A stretch of DNA of 64,000 nt from contig NZ_JABSSM010000019.1 of the NCBI RefSeq assembly GCF_013214165.1, forward strand, positions 1 to 64,000, given 5' to 3'. A model generated the notes under the pieces. The model saw only the letters and a list, made by a program, of their open reading frames with translations. It was not told the origin of the DNA and made no database searches. The position numbers were made by a program, and so were the translations under genes. The DNA comes from Shewanella sp. (GTDB lineage Bacteria; Pseudomonadota; Gammaproteobacteria; Enterobacterales; Shewanellaceae). Positions 1-64,000 of the stretch are shown here, one piece after another (the first letter of the stretch is position 1; each line of letters begins with the position of its first letter).

Positions 1-12
1 TATGGAGAGACA

Positions 13-1023
13 ATGAGCCAAACGAATCTACTGTTAATATGTGGCGGCGGTGGGGATGAACACGCAATCTCACTGATGTCAGCCAAATTTTTTGAGACAT
101 CACTGGCTAAAATAGCCCATATCAACGTATTGAAAGTTGAGCTCGACGCTCAGGGCCATTATCGCACTCAAGAAGGTGAACTCTGTGAGCTGACCAATCG
201 CAAACAGATACGTTTCGATGATGACAACAAGGCGTCCTGGCCGGTAGATTACGTCATTCCCTGCATCCACGGTTATCCGGGAGAAACCGGTGACATTCAA
301 TCCTATTTCGAGCTGATTAACTTGCCCTATTTCGGTTGCGATTCAGAAGCGAGCCGTAATTGCTTCAACAAGGTCACCGCCAAGATGTGGTTCTCGGCGC
401 TTGGGATCCCCAATACCCCCTATATTTTTCTCAATGACTTCAATGATGATGCCATCACTCAAGCTCAGCAGGCTCTGAGCTCTTGGGGATCGATATTCAT
501 CAAGGCCGCCTCACAAGGCTCCTCTGTGGGCTGTTATCGTGTCGACAGCCAAGAGGAATTAACTGAGTCATTGCAACAAGCTTTCAACTATTCGCCCTAT
601 GTCATCGTCGAGAAGACCATTGAAGCCAGAGAGCTGGAAGTGGCCGTATATGAAATAGATGGCAAGATTATCGCGACCAAGCCAGGTGAGATCATCTGTG
701 CGACCAATACCTTTTACACCTTCGATGAGAAGTACGCCGAAAACAGTCAAGCAGAAACCAAGGTAGTGGCCGATATTAGTGACAGTGTGAGCCAGGAGAT
801 CCGTGAATATGCGGTCAAGGTATTCAAGGGCATGAAACTCAGTCACCTGTCCCGTATCGACTTCTTTCTCACCGAGGACAATGAAATTCTCCTCAATGAA
901 ATTAATACCTTTCCAGGACTCACCCCCATCTCCATGTTCCCCAAGATGCTACAACACCAAGGTGACGATTTCAGTGACTACCTCAGCCACAACATAATGC
1001 GCCAACTCAATAACAAGGCCTGA
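13..1023 (+). CDS. ddl: D-alanine--D-alanine ligase
   Basis: Cytoplasmic ATP-grasp enzyme that joins two D-alanines to make the dipeptide for peptidoglycan precursors. The 336-aa length fits the Ddl family. Visible motifs are the glycine-rich N-terminus (GGGGDEH, about residues 11-17), the ATP-grasp loop ASQGSSVG (about 166-173) and the C-terminal metal and substrate segment [11 protein letters not shown] (about 296-306). The start is supported by GGAGA a few bases upstream. It stands alone at the window edge, not in a division/cell-wall (mra) cluster, so a ddlB-type paralogue may exist elsewhere. The family call is firm; the specific paralogue is not known. Confidence 0.93.
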
Positions 1024-1029
1024 ACCCGA

Positions 1030-1203
1030 TTAAAACCAATCGATACCGAGTCCTGCCGGGTGAGAAACCTGGCTGGCACTCATGGTTGAGCCAATGTTTT
1101 GCCCCATGGGATTTAACATCGTATTTGCCGTCACCGTAAAACTGACAAATATCAGCAGGAGAAATAATGCTAACAGTAAATAATGTTTATTGGAATGTAT
1201 CAC
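1030..1203 (-). CDS. small single-pass membrane or secreted peptide, 57 aa
   Basis: Unrecognised small ORF convergent with ddl. It starts with GTG, preceded by GGAGAA at normal spacing. Residues 8-25 form one hydrophobic segment (YLLLALFLLLIFVSFTVT) followed by a short polar tail rich in Asn, Ser and Gly and ending in IDWF. The hydrophobic stretch could be a signal peptide (possible cut after TVTA) or a membrane anchor. Its stop lies 6 bp from the ddl stop. The good ribosome site and the sensible hydrophobic/polar layout support it. No family is recognised and no function is proposed. Confidence 0.5.
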   Translation of the reverse strand: MIHSNKHYLLLALFLLLIFVSFTVTANTMLNPMGQNIGSTMSASQVSHPAGLGIDWF

Positions 1204-1366
1204 TCGGCTTCTCCAATCATGTCAAACTCAACTCACTATAACTATGGCTGAGGCGCTATGTTTGTGCCAATCACCACCTTGTCTTTCGAATAAAATTAAT
1301 TACACTAGGCCAAGCACAAGTATTTAGTTTACTCGGAAACATTTTCCTCTTAATGGCGGTAGCCAA

Positions 1367-2299
1367 TTGAAAAATTTTGACTTTAACCTGTTAACTGTAT
1401 TGGAAGTATTACTCGAAGAGCAAAGTGTCACCGCCGCGGCGACGCGTCTACACCTGAGCCAATCGGCGGTGAGTAAACAACTGTCAAAACTACGAGAAAC
1501 CTTCGACGATAAGCTGTTTGAACGCACGGCTTATGGTCTGAGGCCGACGCCTAAGGCCAAGCAACTGGCACCAGAATTGAGACGTGTACTCAACCAGGTT
1601 GAACAATTGACCCGTCCCAGTGAGTTTGATCCCTCTTTGAGCCGCAGAAAGTTTCGTATCGAACTGGTTGAGACGGCTTACTCACTCACCTACCCCTATT
1701 TCATGCCTGAACTGCTCAAGCAGGCACCGAATATCAGCATAGACAGTAAAACCTGGCACAGTCAGAGCATGGATAAACTGTTGCGCTGTGAAACCGACAT
1801 GGGGATAGCGTGCCGAGAATGGGATGAACGCTCGCTTTTACACATAAAAAACTTGCCCCAAGAGCTTAATTATATCGAGCTGACTCGTGATCACTCAGTG
1901 TGCCTGGTAAGAAAAGACCACCCCTTATTAAAAGAAGAGTGGAACTTAGACACGTTTCTTAAGCATCGTCACCTGCAAGTGAGCTTTGGCGGCATCGCCC
2001 AATGGCTGTTAGACGATGTGCTGCAGATACAGCATCTGAAACGAGACATCGCCATTAATCTCACCGACTTTAATTGTGCCATGCAGCTCTGTGAAAAAAG
2101 CGATCTCATTCTTTGCTCCCCGGCAAAATACGCCAATGAGATGTTGGGACATTATCAGCTAGTCACACTGCCTGTGCCCACTAAACTCGTGCCTGGGACC
2201 TATGTCTTGCTATGGCACCGGCATTTTGACTTAGACCCCAGTCATCGCTGGCTTAGAGAGATGATCATAGAGTCGGTGCAGCAAGTCTATCCTGCCTAG
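1367..2299 (+). CDS. LysR-family transcriptional regulator
   Basis: A 310-aa LysR-type DNA-binding protein. The N-terminal winged helix-turn-helix is clear (residues 1-60: FNLLTVLEVLLEEQSVTAAA, then LSQSAVSKQLSKLR), followed by a periplasmic-binding-protein-like effector domain. The phrasing of the HTH resembles the NodD/LeuO-like branch. The start is TTG; the nearest upstream ATG is out of frame and hits a stop within the next few codons, so TTG with the weak GGCGG upstream is the best choice. It converges on the nap operon across a shared terminator, so it is not co-transcribed with nap. Its effector and targets cannot be read from the sequence. Confidence 0.88.
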   Translation: MKNFDFNLLTVLEVLLEEQSVTAAATRLHLSQSAVSKQLSKLRETFDDKLFERTAYGLRPTPKAKQLAPELRRVLNQVEQLTRPSEFDPSLSRRKFRIELVETAYSLTYPYFMPELLKQAPNISIDSKTWHSQSMDKLLRCETDMGIACREWDERSLLHIKNLPQELNYIELTRDHSVCLVRKDHPLLKEEWNLDTFLKHRHLQVSFGGIAQWLLDDVLQIQHLKRDIAINLTDFNCAMQLCEKSDLILCSPAKYANEMLGHYQLVTLPVPTKLVPGTYVLLWHRHFDLDPSHRWLREMIIESVQQVYPA

Positions 2300-2313
2300 G
2301 GCACTAGACTCGG

Positions 2314-2340
2314 AACCAGAAACCAGAAACCAGAAACCAG
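2314..2340. repeat. short 7-bp tandem repeat after the LysR gene
   Basis: Four consecutive near-perfect copies of AACCAGA between the LysR stop and the terminator. No coding potential is seen; possible slippage product. Confidence 0.7.
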
Positions 2341-2395
2341 ATTATAGGCATACATGATGACCTAGCAGACCGTTCAGTGAACGCGCAGCGAATAA

Positions 2396-2429
2396 AAAAG
2401 CCTGACGTTAATATTAACGTCAGGCTTTT
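2396..2429. terminator. bidirectional terminator, LysR gene / nap operon
   Basis: A perfect 34-bp palindrome (17-bp arms) begins AAAAGCCTGACG and ends CGTCAGGCTTTT. It has A and T runs at the two ends, so it can act as an intrinsic terminator on both strands. It lies between the convergent LysR gene and nap operon. Confidence 0.85.
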
Positions 2430-2492
2430 AGGTTTTATTGCATCTCTTATTGTTTAGCTCGCCCCGCTCTCTGGCGACTGGAACAAGCCCCT

Positions 2493-2621
2493 TTACTTAT
2501 CTGATGTTTTGGACAGGATCCAAATAGAGGCAAGTGCCACGACAGAAAAACCACCTAGTATAATGACCGGCATGGCGCCGTAGCCCAGGACATGCCATAT
2601 AACATTTTCTAATGTACTCAT
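2493..2621 (-). CDS. 42-aa single-pass membrane protein, last gene of nap operon (TIGR02808-like)
   Basis: A very short ORF translating to 42 residues. It has a short N-terminus (MSTLENVIWHVLGYG), a transmembrane stretch (about residues 16-36) and a charged end (SKTSDK). Its ribosome site AAGGAG overlaps the napC stop region 9 bp upstream, so it should be translated with napC as the final gene of the nap operon. From memory it matches the short gammaproteobacterial family TIGR02808, often seen beside nap genes; this was not searched. It could be a small partner of NapC or of the quinol-oxidising complex. No tested function is known to me. Confidence 0.75.
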   Translation of the reverse strand: MSTLENVIWHVLGYGAMPVIILGGFSVVALASIWILSKTSDK

Positions 2622-2630
2622 AATGGCTCC

Positions 2631-3221
2631 TTAATTCCAACCTTCAACTTGGTGCATATCTGGCAATCTATGGGCGATACCCTTGTGGCAATCCACACAG
2701 GTACTTTCACCACTGGCAAGCGCCGTAGAGTGCTGCCTGACACTGCGTGGGCTCTGCTCTGAGAAGTCCATAAATTCAAAGTTATGACAATTACGACACT
2801 CTAGAGAGTCGTTGCTTTTCATTCTTGCCCACTCCCTTTCGGCCAAATGAGCTCGTCGCTCTTTAAACTTCTCGGGTGTGTTAATGGTTTGAGTCACATA
2901 ATAAGCAAACAGTTCTTTAGAAGCCTGAACCTTACGGATGATTTTATCCGTCCAAGCATGAGGTACGTGACAATCTGAACAGGTAGCACGAACACCGGAG
3001 CGGTTAGCGTAGTGAATCGTTTCTTGAATTTCCGCCACAATGGGGGCATGACATCCAGAGCAAAACTCTTCAGTGTTTGTCGCTTCCATACCTGTGTTAA
3101 AGGCACCCCAGAACATGAGTCCACCAGCAAAGCCCATAAATAGAACGATACCTACGGCGGCTTTACTGGGCCGCCTCAATATGTTCCAGATGCCTTTTAA
3201 GGCGTTAATAATCCATTTCAT
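2631..3221 (-). CDS. napC: NapC, membrane-anchored tetraheme c-type cytochrome
   Basis: NapC/NirT-family quinol dehydrogenase that passes electrons from the inner-membrane quinol pool to NapAB in the periplasm. The 196-aa protein has an N-terminal membrane anchor (about residues 22-43) and four CXXCH heme sites, at residues about 54-58 (CSGCH), 81-85 (CSDCH), 142-146 (CRNCH) and 175-179 (CVDCH). It lies 20 bp after napB in the same operon. No napG or napH is present, so this is the NapC-dependent (NAP-alpha) layout. Confidence 0.95.
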   Translation of the reverse strand: MKWIINALKGIWNILRRPSKAAVGIVLFMGFAGGLMFWGAFNTGMEATNTEEFCSGCHAPIVAEIQETIHYANRSGVRATCSDCHVPHAWTDKIIRKVQASKELFAYYVTQTINTPEKFKERRAHLAEREWARMKSNDSLECRNCHNFEFMDFSEQSPRSVRQHSTALASGESTCVDCHKGIAHRLPDMHQVEGWN

Positions 3222-3241
3222 ATTTTTACCTGCCTATGTTG

Positions 3242-3697
3242 TTATTGCAGTGATTTAACACGCTCGAAGGAGTTACCCACTAACGGTTTAGCATCTGCTT
3301 GTGTCACGTGGCACTGCAGGCAAAAATATCGTCTAGGAGACACATCAGCCAACACTTCATCGTGTCGATTAGTGAAGTGAGTCACACTGATTTTAGTGGC
3401 ACCCATCTGCTTGGCTTTTTTCCAGCCATGGCATGATAAGCACTTATTAGCATTGAGTGAGACTTCATAGCTCCTGATGTGATGCGGGATCAGAGGTGGC
3501 TGAAACACATAACTGCTTTCAATATCCACCTGATCTCGCGGCACTTTCTTCATAGGATCTGCCGCTCTCGTGGTTTCTAACTCAGCACTACCGCGCAAAG
3601 ACTCGACGCCACCTATACCCCGATCCTGGCTGACTGCAAAACCACTGATCAGAGTAAAAGTCATGCTCAACGTTATTAAAATTAATTTGTTCATCAT
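3242..3697 (-). CDS. napB: NapB, diheme cytochrome c subunit of periplasmic nitrate reductase
   Basis: Periplasmic small electron-transfer subunit that hands electrons from NapC to NapA. The 151-aa protein has a signal peptide (residues about 1-23, ending near SGFAVSQ) and two heme c sites, CLSCH (about 86-90) and CLQCH (about 126-130). Conserved His-rich segments for heme ligation are present, such as PPLIPHHI. It starts 9 bp after napA, indicating tight co-transcription. Confidence 0.95.
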   Translation of the reverse strand: MMNKLILITLSMTFTLISGFAVSQDRGIGGVESLRGSAELETTRAADPMKKVPRDQVDIESSYVFQPPLIPHHIRSYEVSLNANKCLSCHGWKKAKQMGATKISVTHFTNRHDEVLADVSPRRYFCLQCHVTQADAKPLVGNSFERVKSLQ

Positions 3698-3706
3698 AAC
3701 CCCGCC

Positions 3707-6196
3707 TTATCCTACTTTAGTGATTTTAATAGGACACTTTTTATAGTCTGTCTGTTTAGATATCGGATCGGTTGCATCTAAAATGAGTTTATTAATCAAA
3801 ATACGCGCATCGAAGAAAGGCACAAATACCAAGCCTTTTGGTGGACGGTTACGCCCTCGAGTCTCGACACGCACACGAATTTCACCACGCTTGTTACTCA
3901 TTAACACTTCATCACCACGACGCACACCATGAGACTTAGCATCATCTGGGTGCATGTAGCAAAGTGCATCAGGAACGGCCTTGTACAGTTCAGGTACACG
4001 GCGTGTCATTGTTCCCGTATGCCAATGCTCAAGTACACGACCCGTACATAACCACAGGGGGAACTCTTCATCTGGAGACTCTGGTGGCGCCTCGTAAGGT
4101 GCCGAGATTATCCATGCCTTGCCATCTGGCTTGCCATAGAATTCAAATCCTTTACCCTTGCCAACATAGGGATCTGAGCCCTCTTTAAAGCGCCATTTTG
4201 TCTCTATGCCATCGACGACAGGCCAGCGTAAACCGCGCTCTTGATGGTAGCGGTCGTATGGCGCTAAATCATGGCCATGTCCACGTCCGAAGCTGGCGTA
4301 CTCCTCAAATAGACCTTTTTGTACATAGTAACCTTGGTCTTTGGCATCATCATTGAGCGCTTGCGCTTCTGATAATGGAAACTTGTTCACCTGGCCGTTT
4401 TCAAATAGCACTTCACACATATTCTTACCACGTACTTCTGGCATTTTTGCTATCAGCTCTTCGGTCCACACCTCTTCAATTTTGAAGCGTTTTGCAAATT
4501 CCATGATCTGCCAAAGATCGGATTTCGATTCACCTGGCGCTTTAACTTGCTGATACCAAACCTGAGTACGACGTTCAGCATTACCGTAAGCGCCCTCTTT
4601 TTCCACCCACATGGCTGTCGGTAAGATCAAGTCAGCAGCTTGTCCCGTCGCCGTTGGGTATGGGTCAGAGCAGACTATAAAGTTTTTCGGATTACGATAA
4701 CCAGGTAAGCGCTCTCCATTGATGTTGGGACCGGCCTGCATGTTGTTACTACACATTGTCCAGTAAGCATTAAGCACACCGTCATTTAATTTACGGTCTT
4801 GCTCCACGGCGTGGAAACCCGGCTTGGGTGGAATAGTGCCTTGTGGAATCTTCCACAGCTTCTCAGCACGCTTTCGATGCTCTGGGTTTGCTACTTCCAT
4901 ATCTGCGGGTAAACGATGAGAGAAGGTACCCACCTCACGTGCTGTACCACAGGCTGATGGTTGGCCTGTTAATGAAAATGGGCCATTACCCGGTAGTGAT
5001 ATCTTGCCGACTAAGAGATGAATGTTATACACCAGAGAGTTCATCCACACACCACGGGTATGTTGGTTCATCCCCATGGTCCAAAGTGACATCACCTTTA
5101 TCTTAGGATCGGCGAACTGCTTAGCGAGTATCAGCAGTTTATCTTCACTTAGGCCGGTCATTTCAGCTGTTTTTTCAAGCGTATAAGGTGCTACTGATTT
5201 TTTATACTGTTCAAAATCAATTGAATGAATTTTACCTACATTGGGGTTAGCTGCCTTTTTTTGCAGGGGATGCTCGTCCCTTAACCCATAACCAATATCG
5301 GTAGTGGCTTGCTTGAAATGGGTATGCTTGTTAACAAAATCCCAATTCACTGCATCGTTTTCAATGATGTAATTAGCAATATAGTTGGCTATTGCTAGAT
5401 CTGTTTGCGGCTTAAAGATATAACCTTTATCAGCAAGTTCAAATGAACGATGGTAATAGGTGGATAATACGTGCACTTTCACATGGGGATGACTCAAGCG
5501 TCTGTCAGTGATGCGAGACCATAACACTGGATGCATCTCGGCCATGTTCGAGCCCCACAGAACGAAGCTATCGGCATGTTCAAAATCATCATAACAACCC
5601 ATTGGCTCATCGATACCGAAGCTACGCATGAAGCCACCAACGGCTGAAGCCATACAGTGACGCGCATTGGGATCTAAGTTGTTTGAGCGGAAACCCGCTT
5701 TCATCATCTTAGACGCGGCGTAACCTTCCATTACGGTCCACTGGCCAGAACCGAACATACCCACACTGGTTGGCCCCTTCTCTTTTAACGCCGCTTTCCA
5801 CTTCTCAGCCATGATATCGAAGGCTCGATCCCAACTTACCGGCGCAAAGTCACCATTTTTATCAAATTTGCCATTAGTTTGACGTAAAAGCGGCTGCGTT
5901 AGCCTATCTGAACCGTACATGATTTTAGAGAGGAAATAGCCTTTAATGCAGTTAAGCCCTTTGTTTACTGGAGCTTCTGGGTCACCTTGAGTCGCAACCA
6001 CCCGACCCTCTTGAGTCCCGACAAGTACCGAGCAACCTGTACCACAGAAACGACAAGGCGCTTTATCCCAATGAATTTTTGACTCTTCAGTCGATGCAAT
6101 TAAATTCGTTGCAGTGGCTGGAAGAGTGATCCCTGCAAGTGCCGCAGCAGATGCCGCTGCATTGGCTTTAATAAAATCACGTCTAGACATTTTCAT
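3707..6196 (-). CDS. napA: NapA, periplasmic nitrate reductase catalytic subunit
   Basis: Molybdenum bis-MGD enzyme reducing nitrate to nitrite in the periplasm. The 829-aa length is normal. It begins with a Tat signal ([12 protein letters not shown]), then the [4Fe-4S] ligands C48, C51, C55 and C83. The Mo-ligand region is [14 protein letters not shown], and the protein ends with a molybdopterin-dinucleotide-binding domain. The start overlaps the napD stop by 4 bp (ATGA), so translation is coupled to napD, the chaperone for its Tat signal. The gene looks intact. Confidence 0.98.
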
Positions 6197-6504
6197 ACTT
6201 GTTCCTCGCTAACACTATCGCTATTATCAGGGGCTAGGTTATTGGTATCGGTATCGGTTCCAATATCAATTTGGTGATAAACCATAGAGGCACCGAGCAC
6301 GCCTGGCATATTAATTATTTTTTCAATAACATCGGTAATAAAGCCTTCTGCTTCAGTCTCTAGGACTACAACGATTTTTCCGACTTCACTCACACCATAA
6401 ATTTCGGCTTCATCAAATGCTGCAATTCTTTTTTTAGTTTCATCTAAATGCTCAGGGCTAACCTGAACAAGTAGGCTTGAGATATGCGCCTCAGGTAACG
6501 ACAT
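6193..6504 (-). CDS. napD: NapD, NapA Tat-signal chaperone
   Basis: Cytoplasmic proofreading chaperone that binds the NapA twin-arginine signal peptide. The 103-aa ferredoxin-like fold protein has the family pattern [15 protein letters not shown] near the start and a second half with [16 protein letters not shown]. It overlaps napA by 4 bp and overlaps the short upstream ORF by 14 bp. The acidic C-terminal tail (about 20 residues) is a little longer than in the E. coli protein. Confidence 0.93.
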
Positions 6505-6607
6505 GTGGGCGTTCCTTATCTATCTGGGGAAAAATACTGACATGGCGCTGCTTGGCCAACCAGATTGCAAAGCCTAATTTTTTCTTTTCTTTGGCTGTGG
6601 AACTCAT
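6491..6607 (-). pseudogene. napE: 38-aa ORF in the napE position, possible internally deleted napE
   Basis: The first ORF of the nap transcript, with GGAG at good spacing from its ATG. It reads MSSTAKEKKK, then LGFAIWLAK, then a polar tail, and overlaps napD by 14 bp. NAP-alpha operons of Shewanella normally begin with napE, a small protein with a charged start, a transmembrane helix and a GYGF-x-W end. Here the charged start and a GFAIW-like end are joined with the hydrophobic middle missing, which suggests an in-frame deletion. This is inference. It may instead be a leader peptide that couples translation to napD. The start site itself looks functional. Confidence 0.45.
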
Positions 6608-6618
6608 AAGCACTCCAA

Positions 6619-6638
6619 CTTAGGGTTATGACCCTAAG
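6619..6638. promoter_or_regulatory. inverted repeat just upstream of the first nap ribosome site
   Basis: Perfect 8-bp arms (CTTAGGGT / ACCCTAAG) around a 4-base loop. The element lies directly 5' of the GGAG of the 38-aa ORF, so on nap mRNA it forms a hairpin ending two bases before the ribosome site. It could be a protein operator or a translational control hairpin. No known regulator consensus is matched with confidence. Confidence 0.5.
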
Positions 6639-6774
6639 CAAGGTGAGTCAATAAAAATGACTCCAGGTTTGGTGGTAATTAACGTTATGTTTTATCAAGT
6701 TCCTTCTTGCTGTGGATCATAATCCTAATGTGTAACTAAACTGTATACCCACAATTTGGTAAAGACTAACTAGC

Positions 6775-6788
6775 TTGATCTGGATCAT
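6775..6788. promoter_or_regulatory. FNR/Crp-type binding site upstream of the nap operon
   Basis: TTGATctggATCAT differs from the FNR consensus TTGAT-N4-ATCAA at one position. It is 168 bp upstream of the first nap ORF. On the minus strand a TATACA hexamer (6742-6747) lies downstream of it, giving a plausible anaerobically activated promoter, although the implied spacing (about -46) is slightly longer than the classic -41.5. A TACCCAC heptamer overlapping the -10 resembles a NarP half-site. Confidence 0.6.
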
Positions 6789-6970
6789 CGTTTTTAACAA
6801 AATAAATGATGAATCCACTAAATTAACTGCCTTGGCAGATTGGCAAGCACCTAAATCATCAGCTATGACTATTCAGCATAGTCTAAACAAGGAGTTGACA
6901 GCGTATAAATATCAATCTGGGAGGTTAACAATATGAGGTAGGTATAACTTAAGTGGTAGGTGAGAGACAC

Positions 6971-7001
6971 AAAAAAAGCACCGACCATGAGGTCAGTGCT
7001 T
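6971..7001 (-). terminator. terminator of hrpA
   Basis: An 11-bp stem with one mismatch (AAGCAC-GACC / GGTC-GTGCTT, loop ATGA) is followed on the minus strand by seven T. It lies 43 bp after the hrpA stop. The rest of 6639-6970 shows only the nap promoter and a second short inverted repeat (6867-6883, GACTAT/ATAGTC). Confidence 0.85.
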
Positions 7002-7043
7002 GTAATGATTAATCAGGTGTATGCTACCGATTAATTTGGCAAG

Positions 7044-10000
7044 TTAGTTTTGCTTGATTTGATTCAAGATACGTTTCTCTGAGATAGGATAAGCCGTCCC
7101 CAAGATCTGAGCAAAACAGGAGACACGGTACTCCTCTATCATCCACCTAGCCTCGAGCAAGGACTCAGGCGTGGCCGCCGATCTGGGCACTTTAGCTAAC
7201 TGACCCTCCAGCTCCTGCTGCACATTGGCAATGCTGTGCATATGCAAGCGGTCACGATTGGGATCCACAGGCAACTTGTCTAAGCGATTATCGACGGCTT
7301 TAAGATATCTCACCATGTCGGGTAAACGCTGCCAACCACAAGCCTCGACAAAACCTTTGAACACGAGTTTATCCAACTGAGTCTTGATATCACTCATGGC
7401 GAAGGCAATATCCAGGCTTATCTTGCCCTTCAATCGCTTCTTCACCTTTTGATAAAGCGTCAGTATCTCTTCGACTCTGAGGGCAATCTTAGCCGCCGTT
7501 GGATTGAGTTCTTGCCTCACCCAATCTTTAGCCTGTTCAAAATCGGACTCACAGCGAACATCAAGCCCCTTCTCATCGAGTAGCTGCTGCACAGACGCCG
7601 ATAAGATATCATCCAGCAAGATCTGTACTTGACCGAAGGGGTTAAAATACATGGCCAGCTTAGCCTTATTTGGTAGGGTCTGCTGCAGATGCTTCACCGG
7701 TGAAGGAATGTTAATTAACAACAAGCGCTGCAGACCTAGTTGATGGGAGCGAATGGCCTCATTTTCATCATCAAATAATTTGATAGAAACACTGGATTTA
7801 TCGTCCACCAATGCGGGGAACGCCTTGACCTCAAAGTTGCCTTTCTTCTGTTTAAACGCCTGTGGCAGGTCGCCGAAGGACCACTGGGTCAAATCAGTTT
7901 TTTCGATACCAGAATCGGCTACCTTGCGGATTGCTTGAGTCACCTGGCCTTGAAGGCTGGCTTTGAGCTGCTCAATATCTCGAGCTTGAGCCACTAACTT
8001 GCCATTATCATCCTCTACCTTGAAATTCATCAACAGATGCTTAGGGAGTTGGCTAAGATCGAAGTCATCGATGCTCACACGAACGCCACTCATGCGCAGC
8101 AACTGCTTACACATGGCATCGATGAAACTCATTTCGAAGGGCTTCATCGCCTGCATACAGGCATTAGCATAATCGGGCGCCGGGACGAAATTACGCCTGA
8201 GACTCTTAGGCAGAGCGCGGATCAGGGCGATACACTTTTCCTCTCTCAGGCCCGGAACCTGCCAATCGAAATCCACATCTTCTATCTGATTGAGCAGTGC
8301 CACAGGAATGTGCACCGCCACGCCATCATCCTCGGCCGCAGGCTCGAAATGATAGCTCAAGCAGAGTTTAAGATTTGCTTGATGCCAAAAGTCTGGGAAA
8401 TCCAGCGCCGAGATGTGATCATCTCCTCGCTGCATCAATTGCTCACGCTCGAAATCTAATAGATCTGGAGTTTTATTACGCTCAGCCTTCCACCAGCTAA
8501 AGAACTTAGGCGCGTTATAGATCCCCTCAGGAATTCTGGGCTCATAGAAATCCACCAACACCTGCTCATCCACCAAGATGTCGCGGCGGCGAGATTTATG
8601 TTCTAAGTTCTCGACCTCTTTAAGCAAGTTACGGTTCTTGATAAAGAAGGCTTCGTTGGTTCTCAGCTCACCATCGGCTAAGGCGCTGCGAATAAAAATC
8701 TCACGGGCCTCCAGTGGATTGACTGGGCCGTATTGGGTCTTGCGGCGGTTAACTATGGTCAGTCCATAGAGGATCTGATTTTCAAGGGCCACCACACTGC
8801 CCTGCTTCGCCTCAAAATGTGGCTCAAGATAGTTTTTCTTCACCAGGTGTTCGGCCAAAGGCTCGATCCACTCGGGTTGAATTTTGGCGCAGCAGCGGGC
8901 AAACAGGCGTGAGGTCTCGGTGAGCTCAGCGGCCATGATCCACTTAGGCCCCTTGCGCGCCAGGGGCGATCCTGGAAACACGAAGAATTTACGGTTACGG
9001 GCGCCTAAATATTCATTATCTTTGTCTTTAAAGCCAACATGACTCAACAGACCCGTGAGCAGAGACTTGTGCAATAGTTCATAATCTGCAGGCTCGCTGT
9101 TGAGACGCCACTTCAAATCATGCACGGCTTGTCTCATCTGGGCATAGAGATCTTGCCACTCACGCACCCTCATGTAGGCAAGAAATTCTTTCTTACACTG
9201 CTTTCTAAACTGGCTGCTGGATAGAGATTTTTGTTGCTGCTTGAGGTGATCCCACAGATTAACGAAGGAGACAAAATCTGAATCCTTATCGCTGTGCTTC
9301 TTGTGCACCTCATCGGCCGCCTGCTTCTTATCCATGGGACGTTCCCTTGGATCTTGAATCGACAATGCAGAGGTGATCACCAAGGCTTCATGAAGACAGC
9401 CATTTGTGTTCGCCGCGATAACCATACGGGCCAGACGCGGATCCACGGGAATATGTGCAAGTTGCTTGCCCAGTGTCGTCAAGGCTAAGCGCCCTTGAGA
9501 CTTTTTCACCGCTTCTAATTCTTCCAGTAGCAGGAATCCATCACGGATATAGCGAGGGTCTGGCGGCTGCAAGAAAGGAAATGCTTCTATGTCGCCAAGA
9601 CCTACTGAGAGCATCTTGAGAATAACCGAGGCCAGATTAGTCCTTAAGATCTCAGGATCGGTAAACTCGGGTCTGTTATTGAAATCATCCTCACTAAATA
9701 AACGGATACAAATGCCCGCAGCGACACGACCACAACGTCCCTGACGCTGATTAGCGCTGGCTTGTGAGATGGACTCGATGGGCAGACGTTGCACCTTAGT
9801 GCGATAACTATAACGACTGATCCTAGCAGTACCGGGATCGATGACGTAACGAATGCCGGGAACCGTCAATGAGGTCTCGGCTACGTTAGTCGCCAGCACT
9901 ATTCTGCGGCCAATATGACTCTTAAATACCTTAGACTGCTCGCCGTATGACAGGCGCGCATAGAGGGGCAAGATCTCGGTATCTCGGTACTGACGGCGAT

Positions 10001-10931
10001 TGAGTTGATCCGCCACATCACGGATCTCACGCTCACCGTTCATGAAGATCAAAATATCACCGGGCCCTTCGGCAACCAGTTCATCGACAGCTTCGAATAT
10101 GCCTTCGGTGAGGTCCAGATCTTCTCCCGCATCACGCAGCAAGGGACGATAGCGAGTCTCAACCTCATAGGTACGCCCCGAGACTTGAATAATGGGGGCA
10201 TCGTTGAAATGTTTGGAAAATTTATCCAGATCTATGGTCGCCGAGGTGATGATCACCTTCAAATCCGGGCGCTTCTTTAATACATTCTTGAGATAACCTA
10301 AGATGAAATCGATATTCAGGCTTCGCTCATGGGCCTCATCTATTATGATGGTGTCGTACTGGTCGAGAAACTTATCATGGGTCAGCTCAGCCAGCAAGAT
10401 ACCGTCGGTCATCAACTTGATATAAGAATCTTGATTGATGGCATCGGCAAAGCGAACTTTAAAACCGACCACCTCACCGAGTGGACTATTGAGTTCATCG
10501 GCGATACGACTGGCAACACTCCGCGCCGCGAGTCGCCTAGGTTGAGTATGGGCTATGAGACCACGGCAACCTAAACCTAACTCCAGACATATTTTTGGCA
10601 GCTGAGTCGTCTTACCCGAGCCGGTTTCACCCGCTATGATGACCACTTGATTGCCGGCAATCGCCCTGGCAATCTCATCTCGCTTCTGAGAAATAGGCAG
10701 GCTTTCGGGATAGGTGATCTCGGGACGATCTCGGCGACGCCGCTCAACCTTTTCGAATGCAGCAACGGCCTGAGCTTCGAGCTGGTCCAGATTAGCCCGC
10801 TTCTTATCCGAATCAGCCTCGTTATTGAGCCTGAAGAGACGACGCCTGATCTTCGAGGCATCGGCCTGATAGCAGAGTTTTAGATAATTGTTTGATAGCG
10901 GATGTGGTTGCGAACTCAAGTCAGATCCCAT
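7044..10931 (-). CDS. hrpA: ATP-dependent RNA helicase HrpA
   Basis: Large DEAH-box RNA helicase, linked in E. coli to mRNA processing and rescue of stalled ribosomes. About 1295 aa, as expected for the family. Motif I GETGSGKTTQ lies near residue 100, then the DEAH box in IIIDEAHERSLN (about 200), SAT (about 233) and the motif VI QRQGRCGR (about 395). After these come the helicase-associated domain and the long C-terminal DUF3418-type region. The ATG at 10931 is preferred; a TTG four codons upstream is an alternative start. It is monocistronic with its own terminator. Confidence 0.95.
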   Translation of the reverse strand: MGSDLSSQPHPLSNNYLKLCYQADASKIRRRLFRLNNEADSDKKRANLDQLEAQAVAAFEKVERRRRDRPEITYPESLPISQKRDEIARAIAGNQVVIIAGETGSGKTTQLPKICLELGLGCRGLIAHTQPRRLAARSVASRIADELNSPLGEVVGFKVRFADAINQDSYIKLMTDGILLAELTHDKFLDQYDTIIIDEAHERSLNIDFILGYLKNVLKKRPDLKVIITSATIDLDKFSKHFNDAPIIQVSGRTYEVETRYRPLLRDAGEDLDLTEGIFEAVDELVAEGPGDILIFMNGEREIRDVADQLNRRQYRDTEILPLYARLSYGEQSKVFKSHIGRRIVLATNVAETSLTVPGIRYVIDPGTARISRYSYRTKVQRLPIESISQASANQRQGRCGRVAAGICIRLFSEDDFNNRPEFTDPEILRTNLASVILKMLSVGLGDIEAFPFLQPPDPRYIRDGFLLLEELEAVKKSQGRLALTTLGKQLAHIPVDPRLARMVIAANTNGCLHEALVITSALSIQDPRERPMDKKQAADEVHKKHSDKDSDFVSFVNLWDHLKQQQKSLSSSQFRKQCKKEFLAYMRVREWQDLYAQMRQAVHDLKWRLNSEPADYELLHKSLLTGLLSHVGFKDKDNEYLGARNRKFFVFPGSPLARKGPKWIMAAELTETSRLFARCCAKIQPEWIEPLAEHLVKKNYLEPHFEAKQGSVVALENQILYGLTIVNRRKTQYGPVNPLEAREIFIRSALADGELRTNEAFFIKNRNLLKEVENLEHKSRRRDILVDEQVLVDFYEPRIPEGIYNAPKFFSWWKAERNKTPDLLDFEREQLMQRGDDHISALDFPDFWHQANLKLCLSYHFEPAAEDDGVAVHIPVALLNQIEDVDFDWQVPGLREEKCIALIRALPKSLRRNFVPAPDYANACMQAMKPFEMSFIDAMCKQLLRMSGVRVSIDDFDLSQLPKHLLMNFKVEDDNGKLVAQARDIEQLKASLQGQVTQAIRKVADSGIEKTDLTQWSFGDLPQAFKQKKGNFEVKAFPALVDDKSSVSIKLFDDENEAIRSHQLGLQRLLLINIPSPVKHLQQTLPNKAKLAMYFNPFGQVQILLDDILSASVQQLLDEKGLDVRCESDFEQAKDWVRQELNPTAAKIALRVEEILTLYQKVKKRLKGKISLDIAFAMSDIKTQLDKLVFKGFVEACGWQRLPDMVRYLKAVDNRLDKLPVDPNRDRLHMHSIANVQQELEGQLAKVPRSAATPESLLEARWMIEEYRVSCFAQILGTAYPISEKRILNQIKQN

Positions 10932-11296
10932 TACTCGGAGCAAAAAAGCGATCCTAGCAAGTAACGATTCTTATTGGTACGGAAACTTAACCAAACGTCT
11001 AATAAACCAGCAAGACTCAGGTTTAAATGCAGGTAAAATAATGAAATGAAAATTTGCGGCTATTTTAGGTGTCACTGTCGGTCAGATTCTCCCTGGGATA
11101 GTCCCGATAAATGCCATATTATCCCAGTCTCTCGCTCAAAGAGCCTCACAGTGTGAAACTTCGCCCTGAAACCTAAGCCCACAGCCGCATCTACAGCGGA
11201 TTATTCATCTCTGTGATTAAAGTATCAATGTGTCAGTGTGATCACAATTTAAGCTTACTGGCAGGAGCGTCTTCAGCCGCGAAGACCTTGCTAACG
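10932..11296. other. intergenic stretch upstream of hrpA, no gene seen
   Basis: Contains the presumed hrpA promoter region and AT-rich DNA. Short ORFs here, such as a Cys-rich 36-codon frame beginning near 11046, have no convincing ribosome site or family, so none is called. Confidence 0.6.
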
Positions 11297-11440
11297 TCGT
11301 TTAATCACGATTAATCACGATTAATCACGCCACCCACAAAACCGATTAATCACGCCGTTTAATCAGGCCGTTTAATCAGGCCGTTTAATCAGGCCACCCA
11401 CAATAAATCCGCCGTTTAATCAGGCCACCCACAATAAATC
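11297..11440. repeat. tandem repeat array 3' of the RAYT transposase
   Basis: Imperfect short repeats built from TTAATCACG (9-10 bp), CCGTTTAATCAGG (13 bp, four copies) and a longer unit ending CCACCCACAATAAATC (two copies). The array lies about 190 bp downstream of the transposase stop. Its ATCACGCCA core recurs in the repeat on the other side of the transposase (12684-12753), suggesting that both belong to the same element. Confidence 0.8.
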
Positions 11441-11630
11441 AACAACATAACGCTGCAATAACGAGCTTTCAGTTCAACGTACAGAAAGCTCAGTGATTAC
11501 CGATATAACTGCAACTTCTGTCCATTACCATCGTCGAACTGGGAATTTCTAGCTAAAATATCGATTTTCAGGCAAGGCTGGTGAACTCAAGCTGTTTAAG
11601 TAGAAATAATTGTAAAGGAGGGAAAATCAG

Positions 11631-12632
11631 CTAATGACTATCTTGAAAAGCACCGCAGCCATCTTCCAGGTACTTGCAGCACTTAGCAAAATGACGACGT
11701 CTTTTCTGTAGATGGTCGCAGTAATTTGTAAGCTCTTGGGTTGTCCCAACAGGGCCATGAAATATTTTACCAAAGTCAGAGGTCATCTTTATCCAGTTAC
11801 CTGGTGATATATTCAACCTGTTGAGTATCTTAGACGAACTGGTAGAAATACTCCCACGCTTGTCATCACGGATTATCCTGCCGGTTTCATCAACAAGTTC
11901 AAGATAATCTTTCAGAACAAAATTGATTCCTTTAGATTGATTGAGTCGCTCATCCCCAATAAAGGGCAATAGCTTTGCCGGCTGTTGGTCTTTTAAAGCT
12001 GCTTTTACTCTCATTTTAAGGCTAGTGTAGTCTGAGGTTTCTGGTGTTTTAGCCATCTTTGCGCGTATGGGATTGAGTTCTACATATGCCATACAAGCCA
12101 GCACTGCCACTTCATCGAGTAACGCTTGGCTTTTGAACCGCCCTTCCCAGAAATGCCCAGTGCAGTTATCCTCTTTATTCGCCCTCCTCGCGATTGGCTC
12201 ATTGAGACAGCGCATAAACCAACTGATGTCACTTAATCGGCTTCTGTATTGAGCAATTGAATGTCTTAGCTGAGATAGGTTTTGCTCTGCAACTAATTCA
12301 CCTTTAGCAAACCTTTGGGTTAAGTCCGTTCCTTTAAACAGTTGGTGCCAATGCTCTACCACCTCTCTATCTGTCCAGCTATTTACTTGAAAAATGTCAA
12401 TTTTAAGTACCACATGCAGATGATTCGACATCACTGCATATGCTACTACATCTATTGAAAATATCCCACCCAGCTTAAGTAACTGATTTTCTACCCAGTT
12501 TCGTCTGTGATTATAGTTTTTCCCTGTGAACTTATCCTCTCCAAAGAGGAAGGCTCTTCTAGTTACCCGGCTACAGCAATGGTACCAAGATGTGTCTTCG
12601 ATACTGACTTGAGTTCTTCTTGGGCGTGGCAT
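11631..12632 (-). mobile_element. REP-associated tyrosine transposase (RAYT, Y1/HUH family)
   Basis: A 333-aa Y1-type single-strand transposase. The N-terminus MPRPRRTQVSIEDTSWYHCC is typical of the REP-associated/IS200-like group. The HUH metal site is in AYAVMSNHLHVVLKID (about residues 66-81), and the catalytic Tyr should be in the region near LACMAYVELNPIRA. RAYTs are domesticated IS200/IS605 relatives linked to spread of short palindromic repeats. The ORF is intact and flanked on both sides by tandem repeats. A broken second copy lies at 16083-16312. Confidence 0.9.
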
Positions 12633-12683
12633 CGCTAACTCCTACTTTAAACCCATATCTAAAGCTTAGTAGGTGGTTAAACA

Positions 12684-12753
12684 TCACGCCATTAACTATG
12701 GCTGTCTCTATTTTTCTGTCACGCCATTAACTATGGCTGTCTCTATTTTTTTT
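12684..12753. repeat. 35-bp direct tandem repeat 5' of the RAYT transposase
   Basis: Two adjacent copies of a 35-bp unit starting TCACGCCATTAACTATGG and ending CTCTATTTTTCTG, with a partial third copy (TCTCTATTTTTC) after it. They share the ATCACGCCA core with the array on the other side of the transposase, fitting a RAYT-associated sequence. Confidence 0.8.
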
Positions 12754-12800
12754 GTCTCTATTTTTCTTACTATTTTTCTTAAAAATGTATTTGTTAATAA

Positions 12801-12828
12801 TAAAAACACCACGTCAAGCGTGGTGTTT
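12801..12828 (-). terminator. terminator of the M16 protease gene
   Basis: A 10-bp perfect stem (AAACACCACG / CGTGGTGTTT, loop TCAAG) followed on the minus strand by a TTTTTATT tract, 63 bp beyond the protease stop. Confidence 0.8.
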
Positions 12829-12890
12829 AATAAAGTATCTGAAGGTCAGTGGGTTCAACCCTAACTATGGTTAGGGCTTATTTGAACTCC

Positions 12891-15779
12891 TTATTTAAAA
12901 ACCTTGTCAACGGCAATAACTTCAACATTCTTCGCCGGTAGCGTTAACTTGTAGCTTTCGATAATTTTATCGGTGGCTAAAAGCTCTGCGGGCTTGTCAC
13001 TGTTATAGGTTAACGGTGATGCTTGTTCAGACAATAAGCGTTGCTTCATATCTTCACCATCGGCTGATATGAAAACATAATGAATATCATCAGTTTGTAA
13101 GTTTTCCTTAATAACACGGTTGACATCGGCTAACGTTAGTTTGGCAAACTGATCACGTACATATTTTACAAACTCTTCTGTTTGATAAAACTCACTATCA
13201 AGTGCGTAGCCTAACTGCTGGTCTTGGCTAGCAACTAATTGCGGCGCATAGTTAGTTAAATAATTACGTGTCGACTGAAAGTCTTTTTCGCTCATGCCAT
13301 TTTCAATCAGTTTATCCAACTCATATAAAGCGGCACGTGTAGCAAAATGCGCATCATTATTTGAACGTAAAGGACGTAACCAAACTTGGAAAATCTGACT
13401 TGAACGGCCTAAGTTTGCGTCAGGCTTAGTTTGGTACATACCACGCGGGAAGTATTCAATATAAGAATAATCGCCATAGTTCATACCACGCGCTTGACGT
13501 ATTTGTTGATACAAGTAGCTGTTAGAACTACGATGTTCACCAAAATATGAACGAACTAACCAAAGTGCTGCCCAATCTTTGTCATTGCGAATAATATCGA
13601 TTGGGAAACCAAAAGAAACAGCGGTAGATTGTGCATTCTTTTCAATAATTGTCGCATGACGGCCTTTTAAAGTCGGCGCTTTGGCAATCGTTAAGCGCTT
13701 TTCATCACCAACAGGCAACGCCGTTAAGTCGGTCATTAATTGTGCTTTTAACGCACTCGGCATAGCGCCAGTGATACCCAAGTGTAATTTAGCTTGCGTA
13801 AGTTGAGTGCTGTAAAAATCCTTAACATCTTCAATGGTGATCGCTGCTAAGTCAGATAAATCACCACTATTGAAGTTTTCATAAGCATGGCCCTTATAAA
13901 GCTCACTATAAAGCACCTCTTTACCTAACTCCTCATCATTAGAAGATTTAAGCCCTGATTTAATGTCATCAATTAACTCTTTCTTCAGACGCTTAAAATC
14001 GTCTTCACGCCAACCCGGGTTCAATAATTGATCACTGATAAGTTGATACCACTGCGTCGCATTGTCTCTGTGAACACGACCGGTAAATGACATCATTTCT
14101 TTATCAAGCTGAGACGAAAACTGTCCCGCTAAAGGATATAAACCTTGCTGAATGTCTTTATAACTACGCGTTTGTGAACCACCTTGGGTTAACATGCGCG
14201 CGGTCATTGCCGCCACGCCCTTTTTCCCTGCAGGATCTGCTGCGGCACCGGTATAAAACAGGAAATTAACATCAATCAACGGCGAATCATTAGTCTTGTC
14301 TAATACCGAAAACAGCGGAGCGCTAGGATGAGCCTTTTTCATCTCGATTTTTGCCACAGCAGCGTTTAAGTCAACTTCTTGTGTAAAACCAGCAATTTGA
14401 TCTAATGCTGATAACGTGACTGTTGTACGGTTTTCATCAATAAAATATTGATTGGCGATATCTTTGATATCTTCAGCTGAAATACTGTCAAAGCTGTTAT
14501 ATAGGTGGTTAATTGTTTCTGGATCACGATCAAAGTGCATATAACCGGCTAGTGTTGCCGCTATAGACTCTGAAGAGTCTAAGCTATTGACAAAACTATA
14601 TTTTAAATTAGATTTTAAGTTATCAAGTTTTTCTGCAGAAACAAGCTCGGTACGTGCTTGTGCATAGGTACTATTCACCGCATCACGGACAATCGCTAAA
14701 TCATTTTCTTCATTCACTTTGATAAATACGTGACGTAAGCCCGCATCTTTAGTTTCAGGATTGTAGTTAAACATTTGGCTCGCCAACTGCTTATCTACCA
14801 CTAGCTCTTGATACAATGCTGAGTTTTCTGAAAAATATAATTCAGAAATTAAATCTAAAGCAGCGCGATCTTTTTCCTTCAGTTGCCAATCAGAGCCTTT
14901 ATAAGAAACTAATAACCAATGACCTGGTAAACCATCAAACTTTTCATGAACATACTTCGCGGCTTCTTGCTTTGGCTCTTGCGCGATTTCATTAACAAAA
15001 TCACCTTTTTTCCAACTGCCCCAATGCTTTTCTACCAGCGCCATTGTTGCTTGTGGATCCACATCACCAACAATCACTAAAGAAACATATTCTGGCTTAT
15101 AAAACTGTTCGAAGAATTTTTTACCATAAGCAATTTGCTCAGGCATTGCCTCTACATCTTCAAAGAAGCCCATTGTGGTATGTTTATAGGTATGAGTATC
15201 AAATGCTTCTTTTCGCACAGCCGCTAATAGCTTCCGAATTGGGCTAGCATTGTTTTTTAAGTATTCGCCTTTTACCGTTAACGCTTCAGTTTTGAACTGT
15301 GCATCGGTATATTTTAGGTTTTTAAAATGATCCGCTTGAATCTCTAATACTTTATCTAAATGAGTTTTAGAAAAATCTAAGTGATAATTGGTGTAATCAT
15401 TGGTCGTGTAAGCACCATTGTCAACACCGGCATTTTTAAATAATTCTGAATAAACATCTTGTGGATATTTATCAGAGCCTTTAAACATCATATGTTCAAA
15501 AAAATGCGCAAAGCCGGTTCTACCTGCTTCATCTTCATCACGAGAGCCAACTGACACAGGAATTTGTACTGAAACAAGATCTGGATAGTCTGTTTTCACC
15601 ACTAATACTCGTAAACCATTAGCTAACTCTTTAAATAAATACTTTTGGCTAAAGACTTTATTGGCACTATTTTCGGCTGACTGCTGTGACGCGCCATTGC
15701 TAGAGTCAGCAGTGGTTGCCGTGCAGGCGGATAACGTTAAACTTGCAGCGATCACCGCCGCTAAGTATTTCATTTTCAT
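12891..15779 (-). CDS. M16-family zinc protease, lipoprotein
   Basis: A 962-aa insulinase/pitrilysin-type peptidase. A lipoprotein signal is visible (LTLSAC, lipidated Cys about residue 19), which predicts a periplasmic membrane-anchored enzyme. The inverted zinc motif HFFEH is at residues 92-96 in AHFFEHMMFKGSDKY, with the third-ligand Glu region about 70-80 residues later. The second half (from about residue 510) is the usual inactive M16 repeat, with the substrate-binding GMNYGDYSY segment. Likely role is periplasmic peptide degradation. By eye it is more AT-rich than hrpA or tamB, so a different origin is possible. Confidence 0.92.
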   Translation of the reverse strand: MKMKYLAAVIAASLTLSACTATTADSSNGASQQSAENSANKVFSQKYLFKELANGLRVLVVKTDYPDLVSVQIPVSVGSRDEDEAGRTGFAHFFEHMMFKGSDKYPQDVYSELFKNAGVDNGAYTTNDYTNYHLDFSKTHLDKVLEIQADHFKNLKYTDAQFKTEALTVKGEYLKNNASPIRKLLAAVRKEAFDTHTYKHTTMGFFEDVEAMPEQIAYGKKFFEQFYKPEYVSLVIVGDVDPQATMALVEKHWGSWKKGDFVNEIAQEPKQEAAKYVHEKFDGLPGHWLLVSYKGSDWQLKEKDRAALDLISELYFSENSALYQELVVDKQLASQMFNYNPETKDAGLRHVFIKVNEENDLAIVRDAVNSTYAQARTELVSAEKLDNLKSNLKYSFVNSLDSSESIAATLAGYMHFDRDPETINHLYNSFDSISAEDIKDIANQYFIDENRTTVTLSALDQIAGFTQEVDLNAAVAKIEMKKAHPSAPLFSVLDKTNDSPLIDVNFLFYTGAAADPAGKKGVAAMTARMLTQGGSQTRSYKDIQQGLYPLAGQFSSQLDKEMMSFTGRVHRDNATQWYQLISDQLLNPGWREDDFKRLKKELIDDIKSGLKSSNDEELGKEVLYSELYKGHAYENFNSGDLSDLAAITIEDVKDFYSTQLTQAKLHLGITGAMPSALKAQLMTDLTALPVGDEKRLTIAKAPTLKGRHATIIEKNAQSTAVSFGFPIDIIRNDKDWAALWLVRSYFGEHRSSNSYLYQQIRQARGMNYGDYSYIEYFPRGMYQTKPDANLGRSSQIFQVWLRPLRSNNDAHFATRAALYELDKLIENGMSEKDFQSTRNYLTNYAPQLVASQDQQLGYALDSEFYQTEEFVKYVRDQFAKLTLADVNRVIKENLQTDDIHYVFISADGEDMKQRLLSEQASPLTYNSDKPAELLATDKIIESYKLTLPAKNVEVIAVDKVFK

Positions 15780-15939
15780 CTTATATCCCTATATAATTAT
15801 CACTGTATCTTATGCAACTCTGCGAAGTTTTTCATTAGTTTTTCTTAGATTCCAAGGATAACCGAACACTTTGTGTATAAAAATGATAGTCAGTTACTTA
15901 TAAGCTTCTGATCCTCACACAATCCGCCAAGGTAACCTA

Positions 15940-16075
15940 ATGGTAAACCAGTATAAACAACTGCCACTCAAAGAAAGCGTCCGAATTGAAGTATTATGTA
16001 AACTCTGTTTTCAGCGAGAGCAATGGCAGGAGAACAGTAACCAAGACATCCGTTATATTCTAAGGAAGATAGCCT
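15940..16075 (+). pseudogene. IS30-family transposase N-terminal remnant
   Basis: A frame beginning MVNQYKQLPLKESVRIEVL, then CKLCFQREQ, matches in form the start of IS30 transposases (YKQLTLEERYQIEALLKLGF, then SQREIA). After the first 30 codons the resemblance fades, and no DDE domain follows. The DNA next to it is a RAYT remnant on the other strand, so this is a fragment left by insertion and decay. The reading is based on pattern memory only. Confidence 0.5.
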
Positions 16076-16082
16076 GTGCCAT

Positions 16083-16312
16083 CGATGACAGTTGGCGGCT
16101 CCTTGCCGGCGCTTGCGGTCAAGATGCTCAAATACGCTATCAATTTTTGGATGTTGCCCATAGGCCCTTTGAAAATCTTGGTAAACTCTGTGGTCAGTTA
16201 TATCCCGTTTTCTTGCGGGATATTAAGTCTATTTAAGATATTAGCCGACTCTCGACTCATAGAGCCTCGCTTGTCACCTATGACGATGCGCCCTGTATCA
16301 TCAACAAGGGGG
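16083..16312 (-). pseudogene. C-terminal remnant of a second RAYT transposase
   Basis: Minus-strand translation gives PLVDDTGRIVIGDKRGSMS, then SANILNRLNIPQENGI and a stop, then LTTEFTKIFKGPMGN. This lines up with the C-terminal third of the intact transposase at 11631-12632 (LVDETGRIIRDDKRGSIS, KILNRLNISPGN, DFGKIFHGPVG). After an in-frame TAA and one frameshift it continues as FEHLDRKRRQ. The HUH domain is missing. The remnant abuts the stop of the YCII gene. Confidence 0.85.
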
Positions 16313-16318
16313 TCTGCG

Positions 16319-16609
16319 TTATTTCGTTAAGACATTTTCATAATCTTGGGAAGCCATTACAGGAATAAATTCGGTAATTGAATAGGTTACAGCTCCACTT
16401 TTAACGAATGGGTCTGAGTTTAAAACTTGCTTAAGCTCATGTTCACTCGCATGCTGTGAAATAAGTATCCCCCCAGTTCGAGGTACCTTTCTTCCACCAA
16501 ACATCAACTTGTTTGATTTATATTCTTGTTCAAGATAACTCTTATGCTTATCAGTTAGTTCCGGTGTGATTTTTGCCATGTCTGTAAAACTCATATCTAC
16601 TAGGTACAT
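16319..16609 (-). CDS. YCII-related domain protein
   Basis: A 96-aa protein of the YciI-like ferredoxin-fold family. The segments MYLVDMSFTDMAKITPELTDK, GGRKVPRTGGILISQHAS and NSDPFVKSGAVTYSITEFIP fit the family layout. Members are small cytoplasmic proteins, sometimes dehalogenase- or muconolactone-isomerase-like; the substrate is unknown. It diverges from the HxlR regulator with an 88-bp gap holding both promoters, so regulation by HxlR is likely. Its last codons touch the RAYT remnant, so the natural 3' end may have been altered slightly. Confidence 0.8.
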   Translation of the reverse strand: MYLVDMSFTDMAKITPELTDKHKSYLEQEYKSNKLMFGGRKVPRTGGILISQHASEHELKQVLNSDPFVKSGAVTYSITEFIPVMASQDYENVLTK

Positions 16610-16697
16610 ATTATTCTCGCTTTTTAAATAGATTAATATAATATCGCTACTTATTTCGTAGCGACTATACCGCTACTTTTTTAGAAGCGCAACATTT

Positions 16698-17027
16698 ATG
16701 ACAACACCATTACCTAGACAATTAGTAAGAGGATCGAGTTCGGGTGTAGCTATCATGGCTGTTTTTGATCTGCTAGGTCGAAAGTGGAATATGAGAATCA
16801 TGTGGGAACTTAACTCCTCTTCTTTAAGTTTTAGAGGATTACAAGAACGATGTGACGGTATGTCTCCTTCGGTTTTAAACACTAGGATTAAGCAATTGAC
16901 TGCGGCTGAATTGGTTTTTACGACATCAGAGGGCTATAAACTAACAGAGTTAGGATTATCCTTAATGAATACACTGAATCCTTTGAGGGAATGGGCTGCG
17001 GAATGGGAAGATAAAGTTGCAAAGTAG
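16698..17027 (+). CDS. HxlR-family transcriptional regulator
   Basis: A 109-aa winged-helix regulator of the HxlR type. Family features are the FDLLGRKWNMRIMWEL opening of the helix, the FRGLQERCDGMSPSVLNTRI recognition region and the wing around TTSEGYKLTELG. Such proteins respond to aldehydes, quinones or oxidants and usually control a divergent neighbour, here the YCII gene. The signal is unknown. Immediately after its stop there is an attC-like hairpin. Confidence 0.88.
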   Translation: MTTPLPRQLVRGSSSGVAIMAVFDLLGRKWNMRIMWELNSSSLSFRGLQERCDGMSPSVLNTRIKQLTAAELVFTTSEGYKLTELGLSLMNTLNPLREWAAEWEDKVAK

Positions 17028-17126
17028 CCTAACGCCCATTTAATAGTGAGCCAAGTGCTGGCGGGCGATTTGCTGTGCAAATGGCATGACAGCCTTGGTG
17101 AGTCTGAATTCAGCAGTTTGTTAGCT
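17027..17126. other. attC-like imperfect hairpin after the HxlR gene
   Basis: It begins GCCTAAC (RYYYAAC) overlapping the HxlR stop and ends GTTAGCT (GTTRRRY except one base), 100 bp apart. The central part folds on itself (CCAAG...CTTGG, GCTG...CAGC, ATTTGC-TGT-GCAAAT). This is the geometry of an integron cassette recombination site, though pairing just inside the outer boxes is poor. The recombinase stub at 17764 gives weak support. Confidence 0.35.
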
Positions 17127-17142
17127 TTACTTACTAACTGGA

Positions 17143-17412
17143 TCAAAAATCAAGTTGAACTTTTAACCCTAACTGCTTTACTGGCTTTCCATCAGCTATC
17201 TTTGGGTTGTATTTCCATTTAGATAAAGCTCTTACCGCCGCGTCATCAAAAATACCTTCTGGCTGAGACTTAATTACTTGTATATTTTCAGTCTTTCCTT
17301 TGCTATCTACATCATATTGAAGTTGGACATAACCCGACTTCGCAGAGCTATGCGTATTTCCACAACCAAAAACGAATATACAGGTAAATAAAACTAAGAT
17401 TAGATTCTTCAC
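17143..17412 (-). CDS. small lipoprotein with TonB C-terminal domain
   Basis: An 89-aa protein with a lipoprotein signal (FVFGC, lipidated Cys near residue 17) followed directly by a TonB-type C-terminal fold: YVQLQYDVDSKGKTENIQVI, then FDDAAVRALSKWKYNPKI, then VQLDF. It lacks the transmembrane anchor and Pro-rich linker of a true TonB, so it is not expected to energise transport. Such short forms occur as periplasmic lipoproteins of unknown role. It lies in a region of mobile remnants. Confidence 0.75.
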   Translation of the reverse strand: MKNLILVLFTCIFVFGCGNTHSSAKSGYVQLQYDVDSKGKTENIQVIKSQPEGIFDDAAVRALSKWKYNPKIADGKPVKQLGLKVQLDF

Positions 17413-17763
17413 GATATCCCTTTTGTAAAGCTAACAGCTTATTGATTAGCAGTAGGATAACGTTCCTGTCTGCTTATTAATTTTTTGCCAGTTTATCACC
17501 GCTAAGTCGCTGTTGTAAATCGATTATTTATATAACCCACAGATGGTATACCGTAAATAATCAGCTAAAAAAGATGTGTGGATGTTTACGAGGTCTGCAT
17601 AACGCTTTTACAACATTGTAACCTATTGATAAGATTTGATTAATATTTTCACATTCGTGTCATCGATGCGTCAACTCAGCGATTTATGCATCTTTTTTAT
17701 AGCAATTATCTCAACCCCAGTTATACCCTTGTATAAACACAGTAAACTAATGGGGTGACGACT
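17413..17763. other. AT-rich intergenic stretch, no gene seen
   Basis: No ORF with a usable start and ribosome site was found. It separates the TonB-like lipoprotein from the recombinase stub. Confidence 0.6.
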
Positions 17764-17901
17764 ATGGAGAAGTTAACATTTCTGGAGGCTATACGGAGCG
17801 AGATCAGGGTACGTCATTACAGCTATCAAACAGATAAGTCCTACCTCTATTGGAATTCCCATATGCAAATAATTTATCGAGCCACCCTGCATAAAATGTG
17901 A
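17764..17901 (+). pseudogene. N-terminal stub of a tyrosine recombinase (integron-integrase-like)
   Basis: Translation reads MEKLTFLEAIRSEIRVRHYS, then YQTDKSYLYWNSHMQ, and stops after 45 codons. The LR-x-RHYS-x-x-T-x-x-SYLYW pattern is the SAM-like N-terminal domain of integron integrases and related XerC-type recombinases. The catalytic R-H-x-x-R-Y domain is absent, and the sequence diverges where I-K-x-F-I would be expected. A dead remnant; it cannot be typed further. Confidence 0.7.
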
Positions 17902-18046
17902 ACGCGGCTGTGACCTTCGACAGCAGGGAACTGGCATTTAAACATGGACGTTGTTTGAAATCGCAGAGGCTATAGGGACCCTTCCGTCAATAGAGAGGGC
18001 GCCGCGTCACAGAAGTGTTTACATATTAGGGTCGTTCATTCACATC

Positions 18047-18215
18047 CATGTGAGCACGACATTGGTGCATCCTGCACGGCACCGCCGCAGGCTATAAATT
18101 ACCATGAAGCAGAAATTATAAACACACTCGCCAATACCCACTCAGCCAGAAGCTAAATCTGAAAATGTAACCAAGCTTCATTCGAAGAATCACCAAAGGG
18201 CTGGATTCCCGCCCA
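18047..18215. repeat. long dispersed repeat, copy 1
   Basis: Starts CATGTGAGCACGACATTGGTG, includes CCTGCACGGCACC and ACCCACTCAGCCAGAAGCTA, and ends after CTTCATTCGAAGAATCACC. The same ordered blocks recur at 18634-18854. No coding function is seen. Confidence 0.85.
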
Positions 18216-18220
18216 CAAGC

Positions 18221-18350
18221 ATTGCGGGAAAGACCAGTATTGAATTGCAGAAAGACGAATGTTGAATTGCGGGAAAGACCAGTATTGAATTGCAGTAAAG
18301 ACGAATGTTGAATAGCAGAAAGGCGAATATTAAATTCCGAGAAAAACGAG
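18221..18350. repeat. 22-23 bp tandem repeat, about 5.5 units
   Basis: Units of the form ATTGC-GGAAAGACCAGTATTGA alternate with ATTGCAGAAAGACGAATGTTGA, giving a 45-bp higher-order dimer, then decay into a final unit near 18325-18350. The array lies between the two copies of the long repeat. Confidence 0.85.
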
Positions 18351-18529
18351 CCCTAGACAAGCTATCGACAATTAGCAAAGTTAAATCGAAGAAACCAACT
18401 GCATACTCTTTGCTTGTAAGAACAGGTGTAGATGCGGCTGCGAGCTTCCAAAAAAGGGACTTTTTGGCAGAGCTTCCATGGACGGACTTGCAGCGTCTCG
18501 TAGAAGTATCTGCATGAAAGGTCATTCAC

Positions 18530-18710
18530 ATCTGACCCATAGGGCCTGTGATACTCCAGATATCACTCAGGCATTCCCCACGTCCTTGTGGGTCAGATTG
18601 GAAATGTCTTGAGATGTAGGGAACATCTCTGACCATGTGATCACGACATTGGTGAATCTGACCTATAGGGAGATAGGAAATGTCTAATGTATGTCTGGAA
18701 CATACAAGAC
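18530..18710. repeat. two related short insertions interrupting repeat copy 2
   Basis: Segments at about 18530-18633 and 18656-18710 both start TCTGACC-ATAGG and both contain GGAAATGTCT followed by a GGAACAT segment. Both are absent from the matching points of copy 1, where the flanking blocks join directly. Confidence 0.65.
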
Positions 18711-18854
18711 CCTGCACGGCACCACGGCAAGTGATAGATAACCATGAAGGGTCGACCTTCAAAGCACTAGCTAATACCCACTCAGCCAGAAGCTAAACCA
18801 GAAAATGTAATCTAGCTTCATTCGAAGAATCACCAAAGGTGCTAGATTCACCCA
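18634..18854. repeat. long dispersed repeat, copy 2
   Basis: Blocks match copy 1 in the same order and orientation: CATGTGATCACGACATTGGTG, CCTGCACGGCACC, then the ACCCACTCAGCC block through TTCGAAGAATCACCAAAGG. A segment of about 55 bp is inserted between the first two blocks. It ends 39 bp before the stop of the CBS gene. Confidence 0.85.
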
Positions 18855-18892
18855 TTAAGGTCAATGCATTAATGACATCTATTAATCAAAAC

Positions 18893-19315
18893 TTATACCG
18901 GTGCCAGATAGCACTGCTGCATATAGATGTTGATCGCGTTAAGCACATTGGTTCGGTTGATGGTGCCGACAACCTTGCCATTATCGACCACGGGATAAAC
19001 CTTAGGCTTAGGGCCTAACATCTGCTCAGCCAACTGCAAGACGCTGGTATCCGGCGTTACCGACAATACTTCGGAGCGCATGCAATCTGCTACCTTAGCC
19101 ACGAGATCACAGTGATAACTGCTCTTGAGCATGACTGACATACAATCTTGTTGAGACAGAAAGCCAATCAATGCCCCAGAATCATCGACAACGGGAGCCC
19201 CCGGCTTATTCCTCGACAGTAAGGCATCGACGGCATTGGACAGAGGCATATCCGCAGTTAACAGCACAGGTTGACGATCCATATATTCGCTTACTTTAAT
19301 TGAATCCATATTCAC
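18893..19315 (-). CDS. two-CBS-domain protein
   Basis: A 140-aa protein made of two CBS domains and little else. CBS1 (about residues 7-62) is seen in YMDRQPVLLTADMPLSNAVD and GAPVVDDSGALIGFLSQQDC. CBS2 (about 74-130) is seen in MRSEVLSVTPDTSVLQLAEQ and YPVVDNGKVVGTINRTNVL. Such modules bind adenosine nucleotides and regulate a partner. No catalytic domain is attached, so the partner is unknown. It stands alone, next to repeats at its 3' side. Confidence 0.9.
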   Translation of the reverse strand: MNMDSIKVSEYMDRQPVLLTADMPLSNAVDALLSRNKPGAPVVDDSGALIGFLSQQDCMSVMLKSSYHCDLVAKVADCMRSEVLSVTPDTSVLQLAEQMLGPKPKVYPVVDNGKVVGTINRTNVLNAINIYMQQCYLAPV

Positions 19316-19691
19316 TCCCTAGTCGTTTGATGACTCAATGATTTTGATCTTTCTTATCTAACAGTATTTGTATTGAAAATGCCTAGTATTAAAACGACAC
19401 ATTCATTGAATACTGTATGACTCCAATATACATAAGTTATTAAAAAACAGAACAGTAAACAATCGATTTCGCTAATCTAAATCTTCAATGACTCTTTTAG
19501 ATAAGTCTTTTCAATAAGATGTTCAAAAAGAAATGTCATCTAAGGTCTAATCGAGTGTCGGCTACGACGACGAAGGTTTTGCGCCTAATACGCTCCTCGG
19601 ATGCTCGCTTATATAGACAGACAAAAATGACCGCCTGCTCTGGCAATTCACCAAAACAGCCGTCATAAGCTTAAATCCACTTCTTAAGCCA
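19316..19691. other. intergenic stretch, no gene seen
   Basis: AT-rich 5' region of the CBS gene and 3' region of the peptidase gene. No ORF, strong hairpin or known motif was seen. Confidence 0.6.
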
Positions 19692-20729
19692 TTACTTATC
19701 GCGCCAGATCATCACTTGGGCCTGTTCACCACTCTTGCGGGTCGCACGGTACATGCCGTCGGTATTGAATGGGGTAGCGATATTGCCACGATGGTCTATG
19801 GCGATAACTCCCCCCATACCGCCTGCGGTAATGAGCCTTTGGTTGATGACTTCATCCGCAGCCTGAATAATAGATTTCTGCTGATATTTCACCTTAGCGC
19901 AAATATCTCCCGCCACTTGATAGCGAATAAAGAATTCACCATGGCCCGTCGCCGATACGGCACAGACACCATTTTCTGCGTAGGTTCCTGCGCCTATGAT
20001 TGGCGCGTCACCGATCCGACCATAACGCTTATTGGTCATCCCCCCCGTTGACGTGCCGGCGCTGATATTGCCTTGCTTATCGAGGGCGACAGCCCCTACG
20101 GTACCTACCTTATATTCAGTATCGAGATCGCTGTGAGCAACAAGATAATCTTTGTCTTCGAGCTTAGCTTGCTCCATCTTAGCCTTAGCGCGCTGCAGTG
20201 CTTGGTATCTGTGTTGAGTGTCGAAGCTTTCGTTGGCAACCAGTGACACACCTTGAGTCAAGGCAAACTCCTCGGCCCCTTCACCATAGAGCATCACATG
20301 AACAGATTTATCCATGACCAGACGCGCCAAATCTATCGGGTTTTTGATATGTTTAACCCCAGCGACGGCGCCAGCATTCATGGTTTGACCATCCATGATG
20401 GAGGCATCCATCTCATGTTGTTCATTATGAGTGTAGACAGCACCTATACCCGCATTAAAAAATGGCGAGTTCTCCAACACATTAATGGCTGTCGTGACCG
20501 CATCCAGACTCGAGCCCCCTTTGGCCAACACGGCATAACCGGCATCGACCGCTTGGGCTAACTTGTCGCGGTACGCCTGCTCTTTCTCTGGAGTGAAGTT
20601 GCTTGGTTTAATCGTCCCGGCTCCGCCATGAATGGCGATAGCAAATGGCTTGTCTTCAGCCCAGGCTGCTGAACTCGACACGCTTGATATAGCCAGCAAA
20701 ATGGCGAGTATTTTGTTTTTATTTTTCAC
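19692..20729 (-). CDS. iaaA: isoaspartyl peptidase / L-asparaginase (Ntn hydrolase)
   Basis: A 345-aa plant-type asparaginase that removes isoaspartyl residues from dipeptides and can hydrolyse asparagine. It has a signal peptide (about residues 1-24, ending SSAAWAED), so it acts in the periplasm. The AIHGGAGTI motif follows, and the autocleavage site is G-TVGAVALD with the nucleophile Thr (about residue 210). The following GTSTGGMTNKRYGRIGDAPI segment is conserved in the family. The precursor should split into alpha and beta chains before that Thr. Exported members are common in marine gammaproteobacteria. Confidence 0.92.
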   Translation of the reverse strand: MKNKNKILAILLAISSVSSSAAWAEDKPFAIAIHGGAGTIKPSNFTPEKEQAYRDKLAQAVDAGYAVLAKGGSSLDAVTTAINVLENSPFFNAGIGAVYTHNEQHEMDASIMDGQTMNAGAVAGVKHIKNPIDLARLVMDKSVHVMLYGEGAEEFALTQGVSLVANESFDTQHRYQALQRAKAKMEQAKLEDKDYLVAHSDLDTEYKVGTVGAVALDKQGNISAGTSTGGMTNKRYGRIGDAPIIGAGTYAENGVCAVSATGHGEFFIRYQVAGDICAKVKYQQKSIIQAADEVINQRLITAGGMGGVIAIDHRGNIATPFNTDGMYRATRKSGEQAQVMIWRDK

Positions 20730-20865
20730 TTTTAGGGCCTTTATTTTCTATTTGCACTCTTTGTAACCATTTTTAGTGCTAATTACAATCATAAGCTTGC
20801 TAGCAATCAATTATATAGTGACAATATACCCAGCCTTCTTTACTCACTGAATAGAGCCCGATTTT

Positions 20866-22713
20866 TTGCAATTATCCTCGTTACACTTATGGCCATTGAG
20901 CATCATTTTATTGAGCTGTCTGCTCAGCACATTTCCTGTCATGGCGAATACTTTCCTACTGTTAAAAATCACCGGTGCGAATGCCTCCCTAAGCCGCAAC
21001 ATTGAAGCCCATTTAGGGACGTTACCCAGCTCAGAAGTCCAGCGACGGGCTTTCATCTTTAATGCCGAAGATAATGTGATCGCAGCATTGAATTCCCTGG
21101 GTTATTACCATGGAGAGATAGCACAAGATGTGCAAACCAGTCCTGATTCACCTTGGGTCTTATCATTAGAGGTGACCCCGGGAGAGCCCACGCGCATCGA
21201 ATGGATTGACTTACATTTTGACGGTGAGATCCTCGAAGACGTGTTTATCCTGCAATGGCTCGACAAGCTTGCCATCAAACCTGGCGATATACTCAATCAC
21301 GGCAAGTACCAGTTGATGAAATCTCAATTAATCACCCTCGCACTCGCCAGAGGTTATTTCGATGGTAATTATGTTCAGTCTTCCATCGAAGTTAACCGTG
21401 ATATAAACACAGCCAAGATCACCCTGCACTATGATTCAGGACCCAGATACCATATGGGAGAGGTGAGTTTTGCAGGTCATAACTTACAAGATGGATTGCT
21501 AGACACCTTAATCCCATTTGAAAAAAATGCGCCCTATAGCACTGGGGGGTTATCTAGATTGAACCGGGAGCTATTAGACACCAGTTACTTCTCTAATATC
21601 AAAGTATTGCCTCAGCTCGATAGAGCAACAGGGCTAGATGTTCCCATCAAGGTTGAGTTAAGCCCCAAGCCGAGTCACTCGATCGAGTTAGGTTTAGGTG
21701 TCGATATAGGCAATACCACAGACAGCGCCGTCGAGCCCAGAGTCAGTATAAACTGGCGCACACCACAGATAAACAGCTACGGCCATTCCCAAGAAACCAG
21801 TTTAGAATGGTCCCCGGATAGACCCAAATATCTGACCACTTACACTATCCCATTGACCCATCCTCTGGATGATCAGCTAAAAATCCGTTTCGGTATGCTC
21901 AGGGATAAATACGGTGTGACACAGATCTACGATGCCGATGATAACAAGTTCACCAATACCGGTGAACTCGAGGCGAGTAAAGGCTTAGTCGCCGTGATAC
22001 GCCAGCAAAGGCTCGCTAATAACTGGATATTAAGTTATTCGGTTGAAGCGATGAAAGAATACTACACCCAGTCTGATATTGATTACTCCCCTGATTTTTT
22101 TCTGTTTGGCACCAGCATCTCCAAAACCACACGTGGCGACAACACGTTAGACCCCAAGTCTGGATTTTTTCAGTATTACAGTATCGAGTATGCTAACCCT
22201 AATTTAGGCTCAGCGATTCAGCTCACCCGTATACAGACTAAATATAAATGGATTGACACGTTTTTCGATAAACATAGAGTTGTGGCTCGGTTAGATCTAG
22301 GCGTTAACTTAGCCGATGATGCCGATTTAGCGCTTATTCCACCGTCATTGCGCTACTTTGCCGGGGGGGATCAGAGTATCAGGGGCTACAGCTATCAAGC
22401 CTTGGGACCCTACATTGACTACACCAATATTGATGGCGATAAAGCCAGAGACGTTGTCGGTGGACGTTACCTGATGGTGGGAAGTCTCGAGTATCAGTAT
22501 TACGTGACGCCAACCTGGCGTGTTGGCACCTTTATCGACGCGGGTAATGCATTCGATATCAACCAAATAGAACCCATAGTCTCTGTTGGCGGCGGATTAC
22601 ATTGGATATCGCCTATCGGCCCCATCAAGCTGGATCTCGGTGTTGGCCTCAAAGAGACTGATACGGTAGACAGACCATGGCGTATCCATTTGACTATGGG
22701 GGCAGAGCTATGA
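20866..22713 (+). CDS. tamA: TamA, outer-membrane translocation assembly protein
   Basis: Omp85-family barrel that works with TamB in outer-membrane biogenesis. The 615-aa protein has a signal peptide (hydrophobic residues about 8-25, ending PVMANTF), three POTRA domains (about 28-270) and a 16-strand barrel. The barrel carries the Omp85 motif region GGDQSIRGYSYQALGP and ends with an alternating strand. The start is TTG; the nearby ATG at 20889 is out of frame, and the next in-frame ATG (20941) would cut the signal peptide. The tamB start codon overlaps its stop. Confidence 0.95.
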   Translation: MQLSSLHLWPLSIILLSCLLSTFPVMANTFLLLKITGANASLSRNIEAHLGTLPSSEVQRRAFIFNAEDNVIAALNSLGYYHGEIAQDVQTSPDSPWVLSLEVTPGEPTRIEWIDLHFDGEILEDVFILQWLDKLAIKPGDILNHGKYQLMKSQLITLALARGYFDGNYVQSSIEVNRDINTAKITLHYDSGPRYHMGEVSFAGHNLQDGLLDTLIPFEKNAPYSTGGLSRLNRELLDTSYFSNIKVLPQLDRATGLDVPIKVELSPKPSHSIELGLGVDIGNTTDSAVEPRVSINWRTPQINSYGHSQETSLEWSPDRPKYLTTYTIPLTHPLDDQLKIRFGMLRDKYGVTQIYDADDNKFTNTGELEASKGLVAVIRQQRLANNWILSYSVEAMKEYYTQSDIDYSPDFFLFGTSISKTTRGDNTLDPKSGFFQYYSIEYANPNLGSAIQLTRIQTKYKWIDTFFDKHRVVARLDLGVNLADDADLALIPPSLRYFAGGDQSIRGYSYQALGPYIDYTNIDGDKARDVVGGRYLMVGSLEYQYYVTPTWRVGTFIDAGNAFDINQIEPIVSVGGGLHWISPIGPIKLDLGVGLKETDTVDRPWRIHLTMGAEL

Positions 22714-25700
22714 CCCAAGAGTCGACTGAAATGCCCATCGATGAGCCAGTGCAGCCAAACAAAACAACCCGGGAAAAGCCACATAAAAAAACAGGTTATC
22801 AATACACGCTTTGGCGAAGTTTCAAGCTTGTTTCGCGTGCCTTGATCTACATCCCACTGGGTTTTTTGATCACATTTGCACTCTTAATAGGCACCCATAT
22901 TGGTAGCCGGTTAACGGTATTCTTGGCCGATACACTAGTGCCGGATCTGCAGATAACCTATGTCGGCGGTGCGATCAATAACAGGCTGGAGGTCACCGGT
23001 GTCCATTGGCGGATGCCGGGAGTCGCAGTAGAGCTCGATGACTTAACCTTAGATTGGCAACCCTTGTGTCTGCTGCGCAAACAGCTTTGTGTTGGTGAAC
23101 TGTTGGCGTCGAGAGTCATTGTCGAAATAGATACTGATCCATCCTCAAAACAACAAACATCGATAATAGAGAGAGACACAGCCGATTTAAGCCAAGTAAA
23201 CCTAACGACCGCAGCCCTTGTTGATGCTAAAAATCCGGTTAAGGATGATATAAAAGAGCCAAAGGAGCGCGATGTAATTGATGCAGAAATCACCCTGCCT
23301 TTCGGCATCGACCTGACTAAGGCTGATCTGGCTAATGTCAGGGTCAGGGTCAATGAAATGCATTTCAATGTATCGCGACTACAAACAAGAGCCCAATGGC
23401 AGTCAACAGGTATCAGAGTGAATTATTTAACCTCTGAAGATCTGCTGGTCGACATTCCATTATCGCGGGATTCAGATAAACATTCACAAATAGATACTGA
23501 TATAGATATAGACCAAGATCACACTTGGGCCATGGCAGACTTACCCCAGGTCTTTATGCCAATTCCTGTCTTTGCCGAGCGTGTTTCCCTCACCAACAGT
23601 CATCTAAGACTTGGGCACAGAGATGACCTCTTCTCCCAGATAGACTTTGAAGCCAGTTATCACAGTTTCCTTATCCATATCGAGAAACTTAAGCTAGAGC
23701 ACACCTATGGTAAGGTCGAACTCGAGGGCGAGATATCCCTACACGACGATTACCCGCTGGATTTTATTGCCCTCATAGATGCCCGGCAAGTCGATGTGAT
23801 ACCGGGATTAGGACAGCAGCATGTCACTTTAGCATTATCCGGAGGCTTCAATAGACTCAAGATAGAATCGAGCGGCAATGGCCATATCGACTATTCACTG
23901 ACTGGCGATATTGCACTGGCCGATCCTAAACTGGCCTATCATCTTTCTCTCACATCTAGACAACTGGGTTGGCCCTTAGACACAAATACCTATTCAGCCC
24001 AGTCTGTCGACCTTGAGAGTGAGGGCGATCTTGACCTGCAAAACCTGACGTTCTCAGGCCGTGTTAACACCCCTTACCATCCCATTTTAGCTATCGACAC
24101 CGAGTTTACCCATAGCAATTCCAAGGTCGAAGTCAAACGTCTTAAGGCAAGAGGCAAGCTGGGTGACATCGACATTTCCGGCCATGCCAGTTACACAGAC
24201 GGCATCAGCTGGGATGTGGCTATCGATGTCATAGATTTTGATATGGAGCAGCTGGCATTAGCCCTTGATAATCCTTTACCGGAGAGCTTCATCAGTGGCA
24301 GATTTAACACCCAAGGTAAACTTGATACAACACAGTGGCGGGTCGCTATATCTCAATCTGATTTAACCGGTGAAATTCAAGGATACCCTTTTCATCTCAT
24401 TGGCGATCTCAGTTTGGATAATCAACTTCATCTCAGTGCCGACAGCTTAAGACTGAGCGCCTTACAATCCATCTTGACACTTTCGGGCACAGCCGACGAC
24501 GACTGGTCCGTCAATGCACGCCTAGATGTTCCCGACCTTAACCTCTGGCACCCGGATTCATCTGGCAGTATCAAGGCTAAGATGAATGTGTCGGGAAAGA
24601 GTGACCACCCTGAAATCAGCGTCTCGGCTAACGCGCAGGACCTGCAATTTGAACGTTTCAAGCTAAAACAAGCTAAGATTAATGGCTTCTATCGTCCGCT
24701 GGATAATCAAGAGTTTGCCCTAACACTCGGTACCGGAGAGTTCAGATATAACACTCAAACATTAGACTCCATCACACTGAGTATTACAGGAGACAAGCAA
24801 GATCAAAAGCTGAAGCTAGAGACATCGGGAGAGCATAGACTCGATACGCACATAGACTCGAAACTCAACACCAAAACCGAAAAAATAGTCGCCGAGGTCA
24901 GAAGATTAAGCCTGAGTTCACTCTTAGGTGACTGGGCTCTGCAAGCGCCATTTAAGATATCTTGGGACAACCTGAGCCAGACAGGCTTACTCAGCACCTT
25001 TTGTTGGCTCAACATCGATGGCAAGCTGTGTCTGGATGATCAAGCCGAGTTGGGCGAGAATGGTGATGCCAGAATCACCTTCCAAGGAGACATAGGCGCC
25101 ATATTAGCGCCGCTATTACCCGACAACTTAATATGGCAAGCGCCGGCAAAATTATCTTCACATTTGATATGGGCCAAAGATAGTAAGCCTCAAGGAGCAT
25201 TGAGCCTCAATTTCGAACCCGGTCATGTCAGCCTTAAGAATGACCAGCATGATGTGGACATAGGTTATAAGACACTGTCACTGCACGCCTCACTAGATGA
25301 GAAGAGATTATCAAGCCAGTTACAATTCGATTCACATGATATCGCTAGCTGGGAAGGACGACTAGACATAGCCGTGACCCCAGACCGGACGCTATCGGGT
25401 TATACAAGATTACATAAGATAAACTTGAATGCATTGGCTGAATTTTTGCCGCAACTCGAAGTGATACAGGGTTATATATCCAGTGAGTTGACGATAACGG
25501 GCACATTAGATCACCCCGATGTTTCTGGGCAACTACTACTTGAAAATGGTCAATTCCTGACCACAGCGAACCCAACACTATTGGAAGAGATTGAGCTTGC
25601 TGTGTCCCTATCGGGTCAAGGTGCTCTACTCGATGGTACCTGGAAAATGGGACAAGGCCAGGCACAGGTATTAGGCAACATAGACTGGAGCACAGGAGCG

Positions 25701-26675
25701 CTCAATGGCAATATCCAAATTAACGGTGATAACCTAGTTATCATTCAACCTCCTCTGGCCATCATCAATGTATCACCCGCGCTTGATATTACTTTCGCTA
25801 AAGACAGTTTTAATATAGAAGGCGTCATCGAAGTGCCATCAGGCCATATCAAGATAGTGCAGTTACCCGAAGGAGGGGTAGAGGTATCTCAAGATGTGAT
25901 TTTTAACGACAGTCTCTCCACCGGGCAGAGCAATCAAATTCCCCTGACTCTTACATCTAACATAAAAATCAAGCTCGCAGACAACCTGAAAATTGATGGC
26001 ATGGGCCTCACAGGTAAGCTGACAGGCGTCTTAGAGCTAAAACAAGCAGCCTTCAAACCAGCATTACTCTACGGCGATATACGCGTTGTAGATGGTAAAT
26101 ATAAGTTCATGGGGCAAACCTTAGATATTAAGGCCGGCGAAGTCCAATTTATTGGCCCAATGGAAGTGCCCAATCTTAATATCGAGGCGGTAAGAGAGAT
26201 CAAAGATGAAGATGTCTTGGCCGGAGTAAGAATAACCGGCACGCCGCTCAAACCCATCGTCACCTTGTTTTCTAGCCCAACCAAGGAACAAGCCGAAATA
26301 CTCTCATACATCATCAAGGGCACTGGGTTTCACAATAATGATAATGAACAGAACAGTGGTTTGATGTTGGGTGCGGCGCTAACCTTGAGTAATCAGATCG
26401 GGGGGGGGGCTGTGAATAACATCGGCGATTCGGCAACCGGATTAATTGAAAAACTTGGATTTTCAAATGTTCAACTCGATGCAAATGATGACGGCCGTGT
26501 GGCTATCAGCGGTTTCATCGGCGAAGACTTGATGGTCAAATATGGTTATGGGGTCTTTAATCCTGGTTATGAGATGACGGTACGGTATTACCTGTTGTCA
26601 CAGCTCTATTTAGAGTCCGTATCGGGCACCATAGAGCAATCATTAGACATCTATTATAACTTCGATATCGATTAG
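22710..26675 (+). CDS. tamB: TamB, inner-membrane-anchored AsmA-like bridge protein
   Basis: Very long periplasmic beta-groove protein (about 1321 aa) that spans from inner membrane to TamA and is now linked to phospholipid transport to the outer membrane. One N-terminal transmembrane helix (about residues 40-65, LIYIPLGFLITFALLIG) is followed by long beta-rich repeats. The C-terminal TamB domain (DUF490) ends YNFDID. The ATG at 22710 overlaps the tamA TGA (ATGA) and has a GGGGGCAG site, so it is chosen over an in-frame ATG 33 bp upstream. A ten-G run lies in the coding sequence at 26400-26409. Confidence 0.96.
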   Translation: MTQESTEMPIDEPVQPNKTTREKPHKKTGYQYTLWRSFKLVSRALIYIPLGFLITFALLIGTHIGSRLTVFLADTLVPDLQITYVGGAINNRLEVTGVHWRMPGVAVELDDLTLDWQPLCLLRKQLCVGELLASRVIVEIDTDPSSKQQTSIIERDTADLSQVNLTTAALVDAKNPVKDDIKEPKERDVIDAEITLPFGIDLTKADLANVRVRVNEMHFNVSRLQTRAQWQSTGIRVNYLTSEDLLVDIPLSRDSDKHSQIDTDIDIDQDHTWAMADLPQVFMPIPVFAERVSLTNSHLRLGHRDDLFSQIDFEASYHSFLIHIEKLKLEHTYGKVELEGEISLHDDYPLDFIALIDARQVDVIPGLGQQHVTLALSGGFNRLKIESSGNGHIDYSLTGDIALADPKLAYHLSLTSRQLGWPLDTNTYSAQSVDLESEGDLDLQNLTFSGRVNTPYHPILAIDTEFTHSNSKVEVKRLKARGKLGDIDISGHASYTDGISWDVAIDVIDFDMEQLALALDNPLPESFISGRFNTQGKLDTTQWRVAISQSDLTGEIQGYPFHLIGDLSLDNQLHLSADSLRLSALQSILTLSGTADDDWSVNARLDVPDLNLWHPDSSGSIKAKMNVSGKSDHPEISVSANAQDLQFERFKLKQAKINGFYRPLDNQEFALTLGTGEFRYNTQTLDSITLSITGDKQDQKLKLETSGEHRLDTHIDSKLNTKTEKIVAEVRRLSLSSLLGDWALQAPFKISWDNLSQTGLLSTFCWLNIDGKLCLDDQAELGENGDARITFQGDIGAILAPLLPDNLIWQAPAKLSSHLIWAKDSKPQGALSLNFEPGHVSLKNDQHDVDIGYKTLSLHASLDEKRLSSQLQFDSHDIASWEGRLDIAVTPDRTLSGYTRLHKINLNALAEFLPQLEVIQGYISSELTITGTLDHPDVSGQLLLENGQFLTTANPTLLEEIELAVSLSGQGALLDGTWKMGQGQAQVLGNIDWSTGALNGNIQINGDNLVIIQPPLAIINVSPALDITFAKDSFNIEGVIEVPSGHIKIVQLPEGGVEVSQDVIFNDSLSTGQSNQIPLTLTSNIKIKLADNLKIDGMGLTGKLTGVLELKQAAFKPALLYGDIRVVDGKYKFMGQTLDIKAGEVQFIGPMEVPNLNIEAVREIKDEDVLAGVRITGTPLKPIVTLFSSPTKEQAEILSYIIKGTGFHNNDNEQNSGLMLGAALTLSNQIGGGAVNNIGDSATGLIEKLGFSNVQLDANDDGRVAISGFIGEDLMVKYGYGVFNPGYEMTVRYYLLSQLYLESVSGTIEQSLDIYYNFDID
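26400..26409 (+). repeat. homopolymer of ten G inside tamB
   Basis: Codes Gly-Gly-Gly in NQIGGGAVNN near residue 1231. A run this long is prone to replication slippage; a gain or loss of one G would shift the frame and replace about the last 90 residues of the TamB domain. Confidence 0.9.
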
Positions 26676-26771
26676 GTTTATTGATACTAAAAATGACGTC
26701 CTATGTATGACCTAGACTCAAACTCGCTCCTTGATGAGTCAATGCTCCTGGAGCATATGCTTAAACGAAAA

Positions 26772-26792
26772 ATCCCACTCAAAGAGTGGGAT
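26772..26792 (-). terminator. terminator of the phosphonate-like cluster
   Basis: A 9-bp perfect stem (ATCCCACTC / GAGTGGGAT, loop AAA). The minus-strand copy is followed by TTTTTCGTTT, so it serves the cluster transcribed from 30429 to 26906. tamB converges on it. Confidence 0.8.
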
Positions 26793-26905
26793 ATACACCA
26801 GCAGACATCATAAAATCAGCTAAGGACTGATACTGTTCACTAGCATCTTGGCAATTTTTGTTCATTATTTTTAGACTCAGCACTAAAAATAATTGACAGT
26901 CTCAG

Positions 26906-27664
26906 TTAAATTTGATTGCAAAAAATGCTCTTTGCCAAAGAGAAATCAGCTTGTGTATCGATTTCAGTCCACTTAAGCCCTGTAATATCTAGGGTATTAA
27001 AAGTGACATTTTTCTCAATCAATCGCTCATAAGCCGCTTCATAATAAGCTTGATGATTTTCTGGATCATTCATCATTAACTTTAATTCAGTGAATAATAG
27101 TTTCCCGGTTGCTTTGCTGATTTTTTCGATACCAATTGACTCCCCGATGGCATCTTGAGGCGCGACTTCTTTACTGGCTTTGAGTACCTTATTTTGCTCA
27201 TCAACAATCACCTTGATTTCTTCGGCATCAAGATTAATATCTTTATCGATGCAAAGGCAATTAGCAACATCACTCACTATCAATTTACGCAGAATGTCTT
27301 GATCAAAAACAACGTCTGCATCAAATTTTATAAAATCACAATCTTTAACAAAAGGTTCGGTCAACATTAAAGAATAACCAGTATTTGTCTGCTCATAGCG
27401 TTCATTAGTCACAAACTGTGCGTTTAAACTAGGGAAATTAGACCTGACATAATCTTTTATTTGATCTTGCAAATAGCCTAGAACAAAAATCACGTCATTA
27501 ATGCCACAAGCTTGAAGATTTGAAACCATCATTTGCAAAATAGTGTGGTCTCCTATTTTTAGTAAACTTTTTGGGCAATTATCAGTCAGAGGTCTGATCC
27601 TAGAACCGACTCCTGCAGCCAAGATGATGGCTTTAATTTTGGTGTTATTAATTTGCTCTTTCAT
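26906..27664 (-). CDS. LicC/PntC-like nucleotidyltransferase (predicted cytidylyltransferase)
   Basis: A 252-aa GT-A-fold NTP transferase. The nucleotide-binding start is IILAAGVGSRIRPLTDNCPKSLL. FIKFDADVVFD supplies the metal-binding Asp pair, and the end WTEIDTQADFSLA matches the LicC group. LicC relatives activate phosphocholine, and PntC relatives activate 2-aminoethylphosphonate as CMP-AEP. With a PhnW-like aminotransferase and CDP-alcohol transferases as neighbours, AEP cytidylyltransferase is the preferred prediction (inference). Sugar-1-phosphate or phosphocholine substrates are alternatives. It is the last gene of an AT-rich operon. Confidence 0.85.
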   Translation of the reverse strand: MKEQINNTKIKAIILAAGVGSRIRPLTDNCPKSLLKIGDHTILQMMVSNLQACGINDVIFVLGYLQDQIKDYVRSNFPSLNAQFVTNERYEQTNTGYSLMLTEPFVKDCDFIKFDADVVFDQDILRKLIVSDVANCLCIDKDINLDAEEIKVIVDEQNKVLKASKEVAPQDAIGESIGIEKISKATGKLLFTELKLMMNDPENHQAYYEAAYERLIEKNVTFNTLDITGLKWTEIDTQADFSLAKSIFCNQI

Positions 27665-27749
27665 GTTATTACTCTAAATTGTTAAGTTTCAACTAAAATC
27701 GTCACGACGTTTAATAATGTTATTGATGCTGTATATATTGACTAGGCAT

Positions 27750-28412
27750 TCAAACACTAGTAGACATTATCTTCCAAGTATAAATTATCGATATAATGAT
27801 GGTGTATGCAATAAGCACATAATACCAAGCACCACTTAATTTTGGTGTTCTGATTGGTGCTACATTGAGAAAAGCTATAGCGATAATGCTCCCATATAGC
27901 AGGTAGATAAATAAGCCAGGCTCGAGCAAACCATCAAATAGAAAAAGAAAAACCAAAATAATGGCATTATTATCAATGGCCATACCTTGATACGATGACT
28001 CACCATCTAAACCAAAAACATTGAAGTAACTCAAACGTAAAACACCGGCTGCAACAATGATAAAGGCTCCGGGGAAAAACCAAGGGCTAAAATCGCCATA
28101 ACTCAATAATAATATTGCAGGGCAAATACCAAAACTAACAATATCAATTAAGGAATCGAGTTGAGCGCCAAACTGGCTTTGCTCTTTGGTCCGCCCTTGC
28201 ATTTTTCTGGCGATAATGCCATCAGTCCAATCTAGAAATACCGCAACAATCAATGCAATCATTGCTGCTGGGTACAAAGATAAAAAAGCAAAATATATGG
28301 CTAATAATGCCGATAATAATCCCATCAATGAACATATGTTGGGTAAATCTTTAGCAAATGATAATATACTCGGTCGTGCTTGTTGGTTATTCATGGTTTC
28401 TACTGGGGGCAT
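27750..28412 (-). CDS. CDP-alcohol phosphatidyltransferase, PssA-like
   Basis: A 220-aa multi-pass inner-membrane enzyme. The family signature D-G-x2-A-R-x8-G-x3-D-x3-D is visible, spaced through DWTDGIIARKMQGRTKEQ and FGAQLDSLIDIVSFG. Six or so hydrophobic helices are present. The DSLID-x-x-S-FG pattern is closest to the phosphatidylserine synthase type that uses CDP-diacylglycerol. In this cluster it may make a special lipid head group. Its substrate alcohol cannot be read from the sequence. It sits 85 bp before the nucleotidyltransferase gene. Confidence 0.85.
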   Translation of the reverse strand: MPPVETMNNQQARPSILSFAKDLPNICSLMGLLSALLAIYFAFLSLYPAAMIALIVAVFLDWTDGIIARKMQGRTKEQSQFGAQLDSLIDIVSFGICPAILLLSYGDFSPWFFPGAFIIVAAGVLRLSYFNVFGLDGESSYQGMAIDNNAIILVFLFLFDGLLEPGLFIYLLYGSIIAIAFLNVAPIRTPKLSGAWYYVLIAYTIIISIIYTWKIMSTSV

Positions 28413-28471
28413 GTTGACTTCTCAAATAATAATTTAAATTACATTTAGTAGGTTACGACATAGTCAGGTAA

Positions 28472-29248
28472 CTAACTTTTAATCTTTTCAATTTCTCTGC
28501 ATTTAAGCCAAGCACGTCCAAGGGCAAGAAAAAATTGACTAAAAGCGAAAATCCATAACATTGGAATTAAGCAATCAAGTATTAAGGCTAACGACAGCAT
28601 GAAAATAAACACACCTTCATTAACATAAATGATCTTGTACTGCTCACCAATAAACCAACGTAAGTTTGCCCGTAATCCAAAGCCAAATCCAGCCACATCC
28701 TCTTTGCTAGCGTTAGCCGTAGACTCTTGTAGAGCAAGATCTGCTAAATAGTTACTGTTGTGGCACATTTGCGTATGATAGCCTACGTATTTGACATAGC
28801 CCCTGAAGGAGTATGCTGCCACACCGATAAAAGCTAAAAGAAGTGGTAATACTTGTTGAGTTTGACTGTAGGCGGCGTAACCGATCGCACCAAACCAAAG
28901 TGCCACCTGGATTTCATCGGTAAGTTTGTCATAATAACATCCAACTACAGAGGTCGTTTTCCGGTAGCGCGCCATCTGCCCATCCATGCAATCAAACACA
29001 TGACTTAACTGTATCAAAATGGCTGCGATAATGAAATTTTGGTAACCTCCGAGCACAATAAAAACAGTGGCAATAATAGCCGTAATAAATGAAATTAAGG
29101 TGATTAAATTCGGCGTTAACCATTTAAAATCAACTACTATAAAATTTAAGACAATAGCTAAAGGCGAGGTAACGAATGATGACCACCATTCGTCGTCTTT
29201 CGTTTTAGTTGCCCATAAACGGGCAAATTTTGACTTCGTCAGTTTCAT
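28472..29248 (-). CDS. CDP-alcohol phosphatidyltransferase (predicted head-group transferase)
   Basis: A 258-aa integral membrane protein with the full catalytic signature in FDCMDGQMARYRKTTSVVG, then CYYDKLTDE. The N-terminal part FVTSPLAIVLNFIVVDF precedes a run of transmembrane helices. Enzymes with this architecture can transfer a CDP/CMP-activated head group, such as ethanolamine phosphate, to diacylglycerol. Here a CMP-AEP donor is proposed from context. Its start overlaps the aminotransferase stop by 4 bp (ATGA), tying the two functions together. The substrate is inferred only. Confidence 0.85.
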   Translation of the reverse strand: MKLTKSKFARLWATKTKDDEWWSSFVTSPLAIVLNFIVVDFKWLTPNLITLISFITAIIATVFIVLGGYQNFIIAAILIQLSHVFDCMDGQMARYRKTTSVVGCYYDKLTDEIQVALWFGAIGYAAYSQTQQVLPLLLAFIGVAAYSFRGYVKYVGYHTQMCHNSNYLADLALQESTANASKEDVAGFGFGLRANLRWFIGEQYKIIYVNEGVFIFMLSLALILDCLIPMLWIFAFSQFFLALGRAWLKCREIEKIKS

Positions 29249-30429
29249 GCAATGGAAAGCTTCGTAGGAGATAATTTTTTAGTAAATGGACTCACGCTAA
29301 TAAAAGCGGCGGGAGTTGGCAGAAGATTACTTTTTTCTATCGAATTGAAATTTTCGAGTACATCGGTCAATGAAGATAAAAAATACCGGATGTCATTAGC
29401 TGAAAGCTCTCCAATATTACCGACCTGAAATACCTTGTTCTTGAAACAGCCTTTACCTTCATAAATAATAATAGACTTTTCACGTAATTTTTGACGAAAA
29501 GAACCCACATTTATATTTCTAGGTATATAAACCGTTGTTAATACAGAACACATATTTTTTTCAGCAATTAAAAATTTCAAGCCTAATTTAGTCATGCCTT
29601 TTCTTAATCGTGTGGCTCTAGCTTTTAATAAAGCATGTCGATTAGCCACTCCTTCATTGAGTAAATTGGCTAATGCTTGCTCCAATGCGAAAAACAGGTG
29701 CACCGCTGGTGTATTGGGTGTTTGATAAAATGTCTTAATGAAATAGTAAAACTTGTATAGATTTAGATACATGGTCTTGACTGGAAGTTTTTTTAGTTTT
29801 TCAAATTCTTCCACTTTTCCCAAGATAAATGATAAGCCGGAATACGAGTTCATTGCTTTCGAACTTGAACTTGAAAAGAAGTCAATATGACATTTTTTCA
29901 TATCTATTTCTTCGGCTCCAGCAGAGCTAACACCATCAACGATAAACAAAATATTGTGTTTGTTAACTACGGCCCCAACTTTTTCAATTGAATTTAACAT
30001 TCCTGAGCTGGTCTCATGATGAACCATGGCGACGACATCAATTTTATTGCGCTTAAGATAGTCCGATATTTTATCAATATCTAACTCTTCCCCCCAAGGG
30101 AAATCCAACCTGAAGGTGTTTTTATTATGGATAGTAGAAATATCGACTAAGCGTTCACCAAATTCACCGTTAGTAATAATAAGAATGTTTTTATCACCTA
30201 CTACCGACGAAAGCATAGATTCATTTGCTGCAGTGCCAGAACCAGTAATAACCACTGCTCTATAATCTGCTTGTTTAACCCTAAATATTTTCAGCAATTT
30301 ACTTTCAATACTTTGCAATAGCTGGTCAAATTCAACCTCTCGATGACAAATATCTTCTTTAGCAACTGCCTGCCTGACATTATCTGCCACATTAACAGGA
30401 CCGGGTGTAAACAAAAGATAATTGTTCAT
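29245..30429 (-). CDS. PhnW-like 2-aminoethylphosphonate aminotransferase
   Basis: A 394-aa class V PLP aminotransferase. The start MNNYLLFTPGPVNVADNVRQ and the late segment FQVGNIGELSANDI match the AEP--pyruvate transaminase family. The PLP lysine is in FFSSSSSKAMNSYSG (about residue 192) and the Asp partner in FIVDGVSSAG. PhnW interconverts AEP plus pyruvate with phosphonoacetaldehyde plus alanine. There is no phosphonatase (PhnX) or phosphonate uptake gene nearby, and the partners are biosynthetic, so the synthetic direction is favoured. First gene of the operon, with GGAG before its ATG. Confidence 0.85.
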   Translation of the reverse strand: MNNYLLFTPGPVNVADNVRQAVAKEDICHREVEFDQLLQSIESKLLKIFRVKQADYRAVVITGSGTAANESMLSSVVGDKNILIITNGEFGERLVDISTIHNKNTFRLDFPWGEELDIDKISDYLKRNKIDVVAMVHHETSSGMLNSIEKVGAVVNKHNILFIVDGVSSAGAEEIDMKKCHIDFFSSSSSKAMNSYSGLSFILGKVEEFEKLKKLPVKTMYLNLYKFYYFIKTFYQTPNTPAVHLFFALEQALANLLNEGVANRHALLKARATRLRKGMTKLGLKFLIAEKNMCSVLTTVYIPRNINVGSFRQKLREKSIIIYEGKGCFKNKVFQVGNIGELSANDIRYFLSSLTDVLENFNSIEKSNLLPTPAAFISVSPFTKKLSPTKLSIA

Positions 30430-30453
30430 TATTGTTTTTTTTCTCCACTAAAA

Positions 30454-30459
30454 ATTATA
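30454..30459 (-). promoter_or_regulatory. candidate -10 box for the phosphonate-like operon
   Basis: TATAAT on the minus strand, about 25 bp before the aminotransferase start codon. No good -35 hexamer lies 16-18 bp upstream, so an activator may be needed. The tandem repeat array begins about 100 bp further upstream. Confidence 0.35.
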
Positions 30460-30560
30460 GACAAGTGTACAACAGTCATGTTTTTTATAGACTTATTCGT
30501 AAATGAACCTTAATGGAAATGAATTATGGATCACGTCAAATAATATAGCGAACAGACGAT

Positions 30561-30710
30561 TAATACGATTAGGTGCAATTAGGTGCAATTAGGTACTAAT
30601 GGGTACTAATGGGTACTAATGGGTACTAATGGGTACTAATGGGTACTAATGGGTACTAATGGGTACTAATGGGTACTAATGGGTACTAATTTGGTGCAAG
30701 TGGGTACGAT
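30561..30710. repeat. 10-bp tandem repeat array (VNTR) upstream of the phosphonate-like operon
   Basis: Nine exact copies of GGGTACTAAT (30601-30690) preceded by AGGTACTAAT and two AGGTGCAATT units, and followed by decayed units. The period is one helical turn. It ends 130 bp from the aminotransferase start. The rest of 30711-31136 holds no convincing gene. Confidence 0.95.
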
Positions 30711-31136
30711 TAAGCGAGAACTTTCATTGATAATTATTAACCATATATCAAGCTTTGAAGGGAAAGTTCTGGGTGCACAACTTTGTGAGTTGCTAGATAG
30801 TTTCTTGCGGAACCATGATCTTCAATATAGCAGAGTTTATTTAAAATAGCTACGACTAAGCACGTTGAAAGTGAACATGGTTTGCGACCAGCCCCCCTTT
30901 ACTATTGGCTGGGTTGGCTAATCATTCCCTCTCCAGACCACTGATTTAATTGACAAGTCTACGTTCATAGAAATACTTCGCCAATCTAAAAAGTTGTAAC
31001 CTGCTAGCTTAAAATTAGCATTTAGTTATGATTTCTTATGTAGATAACACAGTTAGGAATCATAAACTGACACCTATTCTTAACAGAACAAGTGTCAGTT
31101 TTACTAGATGACAATCATTGAACAAAAAAATAGCGA

Positions 31137-31892
31137 CTATTTATGTTCCATATTTTTAGCCTGGCTATTTTTAAATTTCTGCCACACCTTACCGCTATTG
31201 ATACCATAACTGCGCATCAAAGCCGGTATCGCGTTGTGATTCTTCTCTGCCGCAAGTTGTTTTAGCCCTTCATAAAAATCAAACGCTAGCAGTCTGGCTT
31301 CAGGTATGGTGAAATAATCTTTACCGACTCGGCTATAAAGGCCTTTAAACCCATTGAGGATCAGCACATAGAGTGGATTGCCTGAGTTAAACGCTAAAGT
31401 ATGATGCAGCTGATAATCAAAATCGACATAGGCCTGAGGATCATCATTTAAACTAGAGATCTGCTCCAATGCTTGCAGCACTTTATCGGGATTATGACGC
31501 ACCGCCCCCTTGAAATAGATGGCGCTGATATTCGTTCGTGCCGAGAGGAGTTGCTCTAATAGTACAGGCTCGCCGGCTGGATTAAGATCCGCAATGGTCT
31601 CAAGTACATTGAGGCCTGACGATTCCCAGATATCATTGACTCGGGTCGGTTTACCATGCTGAATCGTCAACCAGCCATCTCTGGCCAATCGCTGGAGCAC
31701 TTCTCTGAGTGTGGTTCGTGTAACGCCGATTAATTCGGAAAGCTCACGCTCTGCAGGCAAAATTGTACCTGGGGGGAACTTATCTTCCCAGATAGATCGG
31801 ACAATGTATTTTTCAGCAAAGCTCGCCGGTCCTTTAGCCTCAATGATACCTGAATCTTTTGAAGTTAAAGGAGCTTTTTGGGCAATTGTCAT
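31137..31892 (-). CDS. fadR: FadR, fatty acid metabolism regulator
   Basis: A 251-aa GntR-family regulator binding long-chain acyl-CoA. It represses fatty acid degradation and activates unsaturated fatty acid synthesis in E. coli. The N-terminal domain is nearly E. coli-like (PPGTILPAERELSELIGVTR and TTLREVLQRLARDGWLTIQH), followed by the FadR C-terminal all-alpha domain. About 15 extra residues precede the usual start. It diverges from nhaB, the same arrangement as in E. coli, which confirms identity. The fadD gene in this window is a likely target. Confidence 0.96.
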   Translation of the reverse strand: MTIAQKAPLTSKDSGIIEAKGPASFAEKYIVRSIWEDKFPPGTILPAERELSELIGVTRTTLREVLQRLARDGWLTIQHGKPTRVNDIWESSGLNVLETIADLNPAGEPVLLEQLLSARTNISAIYFKGAVRHNPDKVLQALEQISSLNDDPQAYVDFDYQLHHTLAFNSGNPLYVLILNGFKGLYSRVGKDYFTIPEARLLAFDFYEGLKQLAAEKNHNAIPALMRSYGINSGKVWQKFKNSQAKNMEHK

Positions 31893-32197
31893 CAGGTTAC
31901 TTTTCCCACTCTAGTTCGTGTTATTTTGAGTACTGATCATACCAGAGCGGGAAAAAATGGAAACCTAATATGAATAATACTGCTTCTGTTCAAAAATCAC
32001 GCACTCACATAAGGGGTAAAATCACGCTTAGATCACGACTTTGGCACATTTTTGCTATTTAGATCTAAATTTTAAGCTATTTTTAAGCAATTGGGCTAAT
32101 TAAGGTATTAAATTAATGGTTTCTTTACGCTAGACTGGTGCGATTCAAATAGACTGTAGTTTTTACAATCAATCATATATCAATTTGAGAGGGTGCC
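31893..32197. other. fadR-nhaB divergent promoter region
   Basis: 305 bp of AT-rich DNA holding both promoters. No confident regulator site was identified by eye. Confidence 0.6.
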
Positions 32198-33781
32198 ATG
32201 CCTGTGACAATGCGTCAGGCGTTTATTGATAACTTCTTGGGAAATTCACCCAAGTGGTTCAAGATCGCGATTATATCTTTTTTAATAATAAATCCAATAA
32301 TTTTCTATATTAACCCCTTCGTCGCCGGTTGGTTACTCGTCGTCGAGTTCATATTCACCTTAGCCATGGCGTTAAAATGTTACCCTCTGCAGCCCGGTGG
32401 CTTATTAGCTATCCAAGCTGTAGCAATAGGCATGACCTCACCGAATCAGGTAATGCATGAGATAGAGGCCAATTTAGAAGTACTCTTGCTGTTGATCTTC
32501 ATGGTCGCAGGCATCTACTTTATGAAGCAGTTGCTCCTATTTGCCTTCACTAAGATGATCACTAAGGTACGCTCTAAAATCGCCGTATCCTTAATGTTCT
32601 GTTTAGCGTCCGCCTTCTTATCGGCCTTCCTCGATGCATTAACCGTCATCGCGGTGATCATTGCCGTGGCCATAGGTTTCTACTCCATCTACCATAAAGT
32701 GGCCTCGGGTAAATCTTTCTCGGATGAACATGACCATACCGATGAAGGTAATAACCAATTGTGTGAAGAAGAGTTAGAAAACTTCCGCGGTTTCCTACGT
32801 AACTTATTGATGCATGCCGGCGTGGGTACCGCGCTCGGTGGTGTCTGTACCATGGTGGGAGAGCCACAAAACTTAATCATAGCCGCACAAGCAAACTGGC
32901 AATTCGCCGAATTTGCGATACGTATGGCACCGGTCACAGTGCCGGTATTTATTGCCGGCATAGCGACCTGTTATCTGGTAGAGAAGTTTAAAGTCTTCAG
33001 CTACGGCGTGCAACTTCCAGAAGCCGTGCATAAGATACTCTCCGATTACGCCAGCTATGAAGATGCACATCGTACTAAACACGACAAGATGAAGCTGGTT
33101 GTTCAGGCCCTCATCGGCGTCTGGTTGGTAGTGGGTCTGGCCCTACACTTAGCCTCTGTGGGCTTAATAGGTCTATCAGTCATCATTCTAGCAACGGCTT
33201 TCAATGGCATAACCAATGAACATGCGCTAGGTAAGGCATTCGAAGAAGCCCTACCTTTTACCGCGCTCTTAGCGGTATTTTTTGCCATCGTAGGTGTCAT
33301 CATAGATCAACAGCTGTTTGCACCTGTGATTCAATGGGCACTGAGTTACGAAGGGAATACTCAATTGGTGATTTTTTACATCGCCAACGGCTTACTCTCT
33401 ATGGTTAGCGATAATGTCTTTGTCGGCACCGTCTATATCAACGAGCTCAAGACCGTCTTGCTCAATGGCCAGATAACCCGCGACCAATTCGACTTGTTAG
33501 CCGTCGCAGTGAACACGGGGACTAACTTGCCATCGGTTGCAACACCGAACGGTCAGGCCGCCTTCCTGTTCTTGTTGACCTCGGCAATTGCTCCACTCAT
33601 ACGCCTCTCATACGGGCGCATGGTATGGATGGCTTTGCCATACACCATAGTGTTATCCATAGTGGGTGTGTTGGCCATTCAGCTCGGCGCGCTCGAGCAC
33701 ATGACTCAGTACTTCTATGACTCAGGCATACTCATTCACCACTCTGCGAAAGACGCTGTGGGTGCCGTGACCGGTCATTAA
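32198..33781 (+). CDS. nhaB: NhaB, Na+/H+ antiporter
   Basis: Inner-membrane sodium/proton antiporter, 527 aa, with about 12 hydrophobic segments. The charged cytoplasmic loop around residues 165-195 ([20 protein letters not shown]) and segments such as [20 protein letters not shown] and [20 protein letters not shown] match the NhaB family. The GAGGG ribosome site is close to ATG. Divergent from fadR and followed by dsbB, as in E. coli. Confidence 0.96.
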
Positions 33782-33819
33782 TAGAGATACTGAACTTTTA
33801 TCTGCTAATTCAGTCCTAT

Positions 33820-33842
33820 AAACGCCCTACATGGGCGTTTTT
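33820..33842 (+). terminator. terminator of nhaB
   Basis: Stem AAACGCCC / GGGCGTTT with a 5-base loop, followed by T residues, 39 bp after the nhaB stop. Confidence 0.85.
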
Positions 33843-33929
33843 CATTGGCACATTCGCCACAGTAGGATATGGTTTATCTATAATGAGTAGGGCCTAGCCT
33901 GCGGTATAAAATATTACGGAGAAAATGAT

Positions 33930-34469
33930 TTGAACTCTATGACTAGATTCGCTCAATCCCGTCTTGCCTGGTTTATCCTGGCTGGCACGGCGTTGGGACT
34001 CGAGGTATGCGCCCTCTTGTTTCAACATGTCATGAAATTAGATCCTTGTGTGATGTGCATCTACCAGAGGCTGGCTATCTTTGGCATTTTGGCCGCGGGC
34101 TTAATTGGCATTGTCGGCCATAAAAATCGATTTGCTCGGCTAATCGCCGTGATTGGCTGGGGGGTTAGCGCCGCTTGGGGCTTGAAACTAGCACTTGAGC
34201 TAGTCGATATGCAAACCAACCCATCTCCATTTGCGACATGCTCTTTCTTACCCGAATTTCCTGCTTGGATGCCGCTCCATGAGTGGATGCCTGATATCTT
34301 CCTGCCAACAGGTATGTGCAGTGATATTCCTTGGGAAATGATGGGAGTCACCATGGGACAATATATGATTGGGGCTTTCGCGGCTTACCTGATGGCCTTA
34401 CTTCTCTTCATTATCCCGGCTTTATCGGCAAACAAACCAAGACCAGGATTTATCGCCGATTATAGATAA
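33930..34469 (+). CDS. dsbB: DsbB, disulfide bond formation protein
   Basis: Inner-membrane quinone reductase that reoxidises DsbA. 179 aa with four transmembrane helices, the CVMC pair in [12 protein letters not shown] (about residues 44-47) and a second periplasmic Cys pair ([10 protein letters not shown] and [10 protein letters not shown]). TTG at 33930 has GGAGA at good spacing; ATG three codons later is an alternative start. Follows nhaB as in E. coli but with its own terminator on each side. Confidence 0.95.
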
Positions 34470-34476
34470 TCAGCGC

Positions 34477-34503
34477 AAAAAAACGCCCTACCCGGGCGTT
34501 TTT
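34477..34503 (+). terminator. terminator of dsbB
   Basis: A-rich flank, stem AACGCCC / GGGCGTT with a 5-base loop, then a T run. It can work in both directions, and the ycgN gene converges on it. Confidence 0.85.
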
Positions 34504-34531
34504 GCTTTCTATTCTCACAGCGATGGATCGA

Positions 34532-34972
34532 CTAATCCAGCGCGTTCAATGGCCAAATCACGATATGATCTTCCAAATACTTAACCCTTGTCTCACAAAT
34601 CACCTTATCTTGTGTCGACATGCCATTTTGATGCATCTCTGATTTAGAGCCAGTGATGAGTGGGTGCCAACTCGGTAATGACTTACCTAGATATAAACGT
34701 CGATAGGCACAGCTATCCGGCAACCAGGTTAATTCGGCGACATTGTCCATGGTCACTTGAGTACACGAAGGCACATAGTCGAATCGGCTTGAATAGTGGA
34801 TACAATGACCTTGGTGGCTATCGAGTAACTTACACGCCACATTGGTGTAATAGAGCTCTTCGGTATCATCATCGATAATTTTATTCAAGCAACACTTACC
34901 ACAGCCGTCACACAAAGACTCCCACTCTGAAATATTCATCTGAGCTAAGGTTTTTTCTTTCCAAAATTCCAT
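34532..34972 (-). CDS. ycgN: YcgN family (UPF0260) cysteine-cluster protein
   Basis: A 146-aa cytoplasmic protein of the UPF0260 group. The conserved CDGCGKCC motif (about residues 22-29) and further Cys residues around [16 protein letters not shown] and DSCAYRRLY suggest metal or Fe-S binding; the biochemical role is unknown. In E. coli it lies near ycgL and minCDE, the same neighbourhood as here. Confidence 0.92.
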
Positions 34973-35128
34973 TATTCAATTCTATAAAAAAGACAACTTT
35001 CGCAGGCTATTTTACACTAGTTAGTGAATTCATTGAAGCTCATGAGTCTCTGCATGCTCCCCAACCTTGGTAAACGTTAGGTAAGAGTTATTTGATAGGA
35101 GGGTATTTCAATCTTTCAGACAGATAAG

Positions 35129-35859
35129 TCACAGACTAGACCACTGTGAGAATGTCTGCTTCACCGCTAAGGCGGCGAGTTCGGCATCAAAAGCCGCTGC
35201 CGACGCTAACGCATCTAAGGTGTTATTCCAGATATCCTTGTTGCCATCTCCGTTACCATCTTGGGCGTAACTAAGATACATATTGGGAGTAAGCTGAATC
35301 TGCCCCATGGTGCCGGTTCTCGACGCCCTCAAGTCATCGTACGTTATTCGTGCTTGAGCAAGAATATTCAAGGCGGCGAAAAACTCTTTTTTATAAGCGG
35401 ACGGCTGTCTACTTTCAAAGGCTAAGGAAGCGGTAACAGAAAGTACTGGGTAGCCAGTTAAATGGCCGCCATAATTAGATTCAATACCCCACAGGGCTAA
35501 AATAAATCTGGGCTGAACCCCATACTTTTCACCCAAGATGTCCAGCTCGTCCTTATGTTCTTTGAAAAAGGCACGGGCCGTGCTCACGTTGGCGTCTGAT
35601 ACGCGAATGGGCAAATATGTCTCAAGCGATATAGGAAGATTGGGATCTTGCTTTGGGGGAGTAGATTGTTTAAAGCGTTTAATCTGAGAAAATGCTGTGT
35701 CTATGGTGGTTTTATCAATACCTAAATCGTGGATTCTTGCCTTAATTGAGCCAAAAACTCATTAAAGCTGTGCTGTTTTTCTGGCTCACTAGCCAAAACA
35801 CTCGGGGATGACATCATCAGTAATGACACCACCCGAAGCCAACGCCTATTTAGCACCAT
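35129..35859 (-). pseudogene. MltB-family lytic murein transglycosylase, frameshifted and truncated
   Basis: The ATG at 35859 opens a signal peptide (LLMMSSPSVLASEPE) and the family start FNEFLAQLRQE, then hits a stop near 35740. A different frame continues GIDKTTIDTAFSQIKRFK and on to the catalytic domain, with ILALWGIESNYGG (catalytic Glu) and GTMGQIQLTPNMYL. The frame ends at 35129 with DALASAAAFDAELAAL, before the usual C-terminal part of MltB proteins. One small frameshift near 35745-35760 and a lost C-terminus make a functional enzyme unlikely. A start inside the second frame (35614) would give a protein with no export signal. Confidence 0.85.
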
Positions 35860-35877
35860 AAACATTCCCTATTCAGG

Positions 35878-36159
35878 CTATTTACCGCTGTAGCCGATCG
35901 CTTTCTTATGCTCTTCTAGTAAGTTAACCTTTGGTGGGGGGACTTGTAAATAATAACCTTTATTAAGCAGCTCACTTTTAACCTTGTTAATATCGGCAAA
36001 GCCTAAATGATCTCTTTTTGACAGGGGTAACATCATCACTAAGGTCGGTGCACCAAACATCTCCATTAAAGCCTCTGGGACACGTTCAAATTCATTACGT
36101 TTTTCAACAAAAAGATAACTGTCAGCCTTGAGGCGACTCTTATATACAGCACAGATCAT
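35878..36159 (-). CDS. ycgL: YcgL-domain protein
   Basis: A 93-aa small conserved gammaproteobacterial protein. The start MICAVYKSRLKADSYLFVEK and the end YYLQVPPP define the YcgL family. Function is not established. It is divergent from minC with about 120 bp between, the conserved arrangement, and is followed by the broken transglycosylase gene. Confidence 0.93.
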   Translation of the reverse strand: MICAVYKSRLKADSYLFVEKRNEFERVPEALMEMFGAPTLVMMLPLSKRDHLGFADINKVKSELLNKGYYLQVPPPKVNLLEEHKKAIGYSGK

Positions 36160-36281
36160 ATACTACCAACTTTCCAAACTATTCAACTTGCCAGTGACTG
36201 AGTCACACTATAACATGGAAGGTCAGGAATATAATGCACATCAGCATCAATGCTGATTATTTATAAAAGAGCAATATCGGC

Positions 36282-36947
36282 ATGCAGAAACCCAGCCTAG
36301 AACTGAAAGGCTCCTCTTTTACGCTTTCTGTGCTTCATATCAATCATTTTGATCTGGAAAAAGTCGCAGCAGAGTTAGATAGTAAATTAGCTATCGCCCC
36401 GCAGTTTTTTATTGGCGCCCCTCTGGTTGTCAATCTTAGCTCAATTACCGATCCCGAGTATAACCTTGCCGCCCTCAGAGACCTGCTCATTTCGAGGCAA
36501 CTCGTCATCGTTGGCATCACAGGTGCGGTCACAGGAGTGGCGGCGCAAGCTAAAGATTTAGGCTTGGCACTGATCAAGTCTGGCAAGCAGGTAACAGCTC
36601 AACCACAGATGCCAAAGACCACCAAGATAGTGAAACGCAATGTCCGCTCAGGACAACAGATATATGCTAAGAACAGTGATCTGATCGTGGTCGGCACAGT
36701 CGGCAATGGCGCAGAGCTTATCGCCGATGGCAGCATTCATGTCTACGGCTCACTGCGTGGTAAGGCAATGGCTGGGGCTGCGGGTGATAAACATGCGGTC
36801 ATAATCGCAAAATCCATCGATGCCGAGCTGGTTTCCATCGCGGGTCAATATTGGCTAACGGAAAACATTCAAGCAAACAGCACAACGAAAAGTGGTTGTA
36901 TTCGGCTCGACGGTGAATCTCTCACCATCGAAGCTTTGCCACTTTAA
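36282..36947 (+). CDS. minC: MinC, septum site-determining protein
   Basis: Inhibitor of FtsZ assembly that keeps division at mid-cell. 221 aa: an N-terminal FtsZ-binding domain (1-about 100), then the beta-helix domain that binds MinD ([38 protein letters not shown]). First gene of minCDE. Confidence 0.95.
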
Positions 36948-36975
36948 AAAGATAGAAATAAGGATAGAAGCACAC

Positions 36976-37785
36976 ATGGCGCAAATTATTGTTGTCACCT
37001 CAGGTAAAGGCGGCGTAGGGAAAACAACTTCCAGTGCTGCCATTGCCACAGGTTTGGCATTGAAGGGACATAAGACTGTCGTTGTAGATTTTGATATTGG
37101 ACTGCGTAACTTAGATCTCATTATGGGTTGCGAACGTCGCGTGGTGTATGACTTTGTCAATGTTATCAATGGTGAAGCAAATCTCAGCCAAACCTTGATT
37201 AAGGATAAGCGCTGCGAAAAGTTATACATACTGCCAGCATCCCAGACCCGTGATAAAGACGCATTGACCAAGGAAGGCGTTGGCAAGGTTCTGCAAGATC
37301 TTGCTAAAGATTTCGAATATATCATCTGTGACTCACCCGCTGGCATCGAAACGGGTGCCATGATGGCACTCTATTTTGCCGATATCGCCATCGTCACGAC
37401 GAACCCGGAAGTGAGCTCGGTAAGAGATTCTGACCGTATTCTTGGCATGCTACAGAGTAAATCGAAACGCGCCGAAGAGGGTTTAGAGCCGGTTAAAGAG
37501 TACCTGTTACTCACCCGCTACTCTCCCAAGAGGGTATCGAGCGGAGAGATGTTAAGTGTCGAAGATGTTGAAGATATCCTCGCAATTCCACTTATCGGCG
37601 TGATCCCTGAGTCGCAAGCGGTATTGAAAGCTTCGAACTCTGGTGTACCTGTGATCTTAGATCTAGAGAGTGACGCCGGAAAAGCTTACAGCGACAGTGT
37701 AGAGCGTCTACTGGGTAAAGAACTTCCTCTGCGTTTCACCACCGAAAAAAAGAAAGGTTTCTTAAAGAGGATATTTGGGAGCTAA
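36976..37785 (+). CDS. minD: MinD, septum site-determining ATPase
   Basis: Membrane-associated ATPase that recruits MinC and oscillates with MinE. 269 aa from the ATG at 36976 ([18 protein letters not shown]); the deviant Walker A is at residues 10-18. The amphipathic membrane-targeting end [10 protein letters not shown] is present. A longer in-frame opening exists upstream inside minC, but the family length and start favour 36976. It lies 28 bp after minC and 2 bp before minE. Confidence 0.97.
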
Positions 37786-37787
37786 TT

Positions 37788-38045
37788 ATGACTTTACTCG
37801 ATTATTTCAAGAGCAAGAAAAAACCTAATACGGCATCGACGGCTAAAGAGCGCTTGCAGATCATCGTCGCTCATCAAAGGGGCGAGCGCGATGCGCCTGA
37901 TTATTTCCCTAAGATGAAGCAAGAGATCATCGAAGTGATCCGTAAGTATGTACAGATAGACACAGATCAAATAACTGTGCAGCTGGATCAAAATGATGAG
38001 CAACTATCTGTACTCGAACTGAATGTGACTTTACCGGAAAAGTAA
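37788..38045 (+). CDS. minE: MinE, cell division topological specificity factor
   Basis: An 85-aa protein that stimulates MinD ATPase and drives the oscillation. The N-terminal anti-MinCD helix ([20 protein letters not shown]) and [19 protein letters not shown] are conserved. Two bases separate it from minD. Confidence 0.95.
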
Positions 38046-38080
38046 TACCATTCCATATGAGTATCTGGTCAGTTAAACAA

Positions 38081-38111
38081 AAAAACGCCGCATCGATAAT
38101 GCGGCGTTTTT
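38081..38111. terminator. terminator between minE and rnd
   Basis: AAAACGCCGCAT / ATGCGGCGTTTT stem with a short loop and A/T tails on both sides, so it serves minE and the convergent rnd gene. Confidence 0.9.
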
Positions 38112-38132
38112 CTTGGTTCTACATGATGATTA

Positions 38133-39251
38133 TCAGATATTTGACAGTGTTAGCTCAGCCAATGCCGTCTCAACCAAAGCCTTACGCCAGCCCGTCAATA
38201 ACAAGGGCGATTCACCTATCTTACCGTCCCAAAGCCACTGTAAATACCCATGAATATATCGCTTAGATCCCAAGAGCTCGATGGGAACCTCCTGCTGCTC
38301 AGATATGCTAACTAGGCAGTTCTTTATCACCTTAAATGATGTTTTGTAGCCCGTTTTCAAGGCGATAACATCGATTGCGTTAGGCGGATTTTCGACATCG
38401 GCGGTTTTCAATAAGGCCAAAATATCTTTGCCGTGAATGCGTTTTTCCTGCTCGGTGAGCTCAATCATCTTAAAAAGTTCTTGGCTATTTTTCGGCTGCT
38501 TCTTAGCTAAACCTATCAAGGCATGATCTTTAACCACAAAGCCCACAGCCAGATCACGTGCGATGGCTTTTTTCAAGCGCCATTGAGCCAGTACCTTGAG
38601 ATAGGCCAACTGCCTTGGACTCAATTGAAAGGCATTCTTAACTTTAAGGTAGGCTTGCTCCAGATCCGGCGGCGTTAATCGGCCTCGGGTCATTCGCTCT
38701 CCCTCCTCAATGACCCAGTCTAAACGCCCCTGCTGTTGGAGATTTTCGAGCAACTGAGGATAGAGATTATAAAGATAATAGACATCGTTTGCGGCATAGT
38801 TAAGCTGAGCCTCGCTCAAGGGACGCTTCATCCAATCGGTACGTGACTCCCCCTTATCTAAGCTGATATCTAACGTCTGCTCCACTAACTTAGCATAACC
38901 GAGTCCATGACCTAAGCCACACAGGGCCGCGGCAATCTGGCTATCGAATAGATTGCTTGGTTGACAAGACCCGTTACGAGCAAAGACCTCTAGATCCTCA
39001 CTGCATGAATGCAGCACTGTGGTGATATTAGGATCAGTCAGTAAACTCCAAAACTCAGATAAATTATTCACAGCAACCGGGTCAATCAGAGCTAACGTCT
39101 TGCCATCATAGGCCTGGATTAAACCTAGACGGGCATAAAAGGTGCGGGTGCGAACAAACTCGGTATCTAATACCAATAGATCACTTTGTCGATATTGCGA
39201 TACGAGTGCTGTTAAGCTCGCATCGTCCTCTATATATTCAAACGCTAACAA
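38133..39251 (-). CDS. rnd: Ribonuclease D
   Basis: A 372-aa 3'-5' exoribonuclease for tRNA 3' maturation. DEDD exonuclease motifs are visible: LVLDTEFVRTRTFYARLGLI (motif I), a second in LHSCSEDLEVF, and a third in LNYAANDVYYLYNLYP. An HRDC domain follows (about residues 210-290). The start is TTG with GGGAGAAG upstream. Downstream of fadD on the same strand, but with a terminator between. Confidence 0.95.
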   Translation of the reverse strand: MLAFEYIEDDASLTALVSQYRQSDLLVLDTEFVRTRTFYARLGLIQAYDGKTLALIDPVAVNNLSEFWSLLTDPNITTVLHSCSEDLEVFARNGSCQPSNLFDSQIAAALCGLGHGLGYAKLVEQTLDISLDKGESRTDWMKRPLSEAQLNYAANDVYYLYNLYPQLLENLQQQGRLDWVIEEGERMTRGRLTPPDLEQAYLKVKNAFQLSPRQLAYLKVLAQWRLKKAIARDLAVGFVVKDHALIGLAKKQPKNSQELFKMIELTEQEKRIHGKDILALLKTADVENPPNAIDVIALKTGYKTSFKVIKNCLVSISEQQEVPIELLGSKRYIHGYLQWLWDGKIGESPLLLTGWRKALVETALAELTLSNI

Positions 39252-39275
39252 GGTCTTCTCCCAAGATTGTGTCGT

Positions 39276-39300
39276 TAAAAAGCCGGCATATAGCCGGCTT
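39276..39300 (-). terminator. terminator of fadD
   Basis: AAGCCGGC / GCCGGCTT with a 5-base loop. On the minus strand it is followed by TTTTAA. Confidence 0.8.
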
Positions 39301-39326
39301 AGAGAGCAAAGATATCAATAATGAGG

Positions 39327-41000
39327 TTAAGCTGACTTAACCTCATCTCTTAGCTCTCTACGTAAGATTTTACCTACGTTGGTTTTCGGTAGCTCATCCC
39401 TGAATTCTACCAGCTTAGGCACTTTATATCCCGTTAAATGCAGTCGGCAATGGTCGATGATATCTCGTTCGCTTAAAGATTTATCATTTACCACCACAAA
39501 CACCTTCACGGTTTCACCCGAGAGGTCATTAGGTACGCCCACGGCGGCGACTTCAACCACGGCCGAATGCATGGCGACAACCTCTTCGACTTCATTGGGA
39601 AATACATTAAAGCCAGACACAAGAATCATGTCCTTCTTACGATCGACGACATAGAAGTAACCTTGCTCATCCATATAACCGATATCACCGGTGGCCAGAT
39701 AGCCATTTTTATCGATGACGGTAGCGGTTTCTTCCGGACGCTGCCAGTAGCCAAGCATGATTTGCGGCCCCTTAGCAAACAGCTCTCCAGTCTCTCCCTG
39801 AGCTAGGACCTTGCCATCATCATCACGAACCTGAATATCTGTCATTGCCACGGGAAAGCCTATGGCACCGTTGTAACCTGCCAGGTTATAGGGGCAGCAC
39901 GTCACCAGAGGCGAGGCTTCGGTTAAACCATAACCCTCCAATAACTTGGTCTTAGTGATATTCTGCCATTTCTCAGCGACGGCGCGCTGTACGGCCATAC
40001 CACCACCGATAGACAACTTCAGATTTGAAAAATCGAGCTTTCTAAATTCTTCCGAGTTAACCAGCGCATTAAATAGGGTATTAACCCCAGTAATCGCAGT
40101 ATAGGGATGTTTCTTCAACTCAGCGATAAAAGCGGGCAGATCCCTGGGATTGGTGATCAATAGGTTATTCGCGCCTTTATGCATAAACAGCAGACAGTTC
40201 ACCGTTAACGCGAAAATATGATAAAGCGGTAGCGCGGTAACGACAAACTCTTTGCCGTCGTCGAGCATAGGCGAGTAAGCCGCATTGGCCTGGAGCAAGT
40301 TACTAACCACATTACCATGGGTCAACATCGCGCCTTTAGACACCCCGGTGGTGCCACCTGTGTATTGCAAGAAAGCCAGATCATCTTTATTCAGCTTAGG
40401 CTTCACATATTGTAAACGGCGACCCTTGCTGAGAGACTTTCTCAAGGACATGGCGTGGGGAAGATCGAACTTTGGTACCATCTTCTTGATATATTTGACA
40501 ACAAAGTTAACTAAGGTGCGTTTCGGAGCACTAAGAAGATCACCCAGTCCGGTCAAGATCACACTCTCTACCTGTGTCTGTTCGACAACCTTTTCCAGGG
40601 TATGCGCGAAGTTTGACACGACGACTATGGCCTTAGCGCCCGAATCGTTCAGCTGATGCTTCAATTCTCTGGGCGTGTAAAGGGGATTAACATTGACTAC
40701 CACCATGCCCGCGCGTAACACACCAAATAAGACGATGGGATACTGCAATAGATTTGGCATCATGATAGCCACCCTATCGCCCTTCTCTAGCTTAAGCTCG
40801 TTCTGAAGGTAAGCCGCGAAAGCACGGCTACGCTCCTCTAACTTACGGTAGGTTAAGGTCGCACCCATGTTGACGAAAGCAGGCTGGTCGGCAAACCTCG
40901 ATACTGAAGTCTCAAACATATCGACAAGCGAGTCATACTCCTCAACGTCGATCTCAGCGGGTACATCATCCGGTAAATTATCAATCCAAATCTGTTCCAC
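39327..41000 (-). CDS. fadD: FadD, long-chain fatty acid--CoA ligase
   Basis: A 557-aa AMP-forming acyl-CoA synthetase at the inner face of the membrane, activating imported fatty acids. The P-loop motif [18 protein letters not shown] lies near residue 214, the GYGLTEASP motif near 355, and the fatty-acyl signature around [20 protein letters not shown]. The end [12 protein letters not shown] holds the catalytic Lys. It is a likely FadR target, with fadR 8 kb away. The fadD-rnd neighbourhood is conserved with E. coli. Confidence 0.96.
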
Positions 41001-41103
41001 AAATATCTCCTAAATCCCCACATCCAGTGGATATAAGCTTATTCGCCTATAAATAGCTTGAAAATCAACAAGCAAAATCACTGATTTTAATTATTTTTTT
41101 ATA

Positions 41104-41126
41104 AACACTAGTTTCATACGAGTGTT
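41104..41126. promoter_or_regulatory. inverted repeat upstream of fadD
   Basis: AACACT-N11-AGTGTT about 105 bp upstream of the fadD start. It does not clearly match the E. coli FadR consensus. A possible operator for a fatty-acid regulator. Confidence 0.3.
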
Positions 41127-41185
41127 TTAATTTTGATCATCATCACATAAATGGCGTAAAAAACCTAGTCCCATTTTTCTTTATC

Positions 41186-42070
41186 TCATTTTCCCCCTGC
41201 AGACAGAAAGGCAAGGATCGCATCGGCGACTCGTTGCGCATTTCCCATATGCAGATGATGGTCGCCGGCTAATTCAATACAAGACAGATGATTGAACCAT
41301 AGCTGAGCCTTGGGCAATAAATGACTTATCTGCTCATAACCTGATTCGGCTGTAATAATCAGTGTCTCAGTACTGTGGCCTGTCATCAAGGCATCGACCT
41401 GCTCGAAGGTCAGTCTCAATGGCGAGTCTAATTTAAGCCTGGGATCACTGCGCCAGCTGAAACCGCTAACCTCTTGTTGCATATTTCTATCGACTAATAA
41501 ACGACACCAAGCTTCATCGAGGCCGGTCAACCTGACTCTGGCCTTGACCGCGAGTTCAATCGAGTCATAAACGGCCGCCGAGTTCACGCTCTTGTTGACC
41601 ATGCGAAGGTGACTGGCGAAGCTGTTTCTTAGTCTTACATTATTTTTAGCGGCTGACTCGAATAATGGACTGATGGCTTCGAGCAGCACCAGCTTGTTGA
41701 CCCGTTCTGGAAACGCCGCCGTATACGCTGCAGCGATGATGCCCCCTAACGAGTGGCCTATGATGCCTTCGAATGTGTCTTCTTGTTTGAGACTGTCGAT
41801 TAACAACTCAAGATCATAGAGGTAATCTATCCAATGCAATGGATATAATCCCGGCCTGTGTTCGGAATGACCATGGCCAGGCCAGTCAATCGCCAGGATC
41901 TGGTATTGAGGTAAGAACTGTGCCAAAGGCTCGAAGCTGTTGGCATTATCCAACCAGCCATGCAGGGCTAATAACAAGGGCTTATCAGCGCTCCCCCAAC
42001 GACGTCCGGATAAACGGATATGAGGTAACTGTATCTGGACCTCATTTTTCTCATCTCGAGTATGCAGCAT
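41186..42070 (-). CDS. alpha/beta hydrolase
   Basis: A 294-aa cytoplasmic alpha/beta hydrolase. The oxyanion region LLALHGWLDNANSFEPLAQF, the nucleophile elbow GHSLGG (about residue 105) and the catalytic His in AGDHHLHMG (near 272) are in order. Looks like an MhpC/serine-hydrolase-type esterase; the substrate is unknown. It is upstream of fadD on the same strand with a 185-bp gap. Confidence 0.88.
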   Translation of the reverse strand: MLHTRDEKNEVQIQLPHIRLSGRRWGSADKPLLLALHGWLDNANSFEPLAQFLPQYQILAIDWPGHGHSEHRPGLYPLHWIDYLYDLELLIDSLKQEDTFEGIIGHSLGGIIAAAYTAAFPERVNKLVLLEAISPLFESAAKNNVRLRNSFASHLRMVNKSVNSAAVYDSIELAVKARVRLTGLDEAWCRLLVDRNMQQEVSGFSWRSDPRLKLDSPLRLTFEQVDALMTGHSTETLIITAESGYEQISHLLPKAQLWFNHLSCIELAGDHHLHMGNAQRVADAILAFLSAGGK

Positions 42071-42143
42071 AAGACCTCATTAGTTAACACGCCCCTTTTT
42101 CAGGGGCGCAACAGTGCCATACTTAACCTAAGATGTCAGTTAT

Positions 42144-42974
42144 TTATTGACTGTTTTTAATAAATTTTAATGTCATGCGATCGCTCTCGCCTATGGCCAG
42201 ATACTTTTCTTTATCAAGATCATCTAAGGCTAATCTGGGCGGCAAGGTCCACACACCTTTAGGGTGATCTTTGCTATCCTTGGTGTTGGCATTGATCTCA
42301 GATTTAGCGACCAAGGTAAAGCCCACTTTTTCGGCTAACGCGATCACTTTAGCCTCATCCATATAACCCGTTTTAGCGTCCATTCCCGCCTTGGCTCTGT
42401 GCTCGACTATGCCAAAGGTTCCACCAGATTTTAGCACTTTGTAAGCCGATTCGAATACTGGCTCTAGTTGATCTTTCATCGCCCAGTTATGTAAATTTCT
42501 AAATGTCAGCACCACATCGACACTGGCGTCATCACCTAGTGCATAATGTGTCGGCGGCTCGAACGTCACAGTCGTCGCTTTACCTAGCCGTTGACGATTA
42601 TCTTGCAGCCAGGTTTCAAACTTCTTACCAGACTTAGCTTTATAACCTGCACGCTTGTTCTCATCAATAGGCTGAGTATTGAAGTTACCAGCAATATATT
42701 GGCCATCTGCAGCCAAGTATGGCGCTAAGATCTCGGCATACCAGCCGCCACCAGGCCAGAGTTCGATCACCTTATCGCTTGGTTTGATGTCAAAAAAGAC
42801 TAACGTCTCTAATGGGTGACGAAAGTCATCTCGGCTGGTATTTTTAGCTTGTCTAAAATCGCTATTCACCGCTTGCTGTAAACTGCTCGCCCCATGACCA
42901 TCAGAATGGGCCAAGGCGTTGACACTCAGCGTGGCACTGACGAGCATGCCAGCCACAAACATGTAATTTCTCAT
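42144..42974 (-). CDS. exported SAM-dependent methyltransferase-like protein
   Basis: A 276-aa protein with a signal peptide (FVAGMLVSATLSVNALAHS, cleavage about residue 23) followed by a Rossmann methyltransferase domain. Motif I is changed to VIELWPGGGWYAEILAPYL, and motif III-like DVVLTFRNLHNW is present. A signal peptide on a SAM-dependent fold is unusual, because SAM is not known to be abundant in the periplasm. Homologues with this layout occur in marine bacteria as predicted methyltransferases; their function is unproven. Confidence 0.8.
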   Translation of the reverse strand: MRNYMFVAGMLVSATLSVNALAHSDGHGASSLQQAVNSDFRQAKNTSRDDFRHPLETLVFFDIKPSDKVIELWPGGGWYAEILAPYLAADGQYIAGNFNTQPIDENKRAGYKAKSGKKFETWLQDNRQRLGKATTVTFEPPTHYALGDDASVDVVLTFRNLHNWAMKDQLEPVFESAYKVLKSGGTFGIVEHRAKAGMDAKTGYMDEAKVIALAEKVGFTLVAKSEINANTKDSKDHPKGVWTLPPRLALDDLDKEKYLAIGESDRMTLKFIKNSQ

Positions 42975-43137
42975 TATTGCTTCCCTGTAGATAGGTTAAT
43001 CATTAATCGGACTCGACTAACCTAGCAGCAGCGCACTCAAAAACCAAGTGGCTTTAGCCGCCCATAGGCAGGCTTACTGGCCGAAAATGCAGGGGGAATG
43101 TAAAAAGATAATGAATAGACGCAATCAATTGAGCCGA

Positions 43138-43845
43138 TTAAGCCGTGTTAGATGCGGCCCTATCGACACGTTGCCAGCAAAGGAAGATCATCGAGGCGCT
43201 GAAGGCTAGCCAGATGAACACCCAGATCCAGGCTGGGATCCAAGTCGCACCCGCCAACATGGCGGCATCACCTTTGCCATTGAGGCCGAGCAAGACAGTG
43301 GGGCTGGCCAAGGCATTTAACATGATCATCAGTGCCATGATCCTTAAGCCACTCCCCATGAAGCGGTTTTTATTTAATTTAAGCGGCAACAAGAAAAGCA
43401 CGGCAAGACTGGCTAAGATGGAGATAGTGAGCACATCCCTGCCCCACAACAAGGTCGTCAATATGACCGCGCCGCCCAATAGGGCGAAGCTCACTCTTAT
43501 GCCCTTGGGCCAAGTCGCCAGAATAAAGATTAAATACCCCCAAAGAGCGGCACCGAAATAACCGCTAAAGCCGATAACCACAGGCCAACCACCTTGGCTG
43601 AAACACAAGCCTGCACCATTGGGGAAAAGCTGAATATGGCTCACAGCACCACCGGTCAATAAGGTGGCCAAGCCGTGGGAGAGTTCATGAAAATAGCTTT
43701 CGAGCCATTTAAAAGGGACACTGATAAAAGGTAAACGTGTGATAAGTAAAGCGATTAAGAGTTCGACTAAGAATCGTCCCCGGCTGGGCGCGCCAGTCAC
43801 AGCTTGGTTTATCTGAGTCTCTAGTGTGCCTGGCTGATTAAGCAT
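43138..43845 (-). CDS. M50B-like membrane metallopeptidase
   Basis: About 235 aa with the zinc motif HELSH (in YFHELSHGLATLLTGG) and about six hydrophobic helices, matching the peptidase M50B-like group. Substrate unknown. The ATG at 43845 overlaps the stop of the upstream gene (ATGCTTAA), which favours it over an in-frame start 48 bp upstream. Probably a two-gene unit with the preceding ORF. Confidence 0.82.
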   Translation of the reverse strand: MLNQPGTLETQINQAVTGAPSRGRFLVELLIALLITRLPFISVPFKWLESYFHELSHGLATLLTGGAVSHIQLFPNGAGLCFSQGGWPVVIGFSGYFGAALWGYLIFILATWPKGIRVSFALLGGAVILTTLLWGRDVLTISILASLAVLFLLPLKLNKNRFMGSGLRIMALMIMLNALASPTVLLGLNGKGDAAMLAGATWIPAWIWVFIWLAFSASMIFLCWQRVDRAASNTA

Positions 43846-44221
43846 AGGTATCAATTCCAACCATCTGTTGAATGGCTTCTCTTTCGGCCGCATGTTGATT
43901 CGTCAGGTATTGGGCAACAGCGCCGTCACTGGCTTGGGTCTGCTGCTCATATTCCAGCCTGGCGCCTAAACGAGACGCCAAGGGGTCGGGTGCAGGCGAC
44001 TGAACTTGGCTAGCAAGGAGAGGCTCATTCGATAAGCCCTCTGCAGCGCGCTCTCTAGTCTCCTCTCTTTGGGGTGAGGCGTGAACCTTATCAAGCTGCT
44101 CGACTCTAGATGAGCTCTCGACCCGCTCACTTGGAGTCAAGGTTATGGCATCTATTGATGCCGGCGCAATACTCGATGACCCGGACTTGAGCACGTTATA
44201 ATGGTTGGTTTGTATCTGCAT
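43838..44221 (-). CDS. hypothetical polar protein coupled to the M50 peptidase
   Basis: A 127-aa protein counted from MQIQTNHYNVLKSG. No transmembrane segment and no recognised domain. The middle is rich in Ser, Glu, Arg and Pro and likely disordered; the end VAQYLTNQHAAEREAIQQMV looks helical. The stop overlaps the M50 start by 8 bp, so the two are translationally coupled and may act together, for example as substrate or partner of the peptidase (inference). A longer start at 44251 is possible. Confidence 0.7.
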   Translation of the reverse strand: MQIQTNHYNVLKSGSSSIAPASIDAITLTPSERVESSSRVEQLDKVHASPQREETRERAAEGLSNEPLLASQVQSPAPDPLASRLGARLEYEQQTQASDGAVAQYLTNQHAAEREAIQQMVGIDTYA

Positions 44222-44305
44222 AATATCGACTCCTTGCCTCAGGCCACACATATTCCCGTCATGGCTTTTAACAGATTAAGCTTACCTTAAATACCGGTAT
44301 AAGCC

Positions 44306-45025
44306 CTACTCACGTCCCGGTAATTTTTTCCAGGTTACCGTATCACGTACATACACGGGTGCCAGTTCATCGACTGAGGTCGATAGTCCTCGAGTATACC
44401 CCTGTTTTGCCAAGGCTAACATCGATTTAGCATCGGGAAACTTGATGTTATTCGCCGCCACTAACTCATTCGATAGTTCGAGTAGTTGCGGATAAGTATC
44501 GAATCCGGTACCTGTGGCCAGGATAGCACCTTGGGTATCAGGCGCTAGGGTCACTAAATCTGGCGCGATCACCACCTCAGAGCTAACAGGCTCGGCGATA
44601 CCCTCTTTAACCACGAACTGGCCCCAATAGACCTCACCCATTCTAGCGTCGATGGCGGCAACGATCTGCTCGCCACCTTGATCGTCATATACGGCTTGTG
44701 CCATGGTCTGTAGGCTAGATAAGCCGATAACAGGGATATCTTGTCCTAAGGCCAGACCTTGGGTCATGCTGGTACAGATACGGATCCCGGTGAAGCTGCC
44801 CGGCCCGCGACCATAGGCAATAAGATCCACATCGGCAATCTTGATATTTGCCTGAGATAAGACACTGTCTATCATGGGCAAGATACGCTGGCTGTGTTCA
44901 CGAGGCACTATCGCCAATTCATGATATATCTCGCCATCGACCACCAGGGACGCCGAACAAGATTCGGTACAAGTATCTATCGAGAGTATGGTGAGCTCAT
45001 CGGAGGTTTTCTGTATATCTGTCAT
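44306..45025 (-). CDS. tsaB: TsaB, tRNA t6A synthesis protein
   Basis: A 239-aa ASKHA-fold protein that forms the threonylcarbamoyl-transfer complex with TsaD and TsaE for the universal t6A37 tRNA modification. ILSIDTCTESCSASLV at the start and YGRGPGSFTGIRI are typical. In E. coli it lies next to yoaA and close to fadD. Here fadD is near, but yoaA is 17 kb away. Confidence 0.94.
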   Translation of the reverse strand: MTDIQKTSDELTILSIDTCTESCSASLVVDGEIYHELAIVPREHSQRILPMIDSVLSQANIKIADVDLIAYGRGPGSFTGIRICTSMTQGLALGQDIPVIGLSSLQTMAQAVYDDQGGEQIVAAIDARMGEVYWGQFVVKEGIAEPVSSEVVIAPDLVTLAPDTQGAILATGTGFDTYPQLLELSNELVAANNIKFPDAKSMLALAKQGYTRGLSTSVDELAPVYVRDTVTWKKLPGRE

Positions 45026-45191
45026 CTGTTACCACAAACAAAAAAGGCTATAATAACGCCTCGAAGCGCCTAGATAAGCGCAACAAGACAAGGGATAAAT
45101 CCGCTATTATAACCTATGTGATATTCACTTGTCGGCGGTTAAGGTTTAAATTATCCCGCTAAACATAGATTTAACGGCTAAAAATCCAGCA

Positions 45192-45902
45192 TCAACCGCC
45201 TTGTCTTAAGAAATTGATCAACCAGCGGGTCACTAACTTATCGTCGGTCTGTAATGCCAATGAGTCTATCCCCGCAGCGATGCAACGGCCCGGTATGCGA
45301 GCCCGCCGTGCCAGCATAAGATCATATGAATAATCCTTACTGAATTCCGGATGGCCCTGTATCCCTAAAAAATGCTCATTAATCTGTATCATGTAGAAGG
45401 GACAAAACTCACTCGATGCTAAGATCTGCGAGTCTGCCGGCAACTGGACGACTTGATCTTGATGACTCACCACCAGTGATATTTCATCTTGACCTTGGCC
45501 CATCCATCGCTGCTGTCGCTGCACCTGTGTGGTGTTGACACCGACTCCCCAGCCCTTAGATGACTTCTCCACCACTCCACCTAAGGCCTTAGCCATCAAT
45601 TGATGACCGAAACAGATGCCAATTAATTTTTTATTAGCCCGGTATAACTCGATGACAAAGTGTTCCAGTGTTTCGATCCAATCCTGGACATCATTGACCC
45701 CGAAACGGCTACCAGTGGTGATATAGGCATCGCATTCATCTAGGGTGCTCGGATATTGTCCCTCAATCACCCGGTACACATTACATTGAATATCTTCCCC
45801 TAGCGCCTCGAACAGCTGAGTAAACATCTGTGGATAATTGCCATGCTTGGGCCGTAATGTGTCAGCCACATCATCACATTGCAAAATTCCAATTATCATA
45901 TT
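45192..45902 (-). CDS. class I glutamine amidotransferase-like hydrolase (predicted gamma-glutamyl hydrolase)
   Basis: About 236 aa from MIIGILQCDD (ATG at 45902, with GGAGG upstream). The catalytic Cys is in LIGICFGHQLMA, and the His-Glu pair in IQGHPEFSKDYS. It is a GMP-synthase-like amidotransferase domain standing alone. PuuD and related enzymes use this fold to remove gamma-glutamyl groups from polyamine intermediates. As the last gene of the cluster it is predicted to release glycine from gamma-glutamylglycine (inference). Confidence 0.85.
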   Translation of the reverse strand, partial: NMIIGILQCDDVADTLRPKHGNYPQMFTQLFEALGEDIQCNVYRVIEGQYPSTLDECDAYITTGSRFGVNDVQDWIETLEHFVIELYRANKKLIGICFGHQLMAKALGGVVEKSSKGWGVGVNTTQVQRQQRWMGQGQDEISLVVSHQDQVVQLPADSQILASSEFCPFYMIQINEHFLGIQGHPEFSKDYSYDLMLARRARIPGRCIAAGIDSLALQTDDKLVTRWLINFLRQGG

Positions 45903-45932
45903 GTGTCCTCCAGTCAACATATTCCACCTCTA

Positions 45933-47111
45933 TTAATAGTAGAGCCGACCCTTGACCGCATCACTGAATAACATGGCGTACTGTGCGGGTGTTAAGGGGA
46001 TGGGATTGCCTCCCGCGGCGGCATCACTCGCCGCCATTTCCCCCACGAGTACCGCATCATCCAGATTAATGCCTATTTCGCTCAAATTATCCGGTATCGA
46101 CAGCGCTTGCCTAAGCTCGAGCACCCAGGAGAGAAAACTATCGAAGCTTGGATCCTCTAAGCCGAGATAACCGGCGAGTCTGGTGATGCGAGTCTCAATC
46201 TCGGCCCTATTTCTTAATAGCACATAGGGCATCAAGATCGCGTTTAATAAGCCATGATGCTTGTTGTACAAGGCGCCCAGCGAGTGCGCTATGGCATGCA
46301 TTCCCCCTAGGCCACGTTGAAAACTGGTCGCCCCCATACACGATGCGACCAACATCTGAGTGCGCGCCTCTATATCTTCACCATTGGCCACGGCCCTGGG
46401 TAAGAAGTCTTTAATCAAGCTGATGGCTTCGAGGGCGATGCCTTCCGCCATCGGGTGGTAAAAAGGGGCACAATAGGCTTCTAGATTATGAGATAAGGCA
46501 TCGATCCCCGTGGCGGCGGTGATATGGGCCGGTAAGCCTATAGTCAAGTTAGGATCGAGCAATACCTTGGCAGGCATCATCTTGGGGTGAAAAATAATGC
46601 GCTTAACATGGCGATCTCCATCCGTGTCAGTGATCACCGAGGCCCGTCCGACTTCGGATCCTGTGCCTGCGGTTGTGGGCACGGCAACCACAGGTAACAT
46701 CACACTCGCATCAATTTTTCGCCAGTTATCGCCTACATCTTCTGCCTGCCACAGGGAAATCGATTGTTTTGCCATCAAGGCAATCGCTTTCGCGGCATCG
46801 AGACTCGAACCGCCGCCGAGCGCCACCACACCATCAAACTGGCCGCTGTTAAGCACGTCGACACCACAGCGAATATTATCACCCGTTGGGTTAGCCTGAA
46901 TGTCGCAAAACACCTGGATAACCAGCCCCGCACCGACACAGATATCGAGTATGTCTTGTACCATGGGCAGCTTGGCTAGTCCCGGATCTGTCACCAGTAA
47001 CACCTGGGTCATCTTAAGCTCGAGGCAACAGCTGGCAATCTGCTTAATACAGCCCTCGCCCACTGTGATATCAGTGGGATAATTCCAATTGGCTTGCAAT
47101 AACATGGACAA
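45933..47111 (-). CDS. iron-containing alcohol dehydrogenase
   Basis: A 392-aa group III (Fe) alcohol dehydrogenase. The NAD-binding GGGSSLDAAKAIAL is near residue 97. Metal-ligand regions are TGIDALSHNLEAYC and GMHAIAHSLGALYNKHHG. Oxidises a primary alcohol to an aldehyde. Its presence among gamma-glutamylation genes points to an amino-alcohol substrate such as gamma-glutamylethanolamine rather than putrescine, which needs an amine oxidase. 66 bp from the aldehyde dehydrogenase gene. Confidence 0.9.
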   Translation of the reverse strand: MSMLLQANWNYPTDITVGEGCIKQIASCCLELKMTQVLLVTDPGLAKLPMVQDILDICVGAGLVIQVFCDIQANPTGDNIRCGVDVLNSGQFDGVVALGGGSSLDAAKAIALMAKQSISLWQAEDVGDNWRKIDASVMLPVVAVPTTAGTGSEVGRASVITDTDGDRHVKRIIFHPKMMPAKVLLDPNLTIGLPAHITAATGIDALSHNLEAYCAPFYHPMAEGIALEAISLIKDFLPRAVANGEDIEARTQMLVASCMGATSFQRGLGGMHAIAHSLGALYNKHHGLLNAILMPYVLLRNRAEIETRITRLAGYLGLEDPSFDSFLSWVLELRQALSIPDNLSEIGINLDDAVLVGEMAASDAAAGGNPIPLTPAQYAMLFSDAVKGRLYY

Positions 47112-47177
47112 CTTCCTTAGTTCTTATGGGATAAACGCCTGCGTTCAACCTAGCGACACAGGCTAAAGCGCGCCGCA

Positions 47178-48620
47178 CTATGCGTGTTTGATATGAAATG
47201 ACTTTGGCCGCGTAAATTGCTCAAATCCAAGCTGTGATAAGGTGCAGCCTCGGCCAGATAGCTTTACGCCAGTCCAGGCCAAGGCGGGGTCTAAGTAATC
47301 ACAGCGATTTAAGAAGAAGGTGCCGGTCTCGACGCGTTCACCTAAGGCAATCCCCTTGTTGATGTCCCGGGTAAAAATACTCGCCGTTAAGCCAAAATCA
47401 CTGTCGTTCATCAGATCCAAGGCTTGATCATCATCTGCCACACTCATGATGCCAACAACCGGGCCGAAAGACTCCTCGGTCATGACCCGCATATGGTGAT
47501 CCACATGGGTTAAAATTTGCGGTGCCAAATAAGCCGTCCCTGCCTGGCTCAGTGCAAACAAGGATTCATCGATATGAGCGACAGCCCCTTGAGCCAAGGC
47601 CTCTGCTATTTGCCCACGCACAAAGTCGGCGGCCTCGCGCCGCACCAGCGGGCCTAAGGTCACCGCTTTATCATCGGCGCGTCCTAATTGATATTGCTTA
47701 GTTAAGGCCACGGCCTTAGTGACAAACTCATCATAAACACTGTGATGCACATAGATGCGTTCGATGCCACAGCATGATTGGCCCGAATTGAAGAAGGCGC
47801 CATCGACTAGGGCCTCGACCGCCTTGTCGATATCGGCATCTTGGCGAACATAGGCGGGATCTTTGCCCCCAAGCTCGAGGCCAACACCGATAAACCGCCC
47901 CAGGGCAGCCTTCTCCACCATTTCCCCGCCAAAGACTGATCCAGTGAAGGCCACATAGGCCACCTCTTCATTGGCGATAAGCCTTGCCGTATGATGATGA
48001 TCCATATGTAAATACTGAAACACACCTGGGGGCAGCCCGGCTTGTTCAAACGCCTGAAACAGGCGCTCGGCGCACAATGGAGTCTGAGCGGAATGCTTGA
48101 GGATCACAGTATTACCCGCCAGAAGCGCTGGAATAATCGCGTTGATGGCAGTCAGATACGGGTAATTCCAAGGCGCAATCACCAGCACGACACCTAAGGC
48201 CTCACGCTTGATATAACGGGTAAAACCTGGCTTGTCTTCACATTCAATATTCGCCAGAGCCTGTTCACACACGCCAATCATGTACTCGCTGCGCTCGGCG
48301 ACACCGGCAAGCTCGCCGGCGCCATAGCGAACCGGACGGCCCATCATCCAACTCAGCTCTTGGGCTATCTCGTCTTTATGACTCACTAAAATATCGATTG
48401 CCGCCTGACAGAGCGTTTTTCGCGTGGCCAGCGGGGTCAAGGCCCAACTTTCCCCCTTCCCTTTAAACGCCTGCCTTGCCCGTTTCACACAGGCAACAAT
48501 CTGCTCATCACCGGCCAGTTCCCGAGTCACATAGACACTGGCATCGATGGGCGAGATGGTCTGCTGAATACCTGAGTTACTGGTTTCATCTGATAATTTC
48601 ACTTGCTGCGACATATTCAT
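47178..48620 (-). CDS. NAD(P)-dependent aldehyde dehydrogenase
   Basis: A 480-aa ALDH-superfamily enzyme. The catalytic Cys is in FFNSGQSCCGIERIYVHHS (about residue 279) and the Glu in LELGGKDPAYV (about 244). The nucleotide-binding WNYPYLTAINAIIPALLAG is also present. Proposed step: gamma-glutamyl-aminoacetaldehyde to gamma-glutamylglycine (inference). Lies between the glutamine-synthetase-like gene and the alcohol dehydrogenase gene on the same strand. Confidence 0.9.
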   Translation of the reverse strand: MNMSQQVKLSDETSNSGIQQTISPIDASVYVTRELAGDEQIVACVKRARQAFKGKGESWALTPLATRKTLCQAAIDILVSHKDEIAQELSWMMGRPVRYGAGELAGVAERSEYMIGVCEQALANIECEDKPGFTRYIKREALGVVLVIAPWNYPYLTAINAIIPALLAGNTVILKHSAQTPLCAERLFQAFEQAGLPPGVFQYLHMDHHHTARLIANEEVAYVAFTGSVFGGEMVEKAALGRFIGVGLELGGKDPAYVRQDADIDKAVEALVDGAFFNSGQSCCGIERIYVHHSVYDEFVTKAVALTKQYQLGRADDKAVTLGPLVRREAADFVRGQIAEALAQGAVAHIDESLFALSQAGTAYLAPQILTHVDHHMRVMTEESFGPVVGIMSVADDDQALDLMNDSDFGLTASIFTRDINKGIALGERVETGTFFLNRCDYLDPALAWTGVKLSGRGCTLSQLGFEQFTRPKSFHIKHA

Positions 48621-48705
48621 TTAGCCTCGAACCTTACTCACAATTAATACCAAAACTACCCCTAATCACTCGACTCATTAGCCGTTACGTGACACATGCC
48701 GGCGA

Positions 48706-50091
48706 CTAGATGATCTCGAAATACCGTTGCATCTCCCAGTCGCTAACATGTTTACGGTACTCTCTCTCTTCCCATTCTCGGGTGATGGCAAAGTGCTCGA
48801 CAAACTGCTCGCCGAAACACGCTTTCGCCGCCTGGGATTGTTTGAATCGTTGCGCGGCGTCCCACAAGGTGGCCGGCAAGGCCAAAGACACGTCATGTTG
48901 CTGCGCATAGGCATTGCCTTTGACTTGAGCCTGGGGCTCTAACTTATGCTCTATGCCGTATAACCCGCTGGCCAGGGCAGCAGCTAAGGCGAGATAAGGA
49001 TTGGCGTCGGCGGCGCCTAAACGATATTCGATTCGCTGGGATTGAGGGCTACCAGGGATCACTCTCAATGCTGTGGTGCGGTTCTCAACTCCCCAAGTCG
49101 CCTCGGTGGGGGCCCAAAAACCGGGAACCATACGGGAATAACTATTGATAGTTGGGGCTATCATGCACAAAAACTCCGGCATAAGTTGCTGTTGCCCAGC
49201 GAGGAAATGACGCTGATTGTCACTCATGTTGTGGGGCTGGCTGGGGTCATAAAATGCCGACTGACCATTTTTATGCTGCAGTGATAGGTGAATGTGACCA
49301 CTCTGCCCTGGACAATCACCGGACCATTTCGCCATAAAAGTGGCCATCAAACCGCGTTTCTGTGCTAACACCTTCATATAAGTCTTAAACAGTGCGCCTT
49401 TATCGGCCGCCGCTTCCACGCCGTCAACGGCGATGGCAGCCTCGATAACGCCAGGCCCAGTCTCAGAATGAAGCCCTTCGATGGGGAAATCCATGGTTTC
49501 CCCCATGGCGAGAATGGCTTCATACAAGTCCGAGTGCACCGAATTACGGATCATCGAATAACCAAACCAATCCGGCGTCACGGTTTCTAAATTACGGTAG
49601 TTTTTCTCACGAATTGAATGGGGGGTTTCATTGAAGAGGAAGAACTCATATTCAAGCGCTCCGAATGCCTTAAACCCCATTTCATCGGCTTTTTCGATCA
49701 CCCGCCGCAAGGTGCCACGGGGGCAAACCGCTTCGGCCTCCTGAGCAAATTCGCCAATAAATAGCAACATACCCGGCTCACCAACCACGTCACGACAAGT
49801 GTGGGCCAAGATCCGCACCGGTGCATCCGGGTAACCTGTGTGCCAGCCTGTGTATTTGGCATTGTCATAGAGTTGGTCTTTCATGTCCCAGCCAAGCACC
49901 ACATCACAAAAAGCGAAGCCTTTCTCTAATGAAGCGACAAACTTAGACTTGGACATATATTTGCCGCGCATCACGCCATCATTATCAAACACACCCACTT
50001 TTATATGACTCAGGCCACGCTCTTCGATAATCGCCATGGCATCGGCCACATTCTTGACATCTCTCGCTTGCATTCTTGTATCCATAATCAT
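48706..50091 (-). CDS. glutamine synthetase-family gamma-glutamyl-amine ligase (PuuA-like)
   Basis: A 461-aa GS-fold ligase. Metal- and ATP-binding signatures: ALEYEFFLFNE, SGHIHLSLQ, GVENRTTALRVIPGS. It lacks the adenylylation-loop features of GlnA, as PuuA/IpuC/GlnA4-type enzymes do. These attach the gamma-carboxyl of glutamate to an amine. With an ethanolamine permease next door, gamma-glutamylethanolamide synthetase is predicted; putrescine or another amine is possible. ATG at 50091 or two codons later (50085), the latter better spaced from AGGA. Confidence 0.88.
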   Translation of the reverse strand: MIMDTRMQARDVKNVADAMAIIEERGLSHIKVGVFDNDGVMRGKYMSKSKFVASLEKGFAFCDVVLGWDMKDQLYDNAKYTGWHTGYPDAPVRILAHTCRDVVGEPGMLLFIGEFAQEAEAVCPRGTLRRVIEKADEMGFKAFGALEYEFFLFNETPHSIREKNYRNLETVTPDWFGYSMIRNSVHSDLYEAILAMGETMDFPIEGLHSETGPGVIEAAIAVDGVEAAADKGALFKTYMKVLAQKRGLMATFMAKWSGDCPGQSGHIHLSLQHKNGQSAFYDPSQPHNMSDNQRHFLAGQQQLMPEFLCMIAPTINSYSRMVPGFWAPTEATWGVENRTTALRVIPGSPQSQRIEYRLGAADANPYLALAAALASGLYGIEHKLEPQAQVKGNAYAQQHDVSLALPATLWDAAQRFKQSQAAKACFGEQFVEHFAITREWEEREYRKHVSDWEMQRYFEII

Positions 50092-50231
50092 GTTTCCTAT
50101 TATTGGCTGGCACGCCGACCTATTCGTAGCCTAACGCGCCTGTAACCCTCATTCACACTTCAATGCCAGCACCCGTAGACAAGTTAACATTAGTCATAAA
50201 AAACAATAAGGTGCAGCCGCTACTTCAAGAT

Positions 50232-51689
50232 TTAGTTAAGCTCAGATTCCGCGGATGCGATCATATCGAACTCTTCCTCGGGAGCCGAAGCCACCAGCCT
50301 ATGTCGACTGTAGAACACGAAATAGGTCACCATTATCGAGTAGAAGAGTGCCGACCAAGCAGCGGCTTGCAGACTGACGATAAAGGTCGATGCCAGTGCG
50401 ACGAGGGAAAGTATTAGGGCTATCCCTGAGGTGATGATGCCGCCTGGTGTCCTGTAAGGACGCTCGAGATCGGGTTCTTTCATGCGAAGAATGATATGAG
50501 ACAGGCTCATCATGGCATAGGAGATAGTGGCGCCAAATACCGCCATGGTGATCATCATGTCCCCCTCGCCGGATAAGGACAATAAGAAACCCAAGATACC
50601 TGGCACAATCAAGGCCCACACCGGCACTTTACGCTTGCCCGATAATGACAAGAAGCGAGGGATGTAACCGGCGCGGGAGAGTGCAAACACCTGACGGGAA
50701 TAAGCGTAGATGATAGAAAAAAAGCTGGCAATCAGGCCAAATAAGCCGACGACATTGACAAATTTAGCCGCGACCGAGTCGGTGCCATAAACAGCCTCTA
50801 GGGCACCGACCAGAGGCGCACCATGTGCCTTCATCGCTTCAGCACCTGCCCCACCGGGGGCCAACAACAGCACCACCGCTGCAAATACAATCAAGACCAA
50901 CATGGAGGCTATGATACCTCTGGGCATATCTTTAGCCGGATTTCTAGCTTCCTCTGCAGCTAACGGCACCCCCTCCACCGCGAGAAACAACCACATCGCA
51001 AATGGCAAGGCCGCCCATATCCCCATGTAGCCTTCGGGCAGAAAACGACTCGAACCTACAACATCTGGGTTAGCCGCGATATCGAACAAGTTGTCCACAG
51101 AAAAATGAGGCACCATGGAAAAAGCAAACACCCCAATCGCGATAACTGCGAGCAAGGTGATACCCATCATGATCCTTAATGCCTGAGTCGCGCCCCACAG
51201 ATGGAGTCCGACAAAGGTTAGATAGAAGGCGCCGTAAACAATGGGGCCGTCGATACCTATGAGTTCATTGACATAGCTGCCAATAAACACGGCAATGGCT
51301 GCAGGGGCTATGGCATATTCCAGTAAAATAGCGGTGCCAGTCAAGAAACCTCCCCAAGGACCCATGGCCCGACGAGCAAAGCTGTAGCCGCCTCCTGCTG
51401 TGGGTAGAGAAGAAGACAACTCAGCCAAGCTCAATACCAGGCAGATGTACATCAAGCCCATCACCAGAGTCGCGATAAACATGCCACCGAAACCGCCCAA
51501 GGCTAAACCAAAATTCCAGCCAGCGAAATCACCAGAAATAACATACGAGACCCCCAGGCTAGCGAGCACGATCCAGCCCGCTACCCCTTTTTTTAACTGC
51601 CTCTTACTCATATATTCATCGGAAACAGCGTTATACTCGTGGGTACGCTTGTTACCCGTTACTGCCTCTTGTTTTGATGCTTGTGACAT
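50232..51689 (-). CDS. APC-family transporter, predicted ethanolamine permease
   Basis: A 485-aa amino acid/polyamine/organocation transporter with 12 hydrophobic segments. LKKGVAGWIVLASLGVSYVI and SGDFAGWNFGLALGG resemble the ethanolamine permease (Eat) branch, recognised from memory. The ATG at 51689 has a strong AAGGGGAG site and is preferred to an in-frame start at 51740. It is the first structural gene after the LysR regulator and sets the proposed substrate of the cluster. Confidence 0.85.
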   Translation of the reverse strand: MSQASKQEAVTGNKRTHEYNAVSDEYMSKRQLKKGVAGWIVLASLGVSYVISGDFAGWNFGLALGGFGGMFIATLVMGLMYICLVLSLAELSSSLPTAGGGYSFARRAMGPWGGFLTGTAILLEYAIAPAAIAVFIGSYVNELIGIDGPIVYGAFYLTFVGLHLWGATQALRIMMGITLLAVIAIGVFAFSMVPHFSVDNLFDIAANPDVVGSSRFLPEGYMGIWAALPFAMWLFLAVEGVPLAAEEARNPAKDMPRGIIASMLVLIVFAAVVLLLAPGGAGAEAMKAHGAPLVGALEAVYGTDSVAAKFVNVVGLFGLIASFFSIIYAYSRQVFALSRAGYIPRFLSLSGKRKVPVWALIVPGILGFLLSLSGEGDMMITMAVFGATISYAMMSLSHIILRMKEPDLERPYRTPGGIITSGIALILSLVALASTFIVSLQAAAWSALFYSIMVTYFVFYSRHRLVASAPEEEFDMIASAESELN

Positions 51690-51813
51690 GACACTCCCCT
51701 TAACTTGGTTGGCGAAATGGCCCGATAGATGCGTTAACAAAATGTTGCTAAATTAACTCTATATCGACCCTAATGCCCTTCAACCAATTGGACAACTACA
51801 ATCATCTGTACTA

Positions 51814-51848
51814 AGGCCCTAGTATTAATTTTTTTAATACTAGGGCCT
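51814..51848. promoter_or_regulatory. 35-bp perfect stem-loop upstream of the permease
   Basis: Arms of 15 bp (AGGCCCTAGTATTAA / TTAATACTAGGGCCT) around TTTTT. It lies between the LysR stop and the permease start, with no T run after it on the minus strand, so it is not a clear terminator. It could be an operator for the LysR protein or an mRNA structure. Confidence 0.55.
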
Positions 51849-51894
51849 ATTGCTGTTTAATTGCCGCTATGTGAGTCACACACCTCAGCCTATT

Positions 51895-52872
51895 TCACTC
51901 ACCAATTTCTATCGATGCGACCAGCCAAGGTAGATCTTTGGTTAACTCAGGCAAGAAGCTCTGCCGCATGATATTGCAACTGTCTCTGGCCATTTTTAGC
52001 GGCAAATCCCCCAGTTCATGCCGACGGCACACCAATGTCAATTGACGCTGTAGCGGCGCTTTAGCCGGCAGCGGCAGACACTTAATCTGCTCGAGTCCTA
52101 TTCCGCTTTGATACAGACACAGAGGCGTGGTTATCGTCCAACCTATACCGGCAGCGACCATAGACAAGACAGCGAAGGTATTATCCAGTTGCAGCCGCAT
52201 GCTTGGCTCTATAGCGAGCCGCTTGAGATAACGTTCGATGTAGATGCCAATCAGAGAATCCTGGGTATAACGGACAAAATCTAGCTCTTTCTCGAGCTGT
52301 TTAACCTCGTGCAACGAAGGATGCCCCCCAACACACAGGTTATAATTGGCGGGAACCACCAGCACAAATGGCTCAGAAAGAATGGGATAACGACAGATAT
52401 CATCGTTATCTTCGAGGGCATCATCGGAGATGATGATGTCGAGTTGCCGAGACAGTAATGCATCGGCGTGCATGTTTGAGCGACCCGTGGTTAATGTCCA
52501 GTTCTCGGTGCGTCGTTTTACCACCTCAATTAAGGGCTTTCCCAAGGCAGTGACTAAGGAGTCCACCAAGGCAATACGCACTAGGTGCAGCTGCTCGAAG
52601 CAGCCTTGAGCGATCATTCTTTGAGTCTGCTCAGCTTGATATAAGAGATGTGAGGATTGATCGAAAAAATATCGCCCGGCGATAGTCAGGCCAATGGGAC
52701 GTATGCTGCGATCCAGCAGCTTGGCATTCACCCCTTTTTCCAGTACCGACAAGGTCTGTGAGACCGAAGACTGAGTCAGCCCCAAATGTTTAGCCGTTGC
52801 AGTCATGTTACCGGTTTGCGCAGTCATGACAAATACCTGCAAGGCTTTTAAATCGAAATCAAATGATCGCAT
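51895..52872 (-). CDS. LysR-family regulator of the ethanolamine-type cluster
   Basis: A 325-aa regulator from the ATG at 52872 (MRSFDFDLKALQVFVMTAQ), which has AAGGTG upstream. A longer frame upstream encodes a non-LysR-like 60 residues and is rejected. The HTH is TGNMTATAKHLGLTQSSVSQ; the effector domain follows. It is directly upstream of the permease on the same strand and is the obvious candidate to control the cluster. The inducer is unknown. Confidence 0.88.
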   Translation of the reverse strand: MRSFDFDLKALQVFVMTAQTGNMTATAKHLGLTQSSVSQTLSVLEKGVNAKLLDRSIRPIGLTIAGRYFFDQSSHLLYQAEQTQRMIAQGCFEQLHLVRIALVDSLVTALGKPLIEVVKRRTENWTLTTGRSNMHADALLSRQLDIIISDDALEDNDDICRYPILSEPFVLVVPANYNLCVGGHPSLHEVKQLEKELDFVRYTQDSLIGIYIERYLKRLAIEPSMRLQLDNTFAVLSMVAAGIGWTITTPLCLYQSGIGLEQIKCLPLPAKAPLQRQLTLVCRRHELGDLPLKMARDSCNIMRQSFLPELTKDLPWLVASIEIGE

Positions 52873-53190
52873 TAACACCTTAGAAAACCATGGGATGAAG
52901 CAAAAACATGCCATGAAACGCATCGATTTAGTAGCTTTATTAATCAAAAATCGTAAATTAAACTGCCTATATCTAGCCTTACTGGAGATATCACAGATAC
53001 CACCTAAGCAGATAAAACTGGATAAACCTAAAACAACAGAATTTATGGCCATGACTTAGGCTGTGATATACGCCAAGATAATTAGGTTATAGAGCAGTCT
53101 TAATCAATGAGTGTTTCGAATAAAATCCATTCGGTGAAAAATCAAGCCATCGCCAGTGAGGTTAACAATGCTGTCATTAAGGAGCGCGTA

Positions 53191-53647
53191 ATGAAGTCAT
53201 CATGTCCAAAAATTGTCATTGTAGGTGGTGGGCCGGAGGGTTAGAGCTTGCGACTCAATTAGGCCATAGGCTTGGCCAGAAAAACTCATCGAAGCCAACC
53301 TGATGTCGTGGGCCGCTGGAGTGAAAGCCCCGGATTTCATCAAAAATATCGAGATGTTTGAGTTAAAGCGAGCCAATCAGATCATGGTAAAGGTTAACTT
53401 ACTCAGCACAATAAATGATGTGGATCATGGCTCCTTGGTCAAGCTGTCGCGTTTTAGCACGGTCGGCAGCCTGATGGGGAATTTAACCAACAACAGTATG
53501 TTTATTGAGGGCAAGATCGTCCACTTGGTATATCCCTCTCTTTACCGCATGCATCAACAAGCCATACATGGGGCATTGAAGACCATAGCTCTGTGGTTAG
53601 CCGAGAAAATCATGCGCCTAGTTAGACCTCGTATGAAATTACACTAA
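53191..53647 (+). pseudogene. ndh: NADH dehydrogenase II (NDH-2), collapsed by deletions
   Basis: ATG with AAGGAG opens KSSCPKIVIVGGG, then a one-base loss breaks the frame at the FAD-binding loop; the shifted frame reads [16 protein letters not shown]. The sequence then jumps to [20 protein letters not shown], which in the E. coli protein lies about 250 residues further on. It then jumps again to [20 protein letters not shown] and ends normally (LVRPRMKLH). About two thirds of the gene is gone. The surviving C-terminal frame is open (53303-53647) but lacks the cofactor domains. Confidence 0.92.
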
Positions 53648-53736
53648 GCCGTACTGTTAATGATTGCATGCCCTCGGTGACAAGGGGCTTAAAATTATCT
53701 TACTAACGTGCTTTTACTTAAATGCTTTTCCTTAAA

Positions 53737-55065
53737 TCATTTTACTAAAGTGCTTTTACTAAAGTGCTTCAATGACCGATTATCGGTATCTCTCTCGATC
53801 GGGAAGATGATCTTAAACTCAGTACCCTCACCCAGTTTGCTGGTACAAAGCACATCGCCTTTTAACACTTGAGTGATCAGGTTAAACACAATATATAAAC
53901 CAAGCCCGCTGCCCCCTAAGCCTCTACGAGTCGTATAAAAAGGTTCAAAGACCATAGACACGGACTCCGCAGACATGCCCTTGCCGTCATCTTTGAAACG
54001 CACCAATACTCTGTCCTCTGCTTGGGCAATATTGATCAAGATCTTTCCATTAGCGTCATGGTCAAAAGCATGGATGATGGCATTAAGCAGTAAATTTTTG
54101 AGCACTAATTTCAAGGTTTCTGCGTAGCTAGTCACCCAGAGGTCTTTATCACCTTCGATACTCACTTGATGATGGGTTAAATCTAACTCGGGTAATATTT
54201 CAGTAATGCAGTCATCGACATGAGACATAAGATTAAATGTGGTTAGCGCTTCTGATGACACATCAACAGCCACCAGCTTAAAGTCTTTTATCAGCTTAGA
54301 AGCTCGATTCAAATTCGATAAAATCATCTCAGATGACTGAATGGCGGCATCGAAAAAACCAGACATATCCTCGTGTGCCAGTTGTCCCTCTTTAAAATCA
54401 TGATTCAATCTGGCAGTTTCCCCATGCATAAAGGACGCTGCCGTAACACAAATTCCAATGGGCGTATTAAGCTCATGAGCCACCCCTGAAACTAATCGGC
54501 CTAAGGACGCCATTTTTTCAGCTTTGACTAATTTGTCCTGAGCCGATATCAAGTGCTCCATTGACTGCTGCAACTCCTTGGTCCTGGCCTTAACTAACTC
54601 TTCAAGGTTTTCCTTGTGTACCCTCAACTCCTCCTCGGCTTTCTTCTTCGTCTCATAAGCCTGGCCTAATCTAAGGCGCTCTTTATAGAGTTCAAGAAAC
54701 ACCCCGACTTTACTCTTCAGTATCTCATCGTTAATCGGTTTCACCAGATAATCCACCGCGCCACTGATATATCCCTTGAACTCAAACGCCTCATCACGGG
54801 CAAAGGCGGTAATGAAGATGACGGGGATATGGCAGGTTTTGGGATGGTCTAAGATGAGTGAAGCCGCCTCGAAACCATCCATACCAGGCATCTGTACGTC
54901 CATCAAGATAAGAAAGAAATCATGTTTGTGAGCCACAGCCAAGGCCTGCTGACCGGACATGGCTTTGGTAAAGTCTAAGTTCAGTGGCGCTAAAATTCGC
55001 TCATAAACACGTAGGTTATTAGGCTCGTCATCGACGATGAGGATTTTAGCTTGGGGGTCACTCAT
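53737..55065 (-). CDS. response regulator-histidine kinase fusion
   Basis: A 442-aa cytoplasmic protein. The REC domain is at residues about 7-122 (ILIVDDEPNNLRV; phospho-Asp in LILMDVQMPGMDG). A coiled coil follows (about 130-190), then HisKA with the H-box VSGVAHELNTPIG (about 202-214) and HATPase (LKNLLLNAIIHAF; GLGGSGLGLYIVFNL). Probably receives phosphate from the large hybrid kinase. Its start overlaps the cheB stop by 8 bp. Last gene of the signalling operon. The end SLKHFSKSTLVK lies in a stretch where a CTAAAGTGCTTT-like motif is repeated. Confidence 0.9.
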   Translation of the reverse strand: MSDPQAKILIVDDEPNNLRVYERILAPLNLDFTKAMSGQQALAVAHKHDFFLILMDVQMPGMDGFEAASLILDHPKTCHIPVIFITAFARDEAFEFKGYISGAVDYLVKPINDEILKSKVGVFLELYKERLRLGQAYETKKKAEEELRVHKENLEELVKARTKELQQSMEHLISAQDKLVKAEKMASLGRLVSGVAHELNTPIGICVTAASFMHGETARLNHDFKEGQLAHEDMSGFFDAAIQSSEMILSNLNRASKLIKDFKLVAVDVSSEALTTFNLMSHVDDCITEILPELDLTHHQVSIEGDKDLWVTSYAETLKLVLKNLLLNAIIHAFDHDANGKILINIAQAEDRVLVRFKDDGKGMSAESVSMVFEPFYTTRRGLGGSGLGLYIVFNLITQVLKGDVLCTSKLGEGTEFKIIFPIERDTDNRSLKHFSKSTLVK

Positions 55066-55657
55066 GCAAAACGCCTTTATTCACATCAAGGTCAGGCTTA
55101 AAATCACACTGAGCCAGATAGTGCCCCAATTTATCCATTGAGATAACCCTATCAACAACCACCATAGCTATAGCAGATTTTGGCATCACATCGACCTCGG
55201 CAGTTTGTGGATCTTGAACCAGGACAAAACCGCCATAGTCTTTGATCATTTTCAACCCCAAGCTTCCATCAGAATTGGCTCCTGTAAGTATAAGTCCAAT
55301 CAGCTGCTCCTTGTAGCAAGTCGCCGCAGATTGAAACAATACATCGATGGAAGGAATAGAGTAATTTACTGGCGGGTCTATGCTCAGGCTCAAGGTTTTA
55401 TCCCTCTCTACCAACAGATGATAGCCGGCAGGAGCAAGGTACACATGAGCTGGTAACACAGGCTCACCGGGCTCAGCCTCTTTCACCACCACTGCGGATC
55501 TGTCATTTAAATATTCCACCAAAAAATTATCCGCCTGCCTGCATCTATGCTGAACGATCAGTATCCCTAAAGGATAATCATAGGGAAGCTGTGGCAAGAT
55601 AGCGGTCAATGCATGTAATCCTCCCGCAGAGGCCCCTATGACCATGGCTTCATACAT
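55058..55657 (-). CDS. CheB-type methylesterase, catalytic domain only
   Basis: About 199 aa from MYEAMVIGASAGG. The CheB catalytic motifs GASAGG, QHRC and LTGANSDGSLG are present. The usual N-terminal receiver domain is missing, so activity must be controlled another way, perhaps through complex formation. The ATG overlaps the cheR stop (ATGTATGA), and the stop overlaps the next gene. Confidence 0.9.
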   Translation of the reverse strand: MYEAMVIGASAGGLHALTAILPQLPYDYPLGILIVQHRCRQADNFLVEYLNDRSAVVVKEAEPGEPVLPAHVYLAPAGYHLLVERDKTLSLSIDPPVNYSIPSIDVLFQSAATCYKEQLIGLILTGANSDGSLGLKMIKDYGGFVLVQDPQTAEVDVMPKSAIAMVVVDRVISMDKLGHYLAQCDFKPDLDVNKGVLHE

Positions 55658-56483
55658 GAATGAGCCGCCTGAATATCCGCTCCTTACTGGCAAACACCTC
55701 GAATGAAGATTTAACTTGGCTAAATTCCAGCGTCTCCTTATCCCCTAGCAAGAGAAAGCCTCTGGGGATCAGGCTCTCTTTGAACAGGCTAAGCACCCTG
55801 TCTTGTAATCTGGGGTTAAAATAGATGAGCACGTTACGACACACGATCAGATGCATCTCGGCAAAGGATTGATCTTTCATTAAATTATGGTTGGCAAAGG
55901 TGATGTGTTCCTTGAGTGACTCGGCCATTTTAGCCGAATTAAACTTGGCCAGGTAGTAATCGGCAAAGGATGCCTTGCCACCGGAACCCTGATAATTTTG
56001 CGTGAAAAGTTTTATCTTTTCGGCAGGATAAATCCCCTTTCTGGCGATCTCCAGAGAATGATTATTGTAATCGGTGGCATAGATCCGAGTACGCTCCAGC
56101 AGGCCCTCCTCCTTGAGCATGATGGCCATGGAATACACCTCCTCTCCCGTCGCGCAGCCGGCATGCCAGATGTTGACTCTCGCATAGGTTTTGAGTTGCG
56201 TAAAAACCTTTTGGCGTACCTTCTTGAACACCAGAGGTTCACGAAACATCTCGGTCACTGTCACCGACATGTCTCGTAGAAAGAGATCGAAAAAATCAGC
56301 ATCATGTAAAATCTTAGGCACCATGTCGGACACAGAGCCGAGATCCGATAGCTGAACGCGATTTAAAATCCTGCGCTCCAGAGAGGCTCTGGAGTAATCA
56401 CGAAAATCATAGCCATAACGGAAATTTATCGCCTCTAACAATTGATTGACTTCAAACTCAATCATATCTTCGGGTTTCATCAT
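55650..56483 (-). CDS. CheR-type methyltransferase
   Basis: About 277 aa from MMKPEDMIEFEVNQ. The CheR N-terminal helical domain (FRDYSRASLERRI) precedes the SAM domain, seen in IWHAGCATGEEVYSMAIML, LIVCRNVLIYFNP and LLLGDKETL. It would methylate glutamates of a receptor. No classical chemoreceptor lies nearby, so the adjacent membrane kinase is a candidate partner. The start is 22 bp after the kinase stop with a strong GGGGGAGG site. Confidence 0.9.
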   Translation of the reverse strand: MMKPEDMIEFEVNQLLEAINFRYGYDFRDYSRASLERRILNRVQLSDLGSVSDMVPKILHDADFFDLFLRDMSVTVTEMFREPLVFKKVRQKVFTQLKTYARVNIWHAGCATGEEVYSMAIMLKEEGLLERTRIYATDYNNHSLEIARKGIYPAEKIKLFTQNYQGSGGKASFADYYLAKFNSAKMAESLKEHITFANHNLMKDQSFAEMHLIVCRNVLIYFNPRLQDRVLSLFKESLIPRGFLLLGDKETLEFSQVKSSFEVFASKERIFRRLIHV

Positions 56484-56505
56484 CAAAAGATACCCTCCCC
56501 CAAGT

Positions 56506-59500
56506 CTAGTGCTTAAATAGCCATATCCGCATAATCGACAATAATTTATCGAAATCAATCGGTTTAGTCAGATATTCCGAAGCGCCAGCTTGAAGAGATT
56601 CCTCCCTATCCTCGGGCATGGCCTTAGCGGTTAACGCTATGATAGGGATCTGCTTGTAATGGCTCATGGCCCGAATTTTTCGCGTCGCCGCATAACCATC
56701 CATCTCAGGCATCATGGTATCCATCAGCACCAATTCGAAATTTTTATCTTGCTCTAGCTGCTCCACCGCTTCCTTACCGTTATGGGCCATCTCGACATCT
56801 AATCCTATCTCGATCAACTTTTTCGACAAGGCGTAGGTATTTCTCATATCATCATCGGCCAGTAAAACCTTACGGCCCTTAAGCATGGAGTCTTCATCGT
56901 GGAGCATATGTATGGTCTTGCGGCTACTGGTACAAAACCTCGACTCTATATCGTGTAAAAACAGTGAAATATCATCTAGTAGTCGCTCTGCAGAGCCCAC
57001 GCCCTTGATCACTATGCTGGATGAGTACTTGTTCAGCTCATCTTGCTCTTCATCGGTGATCTCTTTCCCCGTGTAAATGATCACTGGCGGCACCCGAGCA
57101 AGGTCACTGGCATCGATCCGCTTTAGCACTTCGAAACCACTGAAATCCGGCAGTCCCAAATCTAAGATGACGCAATCATATTGTCCCGACATGATCTCAT
57201 CGACCCCCTGGCTGCCGTTATCGACACACTTGATGTCGATATCACTATTCTCCAATAGCCTGCTGATTAAAGTTTGATTGGCGATATCATCTTCTATGAC
57301 TAACACATGGCGCAACTCGGAGGCAGAGAATGCCCTTATCTGGTCAAATACCGTCAAGAGTTGCTCCTGACTGACAGGCTTAGTCTGTAAACCGATAGCT
57401 CCCTGAACTAGGGCAGCGTTTTTGTCGTCACTATGGGCCGAGATGATCTCTACCGGTATATGGCGTGTCTTGAGACTAAATTTGAGTTGCTCAAGCACCC
57501 TATGACCATCGATATCCGGTAGCATGATATCGAGAATGATACCGTCGGGTTGGTGCTCCTGCGCCAGGTAAATACCCGTACGCCCGTCACCGGCAACCAG
57601 ACATTTGTAACCATTTTCCCGGGCATGGTCCCGCAATATTTTGGCAAATATTTTATCATCATCGATGATAAGCAAGGAGCGATCTCCCTGCTGTATGTTA
57701 TTTCTGTCATCGGCAATGAACTCGGGATGGATCTGCATCGCAGGATCATGCTTGGCACGCTCACCTGTGGAGGAGTGGCTGACGTTTGATGGGGAAGCGG
57801 ATTCATCTGCTGCGCTCGAATAGTTAACCTCAGACAGCAGGGCTTCATTGTGCCCCTGAGACTTAGGGTCTATGCCGTCTGGGTCAAACTTACTGGGCAA
57901 GTATAGGGTGAAGGTGCTGCCCTGTTCCTGAGTGCTCTCGAGCTGGATCTCGCCGCCCAACAGACGCGTCAGCTCCCTGGCGATGGTAAGACCCAGACCC
58001 GTGCCGCCATACTTCCTGCTGGTAGAACCATCTTGTTGCTGAAATGCCTCAAAAATGGCCTGTAGCTTGTCTGAAGGTATGCCGATACCGGTATCGACAA
58101 CGGCAAGTGACACAGCCTGGTTAGCATTTAGGCTACTGTGAGAAAAGAGAGTATCGGATGTGGCAAAGCCAATATTGAGAGAGACAGAACCGGCCTCGGT
58201 AAATTTCAGCGCATTCGACAATAAGTTTCTCAGTACCTGCTCGACCCTCTGACCGTCACTGGTGATGCTCTGTGGCAATTTGTCATCCAGATTAATGATA
58301 AACTCCAGGTTGCGACTCTTGGCAATAGGATCAAATACCTGCTTCAGGTTACGGCTAAGCACCCTCAAATTCACCGCTTCGATATGTATGGTGAGCTTAC
58401 CGGCTTCGACCTTAGAGAGATCCATGATGTCATTTATGAGGCTGAGGAGATTGTTGCCCCCATCGAAAATCACCTTAGCATCTTCCACTTCCGTCTCATC
58501 TAAGTGTTGGCTCCTATTGTCGGCTAACCCTTTGGCTAGCAAGAGTAAGCTATTGAGAGGCGTCCTGAGTTCATGACTCATGTTAGCCAGAAATTCTGAC
58601 TTGTATTTACTCGCCAGCGCCAGTTCATTGGCCTTGATGGTGAGATCGACCTTAGCCGCCTCTATCTCATCTTTTTGGCGTTTAAGAAACACTTGCTTCT
58701 CTTGCAACTCTTCGTTGGACACCTTGAGCTCCTCACTCTGCTGTCTGAGCTCTTCTTCGGAGGTTTTAAGCAGTTGCGTCTGTTCCAGTAGGCTCTCATT
58801 TGAACTTTTCAGTTCCTCTTGCTGAGCCTGTAATTCTTCCGTCTGCCTCTGGGTCTCCAACAATAATTGTTGTGTCTGTTGCTGATTGCGTAAATTATTA
58901 ATAACGACACCCAAACTTGAACTAATCAACTCCATCACTTCCAGTTGCTCATCATGAAATGTCTGGAATGAGGCTAACTCTATGACCCCCATTAGCTCAG
59001 TTTCAAACAGCACTGGAACCACCAGCACATTCAATGGCTCTTTCTCCCCCAGTCCTGAGTTAATTTGTATATAGTCTGCCGGCACATGTGTGAGCAAAAT
59101 TGTTTTCTGCTCTTTACCACATTGGCCCACAAGTCCCTCACCAAGCGGAATCAAGGGCAAAACGGCTTTACGTTTCTTAAATGCGTAACTCCCCGATAAA
59201 GTCAGCCCCACTTGTTCGCCGGAATTGATGTAGGTATAGAGGACACCGTGACCAGCATTCATCATTTCGGCTAACGCCGAGATGATTTCATTCGCCATTG
59301 AATCCAAATCGTTAGCCCCTTGGGTCAACTGATTAATTATGGAGACTCGACTCTTGAGTTCATTTTGCTTCAAGAGATCTTCATTGGTCTTTTTTAGATC
59401 TTGTTGATATTGTTTCTCTTGAGTAATATCGCGCACAAATCCGGTAAAGACGACTTCATCTCCTTGCTTCACTTCCCCCACAGTCAGGTACATGGGAAAA

Positions 59501-61587
59501 GTGCTGCCATCTTTCTTCAAACCTACCACCTCTCTGCCCTTGCCTATCACCTTCTTCACCCCTGTGGTCAGATAGTTATGCAAGTACCCATCGTGCTCCT
59601 CGGTAAAAGGGCTGGGCATCAAGGTATTAATCTTCTCACCTATCATCTCATCCGCTCGATATTGAAACAGCGCTTCGGCCGCGGTGTTGCAAGCGATGAT
59701 CACGCCTTGACTCGAAATGGACAAGATGGCATCTAAGCAGGTGTTTACCATGCCCCGATTGAGTGTTTCACTCTTGATCATCTCTCGCTCAAACTTTTTC
59801 TGCTCACTGATGTCACGAATGAAACCAGTAAACACCACGCCAGAACCGAGCTGGACCTCTCCAACAGACAGAAAAATAGGAAACTGATCACCATCCTTTC
59901 TCAAGCCAACAAGTTCCCTGCCTTTGCCTATGACTTTTTTCACTCCCGTGGTCAGGTAATTGCTAAGATAAGTATCGTGTTCTTCGGTATAAGGGCTCGG
60001 CATTAACATGTTAATTTTTTCGCCAACCAGTTCCTTGCTCAAATATTGAAACATGGTCTCGGTTGCCTGATTACATGACAGTATGATGCCTTCTGGACTG
60101 ATAGAAATGATGGCGTCCAGGGAAGTATTAACCAGTCCCTTATTGAGAGCTTCACTCTTTAAGATCTCCATCTCAAACTTTTTCTGTGCGCTAATATCAC
60201 GAATGAAGCCGGTATACATGACCTCTTCACCTTGCTTCACCTCGCCCACGGAGAGAAAGATAGGAAAGGTACTGCCGTCGCTACACAAGGCGACAACTTC
60301 TCGGCCCTTACCGATCACATTCTTGCTTCCAGTGGTCTTATATCGACTTAAATATGCGTCATGTTCAGAATGAAAGGGATCAGGCATCAACATCTTAATA
60401 TTCTTGCCTATGAGTGATTTTGCCGAATACTTAAACATCCTCTCGGTAGCCGAATTAACCGAAAGTATGCTGCCATCATCCGTGATGGAGATGATGCTAT
60501 CGACGGCTGTGTTGACTATTGCTTGGTTAAGATTCAGGCTGCGAGATAGAGAAGTGTTACGCTGCTCTATCTGACTTTTCATCTCATGCAATGCTGTACC
60601 TAGTCTGTCCTTGTCACTCTTGGTGACTATCTCCTTAGAGAAGTCACCACTGGCGATGGCATCGGCCAGATCTGCTACATGTTTGAGTGTACTAACCATG
60701 GCATTAATGGAAGCCGACAAGTCGCCAATTTCGTCGGCGCTTTTCCATGTAACGCTAAGGGTCAGATCACCAGCAGCGAGACCATCTGTGACCGTTTTTA
60801 TCTCGGTAATAGGCTTGATAATCACTCTGGCCAGAACCAAGGAGATCACCATACTCACCAGCAGTGAAATGCTCACTAAGATAATGATCCCCAGCGCCCC
60901 CTCTCTGCCATTTACCCCGGCATCAGACAGCAGCACTGGTATAAAATGTTTCACTTGCTCGCGCAGGGCCATAAGCTCAAGACCGAGCTGGGCCCCCTCC
61001 CTGTCGACCTTATCTATTCTGGATTGACTGAGGGTGTGATCCCACTCGCCCTGTTCTATGGTCGCCAAAACAGAGAAAGCGTCTTGCTCAAATTGAAGGT
61101 GTTGCAGTTTTATGCTTATTAATCCACTCAGTACTAATTTAACACCTTCAATATCTGTCTGCGCCGAGGCTGCCTCTATGTCATGTTTCACCTGCCGTGT
61201 TATCTCATCTATCTCATCACTGACCTTGGCCGATAATTCACGATACAGAGCATCCACATGATTAAAATCTTGGGCTACTATCAGCAGATTGGCTTCGGCT
61301 TCGGCACCGATATCCAGCTGTATCTCTTCGGCTAAGCGCAGGGCTTTCTCGAAATATATTTGCTGCTCTAACAGATGGACTTCAATTTTACTCAGCATGT
61401 GAACTCGGGGTAAATCTATGCTAGAAACCTCCTCTACCTCAGTGCTTATGCGTCCCAATGAGACTATGGCATAGGCAGCCACTATGGTCATCAGGGACAA
61501 ATTTAACGCCGTCGCCAGCATGAATTTTTTCGCAATGGTGAACTTTAATGATGCTCGAGTTTGAATTTCAGCCATGAAAAGACCCAT
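56506..61587 (-). CDS. 1693-aa membrane hybrid sensor kinase with three PAS and three receiver domains
   Basis: Domains in order: TM1 (about 20-42), a helical periplasmic sensor region (about 45-225), TM2 (about 230-252), HAMP (about 253-305) and a second HAMP-like segment. Then come three very similar PAS domains (about 350-470, 475-595, 600-720), GAF (about 745-890) and a long Gln/Glu coiled coil (about 895-990). HisKA follows (FLANMSHELRTPLN, about 1000), then HATPase (GTGLGLTIARELT) and three REC domains (phospho-Asp in LDIMLPDIDG, LDLGLPDFSG and MDTMMPEMDG). MAEIQ at 61575 is an alternative start. It heads a coupled operon with CheR, CheB and a REC-kinase. Confidence 0.93.
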   Translation of the reverse strand: MGLFMAEIQTRASLKFTIAKKFMLATALNLSLMTIVAAYAIVSLGRISTEVEEVSSIDLPRVHMLSKIEVHLLEQQIYFEKALRLAEEIQLDIGAEAEANLLIVAQDFNHVDALYRELSAKVSDEIDEITRQVKHDIEAASAQTDIEGVKLVLSGLISIKLQHLQFEQDAFSVLATIEQGEWDHTLSQSRIDKVDREGAQLGLELMALREQVKHFIPVLLSDAGVNGREGALGIIILVSISLLVSMVISLVLARVIIKPITEIKTVTDGLAAGDLTLSVTWKSADEIGDLSASINAMVSTLKHVADLADAIASGDFSKEIVTKSDKDRLGTALHEMKSQIEQRNTSLSRSLNLNQAIVNTAVDSIISITDDGSILSVNSATERMFKYSAKSLIGKNIKMLMPDPFHSEHDAYLSRYKTTGSKNVIGKGREVVALCSDGSTFPIFLSVGEVKQGEEVMYTGFIRDISAQKKFEMEILKSEALNKGLVNTSLDAIISISPEGIILSCNQATETMFQYLSKELVGEKINMLMPSPYTEEHDTYLSNYLTTGVKKVIGKGRELVGLRKDGDQFPIFLSVGEVQLGSGVVFTGFIRDISEQKKFEREMIKSETLNRGMVNTCLDAILSISSQGVIIACNTAAEALFQYRADEMIGEKINTLMPSPFTEEHDGYLHNYLTTGVKKVIGKGREVVGLKKDGSTFPMYLTVGEVKQGDEVVFTGFVRDITQEKQYQQDLKKTNEDLLKQNELKSRVSIINQLTQGANDLDSMANEIISALAEMMNAGHGVLYTYINSGEQVGLTLSGSYAFKKRKAVLPLIPLGEGLVGQCGKEQKTILLTHVPADYIQINSGLGEKEPLNVLVVPVLFETELMGVIELASFQTFHDEQLEVMELISSSLGVVINNLRNQQQTQQLLLETQRQTEELQAQQEELKSSNESLLEQTQLLKTSEEELRQQSEELKVSNEELQEKQVFLKRQKDEIEAAKVDLTIKANELALASKYKSEFLANMSHELRTPLNSLLLLAKGLADNRSQHLDETEVEDAKVIFDGGNNLLSLINDIMDLSKVEAGKLTIHIEAVNLRVLSRNLKQVFDPIAKSRNLEFIINLDDKLPQSITSDGQRVEQVLRNLLSNALKFTEAGSVSLNIGFATSDTLFSHSSLNANQAVSLAVVDTGIGIPSDKLQAIFEAFQQQDGSTSRKYGGTGLGLTIARELTRLLGGEIQLESTQEQGSTFTLYLPSKFDPDGIDPKSQGHNEALLSEVNYSSAADESASPSNVSHSSTGERAKHDPAMQIHPEFIADDRNNIQQGDRSLLIIDDDKIFAKILRDHARENGYKCLVAGDGRTGIYLAQEHQPDGIILDIMLPDIDGHRVLEQLKFSLKTRHIPVEIISAHSDDKNAALVQGAIGLQTKPVSQEQLLTVFDQIRAFSASELRHVLVIEDDIANQTLISRLLENSDIDIKCVDNGSQGVDEIMSGQYDCVILDLGLPDFSGFEVLKRIDASDLARVPPVIIYTGKEITDEEQDELNKYSSSIVIKGVGSAERLLDDISLFLHDIESRFCTSSRKTIHMLHDEDSMLKGRKVLLADDDMRNTYALSKKLIEIGLDVEMAHNGKEAVEQLEQDKNFELVLMDTMMPEMDGYAATRKIRAMSHYKQIPIIALTAKAMPEDREESLQAGASEYLTKPIDFDKLLSIMRIWLFKH

Positions 61588-61836
61588 ACCTGTACGTTAA
61601 CCTAGCTTGACCCCTTCTGAGTCTTCAGTAGAGTCACTGCCCTTCAATCAATACTTAAAAGCATAGTAAATAAAACTAAATGTTGGGCTGGAGACAAGTT
61701 TTCGACACAGGCATTCAAGTCACGAGAGAAAATGGCAACGCATAGGAAGTGAACACAAACCTAGGATTAATAGATAATTTTGAAGGCGGAGTGACACAAA
61801 AACTGACCCTTTTGTGCCCATATTTAACTCGGGGCG
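61588..61836. other. intergenic, upstream of the hybrid kinase
   Basis: 249 bp holding the presumed promoter of the signalling operon and the 3' end of yoaA. No hairpin with a T run was recognised. Confidence 0.5.
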
Positions 61837-63771
61837 CTATTTAATCTGCTGTAAAAAATCCACCACCTTGTCCATGTCTCGCGTACGACTCATGGGAGGA
61901 AGAGAGTTCAAAAATGCCTCACCATATTCTCGGTTGACGATTCGGTTATCACACAAGATCAATACTCCCCTGTCTCTTTCATCTCGGATCAGGCGACCAA
62001 CGCCTTGATTCAGTGAAATAACCGCCTGAGGCAGAGAGATACTGGTGAAAGGATCGAGTCCATCCCGGCAGGCGCTCTGGGCTCTGGCTCGGTACAGGGT
62101 GTCTGTGGGGGACACAAATGGCAGCTTGTCTATGATCACGCAGCTGAGCAGCCTGCCACGGACATCGACACCCTCCCAGAACGCACCAGTGCCTAGCAAT
62201 ACGGCATTGCCAAGTTGTCTGAATTTTTTCATCAGACTCTGCTTGCTGCCTTGGCCCTGAACTAAAAGGGGATAATTAACACGGCTTTGAAGCCGAGTTG
62301 CCACTGCGTTCATCATACGATGACTGGTAAACAAGATGAAGGTACGGCCCTTCGCCGCCTTGATTGCCTTCTGTGCGACATCGAGTAAATCCCTCACCGC
62401 CGCCTCATGATCACTCACCTTAGAGAGGTGACGCGGCACACACAATAAGGCATTGGAGCGATAATCGAAGGGGCTGTCTAAAATTATTTGCTGACTCTTA
62501 TCTATGCCAAGCCCCTTGGTAAACAGGCTCAGATCACGGTTAATCTGTAGCGTCGCCGAGGTAAATATCCAGCTCGTCTGAGCATCAAATAACGCCTCGC
62601 ATTCCTTGGCGACATTGATTGGCGCAATACTCAGCGTCAGGTACCTGTGACCATAGTCAATACTGTAAGCGGCCTGATTATTTTCACACTGAAAAAACAC
62701 GCCCATCTTACTCGAGAAGGTCGCTAATTTTTCGGTGCATTCATCGAGGGCTTCACTGCGGCCTATGTGCGCCAATAACAAGTCCTCCAACGCCTTCAAC
62801 TCTTCAATGATTGCCCAGGAGGCCGATGCTATATTTTTGTTGCCCATCAACAGGCGCCAATCGGTTTCAAAAACATCATACATCTGTTGATGCCAGCTAT
62901 TTAACCGGCTGATACAGAGCGCCGCTAACTGCTCAATCTGCGCTGAATCTCTGAGCTCGGTTCGATAGACAGTTAGGATCTGTCCTAATAGATTATCTAA
63001 ACTTCGCGTTGTAATTTGCTGACCAAAATAGATGACTGCAATATCGGGTAACAGATGTGCTTCATCGAAGATCACCACATCTGCATCGGGCAATAGCTCG
63101 GCAAAGCCTGTTTCTTTGAGGACCCTATCGGCGAAGAACAGATGATGGTTCACCACAATAATCTTAGCGTCCATGGCACGGACTCTAGCCTTGCGGGTAA
63201 AACAGGTCTCATAGTGAACACACTTCTTGCCGGTACATTTATCCCTTTGGCTGGCAATGAGCCACAAGGCATCTGAGTTTTCGGAAACTGAGGTCAAGCC
63301 CCCGAGATCGCCGTCGGCGGTCTGCCCCGCCCACTGATTGATTCGGAGCAGGTCATCTAAGACCTTAGGCTCATGAGATCCACACGCCTCCAGCTGCTTA
63401 TCTAATAACAGTTGGCACAAATAGTTACTGCGCCCCTTGAGGAGCGCAAGTTTCGGCGCAAGGGCTAACATGTCGAGCAAGGCTGGAAGATCTTTATAAA
63501 ACAGCTGTTCCTGCAGATTTTTACTGCCGGTACTGACGATGATCTGTTTACCGCTTAACAGAGCAGGAATTAAATACGCGTAGGTTTTACCCACCCCGGT
63601 TCCGGCTTCGACAACCAGATTGCTCTTGCCGCCGATGGCACAGCTGACCGCCGAGGCCATCTGCTTTTGAACGACTCGAGTGCTGTAACCTTTAATATGC
63701 CTGGCTAGCACGCCATCGGCATCGAAGGCTTGCTCACTGTCGATTGTCAGTCTGCTACTCAAGGCGCTCAC
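61837..63771 (-). CDS. yoaA: YoaA, DinG/XPD-family DNA helicase
   Basis: A 644-aa Fe-S superfamily 2 helicase, linked in E. coli to replication-fork repair together with the polymerase III chi subunit. Walker A is in VVEAGTGVGKTYAYLIPALL (about 53-72). Fe-S cysteines occur around CQLLLDKQLEACG and CTGKKCVHYETC. The DEAH box is in VVIFDEAHLLPD, and the C-terminal helicase motif in QGVGRLIRDERDRG. The start is GTG; the nearby ATG is in another frame. Confidence 0.93.
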   Translation of the reverse strand: MSALSSRLTIDSEQAFDADGVLARHIKGYSTRVVQKQMASAVSCAIGGKSNLVVEAGTGVGKTYAYLIPALLSGKQIIVSTGSKNLQEQLFYKDLPALLDMLALAPKLALLKGRSNYLCQLLLDKQLEACGSHEPKVLDDLLRINQWAGQTADGDLGGLTSVSENSDALWLIASQRDKCTGKKCVHYETCFTRKARVRAMDAKIIVVNHHLFFADRVLKETGFAELLPDADVVIFDEAHLLPDIAVIYFGQQITTRSLDNLLGQILTVYRTELRDSAQIEQLAALCISRLNSWHQQMYDVFETDWRLLMGNKNIASASWAIIEELKALEDLLLAHIGRSEALDECTEKLATFSSKMGVFFQCENNQAAYSIDYGHRYLTLSIAPINVAKECEALFDAQTSWIFTSATLQINRDLSLFTKGLGIDKSQQIILDSPFDYRSNALLCVPRHLSKVSDHEAAVRDLLDVAQKAIKAAKGRTFILFTSHRMMNAVATRLQSRVNYPLLVQGQGSKQSLMKKFRQLGNAVLLGTGAFWEGVDVRGRLLSCVIIDKLPFVSPTDTLYRARAQSACRDGLDPFTSISLPQAVISLNQGVGRLIRDERDRGVLILCDNRIVNREYGEAFLNSLPPMSRTRDMDKVVDFLQQIK

Positions 63772-64000
63772 TCATAGGGCTATAAAATTAGAAATCATCA
63801 TTGAATCAGGCATTATCCTTGTTTATGGCAAGGCATCAAGGCTCAGGACATAAATTTAAGCGTGGATGAACAAACAAAGGTCACTCTGGTGATGGTCTTA
63901 GCAAGCTTACTTAATCATATAACTTATGCTTGAAGAGTATTCATCCGCCACAATTAGTGGTTGCAATCATTTACGAAAATGTTTAATTTAAACACCAACG
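63772..64000. other. window edge, yoaA upstream region
   Basis: AT-rich DNA with the yoaA promoter presumably inside. No gene is recognised before the window ends. Confidence 0.5.

Follow-up and report, generated by a model that had tools for sequence, protein, structure and literature searches.

A set of four genes on the minus strand of a Shewanella sp. contig, at positions 26906-30429 of the window (the whole 64,000-nucleotide stretch of DNA that was analysed), encodes a class-V PLP enzyme (AT), two CDP-alcohol phosphotransferases (CDPOH_A and CDPOH_B, here A and B) and a nucleotidyltransferase (NT). The explanation we favour, with roughly even chances of being right, is that this is a Kennedy-like cassette, spread horizontally, for making and attaching a phospho head group with an amine and without recourse to PEP mutase; both its substrate and its product are what we infer. 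The explanation builds on what was seen directly, namely the genes and their intact motifs, the conservation of the set, its insertion and patchy spread, the lack of PepM and Ppd in the searched genomes, and the change of an arginine to glutamine in AT. More tentatively, the cassette may represent an undescribed, horizontally moving pathway to bacterial amino-phospholipids (or phosphodiesters) of a new class. Here a class-V PLP enzyme that no longer has its acid-binding Arg would make an amino head group by a route separate from phosphonate metabolism, and the group would then be activated with CTP and moved by a CDP-alcohol phosphotransferase, with deep-sea, vent and uncultured marine bacteria as carriers and membrane adaptation as a possible role. 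If the head group is new, this would be membrane or surface chemistry that passes between phyla through gene transfer.

Layout, insertion site and spread of the cassette

The initial annotation had described a four-gene minus-strand operon with a PhnW-like aminotransferase, two different CDP-alcohol phosphatidyltransferases and a LicC/PntC-like nucleotidyltransferase. The open reading frames of the window, listed over positions 20000-38000, agree with it in all coordinates, as do the Pfam matches, and the low GC content that it had remarked on was also found (34-40% over the genes in 1-kb windows, mostly 42-49% in the flanks). The features are as follows.

29245-30429, minus strand: AT, 394 aa (Pfam Aminotran_5, 1.8e-26)
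28472-29248, minus strand: CDPOH_A, core cassette gene, 258 aa (CDP-OH_P_transf, 1e-15), 4-nt overlap with AT
27750-28412, minus strand: CDPOH_B, optional fourth gene, 220 aa (CDP-OH_P_transf, 2e-14)
26906-27664, minus strand: NT, LicC/PntC-type and cytidylyltransferase-like, 252 aa (NTP_transferase, 4e-12)
26676..31136: inserted interval, between convergent genes at 22677-26675 (plus strand) and 31137-31892 (minus strand)
30592..30690: array of the decamer ATTAGTACCC, 9.9 copies at 100% match, 163-261 bp upstream of the AT start

The convergent flanking genes, which we take to be TamB-like (22677-26675) and FadR-like (31137-31892), are separated by a gap of 54-109 bp in six further genomes from this genus, and the interval between them in the window is read as an insertion.

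Thirteen loci beside the window were compared (L003-L011, L023-L025 and L033), two of which, L003 and L023, are probably from one species. AT, an A-type gene and NT stand in identical order in all nine loci of the genome scan, in three loci of the genus and on a Sulfitobacter plasmid, and the AT-A-NT set is conserved beyond chance. In 12 of 14 loci the A gene begins within AT, and the A gene of L008 is a paralog with 28% identity. The set is patchily distributed: it was found in 4/97 genomes of the genus, in 3/83 of the Thioglobus order, on the Sulfitobacter plasmid and in a Chlamydiae MAG. A scan of viral contigs with NT, sensitive to close relatives only, gave no match, and the 12 phage records that match AT all do so at no more than 32.4% identity. 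A PADLOC defence search returned weak DndA/SspA matches for AT and none for A, B or NT.

Among the named carriers of A are S. benthica and, seen as single proteins, Moritella yayanosii (with two of them) and Photobacterium profundum (no strain stated). The depth-biased genes of Peoples et al. 2020 (PMC7542103) include one for a CDP-alcohol phosphatidyltransferase, which may be A, B or another protein, common to S. benthica and piezophilic Colwellia. A literature search found no paper that combines piezophiles, a CDP-alcohol phosphatidyltransferase and an aminotransferase, and one for piezophiles with 2-aminoethylphosphonate gave a single paper, on a sponge symbiont. Close relatives of the cassette proteins are also carried by a Sulfitobacter from North Sea sediment and by Beggiatoa alba, and the link to piezophiles is suggestive only.

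Several candidate features and partners of the cassette were rejected. About 290 bp upstream of AT are conserved in five loci (L004-L007 and L011), but a leader RNA in this stretch was rejected, its consensus fold having an unfavourable covariation term (+3.44) and two-sided changes in only 4 of 60 pairs. The L004 copy had no Rfam match at E <= 1, and BLAST of the upstream pieces from the five loci gave no match to the window or to L023-L025. A distant gene resembling alanine dehydrogenase lies 3' of the cassette in L010; as a general supplier of the amino donor it was dismissed, having no relative at E <= 1e-20 in 31 other genomes, 11 of them with the cassette. A P-loop-like protein (a label given by eye) between A and NT was likewise discarded as a general kinase, as it is confined to L005 and L007 (the two copies are 74% identical), with no Pfam match over the cut-off and no solved relative (best E 0.34).

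The class-V aminotransferase and the search for a phosphonate supply

AEP (2-aminoethylphosphonate) transaminases are the nearest enzymes to AT in fold and sequence, and the initial annotation had called AT a PhnW-like aminotransferase. The lysine at the PLP position (K191) and the aspartate D165 are both present, as in transaminases. However, AT has Gln335 (FQVGNIG) where PhnW and AEPT have a conserved arginine (FRIGNIG), a residue that we take to hold the acid group of the substrate in AEP transaminases. Glutamine occupies this position in all 120 listed AT homologs, the window's own among them (the closest 120 of 1991 matches; 119 scored by pattern and P0045 by eye). The arginine is retained in TdAEPT and StPhnW, and also in 5/5 class-V matches from 20 PEP-mutase regions, these five coming from four of the regions with none in the other 16 and one being just 23% identical. 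AT also scored below the cut-offs of the three listed AEP-transaminase models (TIGR03301, 308.2 against 360.8; PRK13479, 236.8 against 296; TIGR02326, 228.3 against 400.8), and a tree with a single distant outgroup and long branches separated nine Arg enzymes from the cassette ATs at 98/96. The PhnW assignment was thus not upheld. Loss of the arginine also makes it harder to see AT as an ordinary transaminase that takes its amino group from an alpha-amino acid, and a PLP enzyme of a different type is conceivable. Foldseek nevertheless gave AEP-transaminase structures as the 13 best matches of the AT model (mean pLDDT 74.5), so AEP chemistry on a foreign supply could still apply.

The check for pepM and ppd across the genome that the initial annotation had proposed was run and was negative. 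PepM (TIGR02320) was over its cut-off in 0/13 genome handles with the cassette, two of which (G073 and G097) share coordinates and are probably one genome, while nine were reached through their loci and carry no completeness figures; in the comparison set 18 of 398 Pseudomonadota genomes were positive. The PepM motif is given as EDKx5NS in one report (PMC6697681). None of the 12 sub-cut-off PepM matches in cassette genomes contained it. KRCGH, which we take to be the methylisocitrate-lyase motif, was present in nine of these matches, and three had neither motif. Neither Ppd nor an AEP importer of the AepX type, the one importer type covered, was over its cut-off in any of 12 cassette genomes. 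The initial annotation had itself named the lack of both pepM and an AEP uptake route as refuting, and its AEP pathway did not survive the searches for PepM, Ppd and the AepX importer. Given genomes without the known phosphonate-making enzymes, the head group is probably not a phosphonate. A literature search found no paper joining 2-aminoethylphosphonate, a cytidylyltransferase and a CDP-alcohol phosphatidyltransferase. Many of these ATs are named 'AEP-pyruvate transaminase' in databases (JGI), and metagenome counts of phosphonate makers may therefore wrongly include the cassette.

Proposed activation and transfer of the head group

NT carries GVGSRIRPLTDNCPK, an intact G-x-G-S-R-x8-PK that fits the PntC motif GxG(T/S)Rx4-8PK. 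Its profile matched LicC at 5e-27 and TdPntC at 7e-23, with the next match at 6e-15. NT aligns with TdPntC over the full length, and LicC is its best match among solved structures. In the NT tree the cassette NTs form their own clade at 99/99, whereas TdPntC groups with the PepM-linked L079 and with L017 at 100/100; the tree does not firmly place the partial LicC relative to the cassette NTs. Separation from sugar enzymes, which the initial annotation had proposed to check, was seen for E. coli GalU, GalF, RfbA and GlmU, all long-branched, but grouping with PntC was not. Of the glutamate pair near the amine in TdPntC, Glu104 corresponds to Asp115 in NT and Glu196 aligns ambiguously at Tyr208/Glu209. 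Asp115 is aligned opposite the aspartate of the LicC DAD motif, which we take, assuming a chain offset, to be Asp105 of PMC6697681. The NT of L006 matches from residue 9, and its start in the ORF list is too late. Both A and B have the complete D-x2-DG-x2-AR...G-x3-D-x3-D motif. The A profile matched AF2299 (9e-14), cholinephosphotransferase 1 (6e-9) and DIPP synthase (4e-7), and the best models for B, below cut-off, were PssA/archaetidylserine synthase.

In the explanation we favour, AT would make the amine from a carbonyl precursor other than phosphonoacetaldehyde. The likeliest precursors are phosphorylated aldehydes or ketones from central metabolism, for example glycolaldehyde phosphate and dihydroxyacetone phosphate. 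NT would then activate the resulting amino-alcohol phosphate with CTP, A would pass the phospho head group on to diacylglycerol or to some other alcohol of the membrane, and B, where present, may act on a second acceptor or product. Of the earlier proposal that the operon completes a phosphonolipid or decorated glycan, the transfer of a CTP-activated head group fits the architecture and the identity of that group as AEP does not. Counting against the favoured explanation, the loci do not share any gene for a phosphate-ester precursor, and NT could also activate choline phosphate, as LicC does.

It is unlikely, though the best of the alternatives, that AT is a non-transaminase PLP enzyme, for example a phospho-amino acid decarboxylase whose phosphoethanolamine would feed a bacterial CDP-ethanolamine-type branch. 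The missing acid-holding arginine agrees with this, and next to a 37%-identical NT in Prevotella lie a LicD protein and a PLP enzyme resembling HisC/CobD; however, D165 and K191 are kept as in transaminases, and no class-V phospho-amino-acid decarboxylase is known to us. We hold it slightly less likely again that the cassette makes an AEP phosphonolipid, with AT producing AEP or using imported phosphonate, NT forming CMP-AEP and A or B passing it to lipid. The kinship of AT with AEP transaminases, the full-length TdPntC match and the pairing of an NT with a B-like phosphotransferase in three PepM regions (L080, L081 and L084) speak for it. Set against these are the PepM, Ppd and AepX results, the Arg-to-Gln change and Asp115 in place of Glu104, and imported AEP would make an aminotransferase needless.

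Two further readings change the product or the use of NT. It seems improbable that the cassette yields not a lipid but a soluble phosphodiester that serves as a solute against pressure or osmotic stress, by a route like that of di-inositol phosphate synthesis. The model of the fused inositol-1-phosphate cytidylyltransferase/DIPP synthase is matched by NT as well as by A, and the carriers of A include M. yayanosii and P. profundum, but NT is better matched by LicC and PntC, and the sediment Sulfitobacter and B. alba carry close relatives too. Very improbable, in our estimate, is a LicC-like surface decoration in which a surface glycan draws on CDP-choline or a CDP-aminoalcohol supplied by NT; while the solved LicC structure and Asp115 point that way, the conserved set has an integral CDP-alcohol phosphotransferase and lacks LicD, and use of choline would give AT no role.

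Relation to known systems

Phosphonyl-tailoring pnt clusters combine PepM, Ppd, AEPT and PntC, and Tde1415 of Treponema denticola is a PntC-AEPT protein (PMC6697681). The cassette resembles them in pairing a LicC-type cytidylyltransferase with a class-V aminotransferase, but differs in the Arg-to-Gln change, in the separation of its AT and NT from TdAEPT and TdPntC in trees, and in the searched genomes, where neither PepM nor Ppd was over cut-off. With the Lic pathway it shares LicC as the closest solved relative of NT, but the conserved set has an aminotransferase and a CDP-alcohol phosphotransferase and no LicD. Inositol-1-phosphate cytidylyltransferase/DIPP synthase likewise joins a nucleotidyltransferase to a CDP-alcohol phosphotransferase, whereas in the cassette these are separate genes, a PLP enzyme is added and NT is closer to LicC/PntC. 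From the Kennedy pathway (CDP-choline/CDP-ethanolamine) the cassette differs in its LicC-type cytidylyltransferase, in having a PLP enzyme within the operon and in lacking a kinase gene that all loci share. However, the two would share the same order of steps, CTP activation followed by a CDP-alcohol phosphotransferase, and the match of A to cholinephosphotransferase 1 is Kennedy-like as well.

Composition, setting and distribution of the cassette

The initial annotation described an AT-rich, minus-strand set of four genes and gave each a superfamily label, and this description was confirmed by open reading frame positions, domain families, motifs and GC content. All four genes lie at the positions below, within the named superfamilies and with intact catalytic motifs. 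The list also gives associated elements in the window and in other cassette loci (L-numbers).

29245-30429 (-), AT, class-V aminotransferase-like PLP enzyme
28472-29248 (-), A, CDP-alcohol phosphotransferase
27750-28412 (-), B, a different CDP-alcohol phosphotransferase, optional fourth gene
26906-27664 (-), NT, LicC/PntC-type nucleotidyltransferase
30592-30690, upstream of AT, 9.9 perfect tandem copies of ATTAGTACCC, then a few copies of ACCTAATTGC
L005:9426-9983 and L007:9447-10013, between A and NT in these two loci, conserved P-loop-like protein, no Pfam family
L010:3927-5069, directly after NT, distant alanine-dehydrogenase-like gene

The GC content of the four-gene stretch is below that of its surroundings, and the gene spacing (a 4-nt overlap of AT and A, gaps of 59 nt between A and B and 85 nt between B and NT) fits an operon. 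The copy number of the ATTAGTACCC array could vary and alter expression. In L004-L007 and L011, the ~290 bp before AT are strongly conserved as a leader (alignment columns average 82% identity) with what by eye is a promoter-like start; no covariation support was found in these leaders and no Rfam match in the L004 copy. The alanine-dehydrogenase-like gene was absent from the other 11 cassette genomes searched.

The cassette is located between convergent genes at 22677-26675 (+) and 31137-31892 (-), which we take to be TamB-like and FadR-like and which are separated by 4461 bp in the window. The FadR-like gene is present in all 16 of the genomes compared within the genus, including that of the window. 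The TamB-like end lies 54-109 bp from it in 6 of the 15 other genomes (L097-L101, L106); in 7 of the 15 that end falls outside the fetched piece. In the two genomes whose FadR-like genes are nearest to that of the window (G010 and G003; L110:5060-6379 and L111:5138-6433), a different gene, presumably AtoE-like, fills the same gap, so this may be a hot spot for insertions. In S. benthica KT99 the cassette occupies the same site, adjoining fragments that we assume to be transposase-like, and its proteins match those of the window at 82-94%, the basis for assigning the window's genome to Shewanella.

Of 97 genomes of the genus, four (G000, G073, G092 and G057) have a strong AT match (at least 533 bits), all other matches being at most 172 bits. 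At E <= 1e-80 the only carrier among 369 genomes of the class is the window's own genome. Two AT copies are present in G073, while G092 and G057 carry the three-gene form elsewhere in the genome. A genome scan gave nine loci, all of which (9/9) contain AT, NT and a gene of the A type, though the A gene of L008 is a paralog (28% identical); the three matching genomes among 83 of the Thioglobus order were already among these loci. A Sulfitobacter plasmid carries the cassette at 53-60% identity. Besides the window, B occurs in S. benthica and, ~3 kb off on the opposite strand, in L011. In that locus (L011:13150-14262) a B-like phosphotransferase sharing 55% identity with B adjoins a small CTP_transf_like nucleotidyltransferase gene. 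B belongs to a much wider family (6379 hits), and a hand-picked comparison suggests that B goes with the cassette in other uncultured bacteria.

The aminotransferase-like enzyme and phosphonate supply

AT is closest to 2-aminoethylphosphonate (AEP) transaminases both by sequence (Treponema denticola TdAEPT, 1.2e-49; StPhnW, 7.2e-45) and by fold, in a predicted structure of moderate quality. However, the proposal that it acts as an AEP aminotransferase was not supported. Its score is below the curated AEP-transaminase model cut-offs, and the FRIGNIG Arg, the residue that binds the phosphonate or carboxylate, is replaced by Gln in 120/120 listed homologs, the window's own included (the closest 120 of 1991 hits, not independent of family membership). 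Gln is also present in nine aligned cassette ATs, Sulfitobacter among them, and in the other cassette loci listed. Arg is kept in L017-L019, TdAEPT and StPhnW, and in all five class-V matches (one just 23% identical) from 4 of 20 fetched PEP mutase (PepM) regions, the other 16 having none. In a tree whose branches are long and whose single outgroup is distant, 98/96 support separates nine Arg enzymes from the cassette ATs. The N-terminal loop is GPVNV in the cassette versus GPLTT/GPATT, with GPVTL in one PepM-linked group.

The initial annotation made an AEP head group depend on pepM in the genome or an AEP uptake route and called for a genome search for pepM and ppd; searches for these and for AepX-type importers found none over cut-off in the cassette genomes covered. 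The window's genome is 99.99% complete, and its only match to the PEP-mutase domain family is a gene, presumably PrpB-like, adjoining genes that we take to be citrate-synthase-like and isocitrate-lyase-like. PepM (TIGR02320) was over cut-off in 0/13 cassette handles searched, which are probably 12 genomes as G073 and G097 share coordinates; the Sulfitobacter genome lies outside this count. All 12 sub-cut-off matches were inspected: none has the PepM motif EDKx5NS, nine have KRCGH and three have neither. The model works, since 18/398 Pseudomonadota control genomes pass its cut-off. With ~5% of genomes carrying PepM, chance could readily account for its absence from a dozen; the result carries weight in that every one of them would need PepM for an AEP pathway. 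Completeness is at least 99% for the four Shewanella genomes, a figure that covers these and not the genomes reached through loci; one of the four, G092, consists of a single 5.9-Mb contig. Phosphonopyruvate decarboxylase (Ppd) was over cut-off in 0/12 cassette genomes searched, as was the importer in a search of the AepX type alone (0/12; best score 137 bits, in G099, far below the cut-off of 392.75).

Putative head-group activation and transfer

The LicC/PntC-type label of NT stood by profile (LicC 5e-27; T. denticola TdPntC 7e-23; the next far behind at 6e-15). In the tree, the cassette NTs group neither with four E. coli sugar enzymes nor with TdPntC: they make up a clade of their own (99/99), distinct from that of TdPntC, L079 and L017 (100/100). 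LicC is a partial sequence whose placement this tree does not fix. TdPntC Glu104 is reported to lie close to the AEP amine (PMC6697681). The window NT has Asp115 at this position, invariant across 13 aligned NTs, and LicC likewise has Asp there, in the same DAD motif. Separately, three consecutive genes of Prevotella sp. oral taxon 299 (L064:8958-11553) encode a HisC/CobD-like PLP enzyme, an NT with 37% identity to that of the window and a LicD protein, a further case of an NT paired with a PLP enzyme where class-V AT is lacking.

The profile of A matches AF2299, cholinephosphotransferase 1 and DIPP synthase. The best models for B, archaetidylserine synthase and PssA, are both under cut-off. 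PepM regions L080, L081 and L084, candidate true phosphonolipid clusters, contain an NT with a B-like phosphotransferase (27-34% identity) after it, and in L080 what we take to be another PLP-type enzyme adjoins the pair. This arrangement indicates that the logic of PLP enzyme, NT and CDP-alcohol phosphotransferase also occurs with PepM.

Proposed function and relation to known pathways

We give roughly even odds to a reading in which AT would make a PepM-independent amine head group, NT would activate it and A would transfer it; the precursor used, and a lipid as acceptor, are what we infer. It is unlikely that AT instead performs a different PLP reaction on a route to the same end product. 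That the head group is AEP after all seems rather improbable: the kinship of AT to AEP transaminases speaks for it, whereas the PepM, Ppd and AepX searches, Gln in place of Arg and the separate NT clade speak against it. Judged by gene arrangement, the cassette appears to follow the logic of the PepM-linked regions with a different head group. By the features tested it is not a member of the pnt (phosphonyl tailoring)/AEP pathway, while in its mode of working it is like the Kennedy or pnt pathway.
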